Source: Asterella californica
Lineage: Eukaryota; Streptophyta; Marchantiopsida; Marchantiales; Aytoniaceae
Direction of reading: 5' to 3'
DNA: 64,000 nucleotides
Assembly (NCBI GenBank): GCA_036924285.1
Contig: JAYKYS010000018.1
Span: forward strand, 496,001 to 560,000
Part shown: piece after piece, positions 1-64,000 of the stretch
How the letters are laid out: each line of letters starts with the position of its first letter
Position numbering within the stretch: position 1 is the first letter of the stretch
The notes under the pieces: model-generated
Seen by the model: only the letters and a program-made list of their open reading frames with translations
Databases searched by the model: none
What the model was told of the DNA's origin: nothing
Position numbers and translations under genes: made by a program

Positions 1-39
1 AACTCTAACTAGAAACACTTTAAACTATAATATATTTAC

Positions 40-2745
40 CTGACGAAGGAGTAACATGATGAGAAGATTGAGGATCTTGCCCAGGAGAGGAAGACTGCAC
101 AGCAGGATCTGGAAACACTACATGATGAGAGATGAGAGTTTAAACATAATATAAACTTTATCATAAAGTTCATGAAACAAAAAAGGAACCTGAAACCCTT
201 AATTGCTATAGGCTTACTTGATGATGGAGTAACATGCTGCAAAGACTGTGGGTCTTGACCATGAGAAGAAGACTCTGCTCGATCTGAAATCATCAAAGAA
301 ACATGTGAGTTAAAACACTACATATTCAAGACTAATCATTAAAACATAAGTAAAAGAAACCAAAGACAATACTCTCACAAGAAGTTAAAGGTCTTACTCG
401 ATGATAAGGGATGTTGTCGAGATGAATCCACTCGTCCTCCCTCGGGAAGTATACCCATGTGGATCATCAGATGGGTCAAGATGATACCTACCCATGTCTC
501 TGGATGTCTCACTAATCTTTCTTTGCTCATATGCTTTTTGATAGAAGAGATCTCAGTATCCAAAGAATCTAAAATAAATTCCGTCCAGTCGTAATCTTCT
601 GTCGTCTCCTCTACTTTAGTCTTGACGTACAAAGCTAAATGGCCATGTACTTCTCTTGGCCGTCGTCTAGCCAGAAAGAGACAATTGATAAGCTGGAAAA
701 CGGGTCTCCACTCCGGATACTCACACATCCACAATAAATATCTCTTTCCCTTCTCATCTTTTTGAGGAAACCAATCATCTATCATGCTCCTCTTCACATT
801 ATGAGGACGAGGGATGGTTGTTCCCATAGGTAATACTAGTGACTCCCTTAAAACCGACTCATCCAACACTATCTCGTGGCCTTGTACAATAGCACGATGA
901 TTTTCCTCATCGTATGATTGGATGAACTCTATACAAAATGGAACCTGTAAAATAAACAATCTAACAATATAAAAAGAATTGCAAATCCATTACAAAAGAA
1001 TAAACAACCTCAATGATATACAAGATTAACTAACTAACATAAGTACTGGAAATAACATCTCTACTATAAAAGGGAGTATATGCATCCAACCAAAGTTACA
1101 TAAAAAAGACTACTTACATCCGGAGGAGGAAAGTCAAAGGAGAAAGCAACAAGTAATCCTAGTCGATCGAGAGCTTCTTCCTCCACTCCCATCAATGAAT
1201 TCTCCACTTCATCTCTCGAAACCCAGCACCACTTCAAATGATATCTCTCGTCCTCTTCGTGAGAATACTTGAACATTGAAGGTCCTTCCTTCATACTCTC
1301 CAATGCCACACCCGCTAGAAACAAAAATATTATAACACACCAACTACAAACTAGTCTAGTAAAAGTACCCCGATATCCATCAGTGGGCGCAACAGATGTG
1401 TTTCGCCCACTGCGAGGTGAAACACGTTTGTTTCGCCTCTGTAAATAATCGGGGTAAGGGGTACCCCTTACCCTGATATATTACAGTTGGCGAAACAGAC
1501 GTGTTTCGCCCACTGCGAGGCGAAACACGTTTGTTTCGCCTCGATATATAATCGGGGTAAGGGGTACCCCTTACCCCGATATATTACAGTGGGCGAAACA
1601 CGTATGTTTCGCCTCGATATATAATCGGGGTAAGGGGTACCCCTTACCCCGATATATTACAGTGGGCGAAACACGTATGTTTCGCCCACTGCGAGGCGAA
1701 ACACGTTTGTTTCGCCTCTGTAAATAATCGGGGTAAGGGGTACCCCTTACCCTGATATATTACAGTTGGCGAAACAGACGTGTTTCGCCCACTGCGAGGC
1801 GAAACACGTTTGTTTCGCCTCGATATATAATCGAGGTAAGGGTACCCCTTACCCCGATATATTACAGTGGGCGAAACACGTATGTTTCGCCCACTGTGAC
1901 GTGAAACAGACGTGTTTCGCCCACTGCGAGGCGAAACACGTTTGTTTCGCCTCGATATATAATCGGGGTAAGGGGTACCCCTTACCCCGATATATTACAG
2001 TGGGCGAAACACGTATGTTTCGCCCACTGCGAGGCGAAACACGTTTGTTTCGCCTCTGTAAATAATCGGGGTAAGGGGTACCCCTTACCCCGATATATTA
2101 CAGTGGGCGAAACACGTATGTTTCGCCCAGTGTCGAGGCGAAACACGTCTGTTTCGCCTCGAGGGTAAGGGGTTTCTCTTTCCCGACTATTTATCGAGGC
2201 GAAACACATGTGTTTCGTCTCGACAGTGGGCGAAACACATGTGTTTCACCCACTGTCATAACACGGGGAAGGGGTACCTTCTCCCCGCGAGGCGAAACAC
2301 ATGTGTTTCGCCCATTGTCATAACACGGGGAAGGGGTACCTTCTCCTCGCGAGGCGAAACACATGTGTTTCGCCTCGACAGTGGGCGGAACACATATGTT
2401 TCGCCCACTGTCAATAACAAAACTACGGCGAAACAACATGTTTCGCTAACCCTAACCTACCAAATGCATCGAAACAGCCTGTTTCGCCTACCTAACAACC
2501 ATTTCAAATCGATACAGAAACACAAACAAACAACAAACAAACACAGATTTCAACAAACACTTGGATGTAAAATATATCTCACAGGATTCATCTCTTCGAA
2601 CTCTCCTCTCTCCCGCGACTCCATCGCGGCCTCGACCTCGTCCTCTCCCATCGCCTCGACCTCGACCTCGACCACGTCCAACTCCTCGAGTTCTCATCAC
2701 AGCGATGAAATCGCTCAGAATAGGAACTTCGAATTCAAAACTCAC
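40..2745 (-). CDS. Spliced gene of unknown function, 5' part (five exons, runs off the left edge)
   Basis: I do not recognise this protein. Exons read on the minus strand are 2745-2583, 1314-1118, 944-398, 283-218 and 117-40. Each intron has GT...AG ends with a pyrimidine-rich acceptor, and the phases agree throughout (1, 0, 1, 1), giving about 350 codons without a stop before the window edge. Exon 1 encodes an arginine-glycine-rich stretch (RGRGRGRG type, often RNA-binding or nucleolar). Exons 2-3 encode a charged globular region with FIQSYDEENHR and LRESLVLP, faintly like the 'putative plant transposon protein' domain; that is a weak guess. The two last exons are duplicates of each other, rich in Ser/Gln/Pro. 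The start could be ATG 2745 or the in-frame ATG 2697. Exon 1 rests only on phase and a GTGAGA donor, so it is the least certain. It could be a host gene or a gene carried by an element. Confidence 0.6.
1381..2490. repeat. Modular palindromic satellite array
   Basis: The array is built from three kinds of palindrome in series. One has arms GTGGGCGAAACA/TGTTTCGCCCAC, one has arms GAGGCGAAACA/TGTTTCGCCTC, and one is ATCGGGGTAAGGGG-TACC-CCTTACCCCGAT. The third recurs with starts near 1451, 1554, 1627, 1730, 1833, 1965 and 2068. Spacings are mostly 103 bp, with one of 73 and one of 132, that is, one about 30-bp palindrome fewer or more. From about 2160 to 2440 a variant form has the core ACACATGTGT and a GGGGAAGGGGTACC module. 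Half-palindromes fade out by about 2490. The array fills most of the first intron proposed for the flanking gene, so its transcript would fold into a chain of hairpins. Confidence 0.92.
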
Positions 2746-2759
2746 TCAAGAAAAAACAT

Positions 2760-2945
2760 AACTTTCGCACTCCACGCGCTCCACACACACGATGCACTGT
2801 CCTCTTCACTAACTCTCCTCTCTTCTTGGCTCTCGTATAACTCTCCTCTCCTCTCCCTTAACTCTCTTTCCTCTCAAACCACGCTCTCACCTCTCGTCTC
2901 CTCCCTCTCCTCCCTCCCTCTCCTCTCATTGTTTTGGCTTGTTTT
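2760..2945. other. Pyrimidine-rich tract upstream of the minus-strand gene
   Basis: The plus strand is dominated by TCTCCTC repeats, so the minus strand is GA-rich just upstream of the proposed start at 2745. It could be 5' untranslated or core promoter sequence. No TATA box is obvious. From 2946 to 3304 I see nothing else, apart from the 3' flank of the MULE gene. Confidence 0.4.
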
Positions 2946-3304
2946 TTATTAGATTTTGTGTTTGGGAGTTTTAGTGTGATTTTGATGTTACATGACGCTG
3001 CTAATATTTTATAAGAGTGGGTATGAATTGGTTTCCAAGCTGATATGGAAAGCTGCCACCACTTCATAGCGTTTGCAAATTATGAAGTTTACAGTAAATG
3101 TGGAGACTCGATTCTACAATGCTTTGTAAAACATGAGACGAAGCATACCAGCAACATGTCTTAATATCCATCGTTACAATAATCGTCCAACATTGTTACA
3201 TAGTTAATCGTCAAACAATATTGATAGTTTCATAGTTTTGAATCCATATGAAGCTCAGTATCTATATTACGCTATACTTGAAAGTACACAGAAGCTTGAA
3301 CTAG

Positions 3305-5987
3305 TTACACTTCATCCTCATCTTCATCACCACTAGATGCAGTGAAGATTACCTCGTTCTCATCCTCACCCAACATATCGTCCTCCACCACTGGAAGAGA
3401 AGTAATGGGTTCATTAACTACTTGTTGTTGCCCAAGACAAGTCCGTCTGTTATGTCCTTGTTGCTTACACCTACTGCAACTCCTTAATCTAGATCGGGAT
3501 TGTGATCCTAATTGGTCACATGATGAAGGATCAGTCACTGAAACTACTCTTCTCCTTCTATGAGCCAAATCCGAACTTGGAAAGTGATTCACCTGCATGT
3601 CATGTAAAGGAAAAATGTTCTCAATAGTGACTCCGCCTCTTGAAATTGCTTCTCCATCGTCAGCTCTGTTCTCGTCAGCATCACCAGTTGCTTCAGCTGC
3701 ATCATCAGTTGCTTCAGCTGCAGTGGTAGCTCTCGCTTGTGAGAACTGAGTATTATTATCTATCCTCACTACTCTATGTCTCCCGATACGCTTAGCTATG
3801 GGAGGTGGTCCACAAGTCCACACTGGTTCTAAGTCATCGGTTGTCATAGCAGGCAGAAATGAATGACCATAAATTGAAATAAGACTAGAACTGTACCAAA
3901 TTGAATCTACTCGTGTAACTGGACTCTCTCCGAGCTCTCTGTCGAAAGCTATCACGTGACCACATGGCCAAGCCATTTCTTGATACTCCAAACAAGTGCA
4001 TGTACCTCTACCGTTTACATAATGTTTCACAACATAACTCTTTCCAGTTCTATGACAACGAACCGTGGCCTCAGTTTGGCTCGATATTTGACAGAGAAAA
4101 CCTTCAGCAGCCTGCTCATTCTCATTAAACCTGAGTCTCGCGAATTTCGTTAACAAATTTGTCTCCAGTCGAAGCTGTGTCCTTCGCTTCGTAAATTGCT
4201 GCATAATGTAATACCAAAGATCGAGTAGAATCTTAAGAGGTGCATTCCATCGAATTTGTCCCAGAGCATTGTTCATGCTCTCTGCAACATTAGAAGTAAC
4301 CTTTCCATAACGTGGTAAAGGAAACGCACACCTACTATATCTCGCTGGATCGATATCTCGTAAGTATTCTCCTAGCTGTTTGCCTCTTTCTCCAGAATCA
4401 GCCAGCTTGCTCAAGACATTGTCGTACCTGCATTCATACATAATTAACTCAATTAGTAACCAGGTTAGTGAAGCAGACATGATTCATACAAATAGAACGA
4501 TAGCGGATAAGAAATCTTTTTGTAAAAACTTACATTTCACGAGTTCGGGCATAAAGACATGCTAAAAACGGCTGCTCAGCATCCTTCCCAAAGCGTGTAC
4601 GCACGTTGATGCGAATGTGTTGTGCACAGTGCCCATGTTTTGTGTCAGGAAATATTGTAGCAACGGCTTTTTCAAGACCTTTTTGTCGATCACTGATTAT
4701 AACAGTTTGGGGTGATAAAATCCCATGTATCGACTCACGCAGTAGACCACAGAACCACGTCCAATTCGAGGTATCTTCTCTTGGAGCTACTGCAAATGCC
4801 AGGATGATAGCTTCGTTTGCGCCATCAAGCACCGTGGCTAAAAAAATCTGAGATGGAAATTTTCGGCTCTTACTGTGACAAGCATCTAAGCAGATCACTC
4901 TCTGGCAAAACCTATATGCATTACGGGTGGCACTTGGACACACAAAGAACCTGCTGAAAACTGTTGGGTGATTCTCCCATGTTCCCCAATCTACTACACA
5001 CTCAGGATCTACATCTTTAAGCCTTCTACACACGGATGGAATATAGTGAAACGAGACGGCTTGGTTACCTTCTAACCAGTCACGCGAATGTTCTCTACCT
5101 CTCCATACTTGATTATATGGTGCTCGCTTGTTGAAAGATGTTCGGATTTCTTCCATCAAGTTACGAATAGGTGTATGCGGATCAATCGCCACTCTATTAC
5201 ATAGAACAGTAGCAAGAAACTTTGAATTTGATGCAGGACCACGCCAATAAGCCATGTGTGCCGGGCAAGTATGTTCTAGATTGCAAACAGTGATAGTGAT
5301 TTTCGCACTGAATTTTCCTCTTTGTGCTCTGATTCTCCATTTGCATTGATTTAACACCTCTCCGACGATAGAACCTCCTCCATAGAAGATGGTTCTCCCC
5401 GCAGTCAAATATCGTAATTTCTCTCCACAGCGACCATTTTCCGGCACCCTTCGATCTACTGTTGGTGTTGGTGTGACTGAGCTTGCTTCTTGATCATCTC
5501 GTCGCCGGCGTTGTCTTTGTCTCTGAGAGAACTCATGAAAGCTGCGTGGTTGACTATTGCGAATATCTCCTTCCGCCGCTCTATTTATCTCTCCTCTCTG
5601 TTCGACACTTTTGCGGCAGCGCGCGCTGCCACCCCACCTGCATGTCCGCAGCTTATAATTCTCTTTCGATTTTGCCTTTTGGCTTGCTCTACTATGAAGG
5701 AAACACCAGCTATCAACAGCAAAATCAAAATCTTTGAAGGATGAGAATTCCGCTCCCAACTTCAATCTGCCTGCAGCATCACGCAATGACTCTAATGTTC
5801 TTCCTTGCAACACGCGGTCATCAGCTCGAGCTTGTGACATTTGTAGCCGCCATTGATCTAGTATGCTCAAGTCTCTTTCTTCATCGGTCCTGGCATCCAA
5901 CGTAAACTCCTGTCTGTCAATATCCTCAAAATATAATCCATCTAGACATCTCTCCTCTTCAGTACTAGGAGATTGCACATCCTCCAT
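3305..5987 (-). CDS. MULE (Mutator-like) transposase, one intron
   Basis: Transposase of a Mutator-like DNA transposon, which cuts and pastes the element in the nucleus. Exon 1 is 5987-4534 and exon 2 is 4427-3305. A 106-bp GTAAGT...CAG intron (4428-4533) joins them in frame as ...REM-YDN..., giving 858 residues, a usual length for the family. A zinc-binding DNA-binding region lies upstream of CNLEHTCPAH. The DDE residues fit D368 (CLDACHS), D433 (IISDRQKG) and E534 (NVAESMN). A SWIM zinc finger CTC...PCGH lies at 628-642 and a CCHC knuckle CSRCKQQGHNRRTC at 802-815. The tail is acidic. No stop or frameshift interrupts the joined frame, so it could still be functional or domesticated. I could not find convincing terminal inverted repeats, so a FAR1/MUSTANG-like domesticated gene is the alternative. 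Confidence 0.9.
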
Positions 5988-6180
5988 CGTTTAAGTGTAT
6001 GCACTCAATGCTTCCTAACTACACCCCGTCGCACTCTATTTACAACCGAAGTATCAGTCGACGAATTTCTACCCCTCGCCGAATAAAGAGGGAAATTGGT
6101 CACTGTGTTGTCGCGGATAAGTTTTCAAATTTTCCCGGAAAACATTTCCGACACTTCAGTTGTAAGCATGACATATACAG

Positions 6181-6254
6181 TCCGAGCTGTACTCTGACAT
6201 GGCACAGTTACCTCTATTTCGAATCCGAGCTGTACTCTGACATGGCACAGTTAC
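6181..6254. repeat. Direct repeat, 31 bp copied at 43-bp spacing
   Basis: A 31-bp segment starting TCCGAGCTGTACTCTGACAT at 6181 is repeated exactly at 6224. It lies upstream of the MULE start and may be subterminal DNA of that element. Confidence 0.8.
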
Positions 6255-6278
6255 TTGTTTTACGGGCTGTGGCAGGTT

Positions 6279-6352
6279 GGGGGTCCTATCAAGAAGGGAT
6301 TTAGTAGAGGGGTCCGATCAAGTCCGCGATTCGTTCTGGGGGCCTGATCAAG
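6279..6352. repeat. Three imperfect GGGGTCCGATCAAG repeats
   Basis: Motifs close to GGGGTCCGATCAAG occur at about 6279, 6309 and 6338, roughly 30 bp apart. Short repeated motifs near element ends are common in DNA transposons as transposase binding sites, so these may mark the 5' end of the MULE. No inverted partner was found on the other side. Confidence 0.5.
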
Positions 6353-9300
6353 TAAATTACTGTAAAAGGGCGGCTTTCAAAATGTTGAAACGATGCCTTG
6401 GATTCATCTCTCATACGCAGTAGCTGTTAGTTTATGTATATATATATGTTCCTCGTCCTGTCCGGCTCTTCATCATTTACTGTAACAGCCAATGCTATCA
6501 CGTGAAGCTCATGATCATGATCAACGTGGGAGTACATAAACAGTACATGCAGAGACGAAACCCACCAATGTTTAAGTAACACTTTCAGTCTATATTGCAC
6601 TGCTTACAAATCCTACAAGGCAATAGCTGCCTGCACCTGCATGCACAACGAGGTAACGCTCTTGGGATCGGACAGCGATATTATTGACTTGGTGAGGTAG
6701 TGATCGGCTGAACTGGCGTATGCATTCCTCTCATGCTGCGTTGCAACAAGCAGTTTCTCGTGGACTTGTAGAAGTATCGTGGTCGTCAGAAATACGTGTG
6801 CTCAGCTCATCTTTTGTGTAGATTATATGAGATCCATGCCATGACGCGTGCTGAAAATCTCTGCAGCCTGACAGTTGCTGCTGACTCAGAGTGCACTAAA
6901 TATTGCTGGAACAACACGGAAGTCCTGGGAGAAAGTGGGAAATTTCCGGCTTCTATCGCCTACTAGTAGATTTACGTCGTTCATTGCTTCTTCGTACGTA
7001 CACACGCTGCATCAGGGAAATGATATATGGAAGTTTGCTGTCATGGAAGTACATAAACAAATCAGCTTAGAAATACAAACTATGTTTTATGGAATTTTGC
7101 TGTCAACAACCAAGGCTGCTCAGCTCATCCATATGGATAAACATTATGGACATATTTCGGATCGACTTGAAATTCTCGCAATTCGCGTCAGTTGGATTGC
7201 TAGTACGGCATGTCAAACTTAAACGATATTTAAATGCAAAGTCAATGACAATGTACCGTACGTCGGCAAGTTTTCAAACTGTCGAAGTACGTGCTTAATG
7301 TTGCTCAGATGCAAGCATACTGCGAGTGGATAAAGTTGACCTGTTCATGCTGACATCGAGGCACAATATCAAGAGAAAAAGTATTTATTACGAAACACAG
7401 CTCACGCTGATCCTTGGCATGGATTCCTTTTGTGCTGAGATTCAAACGCACTCCGCCCGGAGCTTCAGCACGACTGTGAACTATACGATACGATAACGCA
7501 TGCAGCCTAGTAGGCCTTCATGGTGACATGCTCTATAAGCTTTGAAGTCGTTACGATCCAGGACATGAAGATTTATCTGTCAAGAATCTGAATCATGTGG
7601 CTCAAACATGTGCTAGATGGGTGACCATCCTCCTTCATATCTTCGAAATGCTTTAGTAGTTACAATTTGTTCCGGTCAGGGTACGTACCGGCCTAGGTAA
7701 AACTTTTTGCCATTGTGGATGTTATGGAGCTCGAGCTAATAACGTTAGAACCTGGAAAGCCACGGAGTAGAGCGGAAGTCATGCTGTATCCATATGTGAT
7801 GAAGCTCGGTCTAGCTGTCGGCATGATAAAAGTACATAAGCAAAGCACACAACACCAACGACCATCATGATCAGCAGCAATGGGAATTTAATCCTAATTT
7901 GCTGATAACTTTTGCAGCTAGTTATCAGCTTAGGCATTTGAAACGTTTAGTGCCTTTGGTTCAAATTAAAGCTCTTGTGCCTACACGTATCAACCATGAA
8001 AGGAGCACATATCTGGATACGGTTGTGGATGAGGAATACTTAGTTGCAAAATGCAACTAAGAGTCACGAGGCATCGAGATCTTGAGCTAGACTAGTTTGT
8101 TTTCTGTAAGCCACTAATTATAAAGCTAATCCGAATCGAAGACCTCAAACAGCGGCTTAATTGCGATAGTAGGCTACTGGAGATTCATAGCATACAGATT
8201 TGTGTCGTAAGGACTCAGTAATTCTGAAAGTAGAGGAGCAGCTGGAGGTTTGTTGTCCACTGGGCTTGGTTCAAGTCACATCCACAATCATATAACTACG
8301 GTAGTGCTGACCCTGCAGCTTAGTATCTATAATATAGATTGACTTTTGAGTGCAGATCCAGTGTGGTGTTGGCCTAGCTGGTACTGTACGTATGTTGATA
8401 AGTATTCTGATCATTGCGCTGTTAACGGACTATTTAGTAGAGCTGTCACAAATGCTGACTTAGGATGGGCGTTAGAGTCATATAACCACCGTGATCACTT
8501 GAGGAAATGACATCTGGGGAGCTCGGATCAGGCAGCAAAGTAGGACTAATTTAATATAAGATGTGCTGACAATATTACAAGAGATGACTACAGTACTGTA
8601 ATATAATCCTCTGTATGTATGTGTGTAGGAATAGAACGGGGAAGCAGGGAAGCAGAGTCTATCTCTCTCTATCCACCTGCTCCCTTCTCTGTCATGCATG
8701 CCCTTCAGGAGCAAACGTAAGTTAAGTAAGTAAAGCACAAGTCCCTGCTCATTGAACTTCCATCTGCCCTCGCTTCTCCGGGAGGAGAACAGGTGATTAT
8801 GAAGCCACGATATCATTTCTCATGGGATTTCATATTTTACCACGAGCACAACCAGGAGAAAGCATAATTTCACAGGATGGTCAGGAACCACGATCCAGTC
8901 GGGAATATCGGGCTACTGGAAACTCTAGCAAAGTAAATTTCTAGATTTCTAAATTCCCCATGAGGCACAGTTCTGAGCAAACTTATCTTTACTCTCTGAT
9001 GAAACTAAAGCGGCCCATGATTTATTCGAGCAGTTGCGGTCAGTGTAGCAACTACTGATCCGAGTTACTGTACAGTACTAGGATTTGTAGATCGATGGAA
9101 CCGCAGATACCCACATGGACAGAACAGCAAGAACTTAAGTTCCAGTTTATGTCATGCTCTTCAATCCATCACTTCCCCTATGAAGAAGAATTAGCTGCAG
9201 GTTACTCGTTTCTTCAGTGCATTGCATTCATCTTGCCTATTCCGAAACTCCTCAAATATTTCCAAGTTCTTTTCATCCCCAGCTTAATGAAATCTCTTAT

Positions 9301-11243
9301 GAAACGAAACCAACTTAAAACTACTACCGAGTTAAACAGATGACGATCGCTTCACATTTTATTACTGCCGTTCTTAGAATTAACTCCAGTCTTCGCTCAA
9401 AAACATAAAAATCGGTTAATCATTGTACAAGTAATCAACTGAATGTCCAGTTTGATGAATATGATGTCCACAGATTTGCTTTGCGACAATTAATCTCGTT
9501 CTCGCTAGATGTTCAGACATGGCGACCTTGCAAGCTGATGGCCCTAAGTTCACTGCATCATCAGATTTCCTCAACATTTTTTCATCTCTGATGCATGTCC
9601 TGCTCGCTGCAAGAACATGATCTCTGTTTTAGACTCAGATCACAGTACAAAAGTTGCATCACAAGAGGATGAAAAGGCTCCGGATAAACTTTGCACTGTA
9701 AAACAGCAACAACATTGAGACCTGAACAGTGAATATGCATTACTAGTTCGAACCCAGGCCGACCAACTGGCCGGGACCATCCAACCGTCCTACCGAATAT
9801 AAGAATTGTGAATTGCATCAAGGGCGAGTTATCTAGACGTTGAGAAGCGTGAACATAAAGAAGACACAGTGCTACTGAAGCACTGAAGAAGACTTGAAAT
9901 CCAAGTGAAGAAGACTTACTGAAGCACTGAAGAAGACTTACTATCCACAGAAGCACTGAAATCGTGAAAAACATAAGTATACAACTGTTATCCACAGAAA
10001 GTGATAGGAAAACCATACTTGATTCAGCACTGTCTTCTATCAAAGATCATCCAAGGGTCGAGGTAAGCTTTCTCAATGTCCTGCTCTCATACTTGTGTCC
10101 AATGCACTTGGTAAACAACACGCTGCAGATGAGATTAATGCTACTGATCAGAACCGATCATAGAGCTGAGGAAGGTGTGAAACTCACCTGGAAGTTGTTG
10201 CTATAGCTTGTTAGAAGTCCTAAGCCGGTCTATGGCCCGGAACAGAAAGAATCGATGCAGGAGGCCTTTGTGTCTTGGAACAAAGTCTTCCTCAGGTTCC
10301 TAGCGTACTGATTTCTAACATAATGTTTAACCAATAACCTACCTGTTTCAAGAAAAAGTCAACTACCCGTGCTCTCGTTTTGAGTTTCAGCTTCTTCTGT
10401 CATCAAACTGAGAACTGTGATAAAACCTCGTTACCCTAGAATTAATACGGATCCTATACGGGAACAACTCGTCTGATCATTCACACATCCTAAATCACCA
10501 CTCAAAACTTCAGTGCTGGATCTAGAATTATCCAAGTCCTACGCCGGCCTATGGCGTAAGTAAAGAAGGAATCGATGCAGGTTTCGCTTCATTCATCCAG
10601 ACTTCCTACGTCCTTCCCAACTCTAACGGAATGCCACCTTCCATCACCTCCGGCAGGTGCTGAAAGCTGGTTCTAGTAGCATATACATCGCGTCGTCAAT
10701 CTCATGATTGGACGGCTTTTTTTAATCTACTTTTGAATTCTAGTTTAGACGCGGCATTCTTTTTAAACTCTTGAATGTATTTGATCCAACACACTCGCGA
10801 TTGATGACAGAGCACACTAAGCTTCAGTGTCTTTCAAGCGTGACTAGCGGTCCTTCCTCATGCATATTCACCTGGGCTGCAGTGAAGCGTTTATAACTGT
10901 TTCCCTTCGATATTTTTCCTCTTAGTCTTGGGTTCAAGCCACTTTGAGCTTAAGTTTCTTTTCCCTTGATTTTTATGCTATGCTATTCTTCATTCAAACT
11001 TTTCGTACCTACACTATGCGCAAATTATGGTCGTCCTAAACGTTCGCTTCGCGTATACGGGTCTCCTCTCGGCTGCAAGCGTACAGTGGATCTCCGAAGC
11101 AGTGTATATAGAGGCGAAAAGGTCATGCTGGAAGAAAAGACCACAGTGGGTCACTGAAACTTTATTTCATAAATATCAACTGTACATAGAGGCCTTTATA
11201 ATCTAGCCCACGGTGCATCGCGCGCGGCGACATATTTGAAGCT
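6353..11243. other. No recognisable gene
   Basis: Open frames here are short, overlap on both strands and show no known motif. Visible structure is limited. There is a TA run near 6440. A small tandem of CTGAAGCACTGAAGAAGACT-like units lies at 9872-9961. A diverged direct repeat of about 49 bp (AAGTCCTA[A/C]GCCGG ... AATCGATGCAGG) lies near 10214-10262 and 10534-10582. The region may hold introns or decayed elements. Confidence 0.5.
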
Positions 11244-12161
11244 ATGTTACAGAAAAGCTGTCTCGGTGGAGGTCAGGGTCGGTGTAGCCCGTCTCAGGCT
11301 TTCGAGTGGAATGATCATTTCCATGTAGGTGAGCATTTCGGCATAGGTGAGTCAACTTCTGCCGAAGTTTTCCAAGAAGTTATCATGGCTATCAATTCTG
11401 TCATGGCACCCAAGTATATTCGATGGTCCACTGTCTCAGAAATGGAGAGGGTATCAGCTGGGTTCGCAAGAAAAGTTGGGCTTCCTAATTGTCATGGAGC
11501 CGTTGATGGTTCACATATAAAGATAAGAGCTCCTCCTTCTAATTTGTATTCTGTCGAATATTACAACAGGAAACAATATCACTCTATCGTCCTGCAATGT
11601 GCGTGTGATAGTGATGGTCGGTTCCTTGACGTAAGCTGTGGGAGGACAGGGTCTTGCCACGACTCTAGAGTTCTTTGCAACTCTGCCTTGTTTACTAACA
11701 TTCGAGATGGCAAAGTACTAAACGAGCCGGTTCTTATCTTGCCTAACGGGTTTCAGCTCCGACCTTACATGTTGGGCGATTCGGACTATACACTGGAGCG
11801 GTGACTAATGACTCCTTACAGCTTGGGGCCTAGAAGTACATCTCGACAGAGGTTATTCACTGAAAGGCAAATAAGGGGCCGAATTTGTATTGAGCAGGCC
11901 TTCGGCGTTCTCAAAGGAAGATGGCAGATATTGCAAGCAGGCATAACTAGCAGCGTTCTCTGGGCAGCAGAAGTGGTGAAAGCTTGTTGTGCTCTTCATA
12001 ACTTCTTGGTTGAGCACAGGGTGCAGATGGATAGACCTATATCGGAAACTCCCAGCCAGCAAGATTCGGAAGGAGTCACTGAAGGGGTGAATATGAGCAG
12101 GGCTCGAGATTCAAGCAATGCAGTTCGAGAAGCCTTAGGAGACTTTCTAGCTATCGGTTGA
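11244..12161 (+). pseudogene. PIF/Harbinger transposase with one nonsense codon
   Basis: DDE transposase (DDE_Tnp_4 type) of a PIF/Harbinger transposon. The frame holds EHFGIGESTS, then the catalytic residues D88 (AVDGSHI), D179 (MLGDSDYTL) and E217 (RICIEQAFGVLKGRW), followed by ALHNFLVEH, which is the usual family order. A TGA at 11802-11804 splits it into 186 and 117 codons in the same frame. It falls where the family usually has tryptophan in a WLMTPY motif, so a TGG to TGA change explains it. The frame starts inside the expected protein: the usual N-terminal helical region is missing or lies in an unseen upstream exon. The SANT/Myb partner gene usual for Harbinger elements was not recognised nearby. 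Confidence 0.88.
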
Positions 12162-13544
12162 CATGTACAGTACATCGAGGTGAAGTGTGTATCCTGAATT
12201 TCCTGCTTAGTTTCGAAATTTCAGAGCGTGTAATGCAATAAAATCGTACCCTTCTGCTTGTTGTTTCTCCACTTATCGGCCTGAATGGTAACATAGTCAC
12301 CGTCTGCTTGTTGTTTCGAGTGGCAATGCGATCTGAATGGTAACATCGTCAAGTTATTTGCGGTTTGAATGCTAACATTGTCATCTTTCTGTATGGCTGC
12401 GTGTTCGGCCTTCGTAACTTTGCAATTTATAGCATGGGCAGTAAGGCTGCGTGGAAGCCTTAGTGCGATCATGAGAGCGAGTCTCCTTCCCAGCCTTTTG
12501 TTTCCTCCGTGTAATTTCACTGAGAGCTAAACCTCCATGCTTCTCCTGTTTGGAACATCTTACTTGGTGCGAGTCCTCCCTCCCAGTCTCTCCTCTTCAC
12601 CTCTCGCTGCGATGTAAAATTGTACTTGTGCTGTGCAACACATCTCGCCTGGAGTGTACCGCTGCTGTTATCGTCGCTTATTGTGGACTCATGAGTCCAT
12701 TCGCTGAATTCCCTCCTTTTCTTCTCGGCTTGTCATCGTCGTAGTCGCCTAGTTGTAGTCGTAGGGTCTCGAGGCGTCTAATGGCAGTGGGAGCTTGGAT
12801 TCGATCGCTCGCAGTTTCAGCTACACGTCGTCGTCTCGCTTTCAGCTACTATTCGTCTTTTGCATTCGGTCGAGATAGCTTCTTGATTTTACTATCGGCT
12901 CAATTTGCTTTCGAATTTGCTTTTAAAACTTTGCTTTCTGTCCAAATTGCTGCTATTCTCGAATTTATAGGAACCGAGAAGGGCTTCGGCCTATTGCTCG
13001 GTTTATTTACAGGTTTTGAAAAGAATGCTTGGCTGTACTTGCTTGCTTCGTCGTTAGCGGGGCGATGGACTCAGCTGAGGACACGTCAGCTGAGGCTGCA
13101 GTGGAGCTGGAAATTGTGCTTGCTGCACCTTCGTGTGTTATTTTCGAAGTCATTACCAGTGGTGCGGACTCGGAGTATGAGCATTGGACTTTTCAGCGAG
13201 GCCGAATCCAAGACGTCAGGCGGTACTGCGTTAAGAAGATTCGGGAGGAATTCTCCACCTGGTTCCAAACTTGCCTCGATTGACACTCTGAAGCAGAACG
13301 AGTTAATGAGCAAGTCCCTTATGACAACGTTCAAGACTTGTTTATGACGATTGTAGCTAGCTTTGGTAATCCTGGCCATCATTTGAAGCGGAAGCTGTAA
13401 AGAAGCAGTTATTGTATCTGTTTGGAGTCCCATTGCTGTAGCTTGTGGATGAAGAGATTATCACGGCTCTACACTGTGAATTCTTGTGTCCACCTTCTTG
13501 CAATAGATGTGCATAGCATCCAAGTGTAGCTCCGCTGTATATAG
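12162..13544. other. No recognisable gene; diverged repeats
   Basis: Near 12250-12370 the words CTGCTTGTTGTTTC and TGAATGGTAACAT recur, a diverged tandem of roughly 50 bp. A 188-codon frame at 12781-13347 has no recognisable motif and skewed composition, so I do not call it a gene. This may be the 3' flank of the Harbinger element. Confidence 0.45.
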
Positions 13545-13696
13545 TTTCGCTGTAACATCGCAGCCACGAGGACTGTAAAGAATTTCGCTGTAACATCGCA
13601 GCCACGAGGACTGTAAAGAGTTTCGCTGTAACATCGCAGTCACGAGGAGTGTATAAGCTTTCGCTGTAACGTCGCAGCCACGATGAGTGTATATGG
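13545..13696. repeat. Tandem repeat, 4 x 38 bp
   Basis: Four units start at 13545, 13583, 13621 and 13659 with TTTCGCTGTAACATCGCAGC and run on through CACGAGGA. The last two units carry several substitutions. The period is exactly 38 bp. Confidence 0.93.
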
Positions 13697-13752
13697 CGTG
13701 GCTGTAAACTCCTTATGATGAACTGAAATAAAGCAGCAGTTTTCCTTCGACC

Positions 13753-13947
13753 TGTGAATTTGAGTTTCAGAATAAAATTTCACCTCACTTTTCCTATCAA
13801 TCACATCGGTAAATTTTTTCTTAACCTTGCGAAGTTACCTTAAGGAGTATGTGAATTCGAGTTTCAGAATAAAATTTCACCTCACTTTTCTTATCAATCA
13901 CATCGGTAAATATTTTTTTTACCTTGCGAAGTTACGTTAAGGAGTAT
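13753..13947. repeat. Tandem duplication, 2 x 97 bp
   Basis: A 97-bp block beginning TGTGAATT at 13753 is repeated at 13850 with a few differences (for example GTTACCTTAAGG versus GTTACGTTAAGG). Further short echoes of AAGGAGT follow to about 14020. Confidence 0.9.
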
Positions 13948-15110
13948 GGTAAGCTGCGAAGGTAAGGAGTTCGCTATCAGAAATAGGTAACGAGCTCGCT
14001 ATCAGAAATCGTTAAGGAGTCACCTGTAAATTATTTTCCTGCGAACACAACCCCTTATACACGTGGTACACTTTGGCGCGTTCGTTTGTACCAACACCTT
14101 GTGACACTTGAATTTATCGCATGAAACTGCAGACTACAGTGTGGAGACAAACGTCGAAACTGCTCCCTCGAAGATGAAACTGCGGAGGGTCGGCGAAACC
14201 AAACTGCGCCGTAAATATCAGATACTGCGGCAAGAAATGGGTCTGAAACTGTAGGTGCAGAGCAGCTCTAAGACGGCAAAGAGTCTGTTCTTCACATCTA
14301 CAAGACTGGAGGTTCGCAAACATAGCACTCCTTGGATGTGAATGTGCAACAGAGCACCCCCTCTCTCGACAGAGATTAGATCAGTCTCATATTCACGCTG
14401 TAGAAAAGTGCATATTGGGCCCCAACAAGCAAGATCAAGGTCGCCTCTTGTCTGACGAACAGTCACTGATATCTCAAGACTTTTGGTTACTGTCTGTCTC
14501 GAACGAGGAACAGTTGAGTTGGTCACTGCTCGCTTCGCACGAGCAGCCTGTCGAAAGGTACGGACAATGTTTGCAACCTATCATGTAAACTCTAGTGTTT
14601 ATTGTGTGGCTTATGCAGTCCATAGATTTCTGTCTAAACACAGAGCAAATGACTAGCTTCGGAGTCTCATTGTGTTCGTTATGGATAAACTTGAGATAAC
14701 AAAAAACCGTGGATCAACTATCTTTTAGAATCAGTCATACGTCTTTTGACTCTAGATATAAGAAAGATCTCACTATACACTGGAAGCACTCGACCGTCCC
14801 TGAGAAAGCATAAGATATTTTGATGTAATACAACCGAAGCAAGAGAAATTCATGCGGTTTTAAGCAAAATCAGAAATCGATGTAAATGTAACTCCTTGTC
14901 AAGTATAGCTCGGATTCAGAAAAGGAAAGAAATCTTGAACACAACAAGGGATAAGGAGGAGGAATGGATGGAACAACAAATTGATCTACTTGGCACTTGT
15001 AACCCACGATACCATGGTTACAAAATGCTTGAATACTGTGTAATACAGATAAAGGCTGTGGAGACACAGAAGAGAACAGATCCTATCACGGTGATGAATA
15101 AGAGCTCAAC
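13948..15110. other. No recognisable gene
   Basis: Only short overlapping frames without motifs. Nothing I can support as a gene, RNA or element. Confidence 0.5.
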
Positions 15111-15173
15111 GGTACAAGCAAAGGGCTGGATGGTACAAGCAAAGGACTGGACTGTACAAGTAAAGGGCTGGAC
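15111..15173. repeat. Tandem repeat, 3 x 21 bp
   Basis: Three copies of a 21-bp unit close to GGTACAAGCAAAGGGCTGGA start at 15111, 15132 and 15153. The length is a multiple of three and the plus frame reads (VQAKGWM)-like heptads, but the surrounding frame is short and unknown. Confidence 0.88.
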
Positions 15174-15420
15174 GTAGGAGTATGCTGAAACGAGAGGTGA
15201 AGAGAGGTAGATTGGTCATCATCAGTTCCATCCTTGTCTTCAGAATCACAGATCATCGAGCAAAAATGAGAAAATGTGCGAAGAGTAGTACCTGGAAGGA
15301 CGATAACGAGAAAAGCATACAATTACAACGCAACGAACTGCCCACCTCGTCGACATGTGTGCCGCAGTAGGTTTTGAAGTTGCTTTCATCATCCCGGCGA
15401 GCTCTTGTGTCCAACGGCGA

Positions 15421-15672
15421 CCGATACTCGTTGCAAGAAGACGACAATTTTGATTGAGTCGAATGTCACAACTCGTGAAGCAGCAGAGGTTGCAAGAAGC
15501 GAGGGAGAGGACCCGTGTGAGCCCAGCGAAGATCTATAGCATGACCCCCCTGCAGCAGAGAGAATCTTCGAGATTAATCCCTAGGAAAAACTCCGATACT
15601 CGCTGCATGAAGACGACAATTCAGAATCAGTCCAACGCCACAGTTCATGGAGCAGCAGAGCCTGCAAGAAGC
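15421..15672. repeat. Diverged direct repeat, about 80 bp, 172 bp apart
   Basis: A block starting CCGATACTCG at 15421 recurs at 15593, sharing GAAGACGACAATT, the CAGCAGAG run and TGCAAGAAGC. The second copy lies within an open plus frame (15454-15918) rich in Q, R and S that I cannot identify. The same frame also repeats MAPLQQ. It may be a low-complexity coding exon, or chance. Confidence 0.55.
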
Positions 15673-17302
15673 ATGGCCCCCCTCCAGCAAAGAAACAGCA
15701 TGGCCCCGCTCCAGCAAAGCACGAGCGAAGAAGCTCCCATCGAGCAGCTTCTTCATCAAGCAAGTTCCATAGAAGCAAGAAAGGGCAAGATCCATGCCGT
15801 GTACCCTGCTCAAGAAGTACCCCGCGCCATACCTAGGCCAAGGACAAGAGATTTTTTGATTGCTCGGTTATCCTTCAAAGGAGAACCGAGCAAACGAGAA
15901 ACGAGGAGTATCAACTAAAAAAAACTTTCAGCGAGAGCATCTTGTAGTGACGCAGGATTACTCCTTTTGCCCATTTTGTATACAAGATATCGTTCCCACA
16001 GAGGATTTACGCAAGTAACGCTGCTCTAAGTTCTAAGATTTATTCAAACACACAAACACACGGGTTTTGCCTAGAAATCCCGTCTTCTCACAAAACCACA
16101 CAAAACCACACGTCTTCCTGACACGCCAAATGGTGCTCTGGAACTAAACAAACAACTACCAACTAAAATATCACACAACTATTCACAAAGAAGCTCGGGA
16201 AGACGATCTTCCTGCTTCCAGGTTGCTTCTTCCGGTCTTCTTGATACCGTCTTCCCGAAGTGATTCTCGTCTTCTGGGGGTTCAGCTCGTCTTCTCACAC
16301 CTCCAGAAGGTTGTCCTGCTTCGCAGAAGTCACCTAGCAACGGTCGTTACACCCTGTGATTAATCCAACGGGTTAGATTAATCACAGGGTGTATGCCCCC
16401 TGTAGCCTTCCCAGGCTTCTGCCTACGGAAGTGGTCTTCCTGCAGCACTACAACGACATTCACCTTCACGGAAGCTCAATAGAAGTCTCGGAAGCTCACT
16501 AGAAGAAGATAAGAAGATGGGGAAGGTGGGAGAAGATGGGGAAGATAAGAAAATCCAAACAAGAGAAAACAAGATGAAAAGAGGCAATTAAGATTCCGAC
16601 AGGCTTCTAGTCCGGATCTTGACTAACAAGCCATCCCTGCTTGTAATAGTTTAGGGAGGAAGACAACAAACGTGAGTACTGTTGCACCGTCTTCTACTCG
16701 AGGATGTCGTCTTCTGTTGCGGGAAGTAGGCTTCTTTCTTCTTCACTTCGCTGCTCTGACTGCTCTGTCTTCTGAGATCCCTTATCCATAAGACCGTTCG
16801 TACGCAGATCCCAAGTGCTCTACTGAACGAGTCAAGCTACACTTCCACAACCGTTGACATTCACCGCCACTCAAGAAGCACACTTCCCATGCACAATTGG
16901 GAGCGAATTCCAAGAAACCCACCACGCAGAAGACATGAACGAAGCTTCTACACTCAAATCCACAATCTATTCTTCGAGAAGAAGTCACAATGGCATTGGG
17001 AAGCTCACTCCCTCTACTTCCTGCGTCTACTCCTCGACACATCAGTCTAACCAGCAGGACTGCACGAGGATGCCGTTCCCTACTCTAGAGTCCACTACTC
17101 ATCTACATCTCCAAACCACTGCTGGTACGAGCATGCAGACCCCTTCTGTGTATTCTCAGACTATTCGTATGTTTCCAACAACGGGTGTAGTGTACACTGT
17201 GTACTTCTAGTGTCTAATCTGTCTCCTGCACCGTAAGATTGGTATGTGCGTGCAGAACTACAGAATTATCAAACTCTAGAACTATGTCTCCTATTCTTCG
17301 AT

Positions 17303-17314
17303 CCTACTTATGTC
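17303..17314 (-). promoter_or_regulatory. Degenerate TATA box of the D1 LTR
   Basis: Minus strand GCGACATAAGTAGG sits where the D2 copy has CGATATAAGTAGG (52054-52066), so the D1 TATA box carries a T to C change. It lies downstream of the LTR coding frame, which places that frame in U3. Confidence 0.45.
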
Positions 17315-17535
17315 GCTGCCATGAGAACCAGGAGAGACGACCACCAGGGAGAGAGAGGCGCTGACAAGAGGGTGTCACCCCACATGCAAGCGGTTCCCCT
17401 TCCTAATTAGCCATCCACCTTGTTGCTCCTACGCTACCTATGCTGCCACATGGTGTCCTAACTATTTTTACACTGAAAACTGCCACCCTTAATGTTCGGT
17501 CCTACTAAATTTAGAATAGTCAATGGAGTTACTAA

Positions 17536-19852
17536 CTACTCTGATTGCTCGGTGGCAATCTCTACTTGATCTGCTCCTATCGGGGCTCCTAACGCGGCTT
17601 CTGATAAGCTAGAAAGCCCTGCAGTTACCTCGGGTGTCACTGAGGTGGCTTCCTCCTCATTGTCTTTGGCTGGCTCTGCTGTCGCTACTGCTGCGTCTTC
17701 CTCGACTTCAGCTTCTGCTTCGGAAGACAGAAGCGTCTTCTGAGAAGCGGAATCGACCGGTGCTTCTTCCGTCTTCTGAGTCACTGGTGCGGGACTAGGG
17801 ACCATGGCAACCTCATAAGGGTCCGAGGAAGTCGCTTCCTCCACTCGGAATACCTGGGAAGACGGCTCGTCTTCTTGTCTTCCAGAAGACATCTTGTCTT
17901 CCGAGGCGTCTTCCGGTGTCTTCCCGGCTTCCAACGCTGTCACTACCAAGTGCACAGCGAGGTCGAACTCCTCCTTCTCCATTCCGGAATCAGTCGATGG
18001 TGCTGGAGCGTGGGAAGATGCGGTTACAGGTGTCGGAAGCGAGAGAAGATCATAAAGTGTCTTCACTCCTTCGATCTGTCGATCCAAGTACCTGAACATG
18101 CTCTCCCTGCATTCCACCAGCATTGCTTTGGACTCGCTGTCCCATCCTCTAGCCAAGATAAGTAACTTCCTACCCGCGGTGAAGTTGAACTTCTTTCGAA
18201 GCGCTTCCACCGACTGTGCTAGCATCTCCTGTGCACGAGCCTCCGCTGCTTCCCGCTGCGTCTTCTCAACGGCAACTTGCGCTTTTGCGGCTTCTCGCTG
18301 CGTCTTCCAAGTGGTCTGCTATTCTGCGAGGGTGGTGATCTTCTCCCGCACTCGGAGGACTTCATGATCGCGCTGTTGTACGCGCGGCTGCAACTCTTGG
18401 TTGCTCTTCCGAAGCTGCACCAGCTCCTTGGCAGAAGCGGCTGCTTCCGTCTTGTATCTGGCTGCGAGCTTCTCCGTGGTGCGGAGACTAGCTTCCAGCG
18501 ACTCTGTCTTCTTCTGATCTTCTCCCTGTCGCAGCAAGGTGCGCAGGCCGAAGCCAGGTTGCAAGGGCCTCTCCTGAGCCTTCGCTCTCTTCTCCAGCAA
18601 CTCCATAACTAGCTGGATCTCCTTCTGGAAGTAGGCACTGAATTCCTCCAGTCGTCTTCCTGCGGAAGACAAGTTCATCTCCACCACTCGCTCCGCGGTG
18701 TCGACTTCGTCTTCCAGAGGCAAGGAAGCCTCTTCCACCACAATGGCCTTCATCTTCTGCGCACGAGAAGAAGCTACCCTTCTCATCTTCCGGGGTGGAA
18801 GATCCCTCATGGCAGGAGCGGGTCTCTTCACTGCGCTTCCTCGCATCGCAGTAGGAGTATCCCTTCTTCTCTTGTCTTCTGGAGTCTTCGGAAGACTCCC
18901 AGGTGTTGCAGAAGCGGTCTTCCGCTCGGATCGGGTACTCAGCAGTTCTTCCTCCGAGTCTGACTCCGATCCTGAATGAATGAGGGAGATGGGTGTCCTC
19001 GGTACACTTCTGGGACCCATCTTCCTCGGTGGCGTGGCATCTTCCGACTCACTAGACTCATCTTCCCTCACCAGAAGCATCTTCTGGAGAGCCGGGCCTC
19101 AGTTGTGACATCAGAGTGGGAGGGAGCGTTGCGGCTGCCGCTCGGTCATCGTCTTCCAAGGTCTCCTCCTTCACCTCTTGTCGCTACGTTGGCCCATACT
19201 CTGCCAGCTGATCTTCCCTAAGATCCCCCATGGCTACATACAAGTAGCAGAGGAAGGGTGTCAAGTGTCCTCCCGTCGGGGTACCCAAGTACGCTAGCTC
19301 CGTCTGTACATAGTTGTGGATGTACGCGTCTCAGTAGATGGGCACTCTGTCATCCCACACTGATTCTAGGAACTCCACGTCCTGATCTCCTAAGTACCTT
19401 GTCCTCTGCGCTTTCCCCTTGGGAAAGAGATGTAGAAACAACTTCGCCAGAAGTCGCTTCTTCGGCTCCCAGTAAGATTCTATCTTCCAACCGTTCCTCC
19501 CCTGCCTGTCTTCTACGAAAAGGCAGGTGCTGCTCCCAGGCACATGCCACGAACTCACGATCCTGGGCAAGATCTTCTTCTCGAACCAATATCCTCGGTT
19601 CTCGGATTCTGACCTGTGAAAAGCCCTGCGCCACCAATCTTCAGTCCAGGAAGATGGCCTTCCTCGAGCTACTCCTGCCCTCGCAGGTACACGGTTACGA
19701 GGTGGCAACGCTGCCCACACCTCCTCCAGAAGTCCTTGATCGACGAGGTTCCAATCCCACATGAAGAAGTCGAGACCCAACTCCTTGAGGAAAGGAGTGG
19801 CCTCGGTCAATTCTGCCGCTGGTAACACCAAACCTCGCGGATGCATCGTCAT
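17536..19852 (-). pseudogene. LTR-encoded (U3) coiled-coil protein of family D, decayed
   Basis: Sense-oriented coding frame inside the D1 LTR, about 770 codons. The N-terminal part (19852-19331, 173 residues) holds FLKELGLDFF and a tryptophan-rich globular stretch. A TGA at 19331-19333 is followed in the same frame by GGHLTPFLCYLYVAMGDLRE. After a second in-frame stop and a frameshift near 19090 come an acidic serine-rich linker and a basic patch (PPRKMRRVASSRAQK) that looks like a nuclear signal. Then comes a long Gln/Glu/Arg/Lys coiled coil broken by TAG at 18319-18321, where CAG is expected. The last part (18225-17536) ends in an Ala/Glu/Ser-rich acidic tail. Partly preserved copies occur in D2. 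The order matches the U3 frame of family C. The function is unknown. Plant 'putative gypsy type transposon' proteins (PF04195) have a similar globular plus coiled-coil plan, but I could not test this. Confidence 0.75.
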
Positions 19853-21589
19853 GCTGGAAGATCTGTTGCACTAAGCCACAAGCACCTACTATGAGCTGAA
19901 GGCTCAGTCCTTCCCAAGTGCCCACAATCTAGCTTCTACTCCTCAGAAGACGAAACTAGTCTTCCAGAAGACAGCTACTCCGTCTTCCGGGATTCTAACA
20001 GTACTTCCTAGATAGCTCTCGTCTTCCGAGCTATATCTAAACAATCCTATCTAAGCAAGGCCTCGCATGGATTACCAAGAAGACAACCCACCTTGCATTA
20101 CATCCTACTTCCTATCAGAAGATACAAGATTCACGAAACATAAAGTGCATTCGGAAGATGGTTGTGGGCTCCTGCGATGACAGTGGTCTCTGGGAAGACA
20201 CTCGAGACAGCTTCCGATTCAATGTCTTTCTCGGAAGACCTCCCGAAGTCAGACTTCCCTTCACTGGTCTCACATGTCTTCGTCTTCCTATGCGCAATCT
20301 ATCCTCACAACAGTCTCAAGACAATTGCACTCTGTTCTTCTGACTTCTCACCTCTCATACGCACTCAGAAGAAGCTTGCTGCTCGGTGGGAAGACATGAC
20401 CCTCGACCATTCTCTCCAGATTCTGCCAGCAAGTCTTCTCACGATTCTCTTCTAAGTTTGGGAAGAAGAAGGAACGGCTGCTATGGGTCGGACAGAAGAG
20501 ACTCGAAATGGACCCTCACGTCTTCTCGCTCATTTTGCCAGCCCTTCAGTCTTCTAATCTCTCTAGAAAGATGTGGAGTTGAGAAGCTTGGAAGACCGGG
20601 AGGCACATGCCTAGTTCCCGAGTTCCAACTTCTCGAAATAACAAAAGAACTCACCACACCACTCAGGATTCGTACCAAGCCTCTCTTAACACAAAAGCAA
20701 CACAAATCCACTCTTGATACGAATTGGTTATAGTCGACTTCTGAAGACAGTCTTCCGAAGACAGTCAAGTGTAAGAAGCGTCTTCCGAAGATGTTCCCAT
20801 CTTCCGAAGCGTCTTCTGTTCTAGGTTTCGGGGGTAGAGGGTAGTAGGGTAGAGAAATTGATGACTGGGATCGTCAATTTGGAGACGATGGGTAGGGAAG
20901 CTCGAATTGAACTCAGGAAGAAGTAGGAAGATGTCTGACAGAAATTGGGCAGCGCTTCCGCACTCAATGTCCTAATAGGAAAAATGGGGGGTGAGGGTAA
21001 TCGATCAGGCTGTCTGCAAACAACCAGGGAAGCGCAGGGGAATACTAGACAAAGGCGAGAAGAAGTGAGAAGGGGAAAGAACGTGGGAAGAACCTCTACA
21101 GTCTTCTTCTGCTTCTCGAGTTGTCTTCGACCTCCCGCGCGCTTCTGGCTCTGGTCCTAGCTCCAATGCGATTCCACACGATTGCTTCCGCTGTCAATTT
21201 CTGGCCACGCTCCAATTCCACCTTCGATTCTACTCAGCGATTCTCCAATGTCAGCTTCTCGGGAGCTCACAGAAACGCCTTCGCTCTCTGTCTTCCGTAC
21301 TTCAGCAATTCAGTCTCGCCCTTCGCCTAGCTGCCAACTGGTCCTCTCCTCACTCGGTTCCTCTCTCGATGCTCACTCGATGCTCACTCGCGAAGCCTAC
21401 TCTCGTAAATCGATCTTCGCAAGCGCGCTATGCTGCGGGAAGTTGGAATGCGCTAATGCGCTTCCTGCGCATCTTCCTCGCAGATTAGGGGTTTCGACCC
21501 TAGGTGTCTTTCCTGACCTACCTACCACCTGTGTGTTACCTAGTAGGTACACCTACTGTTTTACCTGAAAACTCGTGGTTAGGCCTTCG

Positions 21590-21720
21590 CGGTCACTGTC
21601 TTCCGGAAGACAGGTGTCTTCCGCCGTCTTCTCATCTTCCGCCGTCTTCCCGTCTTCCGAAGACGCAACTGAGAAGACCCTTCCCGGAAGACGGTCGTCT
21701 TCCGAAGAAGTCAACTTCTT
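21590..21720 (-). promoter_or_regulatory. Cluster of TCTTCCGAAGA-type palindromes in U3 of D1
   Basis: Near the start of the LTR the motif TCTTCCG/CGGAAGA recurs many times, often as palindromes (GTCTTCCGGAAGAC, CGTCTTCCGAAG). The same cluster is at the start of the E LTR (62705-62830), and CTTCGGAAG words occur in the C LTR. U3 placement suggests enhancer or transcription-factor sites; the factor is unknown. Confidence 0.45.
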
Positions 21721-21861
21721 ATTAAAAAGCTCATAAGATCATCTTCCCTCTAAGGAAGCAGTAATCTTAAGTAACAACGCTTCTTCAGTTATACAAACAA
21801 GTTATTGATCATAAAAATTTAAAAATTCGTGAATCCTGTAATTTGTGGGCACCACACATCT

Positions 21862-22343
21862 TCCTTTCGACGTACTTCCAATGTATGTGTAATCGCAGCA
21901 AGCCAAAGAGACGAAACAAAAAACGATGAATCGCCAAGCACGACATGAAGACCCCGCCAGTCAGACGGAGTGACGACAGCCTTGGAACAAAAGAAGTCGT
22001 GAACAACAAGAAAACTCGACGACAGCCCTTGCAATCAGACGAATCCTCGAGCATGATAGCACAAGAAAGAAAAAAGACGAAAGCTTCGACGAGAGCCCGT
22101 GCAATCCACGAATGCGAGATGAAAGAAGAAACTTCATAAATCGTCCCGGCCGTCAGTCCAAGCAATCCTCGAAGGCTAGACGAATCCGCAAGCGAAGAAA
22201 AGAAGTCGTGGAGCAACCAGAAAAGTGACGAGAGCCCATGCAATCAAACGATTTTCGAGCATCACCGCTCCAGCCAGCCGTCCCATCTGTCATCGAGCAA
22301 GTGGTTCTACGAGAGCCCCTGCATGAGCAGTCCAGGCAGCGGT
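21862..22343. other. Spacer between D1 and A1, imperfect repeats
   Basis: This 482-bp stretch has irregular repeats of GACGA(C/G)AGCCC.TGCAATC and ACGAATCC, somewhat like the left flank of D1. No gene or motif is recognised. It is the sequence in which D1 and A1 landed. Confidence 0.4.
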
Positions 22344-23612
22344 GTCGCGCTACTTGGCGGCTACATGCTTGACTTCTACTCCGACGCTTGAGTTTAGTAG
22401 TTCTAGAAGTTAGCACATATTACTTCTAGTCCTTTATGTATATGTTTGACATCTTTGCATATAGTGTTAACACTATTTTGAGTCTTAGTAGGTTGATTAC
22501 CATGTTGATAGGGTTGTATTTGCGTGTCGCCCATGCACGCTTTCTAGCTGATTTAAGTTATTTTTGGGGGCTGCGTGTCGTTTTAGGTAGTTTAAGTTTT
22601 ACGTTGGCACTCTAGGGGGCTTGACGTGGTAGCCTATGAGTGTAGATAAGTTACCAGGTAGTTTAAGGCACAAAAGAACAGTCAAGTGGAGCTATGAACT
22701 CCCATTGGTCCATATTTGTCTTTTGTAAAACTCTAAGTTTAGAAACAGAGCTCTAGAGTGGTTTTCGAGCAATTGGTGGGAGATCTTCAAAATCTGAGAA
22801 CGCAGGAAGAGAGAGCTCATCGTGCCAAGCACTGTCAGTGAAATTTTTGCTCGATTTGGATCAATAAACAAGGAGTTATGCCCAATTGAAGTTCGGATTG
22901 TGTCAAAACTACGTCACTTTTGTTGATTTTGGGGTTTTCGGTGCCAATTGCAGCAGAATTGAGGAAATCACTTCAAAACTTCGTGGTTGCGTTCAATGTC
23001 AGGAGAGCTACGACTGTCCAAAAAGTTTCGAATCATTTGAGTGATTGAGTAATTCAGGGCGGCCGCTGAAGCAGAGGGGGTCTGAAAAGCTCTTAATCTA
23101 GAGCAGCGACTTCAGAGAAGGAGATCTGGAGTTCTACAAACAATCAGGAGTCCCAACTTCACAGGAGTGTTCAGCAAGTTGTGAACTGCAAATACTGTAA
23201 GAAACTTTGAAGTTGATCGAGCCAATTTCCTGTTATAGGTCGAAATAGCTATCTGGGTGCTAGAAATTACCGTAATTTCTCTGTTCAGAAAGTTTCTACC
23301 CATATCTCGGTGCTCTGAACTGATCTCAAGCTGAAACCTCATATGTGTATCCAGTAGGACCTCATTTGCATGTAGGAGAAGTTCTGAAGTCTACACCTTC
23401 ATAGTTTTCCTCTCTTTGTGTGTCAAAGTTCACTGCTTAAACCTATTACTACTAGTTAAACCTAAATTTCGCTTTTTTGAGCATATTAGAGGATCCTACA
23501 CAACTGTGTGAGTGTTTATGGCCCCTGTTGTGACCTGAAAGCCAACCTCTTGAGTAAAAAACCACAGCCAGAAGCCCGGTGCTTTCCTAGGTAGACGGAT
23601 CACACTCCGACA
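22344..23612 (+). repeat. A1 5' LTR
   Basis: 1269 bp from TGTCGCGCTACTTGG to CACTCCGACA, with the perfect terminal pair TGTCG/CGACA. It aligns with both A2 LTRs and both A3 LTRs and lacks a roughly 110-bp segment found in A2. A NotI-like GCGGCCGC is kept in every family A LTR here. Confidence 0.9.
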
Positions 23613-23623
23613 TACTCTCTTTT

Positions 23624-23642
23624 TGATGAACTCGACGTGAAA
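23624..23642 (+). other. A1 primer-binding site (tRNA-Trp-like)
   Basis: TGATGAACTCGACGTGAAA begins 12 nt after the LTR. The cleaner A3 copy reads TGGTGAACTCGACGTGAAA, close to the complement of the plant tRNA-Trp(CCA) 3' end as I recall it. Confidence 0.55.
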
Positions 23643-23688
23643 CACCTAGGGTGGGAGTTTTCTTGAGAGTGTTACAGGATCAGATATC

Positions 23689-25522
23689 ATGGCCAACCAA
23701 GGATCATCAAGTGGAGGTGCTGCTGCTGCTCAGCAACCTGCTCAGTTGGATGCTGCTACGATGAAGATGTTCCAAGCTTTTCACATGTTTATGCAGCAGC
23801 AGCAGAGCACAGACAGAAAGGAGGTGTTAGCAACCAAGGCGTTGCAATTTGTGGTGCATCAGATGGACCAGTTCAAGGGGACAGATATTTCCAAGTACGT
23901 GCGATACTATGCTAGAGAGATGGAGGTGAACAAGGTACTTGACAAGGAGATGGTGGAGAACTTTGAACTTGCTGTTGTCCCAGAGATTCGTGGGCGTGTG
24001 AAGGAGCTCAAGCAGCAGCAAGGGCAGAGTTGGGAGAGCTTTATGCACACTTTGAAGGAGGAGTACTACACTGAAGATTCAGAGAGGGTGACCAAGAGAA
24101 CGTTCTTGGAATGGGTGGTTAAGACTAACAAAGGTTTGTTTGTAAATGAGTTGTTAAGGGAGTTTGATCGTCAATATGCTCAGCTTTCTAGGACAGAGAA
24201 GCTTACACTAGAGGTGGAGAAGACAGAGCTTTTCCTACAAGCAGCGGACGTGACTATTCAGGAGAAGCTTGAGCTGTTGCTGGAAGATAAGAGTGAGGAG
24301 AGAGGATTGAAGACTGACTGGAAGGAGGTTGAAGAGGTTGTTTCTTTGCTGATCAAGAGACAGAGAAGAAGGGACAAGGTGGTGGTAAGTGAAGTAGCAC
24401 CTCTGATAATTCCTGTCAAGCAATTGCCTACTAAGCCCGCTTTGGTAATTGCTAGAGAGGAAGACTCACCGCTTGATGAGTTCATTAAAGGTATGAAGGA
24501 GCTTAAGCTTAAGCTCACTAGGTTAGAAGAGAAGGAGCAAAATGTACAGCCTGCTATGCAGAGACCGCAGATGAGAGAAGGCTTTGTTCATCGTTGTATA
24601 TGGTGTGATAGCCTAGACCATGTAAGAAGAGATTGTGGGGAGTTTTCAGATGCATTGAGGAAGGATCTGATCTTCTTCAAAGATGGTAAGATCCATCTGA
24701 GAGAGACTGGGTGATGTTGGGAACCAACTTTGGCAAGGGTGGTATGAAGAGACTTGTGAATGAGATATCAGCATCACATGCTGTTTCTCTTGTGAATGCT
24801 GCTACCTGTGGAGTGAAAGTGGAGATGGAGAGAGAGAAAGGGACTACTGGGTTGTGGTCTGATGTAGTGCGGTCCGTAGCTAGAACAGAGCTAGACAAGG
24901 ATGTGCTACGAAGGGTTGGTAACTCAATTTGAGAAACTACAGGATGGAATGATCCTGTGGATACTATGTCAGTGCATGCTTATGTTGCAAGAAGTCAGCA
25001 TGAAGCTGTACTAGAAGAAAAATGCAGGAGGGAGGATGCAGGTCAGGCTTCTACAGCCAAACGACCTGCTACAAGGAGTGAAAGGGCTAGACCAGAGGCA
25101 AGGCAGGAGACAACACCTACTCAGGAAGAAACTATGGAGGATCTACCATCTACAAAACCAAAGGAGAAGGAGAGAAGCAAAGAGAAGGATAAGATGTCTG
25201 CATACAAACTTCAATCTGACATTGAGATTGCTACAGACTTGAAGCAGGTGTTAGAGAATCGTATCTTGAATGGGAAGGTTGAGTTTACTTTGGGTGAGAT
25301 TCTTGGGATAGCAAAGCGTGAGTTCCATGAGGTTATCATAGATATCATCAAGAGGAAACGTCAAATTTTGGGTGAAGCAGCTACGCTTAACGCTCTAAGG
25401 ACCAAACTGTCGGAGGATGAGGAAGATGAGATTGCTGGTTACTACTCTCAAGTATCAGAGGGGAGTTCGTATCAGCACGTGAGGTTTGAAGATGAGGTGG
25501 AAGCATCACAGAAGAGTCATTA
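23689..25522 (+). pseudogene. A1 gag-pro, 5' portion
   Basis: Family A gag: a structural polyprotein that packages the genomic RNA. The frame opens at ATG 23689 (MANQGSSSGG) and holds a coiled, Gln-rich start, a charged helical body and a CCHC knuckle CIWCDSLDHVRRDC. A one-base deletion near 24711 (GGGTGATG where A3 has GGGATGATG) shifts the frame. The next segment ends at TGA (about 24930, CGA expected), and the third runs into the C insertion at 25522. The protease continues at 45923. Confidence 0.85.
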
Positions 25523-25747
25523 TGTAAAGCTCACTTTTTCAATTTTTTGATAGAAGAAGATGGAAATGTAGAAGTTTGTAGAAGAAATAATGAAGATAGA
25601 AGAAGAATAGCTTAGTTTTAGTGAAGAAGAGACTTCTTAAGAAGAGTCTTCGGAAGAAGAGGATAACCTTCGGAAGAAGACCTTCACAGGCAAGATCTGA
25701 GAAAGGAGACTTCGAGAATGCAAATCGTTAGTACGCTATCTTCACGA
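25523..25747 (+). repeat. C 5' LTR, part 1 (before the A2 insertion)
   Basis: It matches the start of the 3' LTR at 42761 (TGTAAAGCTCACTTTTTC) up to TATCTTCACGA. The uninterrupted 3' LTR reads straight through ...TTCACGAATAGTCC at about 42945, so the A2 insertion point is exact. Confidence 0.92.
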
Positions 25748-27140
25748 TGTCGCGCTACTTGGCGGCTACATGCTTGACTTCTACTCCGACGTTTGAGTTT
25801 AGTAGTTCTAGAAGTTAGCTCATGTTACTTCTAGTCCTTTATATATATGTTTGACATCTTTGCATACGGTGTTGACACTATTGTGTTATATATTTTGAGT
25901 CTTAGTATGTTGATAGTATGTTATCTATCTTGTTCAAGCACTCCTGCGCTTGTGCAAATGATATCATGCTTATCTATGTTGTGAAAGTACATAACTTAGG
26001 GTTTCCATGCTGATAGAGGTTTAAGCTCATGGGTTGTACTTACTTGTCGCCCATGCACGCTTTCTAGATTGGTTAAGTTATCTTTTAGGGTTACGTGTTA
26101 TTTTACATGCCTTCGCGTGAAGTTTAAGATTTACGCTGGCATTTTAGGGGCTGACGTGGTAGCCTTTGAGTGAAGTTGAGTTACCACGTGGATTAGGGCA
26201 CTAAAGGACAACCAAGTGGAGCTATGGACTCCCATTGGTCTGTTTTTGTCTTTAGTTTAACTCTAAATTTAGAAACAGAGCTCTAAAGGAGAGTTCGAGC
26301 ATTTGGTGAGAGGACTTCGAAACCGGAGGGCACAGGAGGGTAGAGCTCGTCATGCCAAGCACTTCCAGTGAAATTTTCGATCGATTTGAGTCAATAAAGA
26401 CGAAGTTATGACCAATTGAAGTTCGAATTGTGCTAGAATTGAATCACTTTTGTTGGATTTAGGGTTTTCAGTGTCACTTGTAGCAGATTTGAGGAAATTG
26501 CTTCAAAACTTCGAGGTTGTGTTCTCTGCCAGCAGGGCTACTATTTCCCAAAAAGTTTCGCATCGATTGAGTGACTGAGTAATTCAAGGCGGCCGCTGAA
26601 GCTGGAGGGGTCTGAAAAGCTCTTAATCTAGAGCAGCGACTTCAGAGGAGGAGATCTGGAGTTCTGTGTACATTCAGGAGTCCCAACTTCACAGGGATGT
26701 TCAGCACCCTGAAGACGTCAAATACTGTGAGAATATTTGAATTTGATTGAGCCAATCTTCTGTTCTAGGTTGAAATAGCCAGCTGGGTACCAGAAATTGC
26801 CGCAATTTTCTTACTCAGAACTTTTCTGTCAACATCTCGGTGTCAGAATTTGATCTCAGGCTGAAACTTCGTGTGTGAGTTCAGTAGTACCTCATTTGCA
26901 TGTAGGGGAAGTTTAGAAGTCTAAACCTTCATAGTTTTCTTCTCCGTGAGTGTCAAAGTTTGCCGCCGGATCCTATTACTGCCAGTTATACCTGAATTTC
27001 GCTTTCTGAGTATATTACAAGATCTTACACACCTGTGTGAGTGTTTATAGCCCTGTTGTTACCTGAAAGCCAACCTCTTGAGTAAACAACCACAGCCAGA
27101 AGCCCGGCGCTTTCCTAGGTAGACGGATCACACTCCCACA
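25748..27140 (+). repeat. A2 5' LTR
   Basis: 1393 bp, TGTCGCGC...CACTCCCACA (terminal CGACA mutated to CCACA). It differs from the 3' LTR by a scatter of point changes (for example CTTAGTATG versus CTTAGTGTG), so A2 is older than A3. Confidence 0.9.
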
Positions 27141-27150
27141 TACTCTCTTT

Positions 27151-27169
27151 TGGTGAACACGACGTGAAA
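27151..27169 (+). other. A2 primer-binding site (tRNA-Trp-like)
   Basis: TGGTGAACACGACGTGAAA lies 10 nt after the LTR. It matches the recalled tRNA-Trp 3' complement except at the ninth base. Confidence 0.55.
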
Positions 27170-27215
27170 CACCTAGGGTGGGAGTTTTCTTGAGAGTGTT
27201 ACAGGATCAGATATC

Positions 27216-29603
27216 ATGGCCAGCCAAGGATCATCAAGTGGAGGTGCTGCTGCTGCTTAACAACCTGTTCAGTTGGATGCTGCTACGATGAAGATGTTCC
27301 AAGCTTTTTCCATGTTTATGCAGCAGCAGCAGAGCACAGAGAGGAAGGAGGTATTAGTAACCAAGGCGTTGCAATCTGTGGTGCATCAGATGGACCAGTT
27401 CAAGGGGACAGATATTTCCAAGTACGTGCGATACTATGCTAGGGAGATGGAGGTGAACAAGGTACCTGAGAAGGAGATGGTGGAGAACTTTGAACTTGCT
27501 GTTGTCCTTGAGATTCGTGGGCGTGTGAAGGAGCTCAAGCAGCAACAAGGACAGAGTTGGGAGAGCTTTATGCGTGCTTTGAAGGAGGAGTACTACACTG
27601 AAGATTAAGAGAGGGTGATCAAGAGAACGTTCTTGAAGTGGGTGGTTAAGCCTAACAAAGGTTTGTCTATAAATGAGTTGTTAAGGGAGTTTGATCGTCA
27701 GTATGCTCAACTTTCTAGGACAGAAAAGCTTACACTAGAGGTGGAGAAGACAGAGCTTTTCTACAAGCAGCGGACGTGACTATTCAGGAGAAGCTTGAGC
27801 TGTTGCTCAAGCTTCTCCTGACAGACAGACAAGAGTGAGGAGAGAGGATTGAAGACGGACTGGAAGGAGGTTGAAGAGACTGTCTCTTTGCTGACCAAGA
27901 GACAGAGAAGAAGGGACAAGGTGGTGGTAAGTGAAGCAGCACCTCTGATAATTCCTGTTAAACAGTTGTCTACTAAACCCGCTTTGGTAATTGCTAGAGA
28001 GGAAGACTCACCGCTTGATGAGTTGATTAAGGGTATGAAGGAGCTTAAGCTTAAGCTCACAAGGTTAGAAGAGAAGGAGCAAAATGTACAGCCTGCTGTG
28101 CAGAGACCTCAGATGAGAGAAGGCTTTCTTCATCGTTGTATATGGTGTGATAGCCTAGACCATGTAAGAAGAGATTGTGGGGAGTTTTCAGATGCATTGA
28201 GGAAGGATCTGATCTTCTTCAAAGATGATAAGATCCATCTGGGAGAGATTGGGATGATGTTGGGAACCAACTTTGGCAAGGGTGGTATGAAGAGGCTTGT
28301 GAATGAAATATCAGCATCACATGCTGTTTCTCTTGTGAATGCTGCTACCTGTGGAGTGAAAGTGGAGATGGAGAGAGACAAAGGGACTATTGGGTTGTGG
28401 TCTGATGTAGTGCGATCCGTAGCTAGAACAGGGCTAGACAAGGATGTGCTACGAAGGGTTGGCAACTCAATTCGAGAAACTACAGGATGGAATAATCTTG
28501 TGGACACTATGTCAGTGCATGCTTATGTTGCAAGAAGTCAGCATGAAGCTGTACTAGAAGAAAAACGCAGGAGGGAGGATGCAGGTGAGGCTTCTACAGC
28601 CAAACGGCTTGCTACAAGGAGTGAAAGGGCTAGACCAGAGGCAAGGCAGGAGACAACACCTACTCGGGAGGAGACTATGGAGGATCTACCACCTACAACA
28701 CCAAAGGAGAAGGAGAGAAGCAAGGAGAAGGGTAAGATGCCTGCATACAAACTTCAGTCTGACATTGAGATTGCTACAGACTTGAAGCAGGTGTTAGAGA
28801 ACCGTATCTTGAATGGGAAAGTTGAGTTTACTTTGGGTGAGATTCTTGGGATTGCAAAGCGTGAGTTCCATGAGGTTATCATAGATATCATCAAGAGGAA
28901 ACGTCAGATTTTGGGTGAAGCAGCTACGCTTAATGCTCTAGGGACCAAACTGTCGGATGATGAGGAAGATGAGATTGCTGGTTACTGCTCTCAAGTATCA
29001 GAGGGGAGATCCTATCAGCACGTGAGGTTTGAAGATGAGGTGGAAGCATCACAAAAGAGCCATTACTCTCACAACCATTGGGCAAGAGCAACCACAGAGA
29101 CCTTAGTGAAGCTGGGAGATCTAGAGGAACCTGTGATGGCGTTGATTGATCATGGCTCAGAGATTAATCTGATGTCTAAGGAGTTGTACAAGCGTGGGAG
29201 ATGATCCATAGACACCGACCATGGATGGCTTATCCGCGCTGCCAACAACCAGAGAGGAGAACTCTATGGTGCTTGTCCCAACATCAAGGTAACTATAGGT
29301 GACATCAGTGATGTTCAGAATTTCGTTGTACAAGACATGTCAACTTGTCCTATCAATCTAGGGCAGCCTTACATTACTGCTGTTAGAATGGAGACACGAG
29401 TTATGGATGATGGTTCAGCCTATGCTAGGATACGTAGTAGAGACGGCAAAAGAGCTGTTCAGTTTTTGACCGTTGCTGCAGAACATGAGAGGAATCGTGA
29501 TAGCTTGAGAGACCGTCCATTGCCTAAGATTACTCAGGAGTTTAGAGAGTCTAGGAGTTTTGGCAGAGTACCATTGAAGAGTGAGACTTCAACGGTACAG
29601 TAG
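27216..29603 (+). pseudogene. A2 gag-pro
   Basis: Same architecture as A3 gag-pro: Q-rich start, helical body, CIWCDSLDHVRRDC knuckle, then an aspartic protease with IDHGSEIN (Asp-His-Gly-Ser at 29148-29159). ATG is 27216. In-frame stops are TAA 27258-27260 (CAG in A1), TAA 27606-27608 (TCA in A1) and TGA near 29202 (TGG in A3). Around 27768 a C is missing, and at 27784-27821 a palindromic insertion replaces normal sequence, yet the frame recovers. The frame ends with ...STVQ-stop at 29603, as in the other copies. Confidence 0.88.
27784..27821. repeat. Perfect 16-bp inverted repeat in A2 gag
   Basis: TCAGGAGAAGCTTGAG, a 6-nt loop, then CTCAAGCTTCTCCTGA. The left arm is normal gag sequence also present in A1. 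The right arm is new and replaces GGAAGATA, so it looks like fold-back templated repair or replication. Confidence 0.85.
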
Positions 29604-32600
29604 AGCTAGGATTCTCGCTTGATCCAGTAGAGCAGGAAGCTTTATCCACTGGCTTCTTAGGACTGACATCATGTGGATCAGTGTGTTATAGGAAGGTTGA
29701 GAATCTGAAGAGGTTTGAGAGGCAACATGTGAAGTATGTACATCAGTCTTTGTGGGATAGTGGAGAGTTAGGAGGAGATGAATACATAACTGGAGTGTTT
29801 GAAGAGCAGTATTTAGTAGATACTATAGGAGAGTTGAAATCTATATTAGAAAGCTCTACAGATGATGTAGATAGAGTGGTGAGAGTGAGCTCCAAGGAGC
29901 TTTATGATGTTATTGATAAGTTTATAGATCGACAAGAGGTGAAATGTGGAGACCAAGTACAAGTCAGTGGCAAAGAAAGTCAAACAAGTGGCTTTGCCTT
30001 TGCCACTCGATTACAATCAGAAGATGGAGCAAGCTGCACGAGAACTGACGCTCAGAGGACCGAGAAGAATTGGGCACCAGTTCACAGAAACAACACTGAA
30101 GGAGCTAAGGATTGGAGGTGATGGATTTCTTACTGAGCAAGAGAAGAAGAGCTTCAGGGAGATGCTATCTAGGCATGGTAAGGCGTTTGCGTTTGAGTCG
30201 CATGAAGTAGGATGTGTAGATCCAAGTGTAGCACCTATGATAATCTTTACTATACCGCATGTGCCTTGGAATCTACGTCCTATCCCTGTACCTAGAGCTC
30301 ATCTACTAAAGTTGATAGAATTGCTCAATGAGAGGATTAGGATGGGTATCTTGGAACCATCTATAGCTCCCTACTCTAGCAGATGGTTTACTGTTCCGAA
30401 GAAGAGTGGAGCTTTGAGATTTATCCAAGATATGCAGCCAGTTAACAAGGTGACTATCAGGAATATGGGTATAGGACCTATTGTGGACGAGTTTGCAGAG
30501 GCTTTTGCTGGTCGTGCTATCTATTCCATGGGAGACTTATATTCAGGTTATGGTCAGTTTCAGTTATCCTCTGAGAGTAGAGACTTGACTTCAATGAGGA
30601 CACCTGTGGGGTTACTAAGGATGTGCACCTTGCCGCAAGGTGCTACCAATTCTGTAGCACATATGATGAATGGCATGAACAAAGTTTTAAGGGACTTCAT
30701 TCCTGAAAAAACTATGCCATTCCTTGATGATGTGCCGATCAAAGGATGTGCTGAGGAGGAGAAGAATGAGGTAATGGATCAGAGGGGGTGCCGTAAGTTT
30801 GTTGCAGATCACATAGCTGACTGTGATAAGATACTGAGTCGACTGGAGGAGGTTCATTTGACTTTATCGGGAGCCAAGTCTGTATTTGGAGAACAAGAGG
30901 TGTTGATTGTGGGGCACCTATGTGGATCTTATGGTCGAAAACCTTGTCCAAACAAGGTTGATGCCATCCGAAGGATGAGGGAGACATGTGGATCGGTTAC
31001 TGAGGTGAGAAGGTTTCTAGGTGCATGTGTGTTTTATCATATATGGATTCCACACTTTGTACATGTAGCAAATCCGTTGTATAAGTTGCTGAGGAAGGGG
31101 CAGAGATTTCAATGGCAAGAGGAGCAAAGCGAGTCCATGAAGAAGTTGAAGGATCTTTTGTCTTCACCACCAACTCTACGGAAGGTAACATATGAGTTGG
31201 GGAGATCTGTTATCCTTACTGTTGATACTAGTCCTATTGGCATTGGATGGGCTGAGGATGGAAATAGATATGTGGTGCGTTTTGGTGCTAAGGTATTAAG
31301 TTCACGGCAGAGAGACTATCCTCAGATCAAGAGAGAGCTATGGGGAGTAGTTACTGCGATGAAGAGTGATAAGGAATACTTGATAGGAGCACCTATGGTT
31401 GTAGAGACAGATTGTTTACCTCTCCTAGGAATGATTACTAGTTGTACAACTCCAGACATTGCTATGTTGAGGTGGATAGCACATATCAAGTCCTTGAACC
31501 CAGAGTTTAGACATATTGCAGGGAAGGACAATCCTGTGGCAGATATGTTATCAAGGGCTAGGTATTACGATGAGAAAGAAATAATAGATGACCAGGAGGA
31601 TGTGAGAACAGAGTTCTATTCTAGTGCTCTTGCTAGAAGAGATAGAAGCTGTTTTGCAGCCTCGTTGGAGTTTTTTGAGGAAATTATGTATGATGGCGAG
31701 TGGTTGGATCTTGGACGTTATTTGAGTTCACTGGAAAGGTAAGAAGGCTGGTCTGATGCAGATTTCAAGAGGATCCGTAGAATAGCTTATGGTTACTTTT
31801 TACATGGAGGACATATATGGAAGCGTCCTAAGCTACAAGGAGGTATACCGCAACGGGTGGTATGTGACTTGGACTTGCAGCAGCAGCTGATCAAGGAGTT
31901 TCATGAGAGTCTATGGGCCGGTCATAGAGGAGTTTGGGCTACATTTGCCAAGATGAAGGAGAAGTATTGGTGGAAGGGTATGTATAAAGATGTAGTACAG
32001 TTTGTTTCATCTTGTATACCTTGCCAGATGTATTCCAACGTACGTCATCGTGATGGATTGCATCCTACTTATCCTTTAGCCATTCATTACAAATGGGTAG
32101 TGGATCTGGTAACTAGGCCATTTGGGCTTGGACAAATGAGGTATCTAGTCTTGGCTAGAGAAGATCTATCTAACCAAGTTGAAGGTCGTGCCTTGAGGAC
32201 GAAGACCACTACTAGTGTCTGTCGCTTTCTACTTGAAGATGTTATTTGTAGATATGGGTGTGTGGGAAAGATCACTGCAGATAGGGGTGAGCTGGATTCA
32301 CAAGAAGCAGTTGAGTTCTTCAAGCAATTGGGAATCAAGTTGGCGTTAACCACTGCTTACAATCCTGAAGAGAATGGCAAGAGCGAAAGAGGTCATCCGC
32401 CAATCATCAAAGCTTTGGTAAAAGCTTGGAAGGGTAAGATCCGTGAATGGCCTAGACTGCTACCGTTTGCTTTATGGGCAGACCGTACAACTCATAGTAC
32501 CGTTACAGGTTACATGCCAGCAGAATTGATACTAGGACAGAAATCTGTAATGCCGATTGAGGAGGTTGTGCCTACTTGGAATGTTTTGCCATGGGAAGAT

Positions 32601-33082
32601 GGTAGAAGTACGTAGGATCTTCTTGCATTAAGGATCCAACAGTTAGAACGAAGACCTAAGGATGTTGCCAAAACTCGGAAGATCGAAAGATGGTAGAAGT
32701 ACGGAGGATCGAAAGATTAAAGATTGCTAGAGAGAGAAACAAAGGCAGATTTGATAGAATGCATAGATTACGACCCAAACCAGTTAAAGAAGGTGATTGG
32801 GTGTTAGTCTATGATAGTAGTCTTGATAATCAGCATAGCACTATCAGGAAGTTCTCCAAGAGATGGTTTGGACCTTATGTGGTGTTAGAAGTTTATGATA
32901 ATGCCACATACTCCTTGAGAGAGTTAGATGGTGCAGTGCTCAAGATACCAGTCGCAGGAAAGAGAATCAAGCTCTTTAGGAGGAGAGGGAAGGACCAGAA
33001 CGTTGCAGAGTTTACGGAGGATGAAGCTGAAGACTCAATGCAGGTTGAAGATGAGTTTGAAGCCGAAGCTGAAGAGTCTTGA
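29555..33082 (+). pseudogene. A2 pol (reverse transcriptase, RNase H, integrase)
   Basis: The pol frame is -1 relative to gag-pro from 29561. A one-base insertion near 29942 (GGTGAAATG; A1 has GGTGTATG) moves it to the frame of 29946-31742. Visible domains are reverse transcriptase with FIQDMQPVN and FLDDVPIKG, RNase H with TVDTSPIGIGW, KRELWG and ETDCLPLL, a zinc-binding integrase start, and the integrase core with VVDLV, TADRGEL and NPEENGKSERGH. The C-terminus has an RWFGPYVVLEV module. Stops are TAA 31740-31742 (CAA expected) and TAG 32613-32615. A local duplication around 32690 repeats GATGGTAGAAGTACG. The end at 33082 precedes the polypurine tract. Confidence 0.88.
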
Positions 33083-33115
33083 TCTGGATGGCACATACCG
33101 GAGGATGTGCAGGTT

Positions 33116-33128
33116 CAGAGGGGGTGGA
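33116..33128 (+). other. A2 polypurine tract
   Basis: CAGAGGGGGTGGA directly abuts the 3' LTR. It primes plus-strand DNA synthesis. The same sequence is in A3. Confidence 0.8.
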
Positions 33129-34522
33129 TGTCGCGCTACTTGGCGGCTACATGCTTGACTTCTACTCCGACGTTTGAGTTTAGTAGTTCTAGAAGTTAGC
33201 TCATGTTACTTCTAGTCCTTTATATATATGTTTGACATCTTTGCATACGGTGTTGACACTATTGTGTTATATATTTTGAGTCTTAGTGTGTTGATAGTAT
33301 GTTATCTATCTTGTTCAAGCACTCCTGTGCTTGTGCAAATGATATCATGCTTATCTATGTTGTGAAAGTACATAACTTAGGGTTTCCATGCTGATAGAGG
33401 TTTAAGCTCATGGGGTTGTACTTACTTGTCGCCCATGCACGCTTTCTAGATTGGTTAAGTTATCTTTTAGGGTTACGTGTTATTTTACATGCCTTCGCGT
33501 GAACTTTAAGATTTACGCTGACACTTTAGGGGCTGACGTGGTAGCCTTTGAGTGAAGTTGAGTTACCACGTGGATTAGGGCACTAAAGGACAACCAAGTG
33601 GAGCTATGGACTCCCATTGGTCTGTTTTTGTCTTTAGTTTAACTCTAAATTTAGAAACAGAGCTCTAAAGGAGAGTTCGAGCATTTGGTGAGAGGACTTC
33701 GAAATCGGAGGGCACAGGAGGGTAGAGCTCGTCATGCCAAGCACTTCCAGTGAAATTTTCGATCGATTTGAGTCAATAAAGACGAAGTTATGACCAATTG
33801 AAGTTCGAATTGTGCTAGAATTGAATCACTTTTGTTGGATTTAGGGTTTTCAGTGTCACTTGCAGCAAATTTGAGGAAATTGCTTCAAAACTTCGAGGTT
33901 GTGTTCTCTGCCAGCAGGGCTACGATTTCCTAAAAAGTTTCGCATCGATTGAGTGACTGAGTAATTCAGGGCGGCCGCTGAAGCTGGAGGGGTCTGAAAA
34001 GCTCTTAATCTAGAACAGCGACTTCAGAGGAGGAGATCTGGAGTTCTGTGTACATTCAGGAGTCCCAACTTCACAGGGATGTTCAGCACCCTGAAGACTT
34101 CAAATACTATGAGAATATTTGAATTTGATCGAGCCAATCTTCTGTTCTAGGTTGAAATAGCCAGCTGGGTACCAGAAATTGCCGCAATTTTCTTACTCAG
34201 AACTTTTCTGTCAACATCTCGGTGTCAGAATTTGATCTCAGGCTGAAACTTCGTGTGTGAGTTCAGTAGTACCTCATTTGCATGCAGGGGAAGTTTAGAA
34301 GTCTAAACCTTCATAGTTTTCTTCTCCGTGAGTGTCAAAGTTCACCGGCGGATCCTATTACTGCCAGTTATACCTGAATTTCGCTTTCTGAGTATATTAC
34401 AAGATCTTACACACCTGTGTGAGTGTTTATAGCCCTGTTGTTACCTGAAAGCCAACCTCTTGAGTAAACAACCACAGCTAGAAGCCCGGCGCTTTCCTAG
34501 GTAGACGGATCACACTCTGACA
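33129..34522 (+). repeat. A2 3' LTR
   Basis: 1394 bp, TGTCGCGC...CTCTGACA, followed directly by the ACGA duplication and the rest of the C 5' LTR. Confidence 0.92.
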
Positions 34523-34897
34523 ACGAATAGTCCGAGGAGCTCACAGTCGGGACATAGTCTGAGTAAACACGAGCTACCTACCCAGGAAGGGACAGGAACG
34601 ATGAGAGACGTCGGCGAAGACAGCATGCGCATGCCCTTGTCAGGTCGACGACAAGCAATCAGAGGCGACTTCGGCACGTGTGAGAGTTTAAATCAAGCTA
34701 TATACTAGGAAAACTAGCTCATTTCCCAAATCCACTCTTAGCGCTCAGCTGCTCTCCAATTGCGGACGATAAGTTTACACGAAGATAGAGAATTTGGACG
34801 AAGGCAATCAGTTTGGGCGAAGGTCAACTTGAGCGAAGACTAGCAATTTAGACGAAGTCTACCTCACAGCCAGTCTAGCAACCTTCGTCTGATCACA

Positions 34898-35146
34898 ATG
34901 TCTATCGCGACGAAGTTACTGAAGATTAGAGCTTTTGAGCAAGACCAAGAGGAGTTAGTGCGCCTTCGGCCGAAGCTGAAGGAGTTAGGTCTCAATTTCC
35001 TAACCCTGGGGGGCTGGACTAAGGTGTCTGGCAAGTTCATTAGCCAGATATGGATGTGTGAAGATCACGGGGACGAAGATACGAGCGAACGCGGAAGTTC
35101 AGTTAGAGGAGTTCAGGGCACAATTAGGCTTAGGAGTGTAGATTGA
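34898..35146 (+). pseudogene. Deleted remnant of the C U3 coding frame (5' LTR copy)
   Basis: The first 57 or so codons match the 3' LTR copy (KLKELGL, LTLGGWTKVSGKFISQI, MCEDH). The frame then jumps across the deletion into out-of-phase sequence from the last exon-like part and stops. Only the 3' LTR keeps the full-length frame. Confidence 0.8.
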
Positions 35147-35240
35147 GTGAAGATGATCGTTGGGTAGCGAAGGTCTTCCGCCTTCGTAGGAAGATAAACA
35201 GTTAGCACAGTTAGAAAACAGTTACGTTAGGACGAAGTAG

Positions 35241-35247
35241 TATATAA
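35241..35247 (+). promoter_or_regulatory. TATA box of the C 5' LTR
   Basis: TATATAA in GTAGTATATAAGCAGCGCG, conserved in the 3' LTR (45094). It is the probable start-site element for the genomic RNA and lies downstream of the LTR coding frame. Confidence 0.6.
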
Positions 35248-36084
35248 GCAGCGCGATCCACAGCCCTCGTGCCTTTTCCATGTTTTCAGTTCTTTATTAA
35301 TTAATTTCCATTTCCCAAAAGTGCGGAGCGATGTTGTGAATGCTTTGGACGAAGATATTTTCCTCCGAATATTCGATGTTTGCTGTCGCAGGTGTAATTT
35401 CTGATTGACGAAGATCTTCGCCGTTAGACTTAAGCGAATGGACTTTGACGTAGGAACTTTTGAAGAGCCTTCGGCCGAAGTTGAAGCTGTAATCTTCGTG
35501 AAGAGCTTTTGAACGAAGATCTGAGAACAAATCAGTGAATGTGAAGTGGAAGAGATAAGTTAAATTGTAAGGAGAGTTTGGAATATGATGGCTTCGACTT
35601 AAGTTTAGCTTCTTCAAATAAGTGGGATTCTTAAGGGTGAAGATTTAGTTGCAAGAACACTCCTTAGGAAGAGTAGGGGCTTACCCTTGGAACCTTGATG
35701 AGAAATCTGTATTCTTTTGTCGTTTCAGAAGAAGACTAGTAACATTTCAGCAGTATTTTATATTCTTCATTCATTCAAACAACTGTCTTTTCAATCTTTT
35801 CTTTGTATTGTTAGAAGGGTCCTTGATCAAGAACTATTTCGTTGTTGTTTGTATTCGATTTGTCAGGTTTTGCTTGGGTTTGGTTTCTTATCAGACTTAA
35901 CTCTCATCCGGATATTATTCCATTTCGTGAGAATAACAGAAAACTATCTGAATTATCATTGTGACGTTGTAGTACTGTGTTTTGTGTAATTGTTAACTGT
36001 ATCTTCGTGGGAACGATCTTTAATTTACTATTTCCGATACTTTGTGTTTCTCTGGGTTGTTACATATAGAAACATTAAAACTTT

Positions 36085-36102
36085 TGGCGCCGCTGCCGGG
36101 GA
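36085..36102 (+). other. C primer-binding site (tRNA-Asp-like)
   Basis: TGGCGCCGCTGCCGGGGA, 20 nt after the LTR. It differs from the usual plant tRNA-Asp site (GTTGCC) at one base. Family D has TGACGCCGCTGCCGGGGA. Confidence 0.8.
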
Positions 36103-36516
36103 TACAGATTTAATTTTTACTTGAATTCAGTAAGTTGTAACCGTCGACATGTATGTCGAGGGGAGTATGAGCGCCTTCTGAAGAAGATCAGAAGACGAGA
36201 AGGACCAGGTGAGCACTGAAAAGAAGATTGGTCTGCGAACAACTGTTGGAAGAAGTCCAACGTCAGAAGGAAGCTACGAAGGAGCGAAGACGTCAAGCAG
36301 CTCAGAAGTGGCAAGAGAAAAAGTTTATCTGAAGGGACTTCATCTTCGCTTGAAAGAAGCTCTGTACCTATTTCACCACGGACACAGTACGAGAAGGACG
36401 AGCAGAAATACTGGAAGAAGAAGATCGATATCGGATCTCCAAGTTCGAGTACAAGGAGTGGAGAGAGTTCACCTAAAGACAGCTCATGGTTACCATTTCC
36501 TTCAAGGACCACAATT

Positions 36517-38996
36517 TTGCATGAATCCCTGTTCGAACCGACACAGAAGGACAAGACAATTCTGGCTGAAGACGAAGAGATAGATAGAGAAGAAACTCCT
36601 TCACTTCGAAGAGTGGAGTTATTCCAATCTTCATCTTCATCTTCATCTTTAGGTTCAGCACAGTCAGAATCCAATATTTTGACTACTCTTGCAGAAGATT
36701 CAAATCCAAGAGCGGAAGTTGCCTTAGAATTGATCGTTAAACATGGACCGGAAATCACAACTTTTGTGGAACTTCTAAAGAAACAAAGAGGAGAGGATTT
36801 AATTCGAGAATTGTTGTCCTTGAGATCACCTGCGCTTCAAATCTCGAATCTCAGACCTCATGGGACTCCAGGAGTATCACTTTTCAAATTACGGAGCCAA
36901 GGGACCTCCACATCGTCTTCACCAAAGAGACAAGACGAAGTTCGTGAAGAAGAGGGCAAATCAGCCGAAGATCATTCATCCAAAGTAAACCCTCTTGATA
37001 CAAGAGCAAGTAACGCTGTTGTAAACACTCTTGCAAATCTGACTCTTCAGCCGTCCGGGAATTTGTTCAATACTAAGCTGGTGGTGTCTTCATCTCTGCC
37101 TACACAACTAATATACAGACGGAAGCAGCAACCATCAGGCACAGTTCCTCCAGTACCTCATCCAATGATAGGGGTATCACCATCGTCAGGGACGCCACCA
37201 TTCGCTCGCCAAAACTATCCTAAATTTGGCGGTGAAGATTCGGATAGTGATGGAGACGGAGAGAACGCAGATTCTTTTGTTAAGCAATTTGAAGCGGTAT
37301 CACATGCGAACAAAGAAGACAATGATCCTGATCGGACAAGGATTTTCCCCAGCTTGTTGAAACACGCAGCCGGAAAATGGTATAGTCATGCCAATCTAAC
37401 TCCCGCAATCATATCTACTTGGGACTTAATGAAAAATGAATTCCTAAAAAGATTTCAGGAACTGAATTATAACAAGCATGTGTTACATAAAGTAAATAGC
37501 GTTAAACGTAAGAAGAAAGAGTCTTTGGAGAGCTACGTCCAAAGATTTTACGGAATTTTGGATAGATTACCTGCCAATGGAACACACCCAGCCTACACGA
37601 CGGCACAGGCAGTAGAGTGGTTTGTGAAAGGGTTGCCTTCAAAGCAACAAACGTGGGTTAGACGGTTTGATACGTCAACCTTGGAGCGAGCCATTGATTC
37701 TGCTGAGAATTACGAATCCTCCAATATCCTTAGCAGAGACCATGAAAAGACCTCGGAGTCGAGAAAGAAGAAGAATTTCAGTAAGTCCAAGAATAGTCGC
37801 GAAGAAGAGAAGAAGAAGAAGAAAAAGAAGTTAAAACGGAAACATAGAAAATATTCATCTTCAGAAGAATCTTCAGAAGAGTCTTCGGATGAAAGCTCAA
37901 CATCGGAAGACGAAGATTCCTCATCTTCGGACGAAGAGGAAAAGCGTAAGAAGCGGAAAAGAATGACGAGGTCTAGACCTCCGATGGTGAAGAGAACTCC
38001 ACCACCTAAAGATCACGCACTTGATGATCTTCTCAAGAAGTTCGAAGACCTCAAGGTGCAGTTGGTGAGAACGCCGGAAAGAAGTAAGTCGCCGACTAGT
38101 TCTCGTCCGAATTTGTGGTGTACTAATTGTGGGAAGCCAATACATGCCAACACGGAATGTTTTAACAGCAAACCACTTACAATATACATTCAATGGAATG
38201 GGCGCTAGTGTATGAGCCCAACTACTTTGTGGAATGTGAAGATGGGGTCTATGGAGTACAAACCCAAAAGGGTGCTGTGGTGTCCACTCAACCCCAACAA
38301 TTTACTCCTATTCCTCCGGTACACATTCAACATTTTGTACCCCGACAAATGACAACTAACGTTACCCAACGAAAGTTTACCCCTGGAGGATACCAACCAC
38401 CACCATCTCTTGGTACATCATGTTTTAATTATGGCGCTAATGGTCATTGGGCTCCTTCTTGTCATCATCCAAAGAAACAAGTAGGATATATGCCACTGTG
38501 TGGGAAGTGTGGTAAACTCGGTCATGGAGTCACAGATTGTACGAATGAACCAATTCAGAAGACTGGAGTGAGATTTCAACCACCTACCAACCAACAACGA
38601 CCAGACGCAAGAGTAAACATGGTCGAATTGGTAGAAGATCTGAAAATTTGCACTCCTTCGAAGGACGATGGATATGGTTGGCCAGAAGACAAGGAGATTC
38701 TGGTAAACAAAGTGGAGACTCGAAGTGGGAAGAGACTACTTCGAAAGAGAGAGACTTTAGCAGAAGCTGCAGCTCAGGAGGCGAAGGACCTTAAAAAGAC
38801 TGAGCAGAAGCAACTGAAGAAAGAGAAGAAAGCGCACAAAACTTTGACAGAACAAGTGTGCGAAGTTGTAGAGAAACAGACGATATCGGCACAGGCAGAT
38901 GATCATAAAGAAGAGCAGAGAAAGAAGAAGACCTCAGGAATACTACCTGCGGACATCTCCGGACTTCTATTGAGAAGTGAGGGCACTACTCAATAG
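36517..38996 (+). pseudogene. C gag
   Basis: Structural polyprotein of element C, in two overlapping frames: 36517-38208 and 38193-38996. The first holds the retrotransposon gag core (FGGEDSDSDGDGEN ... RTRIFPSLLKHAAGKWY ... ESLESYVQRFYGILDRLP), a long Lys/Ser/Glu-rich tail and a CCHC knuckle CTNCGKPIHANTEC. The second has CFNYGANGHWAPSC, where the second Cys is Tyr (TGT to TAT likely), and an intact CGKCGKLGHGVTDC. The 16-nt overlap implies one frameshift. The true start may lie upstream, since 36103-36516 is also purine-rich and gag-like in composition. Confidence 0.85.
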
Positions 38997-39890
38997 AGAA
39001 GTGAGTACGCAAGCCAAGGAAGTGGAACCTAGCAGAGAAGGGTCTGGGAAGATTCGAGCTGAAGTCTCTTCGCCCGAAGTCGGTCGACCATCCGAATTAC
39101 GGAAGCTGGTGGCAGACCAACCTAAGAGGATTGTTCCAGTGGTGAGCCCTCATTACAACGTAGTAGAAGATTTGCTGAACCAACAAGCTAACATAACTAT
39201 CAAGCAGTTGGTCGAAGACAATAGGCTCTACAGGAAGTTGTTATTGGCAGCCTTGAGAAAACCGGCGAAGGCTAAATCGAAGAATCTGCCTTCATTATTT
39301 CAAGTTGGATTGGAGGACTTAGGATCTCCAGAAGTAGACATCGAGATAGATGGATGTCTAATAAAGCATGTGTCTATAGACTCCGGTTCTAGTGTGAACA
39401 TTATTACAGAAGAGACAGCGCATGGATTGGGTTACACTAAGTTCGAATCAACACCAAGAGTGTTGAGGATGACGGATCAGAGCAGAAGAAGACCTTTGGG
39501 AGTACTGCGAGATATCACTACGACAATTGGTGGGATAATCTTCAAACTTACCTATATGTACTAAGGCCATTGGTTAAGTCTAGCTATGGAGTGCTTATAG
39601 GTCGACCTTGGCTATATGGTGCTAAGGTAATTACTGATTGGTATAAGCAGAAGTTGTCCTTTAATGATCCTATGAAACCAAAGGATAAGAGTGTCTCTGT
39701 AAGTTGGAAGAAGATGTCACACCAGGGCGAGACATCTTCAACAGATTCAGGATACACTTCGGAAGAAGACTCTTCGTCTTCAAGCAATAGCTCAGAGAAT
39801 GAAAAATCAGGACCTTACATAGTTGTGAACTACTTGCAATGCTATGAGATAGAAGAAGAAGAAGACTGCAAAGGACCTGATGAAGAATAG
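38977..39890 (+). pseudogene. C protease region
   Basis: Aspartic protease that would mature the polyprotein. The first segment (38977-39564) has the active site VSIDSGSSVNII at about 39370-39400. It stops at TAA 39562-39564 because one G is missing near 39558. The frame resumes at 39570 with GVLIGRPWLYGAKVITDW, the conserved protease C-terminal flap region, and ends at TAG 39888-39890. Confidence 0.85.
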
Positions 39891-40055
39891 CAATCATTGT
39901 TAGGACAAAGAAGTTCAGAGGTAAGCCACACATAAGGAATGGTACTGAAATCAGCAATAGTGGATTTAGTCCTCGAAGAAGGGAAAATCTTGAAGATCAC
40001 AACGAAGTTACAAGGAGCCGAATTGGAAGTGTACCATGACATGTTAACATACTAC

Positions 40056-42722
40056 TAGGATGTCTTCGCCTGGAAGATAGAAGACATGAAGGGTATTCCT
40101 GCGAAGTGGGGTCAACATCGAATTGACCTACTGGAAAACTCTGTACCTATGAGACAACGACAATACCGGCTAAATCCTAAATATTCCCTCTTAGTCAAGG
40201 ATGAGATTGATAAGTACTTAAGTGCTGGTATTATTTTTCCTGTCCTTAGTAGTGAATGGGTATCACCTATAGTGATAGTACCCAAGAAGAAGACTGGTAA
40301 AATTAGAGTATGTCAAGATTTTTGCAAACTGAATGCAGCAACTAGGAAAGATCATCATCCCTTATCTTTTACAGATTCTATTTTGGATAGGGTAGCTGGT
40401 CATGAGTGCTATAGTTTTCTCGATGGATTTTCAGGATATAATCAGGTATCCATCAGAGAAGAAGACAAGGACAAGACTACTTTTACCACTGACCGGGGTA
40501 TTTTTGCTTATCACAAGATGCCTTTTGGTTTGTGTAATGCTCCTGCCACATTTCAGAGAATGATGACAAAAATTTTTCAGGAGTATCTTAGGAAGTTTTT
40601 AGAAATTTTTATAGATGATTTTTGTGTTTTTGGTCCAAGGGAAGAACATATAAATTCCTTGGCTATAGTTTTTCAGCGTTGTAGAGATGCTCAGTTAGCA
40701 TTACACCCAGAAAAGTGTTTCTTCGTCATGTCAGAAGGTCTTTTATTAGGACATAGAGTTTCGCAGCGGGGCATTGAAGTAGATGTAGACAAAGTTCAAG
40801 TTATAGTAGCTTTGGATCCTCCCTCAAATGTTAGCGAGTTGCGGGGATTTTTAAGACATGTGGGTTTCTATCGGAGGTTTATTAAAAACTATGCAACACC
40901 ACTAACCGAATTGTTGAAGAAGACTACTGAGTACATCTGGCAGGAACAGAGACAAAAAGCTTTTGAAACACTGAAGACGAAGTTGATTGAAGCTCCAGTC
41001 ATGAAGGCACCAGATTGGAATCTACCCTTTCAAGTGTATGTGGATACTTCAGCATTCGCTATTGGAGTGGTGCTGAGTCAGAAAGACAGCGAAAAGATGG
41101 ACCATCCGATTTATTATGCGAGTAGACAGCTATCAGCTGCAGAGAAGAACTATTCTACTACAGAGCGGGAAGCACTAGGGATGGTGTATTCTGTCAAAAA
41201 ATTTTGACACTATTTGTTGGGATGCGAGTTTGTATTCTACGTGGACCACTATGCTTTAAAACATCTGGTGCAAAAATCTGATTTGTCGGGAAGGATAGCA
41301 AGATGGATGTTGTTATTGCAGGAGTTCAAATTCACAGTTCAAACTCGAGCAGGCAAACATCATGAGAATGCAGACTACTTGTCTCGGTTGAGGACAGGAG
41401 AGCGTCAAGATAACGTAGCAGATGACTTTCCAGATGAAGAACTTTTCCAGCTTACGGTAACCCTCACAAGCAGGTATCATGAGATATATAGATATCTGTA
41501 TTCATTGCAGTGTCCTGAGGGAATGGATGTGGAACAGCGTACGGTGTTCATACACAAGGTCGGACCATACGAGCTGAAGAGCGGTATTCTGTTCAAAAAG
41601 GGGACCGATGATGAACTACGAAGATGTCTAGAAGAAGAAGAAGTAGGAAGAGTGGTGGATGCCATGCATTCAGAATCAGCAGGAGGACATTATGCCCTTC
41701 GCAACACAGTGAAGAAGATCTTAGATGCAGGATATTGGTGGCCCACCATGTACAAAGATGTGCAAGCGATCATTAAAAGGTGTGACAGTTGTCAACGAGT
41801 AGGTAAGCCTACTCGAACTACTCAATGATCACTCCACCCTATCTTACCTCTTGCACCATTCGAGAAGTGGGGAATTGACTTTGTGGGACCTATTCAGCCA
41901 GCAACAAAGAAGACACGAAGAAGATACATATTGGTTGCTACAGATTATGCAACCAAGTGGGTGGAAGCTGAAGCAACAAAGAAAGATGATGCAATAACAG
42001 TGGCAGCGTTTCTACACAAGAATATCATCATCAGGTTTGGATGTCCATTGGAACTGGTGAGTGATAGGGGCACACACTTTTTGAACAACACCATAGAGGC
42101 ACTGACAGAGTACTTTCAGATCAAGCATCGAAAGACTACTCCGTATAATCCTAAGGCGAATGGACTTACTGAGAAAAGCAATGGATTACTGTGTAAAATT
42201 TTGAACAAAGTGACTGTCAATCATGCCTATGATTGGGACACCAAGCTGGATGCAGCGTTGTGGGCATTCAGAAATACAAAGAAAATAACAACACGACAGA
42301 CGCCGTTCTTCTTAGCGTATGGAATACATCCCATTATGCCTATTGAGTTCGAAACCCCTACTTACAAGATTTTGTCACAGGATAGACTGTCTGCAAAAGA
42401 TAGTCAGCTCATCAGATTACAAAGTCTGATGGCACTGGAAGAAAATCGCGGGGCATCTCTGGAGTTAACTAAGGACATACAAGAGAAGCGAAAGAAAGTA
42501 TATGACAAGAGGTTGAGGAAAGTGGAAGTGAACGACGGAGACTTAGTCTTGCTATATGATAGTAGACATATTAAGTTTCCAGGGAAATTACAGCTACGAT
42601 GGATGGGACCATACATAGTCGCACAATGTTATTGCAATAGTTCAGTCCAACTTAAAGACCTGGAAGAAAATCTCTTCGCTACTCGAGTAAACGGAGGAAG
42701 AATCAAGCGATACTACTCTTGA
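40056..42722 (+). pseudogene. C pol: reverse transcriptase, RNase H, integrase
   Basis: One reading frame interrupted by three stops and no frameshift. TAG 40056-40058 precedes DVFAWKIEDMKGIP. TGA 41205-41207 lies in RNase H (where CGA/Arg is expected). TGA 41826-41828 lies before LHPILPLAPFEKWGIDFVGPI (CGA again likely). Reverse transcriptase shows VCQDFCKLN, FLDGFSGYNQ and FIDDFCVFG (40608-40622). RNase H has YVDTSAFAIG, TTEREAL and NADYLSRL. Integrase has the HHCC zinc region with CDSC, then D (GIDF), D (SDRGTHF) and E (KANGLTEKSN), and ends at 42722 with the LRWMGPY module. Confidence 0.92.
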
Positions 42723-42746
42723 GGTGTTCGCAGGGTCGCTCACATC

Positions 42747-42760
42747 TGGGGGAAGAAGTA
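42747..42760 (+). other. C polypurine tract
   Basis: The G/A run GGGGGAAGAAG ends two bases before the 3' LTR at 42761. Confidence 0.75.
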
Positions 42761-43320
42761 TGTAAAGCTCACTTTTTCAATTTTTGATAGAAGAAGATCG
42801 AAATGTAGAAGTTTGTAGAAGAAATAACGAAGACAGAAGAAGAATAGCTTAGTTTTAGTGAAGGAGAGACTTCGGAAGAAGACCTTCACAGGAAAGATTT
42901 GAGAAGGGAGACTTCGAGAATGCAAATCGTTAGTACGCTATCTTCACGAATAGTCCGAGGAACTCACAGTCGGGACATAGTCTGAATAAACACGAGCTAC
43001 TTATCCAGGAAGGGACAGGAACGATGAGAGGCGTGGGCGAAGACAGCATGCGCATGCCCTTGTCAGGTCGGCGACAAGCAATCAGAGGCGACTTCGGCAC
43101 GTGCGAGAGTTTGAATCAAGCTATATACTAGGAAAACTAGCTCATTTCCCAAATCCACTCTTAGCACTCAGCTGCTCTCCAATTGCGGACGATAAGTTTA
43201 GACGAAGATAGAGAATTTGAGCGAAGGCAATCAGTTTGGGCGAAGGTCAACTTGAGCGAAGACTAGCAATTTAGATGAAGTTTACGTCACAGCCAGTCTA
43301 GCAACCTTCGTCTGATCACA

Positions 43321-44988
43321 ATGTCTATCACGACGAAGTTACCGAGGATTAGAGCTTTCGAGCTAGACCAAGAGGAGTTAGTGCGCCTTCGGCCGAAGCT
43401 GAAGGAGTTAGGTCTCAGTTTCCTAACCCTAGGAGGCTGGACTAAGGTGTCTGGCAAGTTCATTAGTCAGATACGGATGTGTGAAGATCACGAGGGCAAA
43501 GATGGCTATGCACGACCCGGTAACTAGACCGTTGAGAACTGAGAGAAGGTCCTGTTAGACGAGGTAGGGACGAATGGCGACTTACTTTTCGACAATGCCT
43601 CAATGAAGAGTTTGGTCAAGGAGGACCAGAACTACGGAGAAATCTTCGAACATCCGATGCATCCGACGAATGGATACAAGTTGACCGAGTACCGCGACCT
43701 AGTGAAGAGGAAGATTGCGGAGGCTGTCATGCTGATCCTGAGCCCCCGAAGAACGACTTACCTGACCACTTGGAAGGTATGCTTCTTCGAGAATCTCTTC
43801 GTCGGCAGACGAGCTTACTGGGCGAAGATATTCCATGACGAAGTCCAGCGCCTATGGAAGAAGCAGGATTACGTTTACATGGGGGGCTTCGTCAGTATCT
43901 TTTACTTTGGCATGAGGTGGTTATCGGAGAACGAAGCCAAGCAGTTGGGCTTCGACGAAGATGAAGAGCTAGAAGGTAATGATTTCTCGCCCATTCGTGA
44001 AGTTGAAGGGGCACCCACAGAAGATGTTCAGCAATTGGAGGCTTCGCCGAAGGCACCAGCCGAAGAGCCTCAAGAGACACAGAAGGCAGTGGATGTACAT
44101 ACTTTGATCGATGACGAATAGAGGAGGCGCAGTAAGAGGAAGAAGACTCTTCCGACTTCGCCCATGGACAAGCCGAAGGCACGGAAGAAAGTCAAGAGTA
44201 CAAAGAGGGAGACGGTGGACCTAAGCAGCTCGGGAGCGAAGATGGAAGGTGCTGCTGTCTGTGGCGAAGGTACTTCGGAGGGGTCTGCCTTAGATAATGT
44301 GGACCTGTTCAAGAAGGCAATGCTTTATGGCGAAGAGGTGGTCGTCCCAGTCCTCTGACTTCTTGAAGACAATAAGGAGGACTACGAGAGAGAAGTGAAG
44401 AGGAAGGTGTCATTCTCGGAGATGTTAGCGGAGTTACACTTTAGTCGAGGTACTTGGCAGCAAGAGAAAAACAATCTCCGTGAAGAAGCCCGAAACGTGA
44501 CGAAGTTGAGATTGGAGACAGAGAAGGAGCTCGAAGATCTTCGACGTCAATGTGAAGAAGCCAAGACTGCCTTGAACGGGAAGGAAGAAGAGCTTAAAGT
44601 ATCGATGAAGAGCTTCTCTGACCACATTCAGGAGTTGTCTACTCAGAAGGCTGACTTGCAGCGAAGTCGAGAAGAGTACCAAGTGACAGTTGCCGAGCTC
44701 ACCAAGGAGAATGAGAGCTTGAAGACGAAGGTAGCTGACTCCGAAGACCTTCGAAAGAAGTTGATGCCGGTTCTTTCTGCGTACGTGACTTCGAGACTGG
44801 ATGCGGATTAGCTTGGACTTCTTCGGGCGCTGAAGGCAGAAGTAGTGCAAGCGGAGACGAACCCCGATGGTGTGAAAGTGCGCCTTTCTCGACTTAGACA
44901 GAAAGTAGATAGAGAGATAGACGAGATACGAGCGAACGCGGAAGTTCAGTTAGAGGAGTTCATGGCACAATTAGGCTTAGGAGTGTAG
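43321..44988 (+). pseudogene. LTR-encoded (U3) coiled-coil protein of family C
   Basis: One uninterrupted phase of 556 codons, with five stops (TAG 43525, TGA 43540, TAG 44119, TGA 44356, TAG 44809) and no indel. Each stop is one transition from CAG, CGA or TGG. The N-terminus has RLRPKLKELGLSFL and LGGWTKVSGKF. A middle globular part follows (LSPRRTTYLTTWKVCFFENL, YMGGFVSIFYFGMRWL). Then come an acidic linker, a basic patch (DKPKARKKVKSTKRE) and a long coiled coil (LREEARNVTKLRLETEKELE ...) to the end. The plan and short motifs (LKELGL; GG..FL.YLY) match the family D U3 frame. It lies upstream of the LTR TATA box in sense orientation, so the genomic transcript could carry it near its 3' end. 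Function unknown. Confidence 0.8.
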
Positions 44989-45093
44989 ATTGAGTGAAGA
45001 TGAAGATGATCGTAGGGTAGCGAAGGTCTTCCGCCTTCGTAGGAAGATAAATAGTTAGCACAGTTAGAAAACAGTTAAGTTAGGACGAAGTAG

Positions 45094-45100
45094 TATATAA
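45094..45100 (+). promoter_or_regulatory. TATA box of the C 3' LTR
   Basis: TATATAA in the same context as at 35241. It follows the end of the U3 coding frame by about 105 bp. Confidence 0.6.
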
Positions 45101-45922
45101 GCAACGCGATCCACAGCCCTCGTGCCTTTTCCATGTTTTCAGTTCTTTATTAATTAATTTCCATTTCCCAAAAGTGCGGAGTGATGTTGTGAATGCTTTG
45201 AACGAAGATATTTTCCTCCGAATATTCGATGTTTGCTGTCGCAGGTGTAATTTCTGATTGATGAAGATCTTCGCCGTTAGACTTAAGCGAATGGACTTTG
45301 GCGTAGGAACTTTTGAAGAGCCTTCGGCCGAAGTTGAAACTGTAATCTTCGTGAAGAGCTTTTGAACGAAGATCTGAGAACAAATCAGTGACTGTGAAGT
45401 GGAAGAGATAAGTTAAATTGTAAGGAGAGTTCGGAATATGGTGGCTTCGACTTAAGTTTGGCTTCTTCAAATAAGTGGGATTCTTAAGAGTGAAGATTTA
45501 GTTGCAAGAACACTCCTTAGGAAGAGTAGGGGCTTACCCTTGGAACCTTGATGAGAAATCTGTATTCTTCTATCTTTTCAGAAGAAGACTAGTAACATTT
45601 CAGCAGTATTTTATATTCTTCATTCATTCAAACAACTGTCTTCTCAATCTTTTCTTTGTATTGTTGGAAGGTTCCCTGATCAAGAACTATTTCGTTGTTG
45701 TTTGTATTCGATTTGTCAGGTTTTGCTTGGGTTTGGTTTCTTATCAGACTTAACTCTCATCCGGATATTATTCCATTCCGTGAGAATAACAGAAAACTAT
45801 CTGAATTATCATTGTGACGTTGTAGTATTGTGTTTTGTGTAATTGTTAACTGTATCTTCGTGAGAACGATCTTTAATTTACTATTTCTGATACTTTGTGT
45901 TTCTCTGGGTTGTTACACATTA

Positions 45923-46460
45923 CCCTCACAACCATTGGGCAAGAGCAACCACAGAGACCTTAGTGAAGCTGAGAGATCTAGAGGAATCTATGGTGGCATT
46001 CATTGATCACGGCTCAGAGATTAATCTGATGTCTAAAGAGTTGTACAAGCGTGGGAGGTGGCCCATAGACACCGACCATGGATGGCTTATCCGTGCTGCC
46101 AACAACTAGAGAGGAGAACTCTATGGTGCTTGTCCCAACATCAAGGTAACTGTGAGTGACATCAGTGATGTCCAGAATTTCTTTGTACAAGACATGTCAA
46201 CCTATCCTATCATTCTAGGGCAGCCTTACATTATTGCTGTTAGAATGGAGACACGAGTTATGGATGATGGTTCAGCCTATGCTAGGATACGTAGTAGAGA
46301 TGGCAAAAGAGCTGTTCAGTTTTTTATCGTTGCTGCAGAACATGAGAGGAATCGTGATAGCTTGAGAGACCGTCCACTACCTAAGATTACTCAAGAGTTT
46401 AGAGAGTCTAGGGGTTTTGACAGAGTATCATTGAAGAGCGAGACTTCAACGGTACAGTAG
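45923..46460 (+). pseudogene. A1 protease, continued after the C insertion
   Basis: Continues the gag-pro frame of A1: FIDHGSEINLMSKELYKRG with Asp-His-Gly-Ser at 46005-46016. A TAG follows AANN near 46107 (CAG in A3). The frame then resumes to the shared ...SETSTVQ-stop at 46460. The GGGTTTT slip site lies at 46412-46418 in the right phase. Confidence 0.87.
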
Positions 46461-48974
46461 AGAAAGGATTCTCGCCTGATCTAGTAGAGCAGGAAGCTTT
46501 ATCCACTAGCTTCTTAGGACTGACATCATGTGGATCAGTGTGTTATAGGAAGGTTGAGAATCTGAAAAGGTTTGAGAGACAACATGTGAAGTATGTACAG
46601 CAATCTTTGTGGGATAGTGGAGAGTTAGCAAGAGATGAATACATATCTGGAGTGTTTGAAGAGCAGTATTTGGTAGATACTATAGGGAGTTGAAATCTAC
46701 AGTAGAAAGCTCTATAGATGATGTAGATAGAGTGGTGAGAGTGAGCTCCAAAGAGCTTTATGATGTAATTGATAAGTTTATAGATCGACAAGAGGTGTAT
46801 GTGGAGACCAAGTACAAGTCGGTGGCGAAGAAAGTCAAACCAATGGCTTTGCTTTTACCACTCGATTACAATCAAAAGATGGAGCAAGCTGCACGAGAAC
46901 CGACGCTCAGAGGACCGAGAAGAATTGAGCACCTGTTCACAGAAACAACACAGAAGGAGTTGAGGATTGGAGGTGATGGATTTATTACTGAACAAGAGAA
47001 GAAGAGCTTCAGGGAGATGCTATCTAGGCATGGTAAGGCGTTTGCGTTTGAGTCACATGAAGTAGGATGTGTAGATCCAAGTGTAGTTGCACCTATGGTA
47101 ATCTTTACTATACCGCATGTGCCTTGGAATCTACATCCTATCCCTGTGCCTAGAGCTCATCTACCAAAGCTGATAGACTTGCTCAATGAGAGGATTAGGA
47201 TGGGTATCTTGGAACCATCTATAGCTCCCTACGCTAGCAGATGGTTTACTGATCCGAAGAAGAGTGGAGCTTTGAGATTCATTCAAGATATGCAGCTAGT
47301 TAACAAGGTGACTATCAGGAATATGGGTATAGGACCTATTGTAGACGAGTTTGCAGAGGCTTTTGCTGGTCATGCTATCTATTCAATGGAAGACTTATAT
47401 TCAGGTTATGATCAGTTTGAGTTATCCTCTGAGAGTAGAGACTTTACTACAATGAGTACACCTTTGGGGTTACTAAGGATGTGCACCTTGTCACAAGGTG
47501 CAACCAATTCTGTAGCACATATGATGAATGGCATGAACAAGTTTTGAGAGACTTCATTCCTGAAAAAACTATGCCATTCCTTGATGATGTGTCGATCAAA
47601 GGGTGTGATGAGGAGGAGAAGAATGAGGTAATGGATCAGAGGGGGTGCCGTAAGTTTGTTGCTAATCACATACCTGACTGTGATAAGATACTGAGTCGAC
47701 TGGAGGAGGTTCATTTGACTTTATCAGGAGCAAAGTCTGTATTTGGAGAACAAGAGGTGTTGATTGTGGGGCACCTATGTGGATCTTATGGTCGGAAACC
47801 TTATCCAAACAAGGTTAATGCCATTCAAAGGATGAAGGAGACATGTGGGTCAGTTACCGAGGTGAGGAGGTTTCTAGGTGCATGTGTGTTTTACCATATA
47901 TGGATTCCACACTTTGCTCATGTAAGCAGATCCGTTGTACAAGCTGCTGAGGAAGGGGCAAAGATTTCAGTGGCAAGAAGAGCAAAGCGAGTCTATGAAG
48001 AAGTTGAAGGATCTTTTGGCTTCACCACCAACTCTACGGAAGGTAACATTTGAGTTGGGCAGATCTGTTATCCTTACTGTTGATACTAGTCCTATTGGCA
48101 TTGGATGGGCTGTAGGACAAGACGATGAGGATGGGAATAGATATGTGGTGCGTTTTGGAGCTAAGGTGTTAAGTTCACGGCAGAGAGACTATCCTCAGGT
48201 CAAGAGAGAGCTATGGGGAATAGTTACTGCAATGAAGAGTGACAAGGAATACTTGATAGGAGCACTTGTGGTGTGGAGACAGATTGTTTACCTCTTTTGG
48301 GAATGATCACTAGCTGTACAACTCCAGATATTGCTATGTTGAGGTGGATAGCATATATCAAGTCCTTGAACCCAGAGTTTAGACATATTGCAGGGAAGGA
48401 CAATCCTGTGGCAGATATGTTATCAAGGGCTAGGTATTACGATGAGAAAGAAATGATAGATGATCAGGAGGATGTGAGAACAGAGTTCTATTCTAGTGCT
48501 CTTGCTAGAAGGGATAGAAGCTGTTTTGCAGCCCCGTTGGAGTTTTTTGAGGAAACTGTGTATGATGGCGAGTGGTTGGATCTTGGGCGCTATTTGAGTT
48601 CACTGGAAAGGCAAGAAGGCTGGTCTGATGCAGATTTCAAGAGGATCCGTAGAATAGCTTATGGTTTCTTTTTATATGGAGGACATCTATGGAAGCGCCC
48701 TAAGCTGCAAGGAGGTGTACCACAACGGGTGGTATGTGACCTGGAATTGCAGCAGAAGCTGATCAAGGAGTTCCATGAGAGTCTATGGGCCGGTCATAGA
48801 GGAGTTTGGGCTACATTTGCCAAGATGAAGGAGAAGTATTGGTGGAAGGGTATGTATAAAGATGTAGTACAGTTTGTTTCATCATGTATACCCTGCCAGA
48901 TGTACTCCAATGTACGCCATCGTGATGGATTGCATCCTACTTATCTTTTAGCCATTCATTACAAATGAGTAGTG
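46418..48974 (+). pseudogene. A1 pol, truncated
   Basis: Reverse transcriptase, RNase H and the start of integrase in at least four frame segments (46690-47547, 47481-48053, 47935-48306, 48273-48968). FLDDVSIKG, TVDTSPIGIGWA and CIPCQMYSN are visible. The last codon of the open frame is followed by TGA at 48966, where A2 has TGG. A3 has TAG at the same codon. Family A sequence ends at 48974 and the integrase core is lost. Confidence 0.87.
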
Positions 48975-49905
48975 CTTCGAGAAGACCATCTCCACCACCT
49001 GGACCTGAGGAAGAAAGAAGTTGACAGTCGCACCAGCCGGCAGTCGACATGGCTTCCCACACTCGGCAGAAGTACCATCCGTACGACGATGATGTTGACG
49101 CGGACGACTTCATCACGATGTTCGAGACCATCTCTAGATCCAACAAGGAAGACGCTGATGTTGACAGACTCCGTGTATTTCCCAGTTTGATCATAGGGAA
49201 GGGAAGGAAGTGGATGAGTAAGATGTTGGATGATGGTGTAGTAATGGCCGCTTGGGCTACTCTGAAGGTAGCCTTTCTGAAGAGGTTCAGAGGAGTGGAC
49301 TACGATCGTATGACCCTCATAGAGCTTCAGAGGCTCGAACGGAAGAAGAAAGAGACACTGAGAGATTACACCGAGAGGTTTGAAGATCTCCTAGATCACA
49401 TCCCTCAGAACCAAGGAAGACTCTGCTACTGTGCTCAGCAAGCTGTGGACTGGTACTTGGGAAGATTGTCTCAAGATATGGAATTGTATTGCAGAAGAGG
49501 AGGAGGTGATGATTTAGCAAAGATACAGAAGCATGCCGAGCAGTATGAAACCTCGAGCATCACTCGGAATATGACGAAAGACAGAGAGAAGACCTCGAAG
49601 AAGTCCAAGAAGTCGAAGAAGTCTTCTCGGAAGTCCAAGAGGAAGTCCAAGTCCACTGAAACTGATAACAGTGATTCGGAAGCATCTTCTACTTCTGAAG
49701 AGTCTACTGTCGAAAGTTCAGAATCCGAATCTGAACAAGAGAAGAAGGCGCGGAAGAAGAAGAAGGAGAAGATGTGAGCAAGGGAGGAAGTTGTGCAGAA
49801 AATGCCTCAAACTCAGATCATACAGTCTGCGCCTGATCTCCGCATCGATGAGGTTCTGAAGCAGTTTGCCGACCTGAAAGTTCATCTTCTGAACCAGAAA
49901 GACAA
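48975..49905 (+). pseudogene. Family D gag fragment, plus orientation
   Basis: The open frame 49049-49777 is a retrotransposon gag core close to element C (NKEDADVDRLRVFPSLIIGK, KKETLRDYTERFEDLLDHIP) with a Lys/Ser-rich tail. After a stop it continues as DLRIDEVLKQFADLKVHLL, matching C gag just before its first knuckle. Upstream sequence reads SASRRPSPPPGPEEERS before a TGA. The fragment begins against A1 at 48974 and ends near 49905, where the strand of family D coding sequence flips. It is therefore inverted relative to the adjoining D2 gag start. Confidence 0.75.
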
Positions 49906-49916
49906 GCGGAAGCAAC

Positions 49917-50633
49917 CTACGGCTTGTCTGAATCACGAAGGCCGTCTTCTGAGTCAGAACTACTGTCACTGCTACCTTCCGAGATGTCTGGAACAACCTC
50001 CTCCAGTCTTCCCTCACCTTGAGAAGCTTCTTCCGCGCTTGGGAAGACGTCTTCTGAGTAACCAGTACCAAAATCTACTTTATACACGTGATCACCCGGT
50101 TGGTGTCTGTCTTCGCCAAAGATTATGCTCGAGATGGAAGGCTCTTCCAACTCTACCGATCGGATCTTCCTGAGCTCTTCTTCTTTCTTTTGGTGTCTCT
50201 CTGCTCTCTAGAAGCGGTTCGCTGGGGTGAATTAACCCACTCAGGATCTTTACCCGTGCGTCTTCTGCTTCTTCCTCCGATCGGAGGCATCCACCAGAGT
50301 ACTGAGAACCGATGTCCCTCTCCTTCTACCACTAGATCCGGGAGACCAAATGACTGAACAACCAATCACAAGTTCAGAACGTCTTCTTCTCCTGCTTCTG
50401 GTTGCACTCACTGCAATCTTCCAAGATCGAGTCTTCCAAGAAGCTCTTGGAAGCAGGGAAGCGGCTTCTTCCAACTCTCCCTGGGGTATCTTATCAACTT
50501 TTGGTTGCGGTTTCCGTCTTCTAGCAAGATAGAGTCCCACAACATATTCAACTACAATCGAAGTTAGTTCGAAATGAACCTAACTATGGCACACAGATCC
50601 AGGAAGCTTAGAACAGAAGTTACTAAGATGAAA
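49917..50633 (-). pseudogene. D2 gag, N-terminal region
   Basis: Minus-strand leader and gag start downstream of the D2 primer site. Short frames (50540-50250; 50150-49917) are basic then acidic and serine-rich (EGSSDSSSDSEDGLRDSDKP), like the N-terminal part of C gag. No full frame survives. Its expected continuation, the gag core, lies next to it but on the plus strand. Confidence 0.55.
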
Positions 50634-50651
50634 TCCCCGGCAGCGGCGTCA
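50634..50651 (-). other. D2 primer-binding site (tRNA-Asp-like)
   Basis: Minus strand TGACGCCGCTGCCGGGGA, 18 nt after the LTR end. It fixes the orientation of D2 and the 3' end of the family D LTR. Confidence 0.8.
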
Positions 50652-52053
50652 AAAATCGTGCTCACTATATGTAGTGACGTAGGATTACTCCTTTTGCCCA
50701 TTTAGTATAGAAGATATCGTTCCCATAGAGGATTTACGTAAGTAATCGCTGCTCTAAGTTCTAAGATCTGTTCAAACACACAAACACACGGGTTTTGTCT
50801 AAAAAGCCCGTCTTCTCACAAAACCACACAAAACCACACGTCTTCCAGACACGCCACATGGTGCTCTGGAACTAAACAAACAACTACCAACTAAAATATC
50901 ATACAATTATTCACATGGAAGCTCGGGAAGACGATCTTCCTGCTTCCAGGTTGCTTCTTCCGGTCTTCTCGATACCGTCTTCCCGAAGCGATTCTTGTCT
51001 TCTGGGGGTTCAGCTCGTCTTCTCACACCTCCAGAAGGCTGCCCTGCTTCGCAGAAGTCGACTAGTAACGGTCATTACACCTTATTCTCACACTCACCTT
51101 CCAACGGGTTAGATTAATCACAGGGTGTATGCCCCCTGTAGCCTTCCCAAACTTCTGCCTACGGAAATGGTCTTCCTGCAGCACTACAACGACATTCACC
51201 TTCACAGAAGCTCAATAGAAGTCTCGGAAGCTCACTAGAAGAAGGTACGAAGATGGGGAAGATGGGAGAAGATGGGGAAGATAAGAAAATCCAGACAAGA
51301 GAAAACAAGATGAAAAGAGTAAATTAAGATTCCGACAGGCTTCTAGTCCGGATCTTGACTAACAAGCCATCCCTGCTTGTAATAATTTGGGGAGGAAGAC
51401 AACAAACGTGAGTACTGTTGCACCGTCTTCTACTCGAGGATGTCGTCTTCTGCTGTGGGAAGAAGGCTTCTTTCTTCTTCACTTCGCTGCTCTGACTGCT
51501 CTGTCTTCTGGGATCCTTTACCCAGGAGACCGTTCGTACGTAGATCCCAAGTGCTCTACTGAACGAGTCAAGCTACACTTCCACAACTGCTGACAGTCAC
51601 CGCCACTCAAGAAGAACACTTCTCATGCACAATTGGAAGCAAATTCATGGAACCCACCATCCAGAAGACATGAACAAAGCCTCTGCACTCGAATCCACAA
51701 TCTATTCTCCGAGAAGAAGTCACAATGGCATTGGGAAGCTCACTCCCTCTACTTCCTGCGTCTACTCCTCGACACACCAGTCTAGCTAACAGGACTGCAT
51801 GAGGATGCCGTTCCCTGTTCCTAGACTGTCCACTACTTCTATCTACATCTCCGAACCACTGCTGGTACGAGTATGCAGACCCCTCCTGTGTATTCCAAGA
51901 CTATTCGTATGTTTCCAACGACGGGTGTAGTGCGAAGAACTATCTATCAGGTGTCTTCTCTCTAATGTGTCTAGTCTGCCTGCACCATAGAATCGACTAC
52001 TGAACGTTTTAGAACTGGCAGAACTGGTAGAACTCTTTCTCCTACTCTGCGGT

Positions 52054-52066
52054 CCTACTTATATCG
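52054..52066 (-). promoter_or_regulatory. TATA box of the D2 LTR
   Basis: Minus strand CGATATAAGTAGG, about 230 bp downstream of the end of the U3 coding frame (52296). D1 has a mutated version. Confidence 0.5.
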
Positions 52067-52295
52067 CTGTCATGAGAACCAGGGGAGACGACCACCAGGG
52101 AGAGAGAGGCGCTGACAAGAGGTTGCTACCTCACATGCAAGCTGTTCCCCGGCCCGAATTGGCCATCCACCTTGTCCTTCCTACGCTACCTATGCTGCCA
52201 CATGGTATCCTAACTAATATTACATGGAAAAACTGCCACCCTTAAGATAACATGTTCGATCCTACTATATTTGGATTTGTAAATGGAGTTACTAA

Positions 52296-52546
52296 CTACT
52301 CAGATTGCACGGAGGCAATCTCTACCTGATCTGCTTCTATCGGAGCTCCTAACGCGGCTTCTGATAAGCTAGAAAGCCCTGTAGTTACCTCGGATGTCAC
52401 TGAGGTGGCTTCCTCCTCATCGTCCTTGGCTGGCTCTGCTGTCGTTGCTGCTGCGTCTTCCTCGGCTTCGGCTTCTGCTTTGGAAGACAGAAGCGTCTTC
52501 TGGGAAGCGGAGTCGACCGATGCTTCTTCCGTCTTCTGAGGCACGG
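52296..52546 (-). pseudogene. D2 U3 coding frame, C-terminal tail
   Basis: Ala/Glu/Ser-rich acidic tail (QKTEEASVDSASQKTLLSS ... VEIASVQSE) nearly the same as the end of the D1 frame. A3 interrupts it just after the VPSPAP region, whose other half is at 61072. Confidence 0.8.
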
Positions 52547-53829
52547 TGTCGGAGTGTAATCCGTCTACCTAGGAAAGCGCCGGGCTTCTGGCTGTGGTTG
52601 TTCACTCAAGAGGTTGGCTTTCAGGTTACAACAGGGGCTATAAACACTCACACAGATGTGTAAGATCTAGTAATATACCCAGAAGGCGAAATTCAGGTCT
52701 AGCTGGCAATAATAGGATTCGGCGGTGAACTTTGACACTCACGGAGAGGAAAATTATGAAGGTTTAGACCTCTAAACTTCCCCTACATGCAAATGAGGTA
52801 CTACTGAACTCACAGACGAAATTTCAGCCTGAGATCAAATTCTGACACGGAGATATGAACAGAAAAGTTTTGAGCAAGAAAACTACGGCAATTTCTGGTA
52901 CCTAGCTGGCTATTTCAACCTATAACAGGAGTTTGGCTCGATCAATTTCGAAGTTTCTTACAGGATTTGCAGTCTACAGGGTGCTGAACATCCCTGTGAA
53001 GTTGGGACTCCTGAATGTACACAGAACTGTAGATCTCCTCCTCTGAAGTCGCTGCTCAAGATTAAGAGCTTTTGAGACCCCCTCAGCTTCAGCGGCCGCC
53101 CTGAATTACTCAGTTGCTCAATCGATATGAAACTTTTTGTGAAATCGTAGCCCTGCTGGCGGAGAACACAACCTCGAAGTTTTGAAGCAATTTCCTCAAA
53201 TCTGATGCGAGTGACACTGAAAACCCTAAATCCAACCAAAATGATTCAATTCTAGCACAATCCGAACTTCAATTGCTCATAACTCCGTCTTTATTGACTC
53301 AAATCGATCGAAATTTTCACTGGAAGTGCTTGGCATGAAGAGACCTCTCTCCCTGTGCCCCCAGATTTCGAAGATCCCTCACCAAATGCTCGAACTCCAC
53401 TCTAGAGCTCTGTTTCTAAATTTAGAGTTTAACAAAAGACAAAAACGGACCAATGGGAGTTCATAGCTCCACTTGGTTGTCCTTTAGTACCCTAAACCAC
53501 GTGGCAACTTAGTTTTACTCATAGGCTACCACGTCAAGCCTCCTAGAGTGCCAACGTAAAACTTAAATTACTTAAAACGACACGCAGCCCCGAAAAATAA
53601 CTTAAATCAGCTAAAAAGCGTGCATGGGCTACACGCAAATACAACCCATGAGCTTAAGCCCTATCAACATGGTAATCAACCTACTAAGACTCAAAATAGT
53701 GTTAACACCGTATGCAAAGGTGTCAAACATATACATAAACGACTAGAAGTAATATAAGCTAACTTCTAGAACTACTAAACTCAAGCGTCGGAGTAGAAAT
53801 ATAACATGTAGCTGCCAAGTAGCGCGACA
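52547..53829 (-). repeat. A3 3' LTR
   Basis: 1283 bp, ends TGTCG/CGACA, next to the polypurine tract on its inner side. Confidence 0.93.
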
Positions 53830-53842
53830 TCCACCCCCTCTG
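53830..53842 (-). other. A3 polypurine tract
   Basis: Minus strand CAGAGGGGGTGGA abutting the 3' LTR, the same as in A2. Confidence 0.8.
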
Positions 53843-53875
53843 AACCTGCACATCCTCTGGTATGTGCCATCCAGA

Positions 53876-56800
53876 TCAAGACTCTTCAGCTTTGGCTTCA
53901 AACTCATCTTCAATCTGCATTGAGTCTTCAGCTTCATCCTCTGTAAACTCTGCAACGTTCTGGTCCTCTCCTCTCCTCCTAAAGAGCTTGATTCTCTTTC
54001 CTGCGACTGGTATCTTGAGCACTGCACCATCTAACTCTCTCAAGGAGTATGTGGCATTATCATAAACTTCTAACACCACATAAGGTCCAAACCATCTCTT
54101 GGAGAACTTCCTGATAGTGCTATGCTGATTATCAAGACTACTATCATAGACTAACACCCAATCACCTTCTTTAACTGGTTTGGGTCGTAATCTATGCGTT
54201 CTATCAAATCTGTCTTTGTTTCTCTCCCTAGCAATCTTTAATCTTTCGACAGCTTTGGCAACATCCTCAGGTCTTCGTTCTAACTGCTGGATCCTTAATG
54301 CAAGAAGATCCTCCGTACTTTTACCATCTTCCCATGGCAAAACATTCCAAGTAGGCACAACCTCCTCAATTGGCATCACAGGTTTCTGTCCTAGTATCAA
54401 CTCTGCTGGCATGTAACCTGTAACGGTACTATGAGTTGTACGATCTGCCCATAAAGCAAATGGTAGCAGTCTAGGCCATTCACGGATCTTACCCTTGCAA
54501 GCTTTTACCAAAGCTTTGATGATTGGCGGATGACCTCGTTCGCTCTTGCCATTCCCTTCAGGATTGTAAGCAGTGGTTAATGCTAGCTTGATTCCCAATC
54601 GCTTGAAGAACTCAACTGCTTCTTGTGAATCCAGCTCACCCCTATCTGCAGTGATCTTTCCCACACACCGATACCTACAAATAACATCTTCAAGTAGAAA
54701 ATGGCAGACACTAGCAGTGGTCTTTGTCCTCAGGGCACGGCCTTCGACTTGGTTAGATAGATCTTCTCTAGCCAAGACTAGATACCTCATTTGTCCAAGT
54801 CCAAATGGCATAGTTACCAGATCAACTACCTATTTGTAATGAATGGCTAAAGGATAAGTAGGATGCAATCCATCACGATGACGTACGTTGGAATACATCT
54901 GGCAAGGTATACAGGATGAAACAAACTGCACTACATCCTTATACATACCCTTCCACCAATACTTCTCCTTTATCTTGGCAAATGTAGCCCAAACTCCTCT
55001 ATGACCGGCCCATAGACTCTCATGGAACTCCTTGATCAGCTTCTGCTGCAATTCTAGGTCACATATCACCCGCTGTGGTACACCTCCTTGTAGCTTAGGG
55101 CGCTTCCATAGATGTCCTCCATATAAAAAGTACCCATAAGCTGTTCTACGGATCCTCTTGAAATCTGCATCAGACCAGCCTTCTTGCCTTTCCAATGAAC
55201 TCAAATAGCGCCCAAGATCCAACCACTCGCCATCGTACATAGTTTCCTCAAATAACTCCAATGGAGCTGCAAAACAGCTTCTATCCCTTCTAGCAAGAGC
55301 ACTAGAATAGAACTCTGTTCTCACATCCTCCTGATCATCTATCATTTCTTTCTCATCGTAATACCTAGCCCTTGATAACATATCTGCCACAGGATTGTCC
55401 TTTCCTGCGATATGTCTAAACTCTGGGTTCAAGGACTTGATATATGCTATCCACCTCAACATAGCAATATCTGGAGTTGTACAGCTAGTGATCATTCCCA
55501 AGAGAGGTAAGCAATCTGTCTCCACAACCACAGGTGCTCCTATCAAGTATTCCTTATCACTCTTCATCGCAGTAACTACTCCCCATAGCTCTCTCTTGAC
55601 CTGAGGGTAGTCTCTCTGCCGTGAACTTAAGACCTTAGCACCAAAACGCACCACATATCTATTTCCATCCTTATCATCTTGTCCTATAGCCCACCCAATG
55701 CCAATAGGACTAGTATCAACAGTAAGGATAACAGATCTGCCCAACTCATATGTTACCTTCCGTAGAGTTGGTGGTGAAGACAACAGATCCTTCAACTTCT
55801 TCATAGACTCGCTTTGCTCCTCTTGCCACTGAAATCTCTGCCCCTTCCTCAGCAACTTGTACAACGGATCTGCTACATGAGCAAAGTGTGGAATCCATAT
55901 ATGATAAAACACACATGCACCTAGAAACCTTCTCACCTCGGTAACCGATCCACACGTCTCCTTCATTCTTCGAATGGCATCAACCTTGTTTGGACAAGGT
56001 TTCCGACCATAAGATCCACATAGATGCCCCACAGTCAACACCTCTTGTTCTCCAAATACAGACTTTGCTCCTGATAAGGTCAAATGAACCTCCTCCAGTC
56101 GACTCAATATCTTATCACAATCAGCTATGTGATCTGCAACAAACTTACGGCACCCCCTCTGATCCATTACCTCATTCTTCTCCTCCTCAACACACCCTTT
56201 GATTGGCACATCATCAAGGAATGGCATAGTTTTTTCAGGAATGAAATCCCTCAAAACTTTATTCATGCCATTCATCATATGTGCTACAGAATTGGTAGCA
56301 CCTTGTGGCAAGGTGCACATCCTCAATAATCCCAAAGGTGTCCTCATTGTAGTCAAGTCTCTACTCTCAGAGGATAACTGAAACTGATCATACCCTGAAT
56401 ATAAGTCTCCCATTGAATAGATAGCACGACCAGCAAAAGCCTCTGCAAACTCGTCTACAAAAGATCCTATACCCATATTCCTGATAGTCACCTTGTTAAC
56501 TGGCTGCATATCTTGAATGAATCTCAAAGCTCTACTCTTCTTCGGAAAAGTAAACCATCTGCTAGAGTAGGGAGCTATAGATGGTTCCAAGATACCCATC
56601 CTAATCCTCTCATTAAGCAAGTCTTTCAGCTTTGGCAGATGAGCTCTAGGCACAGGGATAGGACGTAGATTCCAAGGCACATGCGGTATAGTAAAGATTA
56701 CCATAGGTGCAACTACACTTGGATCTACACATCCTACTTCATGCGACTCAAACGCAAACGCCTTACCATGCCTAGATAGCATCTCCCTGAAGCTCTTCTT

Positions 56801-57382
56801 CTCTTGCTCAGTAAGAAATCCATCACCTCCAATCCTTAGCTCCTTCAGTGTTGTTTCTGTGAACTGGTGCCCAATTCTTCTCGATCCTTTGAGCGTCGGT
56901 TCTCGTGCAGCTTGCTCCATCTTCTGATTGTAACCGAGTGGCAAAGGCAAAGCCACTGGTTTGACTTTCTTTGCCACTGACTTGTACTTGGTCTCCACAT
57001 ACACCTCTTGTCGATCTATAAACTTATCAATTACATCATAAAGCTCCTTGGAGCTCACTCTCACCACTCTATCTACACCATCTATAGAAATTTCTACTAT
57101 AGATTTCAACTCCCCTATAGTATCTACCAAATACTGCTCTTCAAACACTCCAGATATGTATTCATCTCCTGCTAACTCTCCACTATCCCACAAAGACTGC
57201 TGTACATACTTCACATGTTGTCTCTCAAACCTCTTCAGATTCTCAACCTTCCTATAACATACTGATCCACATGACGTCAATCCCAAGAAACTAGTGGATA
57301 AAGCTTCATGCTTTACTGGATCAGGCGAGAATCCTATCTCTACTGTACCGTTGAAGTCTCGCTCTTCAATGGTACTCTGCCA
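53876..57382 (-). pseudogene. A3 pol: reverse transcriptase, RNase H, integrase (one stop)
   Basis: A single frame of about 1169 codons starts at the -1 frame entry at 57382 and ends at 53876. Only a TAG at 54832-54830 (TGG in A2) breaks it. Order: a linker unique to the family, reverse transcriptase (FIQDMQPVN, YSMGDLYSGYDQF, FLDDVPIKG near 56210 in place of YxDD), RNase H (TVDTSPIGIGWA, KRELWG, ETDCLPLL), zinc-binding integrase start (GHRGVW ... CIPC), and integrase core with D (VVDLV), D (TADRGEL) and E (NPEGNGKSERGH). The C-terminus has RWFGPYVVLEV, a basic patch and an acidic tail. Without the stop it would be complete for a Ty3/gypsy pol. Confidence 0.92.
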
Positions 57383-59709
57383 AAACCCCTAGACTCTCTA
57401 AACTCCTGAGTAATCTTAGGTAGTGGACGGTCTCTCAAGCTATCACGATTCCTCTCATGTTCTGCAGCAACGGTCAAAAACTGAACAGCTCTTTTGCCGT
57501 CTCTACTACGTATCCTAGCATAGGCTGAACCATCATCCATAACTCGTGTCTCCATTCTAACAGCAGTAATGTAAGGCTGCCCTAGAATGATAGGATAGGT
57601 TGACATGTCTTGCACAAAGAAATTCTGAACATCACTGATGTCACCCACAGTCACCTTGATGTTGGGGCAAGCACCATAGTGTTCTCCCCGCTGGTTGTTG
57701 GCAGCACGGATAAGCCATCCATGGTCGGTGTCTATGGGCCACCTCCCACGCTTGTACAGCTCCTTAGACATCAGATTAATCTCTGAGCCGTGATCAATCA
57801 ATGCCACCACAGGTTCCTCTAGATCTCCCAGCTTCACTAAGGTCTCTGTGGTTGCTCTCGTCCAATGGTTGTGAGAATAATGGCTCTTTTGCGATGCTTC
57901 CACTTCATCTTCAAACCTCACGTGCTGATCTGATCTTCCCTCTGATACTTGAGAGCAATAACCAGCAATCTCATCTTCCTCATCTTCCGACAGTTTGGTC
58001 CCTAGAGCGTTAAGCGTAGCTGCTTCACCCAAAATCTGACGTTTCCTCTTGATGATATCTACGATAACCTCATGGAACTCACGCTTTGCAATCCCAAGAA
58101 TCTCACCCAATGTAAACTCAACTTTCCCATTCAAGATACGGTTCTCTAACACCTGCTTCAAGTCTGTAGCAATCTCAATGTCAGACTGAAGTTTGTATGC
58201 AGGCATCTTACCCTTCTCCTTGCTTCTCTCCTTCTCCTTTGGTGTTGTAGATGGTAGATCCTCCATAGTCTCCTCCCGAGTAGGTGTTGTCTCCTGCCTT
58301 GCATCTGGTCTAGCCCTTTCACTCCTTGTAGCAGGTCGTTTGGCTGTAGAAGCCTCACCTGCATCCTCCCTCCTGCGTTTTTCTTCTAGTAGAGCTTCAT
58401 GCTGACTTCTTGCAACATAAACATGCACTGACATAGTATCCACAGGGTCATTCCATCCTGTAGTTTCTCTAATTGAGTTGCCAACCCTTCGTAGCACATC
58501 CTTGTCTAGGTCTGTTCTAGCTACGGACCGCACTACATCTGACCACAACCCAGTAATCCCTTTCTCTCTCTCCATTTCCACTTTCACTCCACACGTTGCA
58601 GCATTCACAAGAGAAAGAGCATGTGATGCTGATATATCATTCACAAGTCTCTTCATACCACCCTTGCCAAAGTTGGTTCCCAGCATCATCCCAGTCTCTC
58701 TCAAATGGATCTTACCATCTTTGAAGAAGATAAGATCCTTCCTCAATGCATCTGAAAACTCCCCACAATCTCTTCTTACATGGTCTAGGCTATCACACCA
58801 TATACAACGATGAACAAAGCCTTCTCTTATCTGAGGTCTCTGCATAGCAGGCTGTACATTCTGCTCCTTCTCTTCTAACCTAGTGAGCTTAAGCTTAAGC
58901 TCCTTCATACCCTTAATCAACTCATCAAGCGGTGAGTCTTCCTCTCTAGCAATTACCAAAGCGGGCTTAGCAGGCAACTGCTTGACAAGAATTATCAGAG
59001 GTGCTGCTTCACTTACCACCACCTTGTCCCTTCTTCTCTGTCTCTTGGTCAGCAAAGAGACAGCCTCTTCAACCTCCTTCCAGTCAGTCTTCAATCCTCT
59101 CTCCTCACTCTTGTCTTCCAGCAACAGCTCAAGCTTCTCCTGAATAGTCACGTCCGCTGCTTGTAGGAAAAGCTCGGTCTTCTCCACCTCTAATGTAAGC
59201 TTTTCTGTCCTAGAAAGTTGAGCATACTGACGATCAAATTCCCTTAACAACTCATTTACAGACAAACCTTTGTTGGGCTTAACCACCCACTCCAAGAACG
59301 TTCTCTTGGTCACCCTCTCTGAATCTTCAGTGTAGTACTCCTCCTTCAAAGCTCACATAAAGCTCTCCCAACTCTGTCCTTGCTGCTGCTTGAGCTCCTT
59401 CACACGCCCACGAATCTCAGGGACAACAGCAAGCTCAAAGTTCTCCACCATCTCTTTCTCAGGCACCTTGTTCACCTCCATCTCCCTAGCATAGTATCGC
59501 ACATACTTGGAAATATCTGTACCCTTGAACTGGTCCATCTGGTGCACCACAGATTGCAACGCCTTGGTTGCTAACACCTCCTTCCTCTCTGTGCTCTGCT
59601 GCTGCTGCATGAACATGGAAAAAGCTTGGAACATCTTCATCGTAGCAGCATCAAACTGAATAGGTTGCTGAGCAGCAGCACCTCCACTTGATGATCCTTG
59701 GTTGGCCAT
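57340..59709 (-). pseudogene. A3 gag-pro (one stop)
   Basis: ATG 59709 (MANQGSSSGG). One TGA at 59355-59353 (CGT/Arg in A2) splits the frame into 118 and 669 codons in the same phase. Gag has an Ala/Gln-rich start, a charged helical body (LPAKPALVIAREEDSPLDEL), a CCHC knuckle CIWCDSLDHVRRDC (about residue 300) and an Arg/Glu/Thr-rich hinge. The protease has ALIDHGSEINLMS (Asp-His-Gly-Ser at 57795-57784) and ILGQPYITAVRM. It ends ...SETSTVQ-stop, 49 nt after the slip site. As in A1 and A2, pol is in the -1 frame. Confidence 0.92.
57382..57388 (-). promoter_or_regulatory. Candidate -1 ribosomal frameshift site GGGTTTT
   Basis: Minus strand G-GGT-TTT in the gag-pro phase (X XXY YYZ). A slip of one base back enters the pol frame at TGG 57382, which is open for 32 codons up to the first codon otherwise usable at 57286. 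The -1 frame has a stop (TAG) immediately upstream of the heptamer, so entry must occur at or after it. A1 keeps the same heptamer (46412-46418); A2 has GAGTTTT. Confidence 0.6.
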
Positions 59710-59755
59710 GATATCTGATCCTGTAACACTCTTAAGAAATCTCCCACCCTAGGTG

Positions 59756-59774
59756 TTTCACGTCGAGTTCACCA
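59756..59774 (-). other. A3 primer-binding site (tRNA-Trp-like)
   Basis: Minus strand TGGTGAACTCGACGTGAAA, 10 nt after the 5' LTR. It resembles the complement of the plant tRNA-Trp(CCA) 3' end as I recall it (TGGTGAACCCGACGTGAAT). Confidence 0.55.
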
Positions 59775-59784
59775 AAAGAGAGTA

Positions 59785-61067
59785 TGTCGGAGTGTAATCC
59801 GTCTACCTAGGAAAGCGCCGGGCTTCTGGCTGTGGTTGTTCACTCAAGAGGTTGGCTTTCAGGTTACAACAGGGGCTATAAACACTCACACAGATGTGTA
59901 AGATCTAGTAATATACCCAGAAGGCGAAATTCAGGTCTAGCTGGCAATAATAGGATTCGGCGGTGAACTTTGACACTCACGGAGAGGAAAATTATGAAGG
60001 TTTAGACCTCTAAACTTCCCCTACATGCAAATGAGGTACTACTGAACTCACAGACGAAATTTCAGCCTGAGATCAAATTCTGACACGGAGATATGAACAG
60101 AAAAGTTTTGAGCAAGAAAACTACGGCAATTTCTGGTACCTAGCTGGCTATTTCAACCTATAACAGGAGTTTGGCTCGATCAATTTCGAAGTTTCTTACA
60201 GGATTTGCAGTCTACAGGGTGCTGAACATCCCTGTGAAGTTGGGACTCCTGAATGTACACAGAACTGTAGATCTCCTCCTCTGAAGTCGCTGCTCAAGAT
60301 TAAGAGCTTTTGAGACCCCCTCAGCTTCAGCGGCCGCCCTGAATTACTCAGTTGCTCAATCGATATGAAACTTTTTGTGAAATCGTAGCCCTGCTGGCGG
60401 AGAACACAACCTCGAAGTTTTGAAGCAATTTCCTCAAATCTGATGCGAGTGACACTGAAAACCCTAAATCCAACCAAAATGATTCAATTCTAGCACAATC
60501 CGAACTTCAATTGCTCATAACTCCGTCTTTATTGACTCAAATCGATCGAAATTTTCACTGGAAGTGCTTGGCATGAAGAGACCTCTCTCCCTGTGCCCCC
60601 AGATTTCGAAGATCCCTCACCAAATGCTCGAACTCCACTCTAGAGCTCTGTTTCTAAATTTAGAGTTTAACAAAAGACAAAAACGGACCAATGGGAGTTC
60701 ATAGCTCCACTTGGTTGTCCTTTAGTACCCTAAACCACGTGGCAACTTAGTTTTACTCATAGGCTACCACGTCAAGCCTCCTAGAGTGCCAACGTAAAAC
60801 TTAAATTACTTAAAACGACACGCAGCCCCGAAAAATAACTTAAATCAGCTAAAAAGCGTGCATGGGCTACACGCAAATACAACCCATGAGCTTAAGCCCT
60901 ATCAACATGGTAATCAACCTACTAAGACTCAAAATAGTGTTAACACCGTATGCAAAGGTGTCAAACATATACATAAACGACTAGAAGTAATATAAGCTAA
61001 CTTCTAGAACTACTAAACTCAAGCGTCGGAGTAGAAATATAACATGTAGCCGCCAAGTAGCGCGACA
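59785..61067 (-). repeat. A3 5' LTR
   Basis: 1283 bp, visually identical to the 3' LTR but for one base near its outer end. Confidence 0.93.
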
Positions 61068-61071
61068 ACGG

Positions 61072-61913
61072 GTGCGGGACTAGGGACCATGGGGACCTCA
61101 TAAGGATCCGGGGAAGTCACTTCCTCCATGCGGAATACCTGGGAAGACGGTTCGTCTTCCTGTCTTCCAGAAGACATCTTGTCTTCCGGGGCGTCTTCTG
61201 GAGTCTTCTCGGCTTCCAACGCTGTCATCACCAAGTGCACAGCGAGGTCGAACTCCTCCTTCTCCATTCCGGATCCAGTCGATGGTGCTGGAGCGTGGGA
61301 AGATGCGGTTGCAGGTGTCAGAAGCGAGAGAAGACCATAAAGTGTCTTGACTCCTTCTATCTGTCGATCCAAGTACCTGAACATGCTCTCCCGGCATTCC
61401 ACCAACATTGCTTTGGACTCGCTGTCCCATCCTCTAGCTAAGGTAAGTAACTTCCTACCCGCGGTGTAGTTGAACTTCTTTCGAAGCGCTTCCACCGACT
61501 GTGCCAGCATCTTTTGTGCACGGGCCTCAGCTGCTTCCCTCTGCGTCTTCTCAACTGCAGCTTGCGCTTCTGCGGCTTCTCGCTGCGTCTTCTATATGGT
61601 CTGCTCTTCTGCGAGGGCGGTGATCTTCTCCCGCACTCGGGTGACTTCCTGATTACGCTACTGTACCCGCGCCTGCAACTCCTGGTTGCTCTTCCGAAGC
61701 TGCACCAGCTCCTTGGCAGAAGCGGTTGCTTCCGCCTTGTACCCGGCTGCAAGCTTCTCCGTGGTGCGGAGACTAGCTTCCAGCGAATCCGTCTTCTTCT
61801 GGTCTTCTCCCTATCGCAGCAAGGTGCGCATACCGAATCCATGTTGTAAGGGCCTCTCCTGTGCCTTCGCCCTCTTCTCCAACAACTCCATAGCTGACTG
61901 GATCTCCTTCTGG
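61072..61913 (-). pseudogene. D2 LTR, U3 part, with coiled-coil frame
   Basis: Matches D1 from about 17790 to 18635. It encodes the coiled coil and the MLAQSVEALRKKFNYTAGRK segment of the LTR protein (61510 leftwards), then VPSPAP at the A3 edge. Three stops in the coiled coil sit where D1 has CAG (twice) and TGG. The LTR breaks off at 61913 (CCTTCTGG), with plus-strand family D integrase next to it. Confidence 0.85.
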
Positions 61914-61915
61914 CA

Positions 61916-62509
61916 CGTCACACGACACCGTACAGTCCAAAAGCGAACGGACTGACAGAGAAGTCGAATGGTCTTCTATGTAATATCCTGAATAAGATAA
62001 TTGTTAACCATGCGTATGATTGGGACACGAAATTGCCATCTGTGTTATGGACTTTCAGGATTTCACCCAAAGTCACGACCCAGAAGACACCCTTCTACCT
62101 AACTTATGGCATGACACCTATTGTGCCCATTGAGTTAGAGGTCCCTACTTACAGGTTAGCCGTGACCGAACACATGGAAGAAGAGGAAAGCCAAGAGCAT
62201 CGTCTTCTAAACTTTGTAGAGTTTGAAGAAGACAGGAATGCAGCTTTGGAGAAGACGTACGAAGTACAAGCGCAACGTAAGGTGAACTATGATGACAAGC
62301 TGAAGAAGATAACCGTCGTAGATGGGAACTTGGTTCCTCTCTATGACAATCGACATCTTAAGTTCCTTGGGAAACTTCATCTTCGCTGGATGGGTCCTTA
62401 CCGCGTCTTGGAGGTCTTCATCAATGGTTCCTTGCAGTTGGAAGAGTTAGACGGTACGTTGATGACCACTCGTGTAAATGGGTGGCGTGTCAAAAAATAC
62501 TGGACGTAA
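61916..62509 (+). pseudogene. Integrase C-terminal half of E
   Basis: Open from the breakpoint to 62509: HTTPYSPKANGLTEKSN (with the catalytic Glu), NHAYDWDTKL, TPFYLTYGMTPIVPIELEVP, then a basic region and LRWMGPYRVLEVF ... TTRVNGWRVKKYW. It is close to the end of element C integrase. The first two catalytic Asp residues lie before the breakpoint and are missing. No stop interrupts this part. Confidence 0.9.
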
Positions 62510-62551
62510 ACAGAAGTGCTGAAGCGCTGATGTTTGCGGGGACGCAAACAT

Positions 62552-62566
62552 GTGAGGGTGGATGTA
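62552..62566 (+). other. E polypurine-like tract
   Basis: GTGAGGGTGGATGTA directly before the LTR start TGTGGTGCCC. It is purine-rich but less perfect than in families A and C. Confidence 0.6.
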
Positions 62567-64000
62567 TGTGGTGCCCACAAATTACATGATTCACAAATTT
62601 TTGAAATTTTTAAGATTAATAACTTGTTTGTATAACTGAAGAAGCGTTGTTACTTAAGATTACGGCTTCCTTAGAAGGAAGATGATCTTACGAGCTTCTT
62701 GTAATAAGAAGTTGACTTCTTCGGAAGACGACCGTCTTCCAGGAAGCGTCTTCTCGGTTGTGTCTTCCGAAGACGGAAGACGGCGGAAGGCGGAAGACGG
62801 AAGACACGTATCTTCCGAAAGACGGCAACCACGGAAGCTTCACCACGTAAGAAGTAGGTGCATCTACCAGGTAGTACCGAATCGGTTAGGTAGGTCGAGA
62901 GGGTCGAAACCCGTTAAACTGCGAGGAAGATGCGTAGGAAGCGCATTACCATATTGCGACTTCCCGCAGCAAGAGCGCTTCTTGGTTAGAAGATCGATTC
63001 AAGAGTGATTGATTTGAGTGAGGAAGGCAGCGAGGTGAAATTGAGTGAGGTCAGGATCGATTCGAAGCTAGAAAGAAGGCGAGGTCGAATTACTGAGAGC
63101 AGAAGCGTATCGAGCTGAAGGAACTTTCTGTGAACTCCCACAAGTTTGAGGAGGAGGAGGAGGACGGCTGAGTGGAATCGAAGGTGGAAGTCTTGATCGA
63201 TTGAGGTGTAGTCAGGAGCTGACAGCGGAAGCAGCTTTGTGGGGTCGCATTAGAACTGGAATCAGAGCCGGAAGCACGCGGAAGATCGAAGACAGCTCAG
63301 GAAGCAGACAGAAGATAGTAGAGGTTCTTCTCATGTTCTCTTTCCTTCCCACCGCTTCTCGTCTTTTGTTTGGTATCCCCCGCGCTTCTCCGGTTGTTTG
63401 TAGGCAACTCGACCGATCAATTTCCTCTCCATGTTTTTCCTTTTGTGACACTGGATGCGGAAGCGCTGCCCAATTTTTGTCAGACATCTTCTTGTTTCTT
63501 CCTGAGTTCAATTCGAGCTTCCCTACCCATCGTCCTCAAATTGGAGAGCTCAGCTATCAATTTTCCTACCCTATCATCCTTTTACTCCCGAAACCTTGAA
63601 CAGAAGACGCTTCAGAAGATTGGAACATCTTCGGAAGACGCTTCGGAAGCCTGACTGTCTTTGGAAGCTTAACTGTCTGTAAAGACGACTGTATACAATT
63701 CGTATCAAGAGTGGATTTGTTTTGCTTTTGTGTTAAGAGAGACTTGGTACGAATCCGGAGAGACTTAGTGAGTTGTTTGTTATTTCTAGAAGTTGGAAGA
63801 TGGGAACTAGGCCTATGCCTCCCGGTCTTCCAAGCTTCTCAAATCCACATCTTCCTAGAGAGACTAGAAGATTGGAAAGGCTGGCAAAACGAGCGAGAAG
63901 ACGTGAGGGTCCGTTAGGGGTCTCTTCTGTCCGACCCATAGCAGCCTATTTCTTCTTCTTCCCGAACTTAGGAGAGAGTCGTGAGAAATCTTGCTGGCAG
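62567..64000 (+). repeat. E 3' LTR (incomplete at window edge)
   Basis: TGTGGTGCCCACAAATTACA onward, the reverse complement of D1 from 21856 to about 20420. It includes the TCTTCCGAAGA cluster at 62705-62830. The U3 coding frame would begin to the right of the window. Confidence 0.88.

Follow-up and report, generated by a model that had tools for sequence, protein, structure and literature searches.

In plant retrotransposons, the LTRs are usually regarded as regulatory, non-coding regions. Extra open reading frames (ORFs) in such elements were reportedly first surveyed by Steinbauerova et al. In retroviruses, sag of MMTV is a sense gene, and nef of primate lentiviruses is an accessory frame that begins before the LTR and reaches into the 3' U3. 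As far as the available part of a paper on this animal model goes, sag is a protein gene within the LTR (PMC11998498). In plants, according to the accessible portion of a 2020 review, additional ORFs (aORFs) are found in the element interior, in most cases between pol and 3' LTR, in sense or antisense orientation, and the product of maize Grande gene23 is nuclear, with a promoter of its own (PMC7264820). The corresponding portions of two surveys describe TRP28 frames, in antisense orientation, in 97% of Retand clusters (2025; PMC11963269) and non-chromoviruses with extra ORFs and with LTRs of up to ~5 kb (2019; PMC6317226). In the same portions of these three sources, aORF proteins appear as poorly conserved and sometimes nuclear or SMC-similar. 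Narrow phrase matching in open-licence papers revealed, among the titles and abstract openings listed, no case of a protein frame inside a plant LTR.

We analyzed a stretch of 64,000 nucleotides from Asterella californica (hereinafter, the window), in which two retrotransposon families, denoted C and D, carry homologous frames within their LTRs (Table 1). Like the aORFs or eORFs of Grande (gene23), RIRE2, Retand, Ogre and Athila, which are often located near the 3' end, as far as the sources describe them, the C/D frame apparently represents an extra gene beyond gag-pol. However, the aORFs in these descriptions are internal, and TRP28 of Retand is antisense, whereas the C/D frame is in sense orientation and is found in solo LTRs as well as in the two LTRs of an element. 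The C/D frame is an additional ORF with its home in the LTR, and what is new, compared to the internal plant aORFs described in the portions of the sources cited above, is a sense frame inside the LTR. The likeness to sag is one of location, and Sag differs in being a type II membrane superantigen encoded by an animal retrovirus; nef differs in starting upstream of the LTR, in contrast to the C frame, which starts 560 bp within it.

Element C and the frame in its LTR

Element C belongs to the Ty3/gypsy group: it has paired TG..CA LTRs, is flanked by the 5-bp target duplication CATTA (25518-25522 and 45918-45922), and encodes protease, RT, RNase H and integrase in this order. Its decayed gag-pol yields Pfam matches in the usual succession (Retrotrans_gag, Asp_protease_2, RVT_1, RT_RNaseH, rve), with the protease match below the Pfam cut-off (21.3 vs 24.3 bits). 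The chromodomain that defines chromoviruses is absent among the three Pfam families that the integrase frame (ending at 42722) matches, although a diverged one could escape this search. Phygy and Selgy, of moss and spike-moss, are likewise Ty3/gypsy elements without a chromodomain and, presumably, have a non-seed host in common with C. These elements, as characterized in the available part of the 2019 survey, are rather short, with a polyprotein that fills about the whole internal part (PMC6317226), whereas the LTRs of C and D are 3.2 and 5.9 kb long.

Element C is inserted in a gag-pol copy belonging to another family, and its own 5' LTR is split by a nested LTR element (25748-34522). The first piece of the 5' LTR is 81% identical to the start of the 3' LTR (25521-25747 vs 42759-42949, blastn); on the two sides of a 1424-bp deletion, identity between the two LTRs is 94.8% and 97.4%. 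We take the candidate primer binding site of C to be of the tRNA-Asp type. Candidate sites of this kind (..CGCCGCTGCCGGGGAT) are found 20 nt past the LTR end in C (36065-36103) and 18 nt past it in the second copy of D (50633-50669), a spacing that exceeds the usual few bases.

Table 1. Coordinates of the LTR frames of families C and D and of the associated element features in the window
Feature	Positions	Strand	Remarks
5' LTR of C, first piece	25523..25747	+	TG after target duplication CATTA; precedes nested insertion
5' LTR of C, remainder	34523..36064	+	1424 bp of frame missing; first 61 codons retained (34898-35080)
Candidate primer binding site of C	36085..36103	+	20 nt past 5' LTR end
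Decayed gag-pol of C	36517..42722	+	gag, protease, RT, RNase H, integrase
Candidate polypurine tract of C	42748..42758	+	directly upstream of 3' LTR; read from sequence
3' LTR of C	42761..45917	+	3157 bp, TG..CA; second copy is the 5' LTR
TATA-like box before C frame	43122..43127	+	199 bp upstream of ATG; also in 5' LTR at 34699
U3 frame of C	43321-44988	+	556 codons including terminal TAG; 5 internal stops
TATA box after C frame	45094..45099	+	also in 5' LTR at 35241; candidate genomic-RNA promoter
Solo LTR of family D	15943..21856	-	5914 bp, TG..CA; target duplication AGATG on both sides
Homologous frame in D LTR	19852->17536	-	two frames, together ~770 codons; 3 internal stops and at least one frame change
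D copy 2, frame end then remaining LTR	50670..52546	-	
D copy 2, main frame piece	61068..61913	-	91.5% identical to 17783-18628, gap-free
Third D-like LTR	62567..64000	+	79% identical to 21856->20423; window end cuts before frame would begin

The initial annotation described a 556-codon sense frame in the 3' LTR of C, located upstream of a TATA box at 45094 and interrupted by five stops and no indel. This description holds in each respect: the LTR that encloses the frame is bounded by TG..CA and the target duplication, both ends of the frame are present in the 5' LTR as well, the TATA box is downstream of the frame, and no frameshift is required anywhere along it. The frame lies wholly within the LTR of C, and the homologous frame of D lies in a solo LTR; neither is in the internal region where aORFs are found, and a location outside the LTR, which the initial annotation had named as fatal to its claim, is not what the copies in the window display. 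The internal stops are TAG, TGA, TAG, TGA and TAG, with no TAA among the five, a pattern that fits decay through methyl-cytosine. The proposal that the frame was once selected, inasmuch as each of these stops is one transition away from a sense codon, carries no weight, for the same is true of every stop codon.

The openness of the frame is unusual for this sequence. The other five reading frames of the same stretch contain 18-39 stops each, and when the whole LTR is shuffled 200 times with dinucleotides preserved, the lowest stop count of any 555-codon stretch in any frame averages 15.6, with a minimum of 8, against the five observed. Because biased composition alone can leave few stops, and the C-terminal half of the C protein is charge-rich, a chance or low-complexity frame without any coding history has to be considered. 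Besides the comparison with shuffled sequences, three LTRs of other families in the window speak against it, with 13-19 stops per best 400-codon stretch compared to two in C and one in D, bearing in mind that these LTRs are shorter (1273-1390 bp) and hence offer fewer stretches to choose from. The gag-pol of C has accumulated five internal stops and three frame changes, some of them possibly natural, over ~2069 codons; stops per codon are more frequent in the U3 frame (5/555), which has zero frame changes, so the notion that this frame decayed no faster than gag-pol was rejected.

The translated C frame consists of a globular N-terminus (residues 1-215), an acidic segment (216-268), a basic patch with 14 K/R vs 3 D/E in 32 residues (269-300) and a helical, coiled-coil-like C-terminus (352-555). 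In the 5' LTR, the frame survives only as its first 61 codons and its terminal region, and the part that follows the deletion is out of frame. The simplest account of the 1424-bp gap is indeed a deletion in the 5' LTR because the frame of D sits within a bounded LTR. The converse possibility, an insertion into the 3' LTR of C alone, was rejected given that the 5' LTR has the frame start and end region and that the solo LTR containing the D frame is bounded. The two LTRs of C share 183 bp of frame, in which there are 13 differences, with dN/dS of 0.61; this pair looks neutral, without a clear sign of selection, as expected of decay after insertion.

A homologous LTR frame under purifying selection in a second family

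The globular N-termini of the C and D frames are 23% identical over 221 columns (tblastn E 1.3e-4). Their Smith-Waterman score of 89 compares with a mean of 31.6 for shuffled sequences (z 11.6), none of the 1000 shuffles being as good, and the best of the 35 remaining frame pairings between these two stretches scores 57. When the window is searched in six frames with C's own LTRs excluded, the D tile is the top match to C (91 vs 57 for the next one). The two proteins also follow a common plan, in which a globular domain is followed by a charged or basic linker and a coiled-coil-like helix. The LTR frame appears to be old because the two families, with frames only 23% identical, both have it in the LTR.

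The second copy of D is interrupted in its coding part by a young element of another gypsy family (52547-61067; LTRs 99.9% identical), the gag-pro frame of which matches DUF4100 (PF13352). The third D-like LTR, at the end of the window, starts 57 bp past a frame (62033-62509) with 49% identity to the integrase end of C over 158 aa and without a match in Pfam.

Comparison of the two D copies over 843 bp of uninterrupted frame gives 36 synonymous and 32 non-synonymous differences, that is, dN/dS of 0.245 under a simple substitution model that does not allow for methylation-driven change, for one copy pair from which a few bases at the nested insertion in copy 2 are left out. The same pair yields 0.55-1.58 in the other five frames, and random placement of the same substitutions yields 0.72 on average, with none of 2000 placements as low as the observed value. 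The short tail taken alone has dN/dS of 0.50; for the main piece and tail together, the value is 0.285, again with 0/2000 random placements as low. No gaps separate the copies in the coding pieces (846 and 245 bp), compared to 12 gap events in the 1587 bp of adjoining LTR. The LTR frame of D has been under purifying selection, and because of the dN/dS of 0.25, unmatched by any of the 2000 random placements, we conclude that it was a selected gene. The main piece contains one stop in one copy and three in the other; part of the divergence therefore postdates the death of these copies.

The strongest evidence for a gene is that a second family has a homologous LTR frame, together with the dN/dS of 0.25. 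Accordingly, the claim of past selection, which the initial annotation made for C, is upheld in part: the C frame probably is a former gene, given its homology to D and its openness, but the LTR pair of C itself does not contribute a clear signal. A chance frame is hard to reconcile with the homology of the globular domains across families and with the dN/dS and gap pattern of D; with the stop counts, homology and dN/dS all against it, this explanation is largely refuted, and we consider it exceedingly improbable.

Another alternative accepts a coding history while denying the frame a role: a gene captured from the host, or an aORF once internal, would have been drawn into the LTR, selected for a while, and then carried along as a hitch-hiker. 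It is compatible with the state of the frames, every copy in the window being broken, and with the diversity of the known aORFs, for which several sources are thought likely in the part of the 2019 survey at hand (PMC6317226). Nevertheless, the LTR location in two families with frames only 23% identical and the selection evident in the D pair make this scenario improbable.

Candidate promoters and the possible role of the product

Each family has a TATA-like box ~180-200 bp upstream of the ATG of its frame, so that an own promoter is possible in C and in D. In C, the box at 43122 is a candidate for this role, with one other ATG between it and the frame; a third TATA-like match in this LTR, besides the two in Table 1, is at 45612. 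The match in D, at 20035, precedes the ATG by 183 bp and is poor in sequence (GATATAGC); a stricter TATA pattern has no match across this LTR, and downstream of the frame, a bare TATA occurs only at 15982, near the LTR end. Because the TATA signals in D are poor, its frame is not placeable in U3 with certainty, and a sense frame in the LTR upstream of the genomic TATA, as in sag, is seen in C only, taking the box at 45094 to be the genomic one.

Two readings of a true LTR gene differ in how it would be expressed. Under the first, the gene would be read in the manner of MMTV sag or HIV nef, from the 3' LTR copy only and without a promoter of its own, the RNA being a long or spliced element transcript that starts in the 5' LTR and has the gene as its final frame. 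The layout of C is in keeping with such expression: the frame is in sense orientation, downstream of integrase and before the better TATA box at 45094, as in retroviral U3 genes. Furthermore, the 5' copy could then decay free of cost, and in C the deleted copy is indeed the 5' one, although the 1424-bp deletion may well postdate insertion. Given also that a TATA-like box precedes the frame in both LTRs of C, we regard this mode of expression as rather unlikely.

Under the second reading, which we consider the best explanation but endorse tentatively, with slightly less than even confidence, the C frame is what decay has left of an element gene that resides inside the LTR and would be expressed from a promoter of its own in the initial LTR segment. 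The product, with its globular domain followed by the basic patch and the long coiled coil, may have served the element as an accessory protein in the nucleus, where it would have affected transcription, RNA or integration complexes in trans. A nuclear accessory role appears the most likely one because of the analogy with the aORF proteins of seed-plant Ty3/gypsy elements, for which such a role has been proposed. A gene within the LTR is present in two copies per full element, and one copy is kept in each solo LTR. It is even possible, if somewhat doubtful, that there is an entire Ty3/gypsy lineage of non-seed plants in whose LTRs an ancient accessory gene is kept, such that every LTR would be a complete unit of promoter, gene and terminator, and solo LTRs that remain after recombination could still make a protein with trans effects on living elements.

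If LTRs of plants do harbor a selected gene, annotation misses a gene class, and solo LTRs need not be inert. The dating of elements by LTR divergence would then mix coding and non-coding sites, and plants would have an equivalent of the genes that retroviruses encode in their LTRs.

Database searches and other features of the window

The lead towards PF04195 and PF20167 in the initial annotation was not borne out: hmmscan of Pfam, Transposase_28 (PF04195) included, found zero families at E<=5 for either of the two globular domains, although too distant a relation could escape detection. For the X-masked C frame, 10 families came up at E<=1, each of them under its cut-off and most of coiled-coil types. 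In a protein database, the full C frame had no match at E<=0.01 among 7993 scored candidates, namely, those sharing the most words with it, and residues 1-225 had none at E<=10 among 1953 candidates. As a check of coverage, the gag-pro frame of another family (57343-59349) gave 119 matches among 7902 scored candidates, the best 17 being proteins from short contigs at 57-62% identity, followed by those from Adiantum, Riccia and Physcomitrium. The negative result for the C frame in this database is weak because the host itself is seemingly absent from it. Among viral contigs, none of the 67 pattern stretches was confirmed for the C piece, and the D piece was without a pattern match. The predicted folds of the stop-free pieces are poor (pLDDT 55 for C, with a helical middle, and 37 for D), and two fold searches with the model of the C piece returned no match at E<=0.001.

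Elsewhere in the window, a 194-aa frame on the minus strand (378-959) has no Pfam match at E<=1 and, in our estimation, resembles plant transposon accessory proteins. Fragments of Mutator-type (MULE; SWIM just under the cut-off) and DDE_Tnp_4 transposases are located at 3308-5987 (minus strand) and 11244-11801 (plus strand). The region 1288-2413 is densely packed with short inverted repeats of the GGCGAAACACGTnTGTTTCGCC type that are separated by GGGGTAAGGGGTACCCCTTACCCC, the copies mostly being 103 bases apart.
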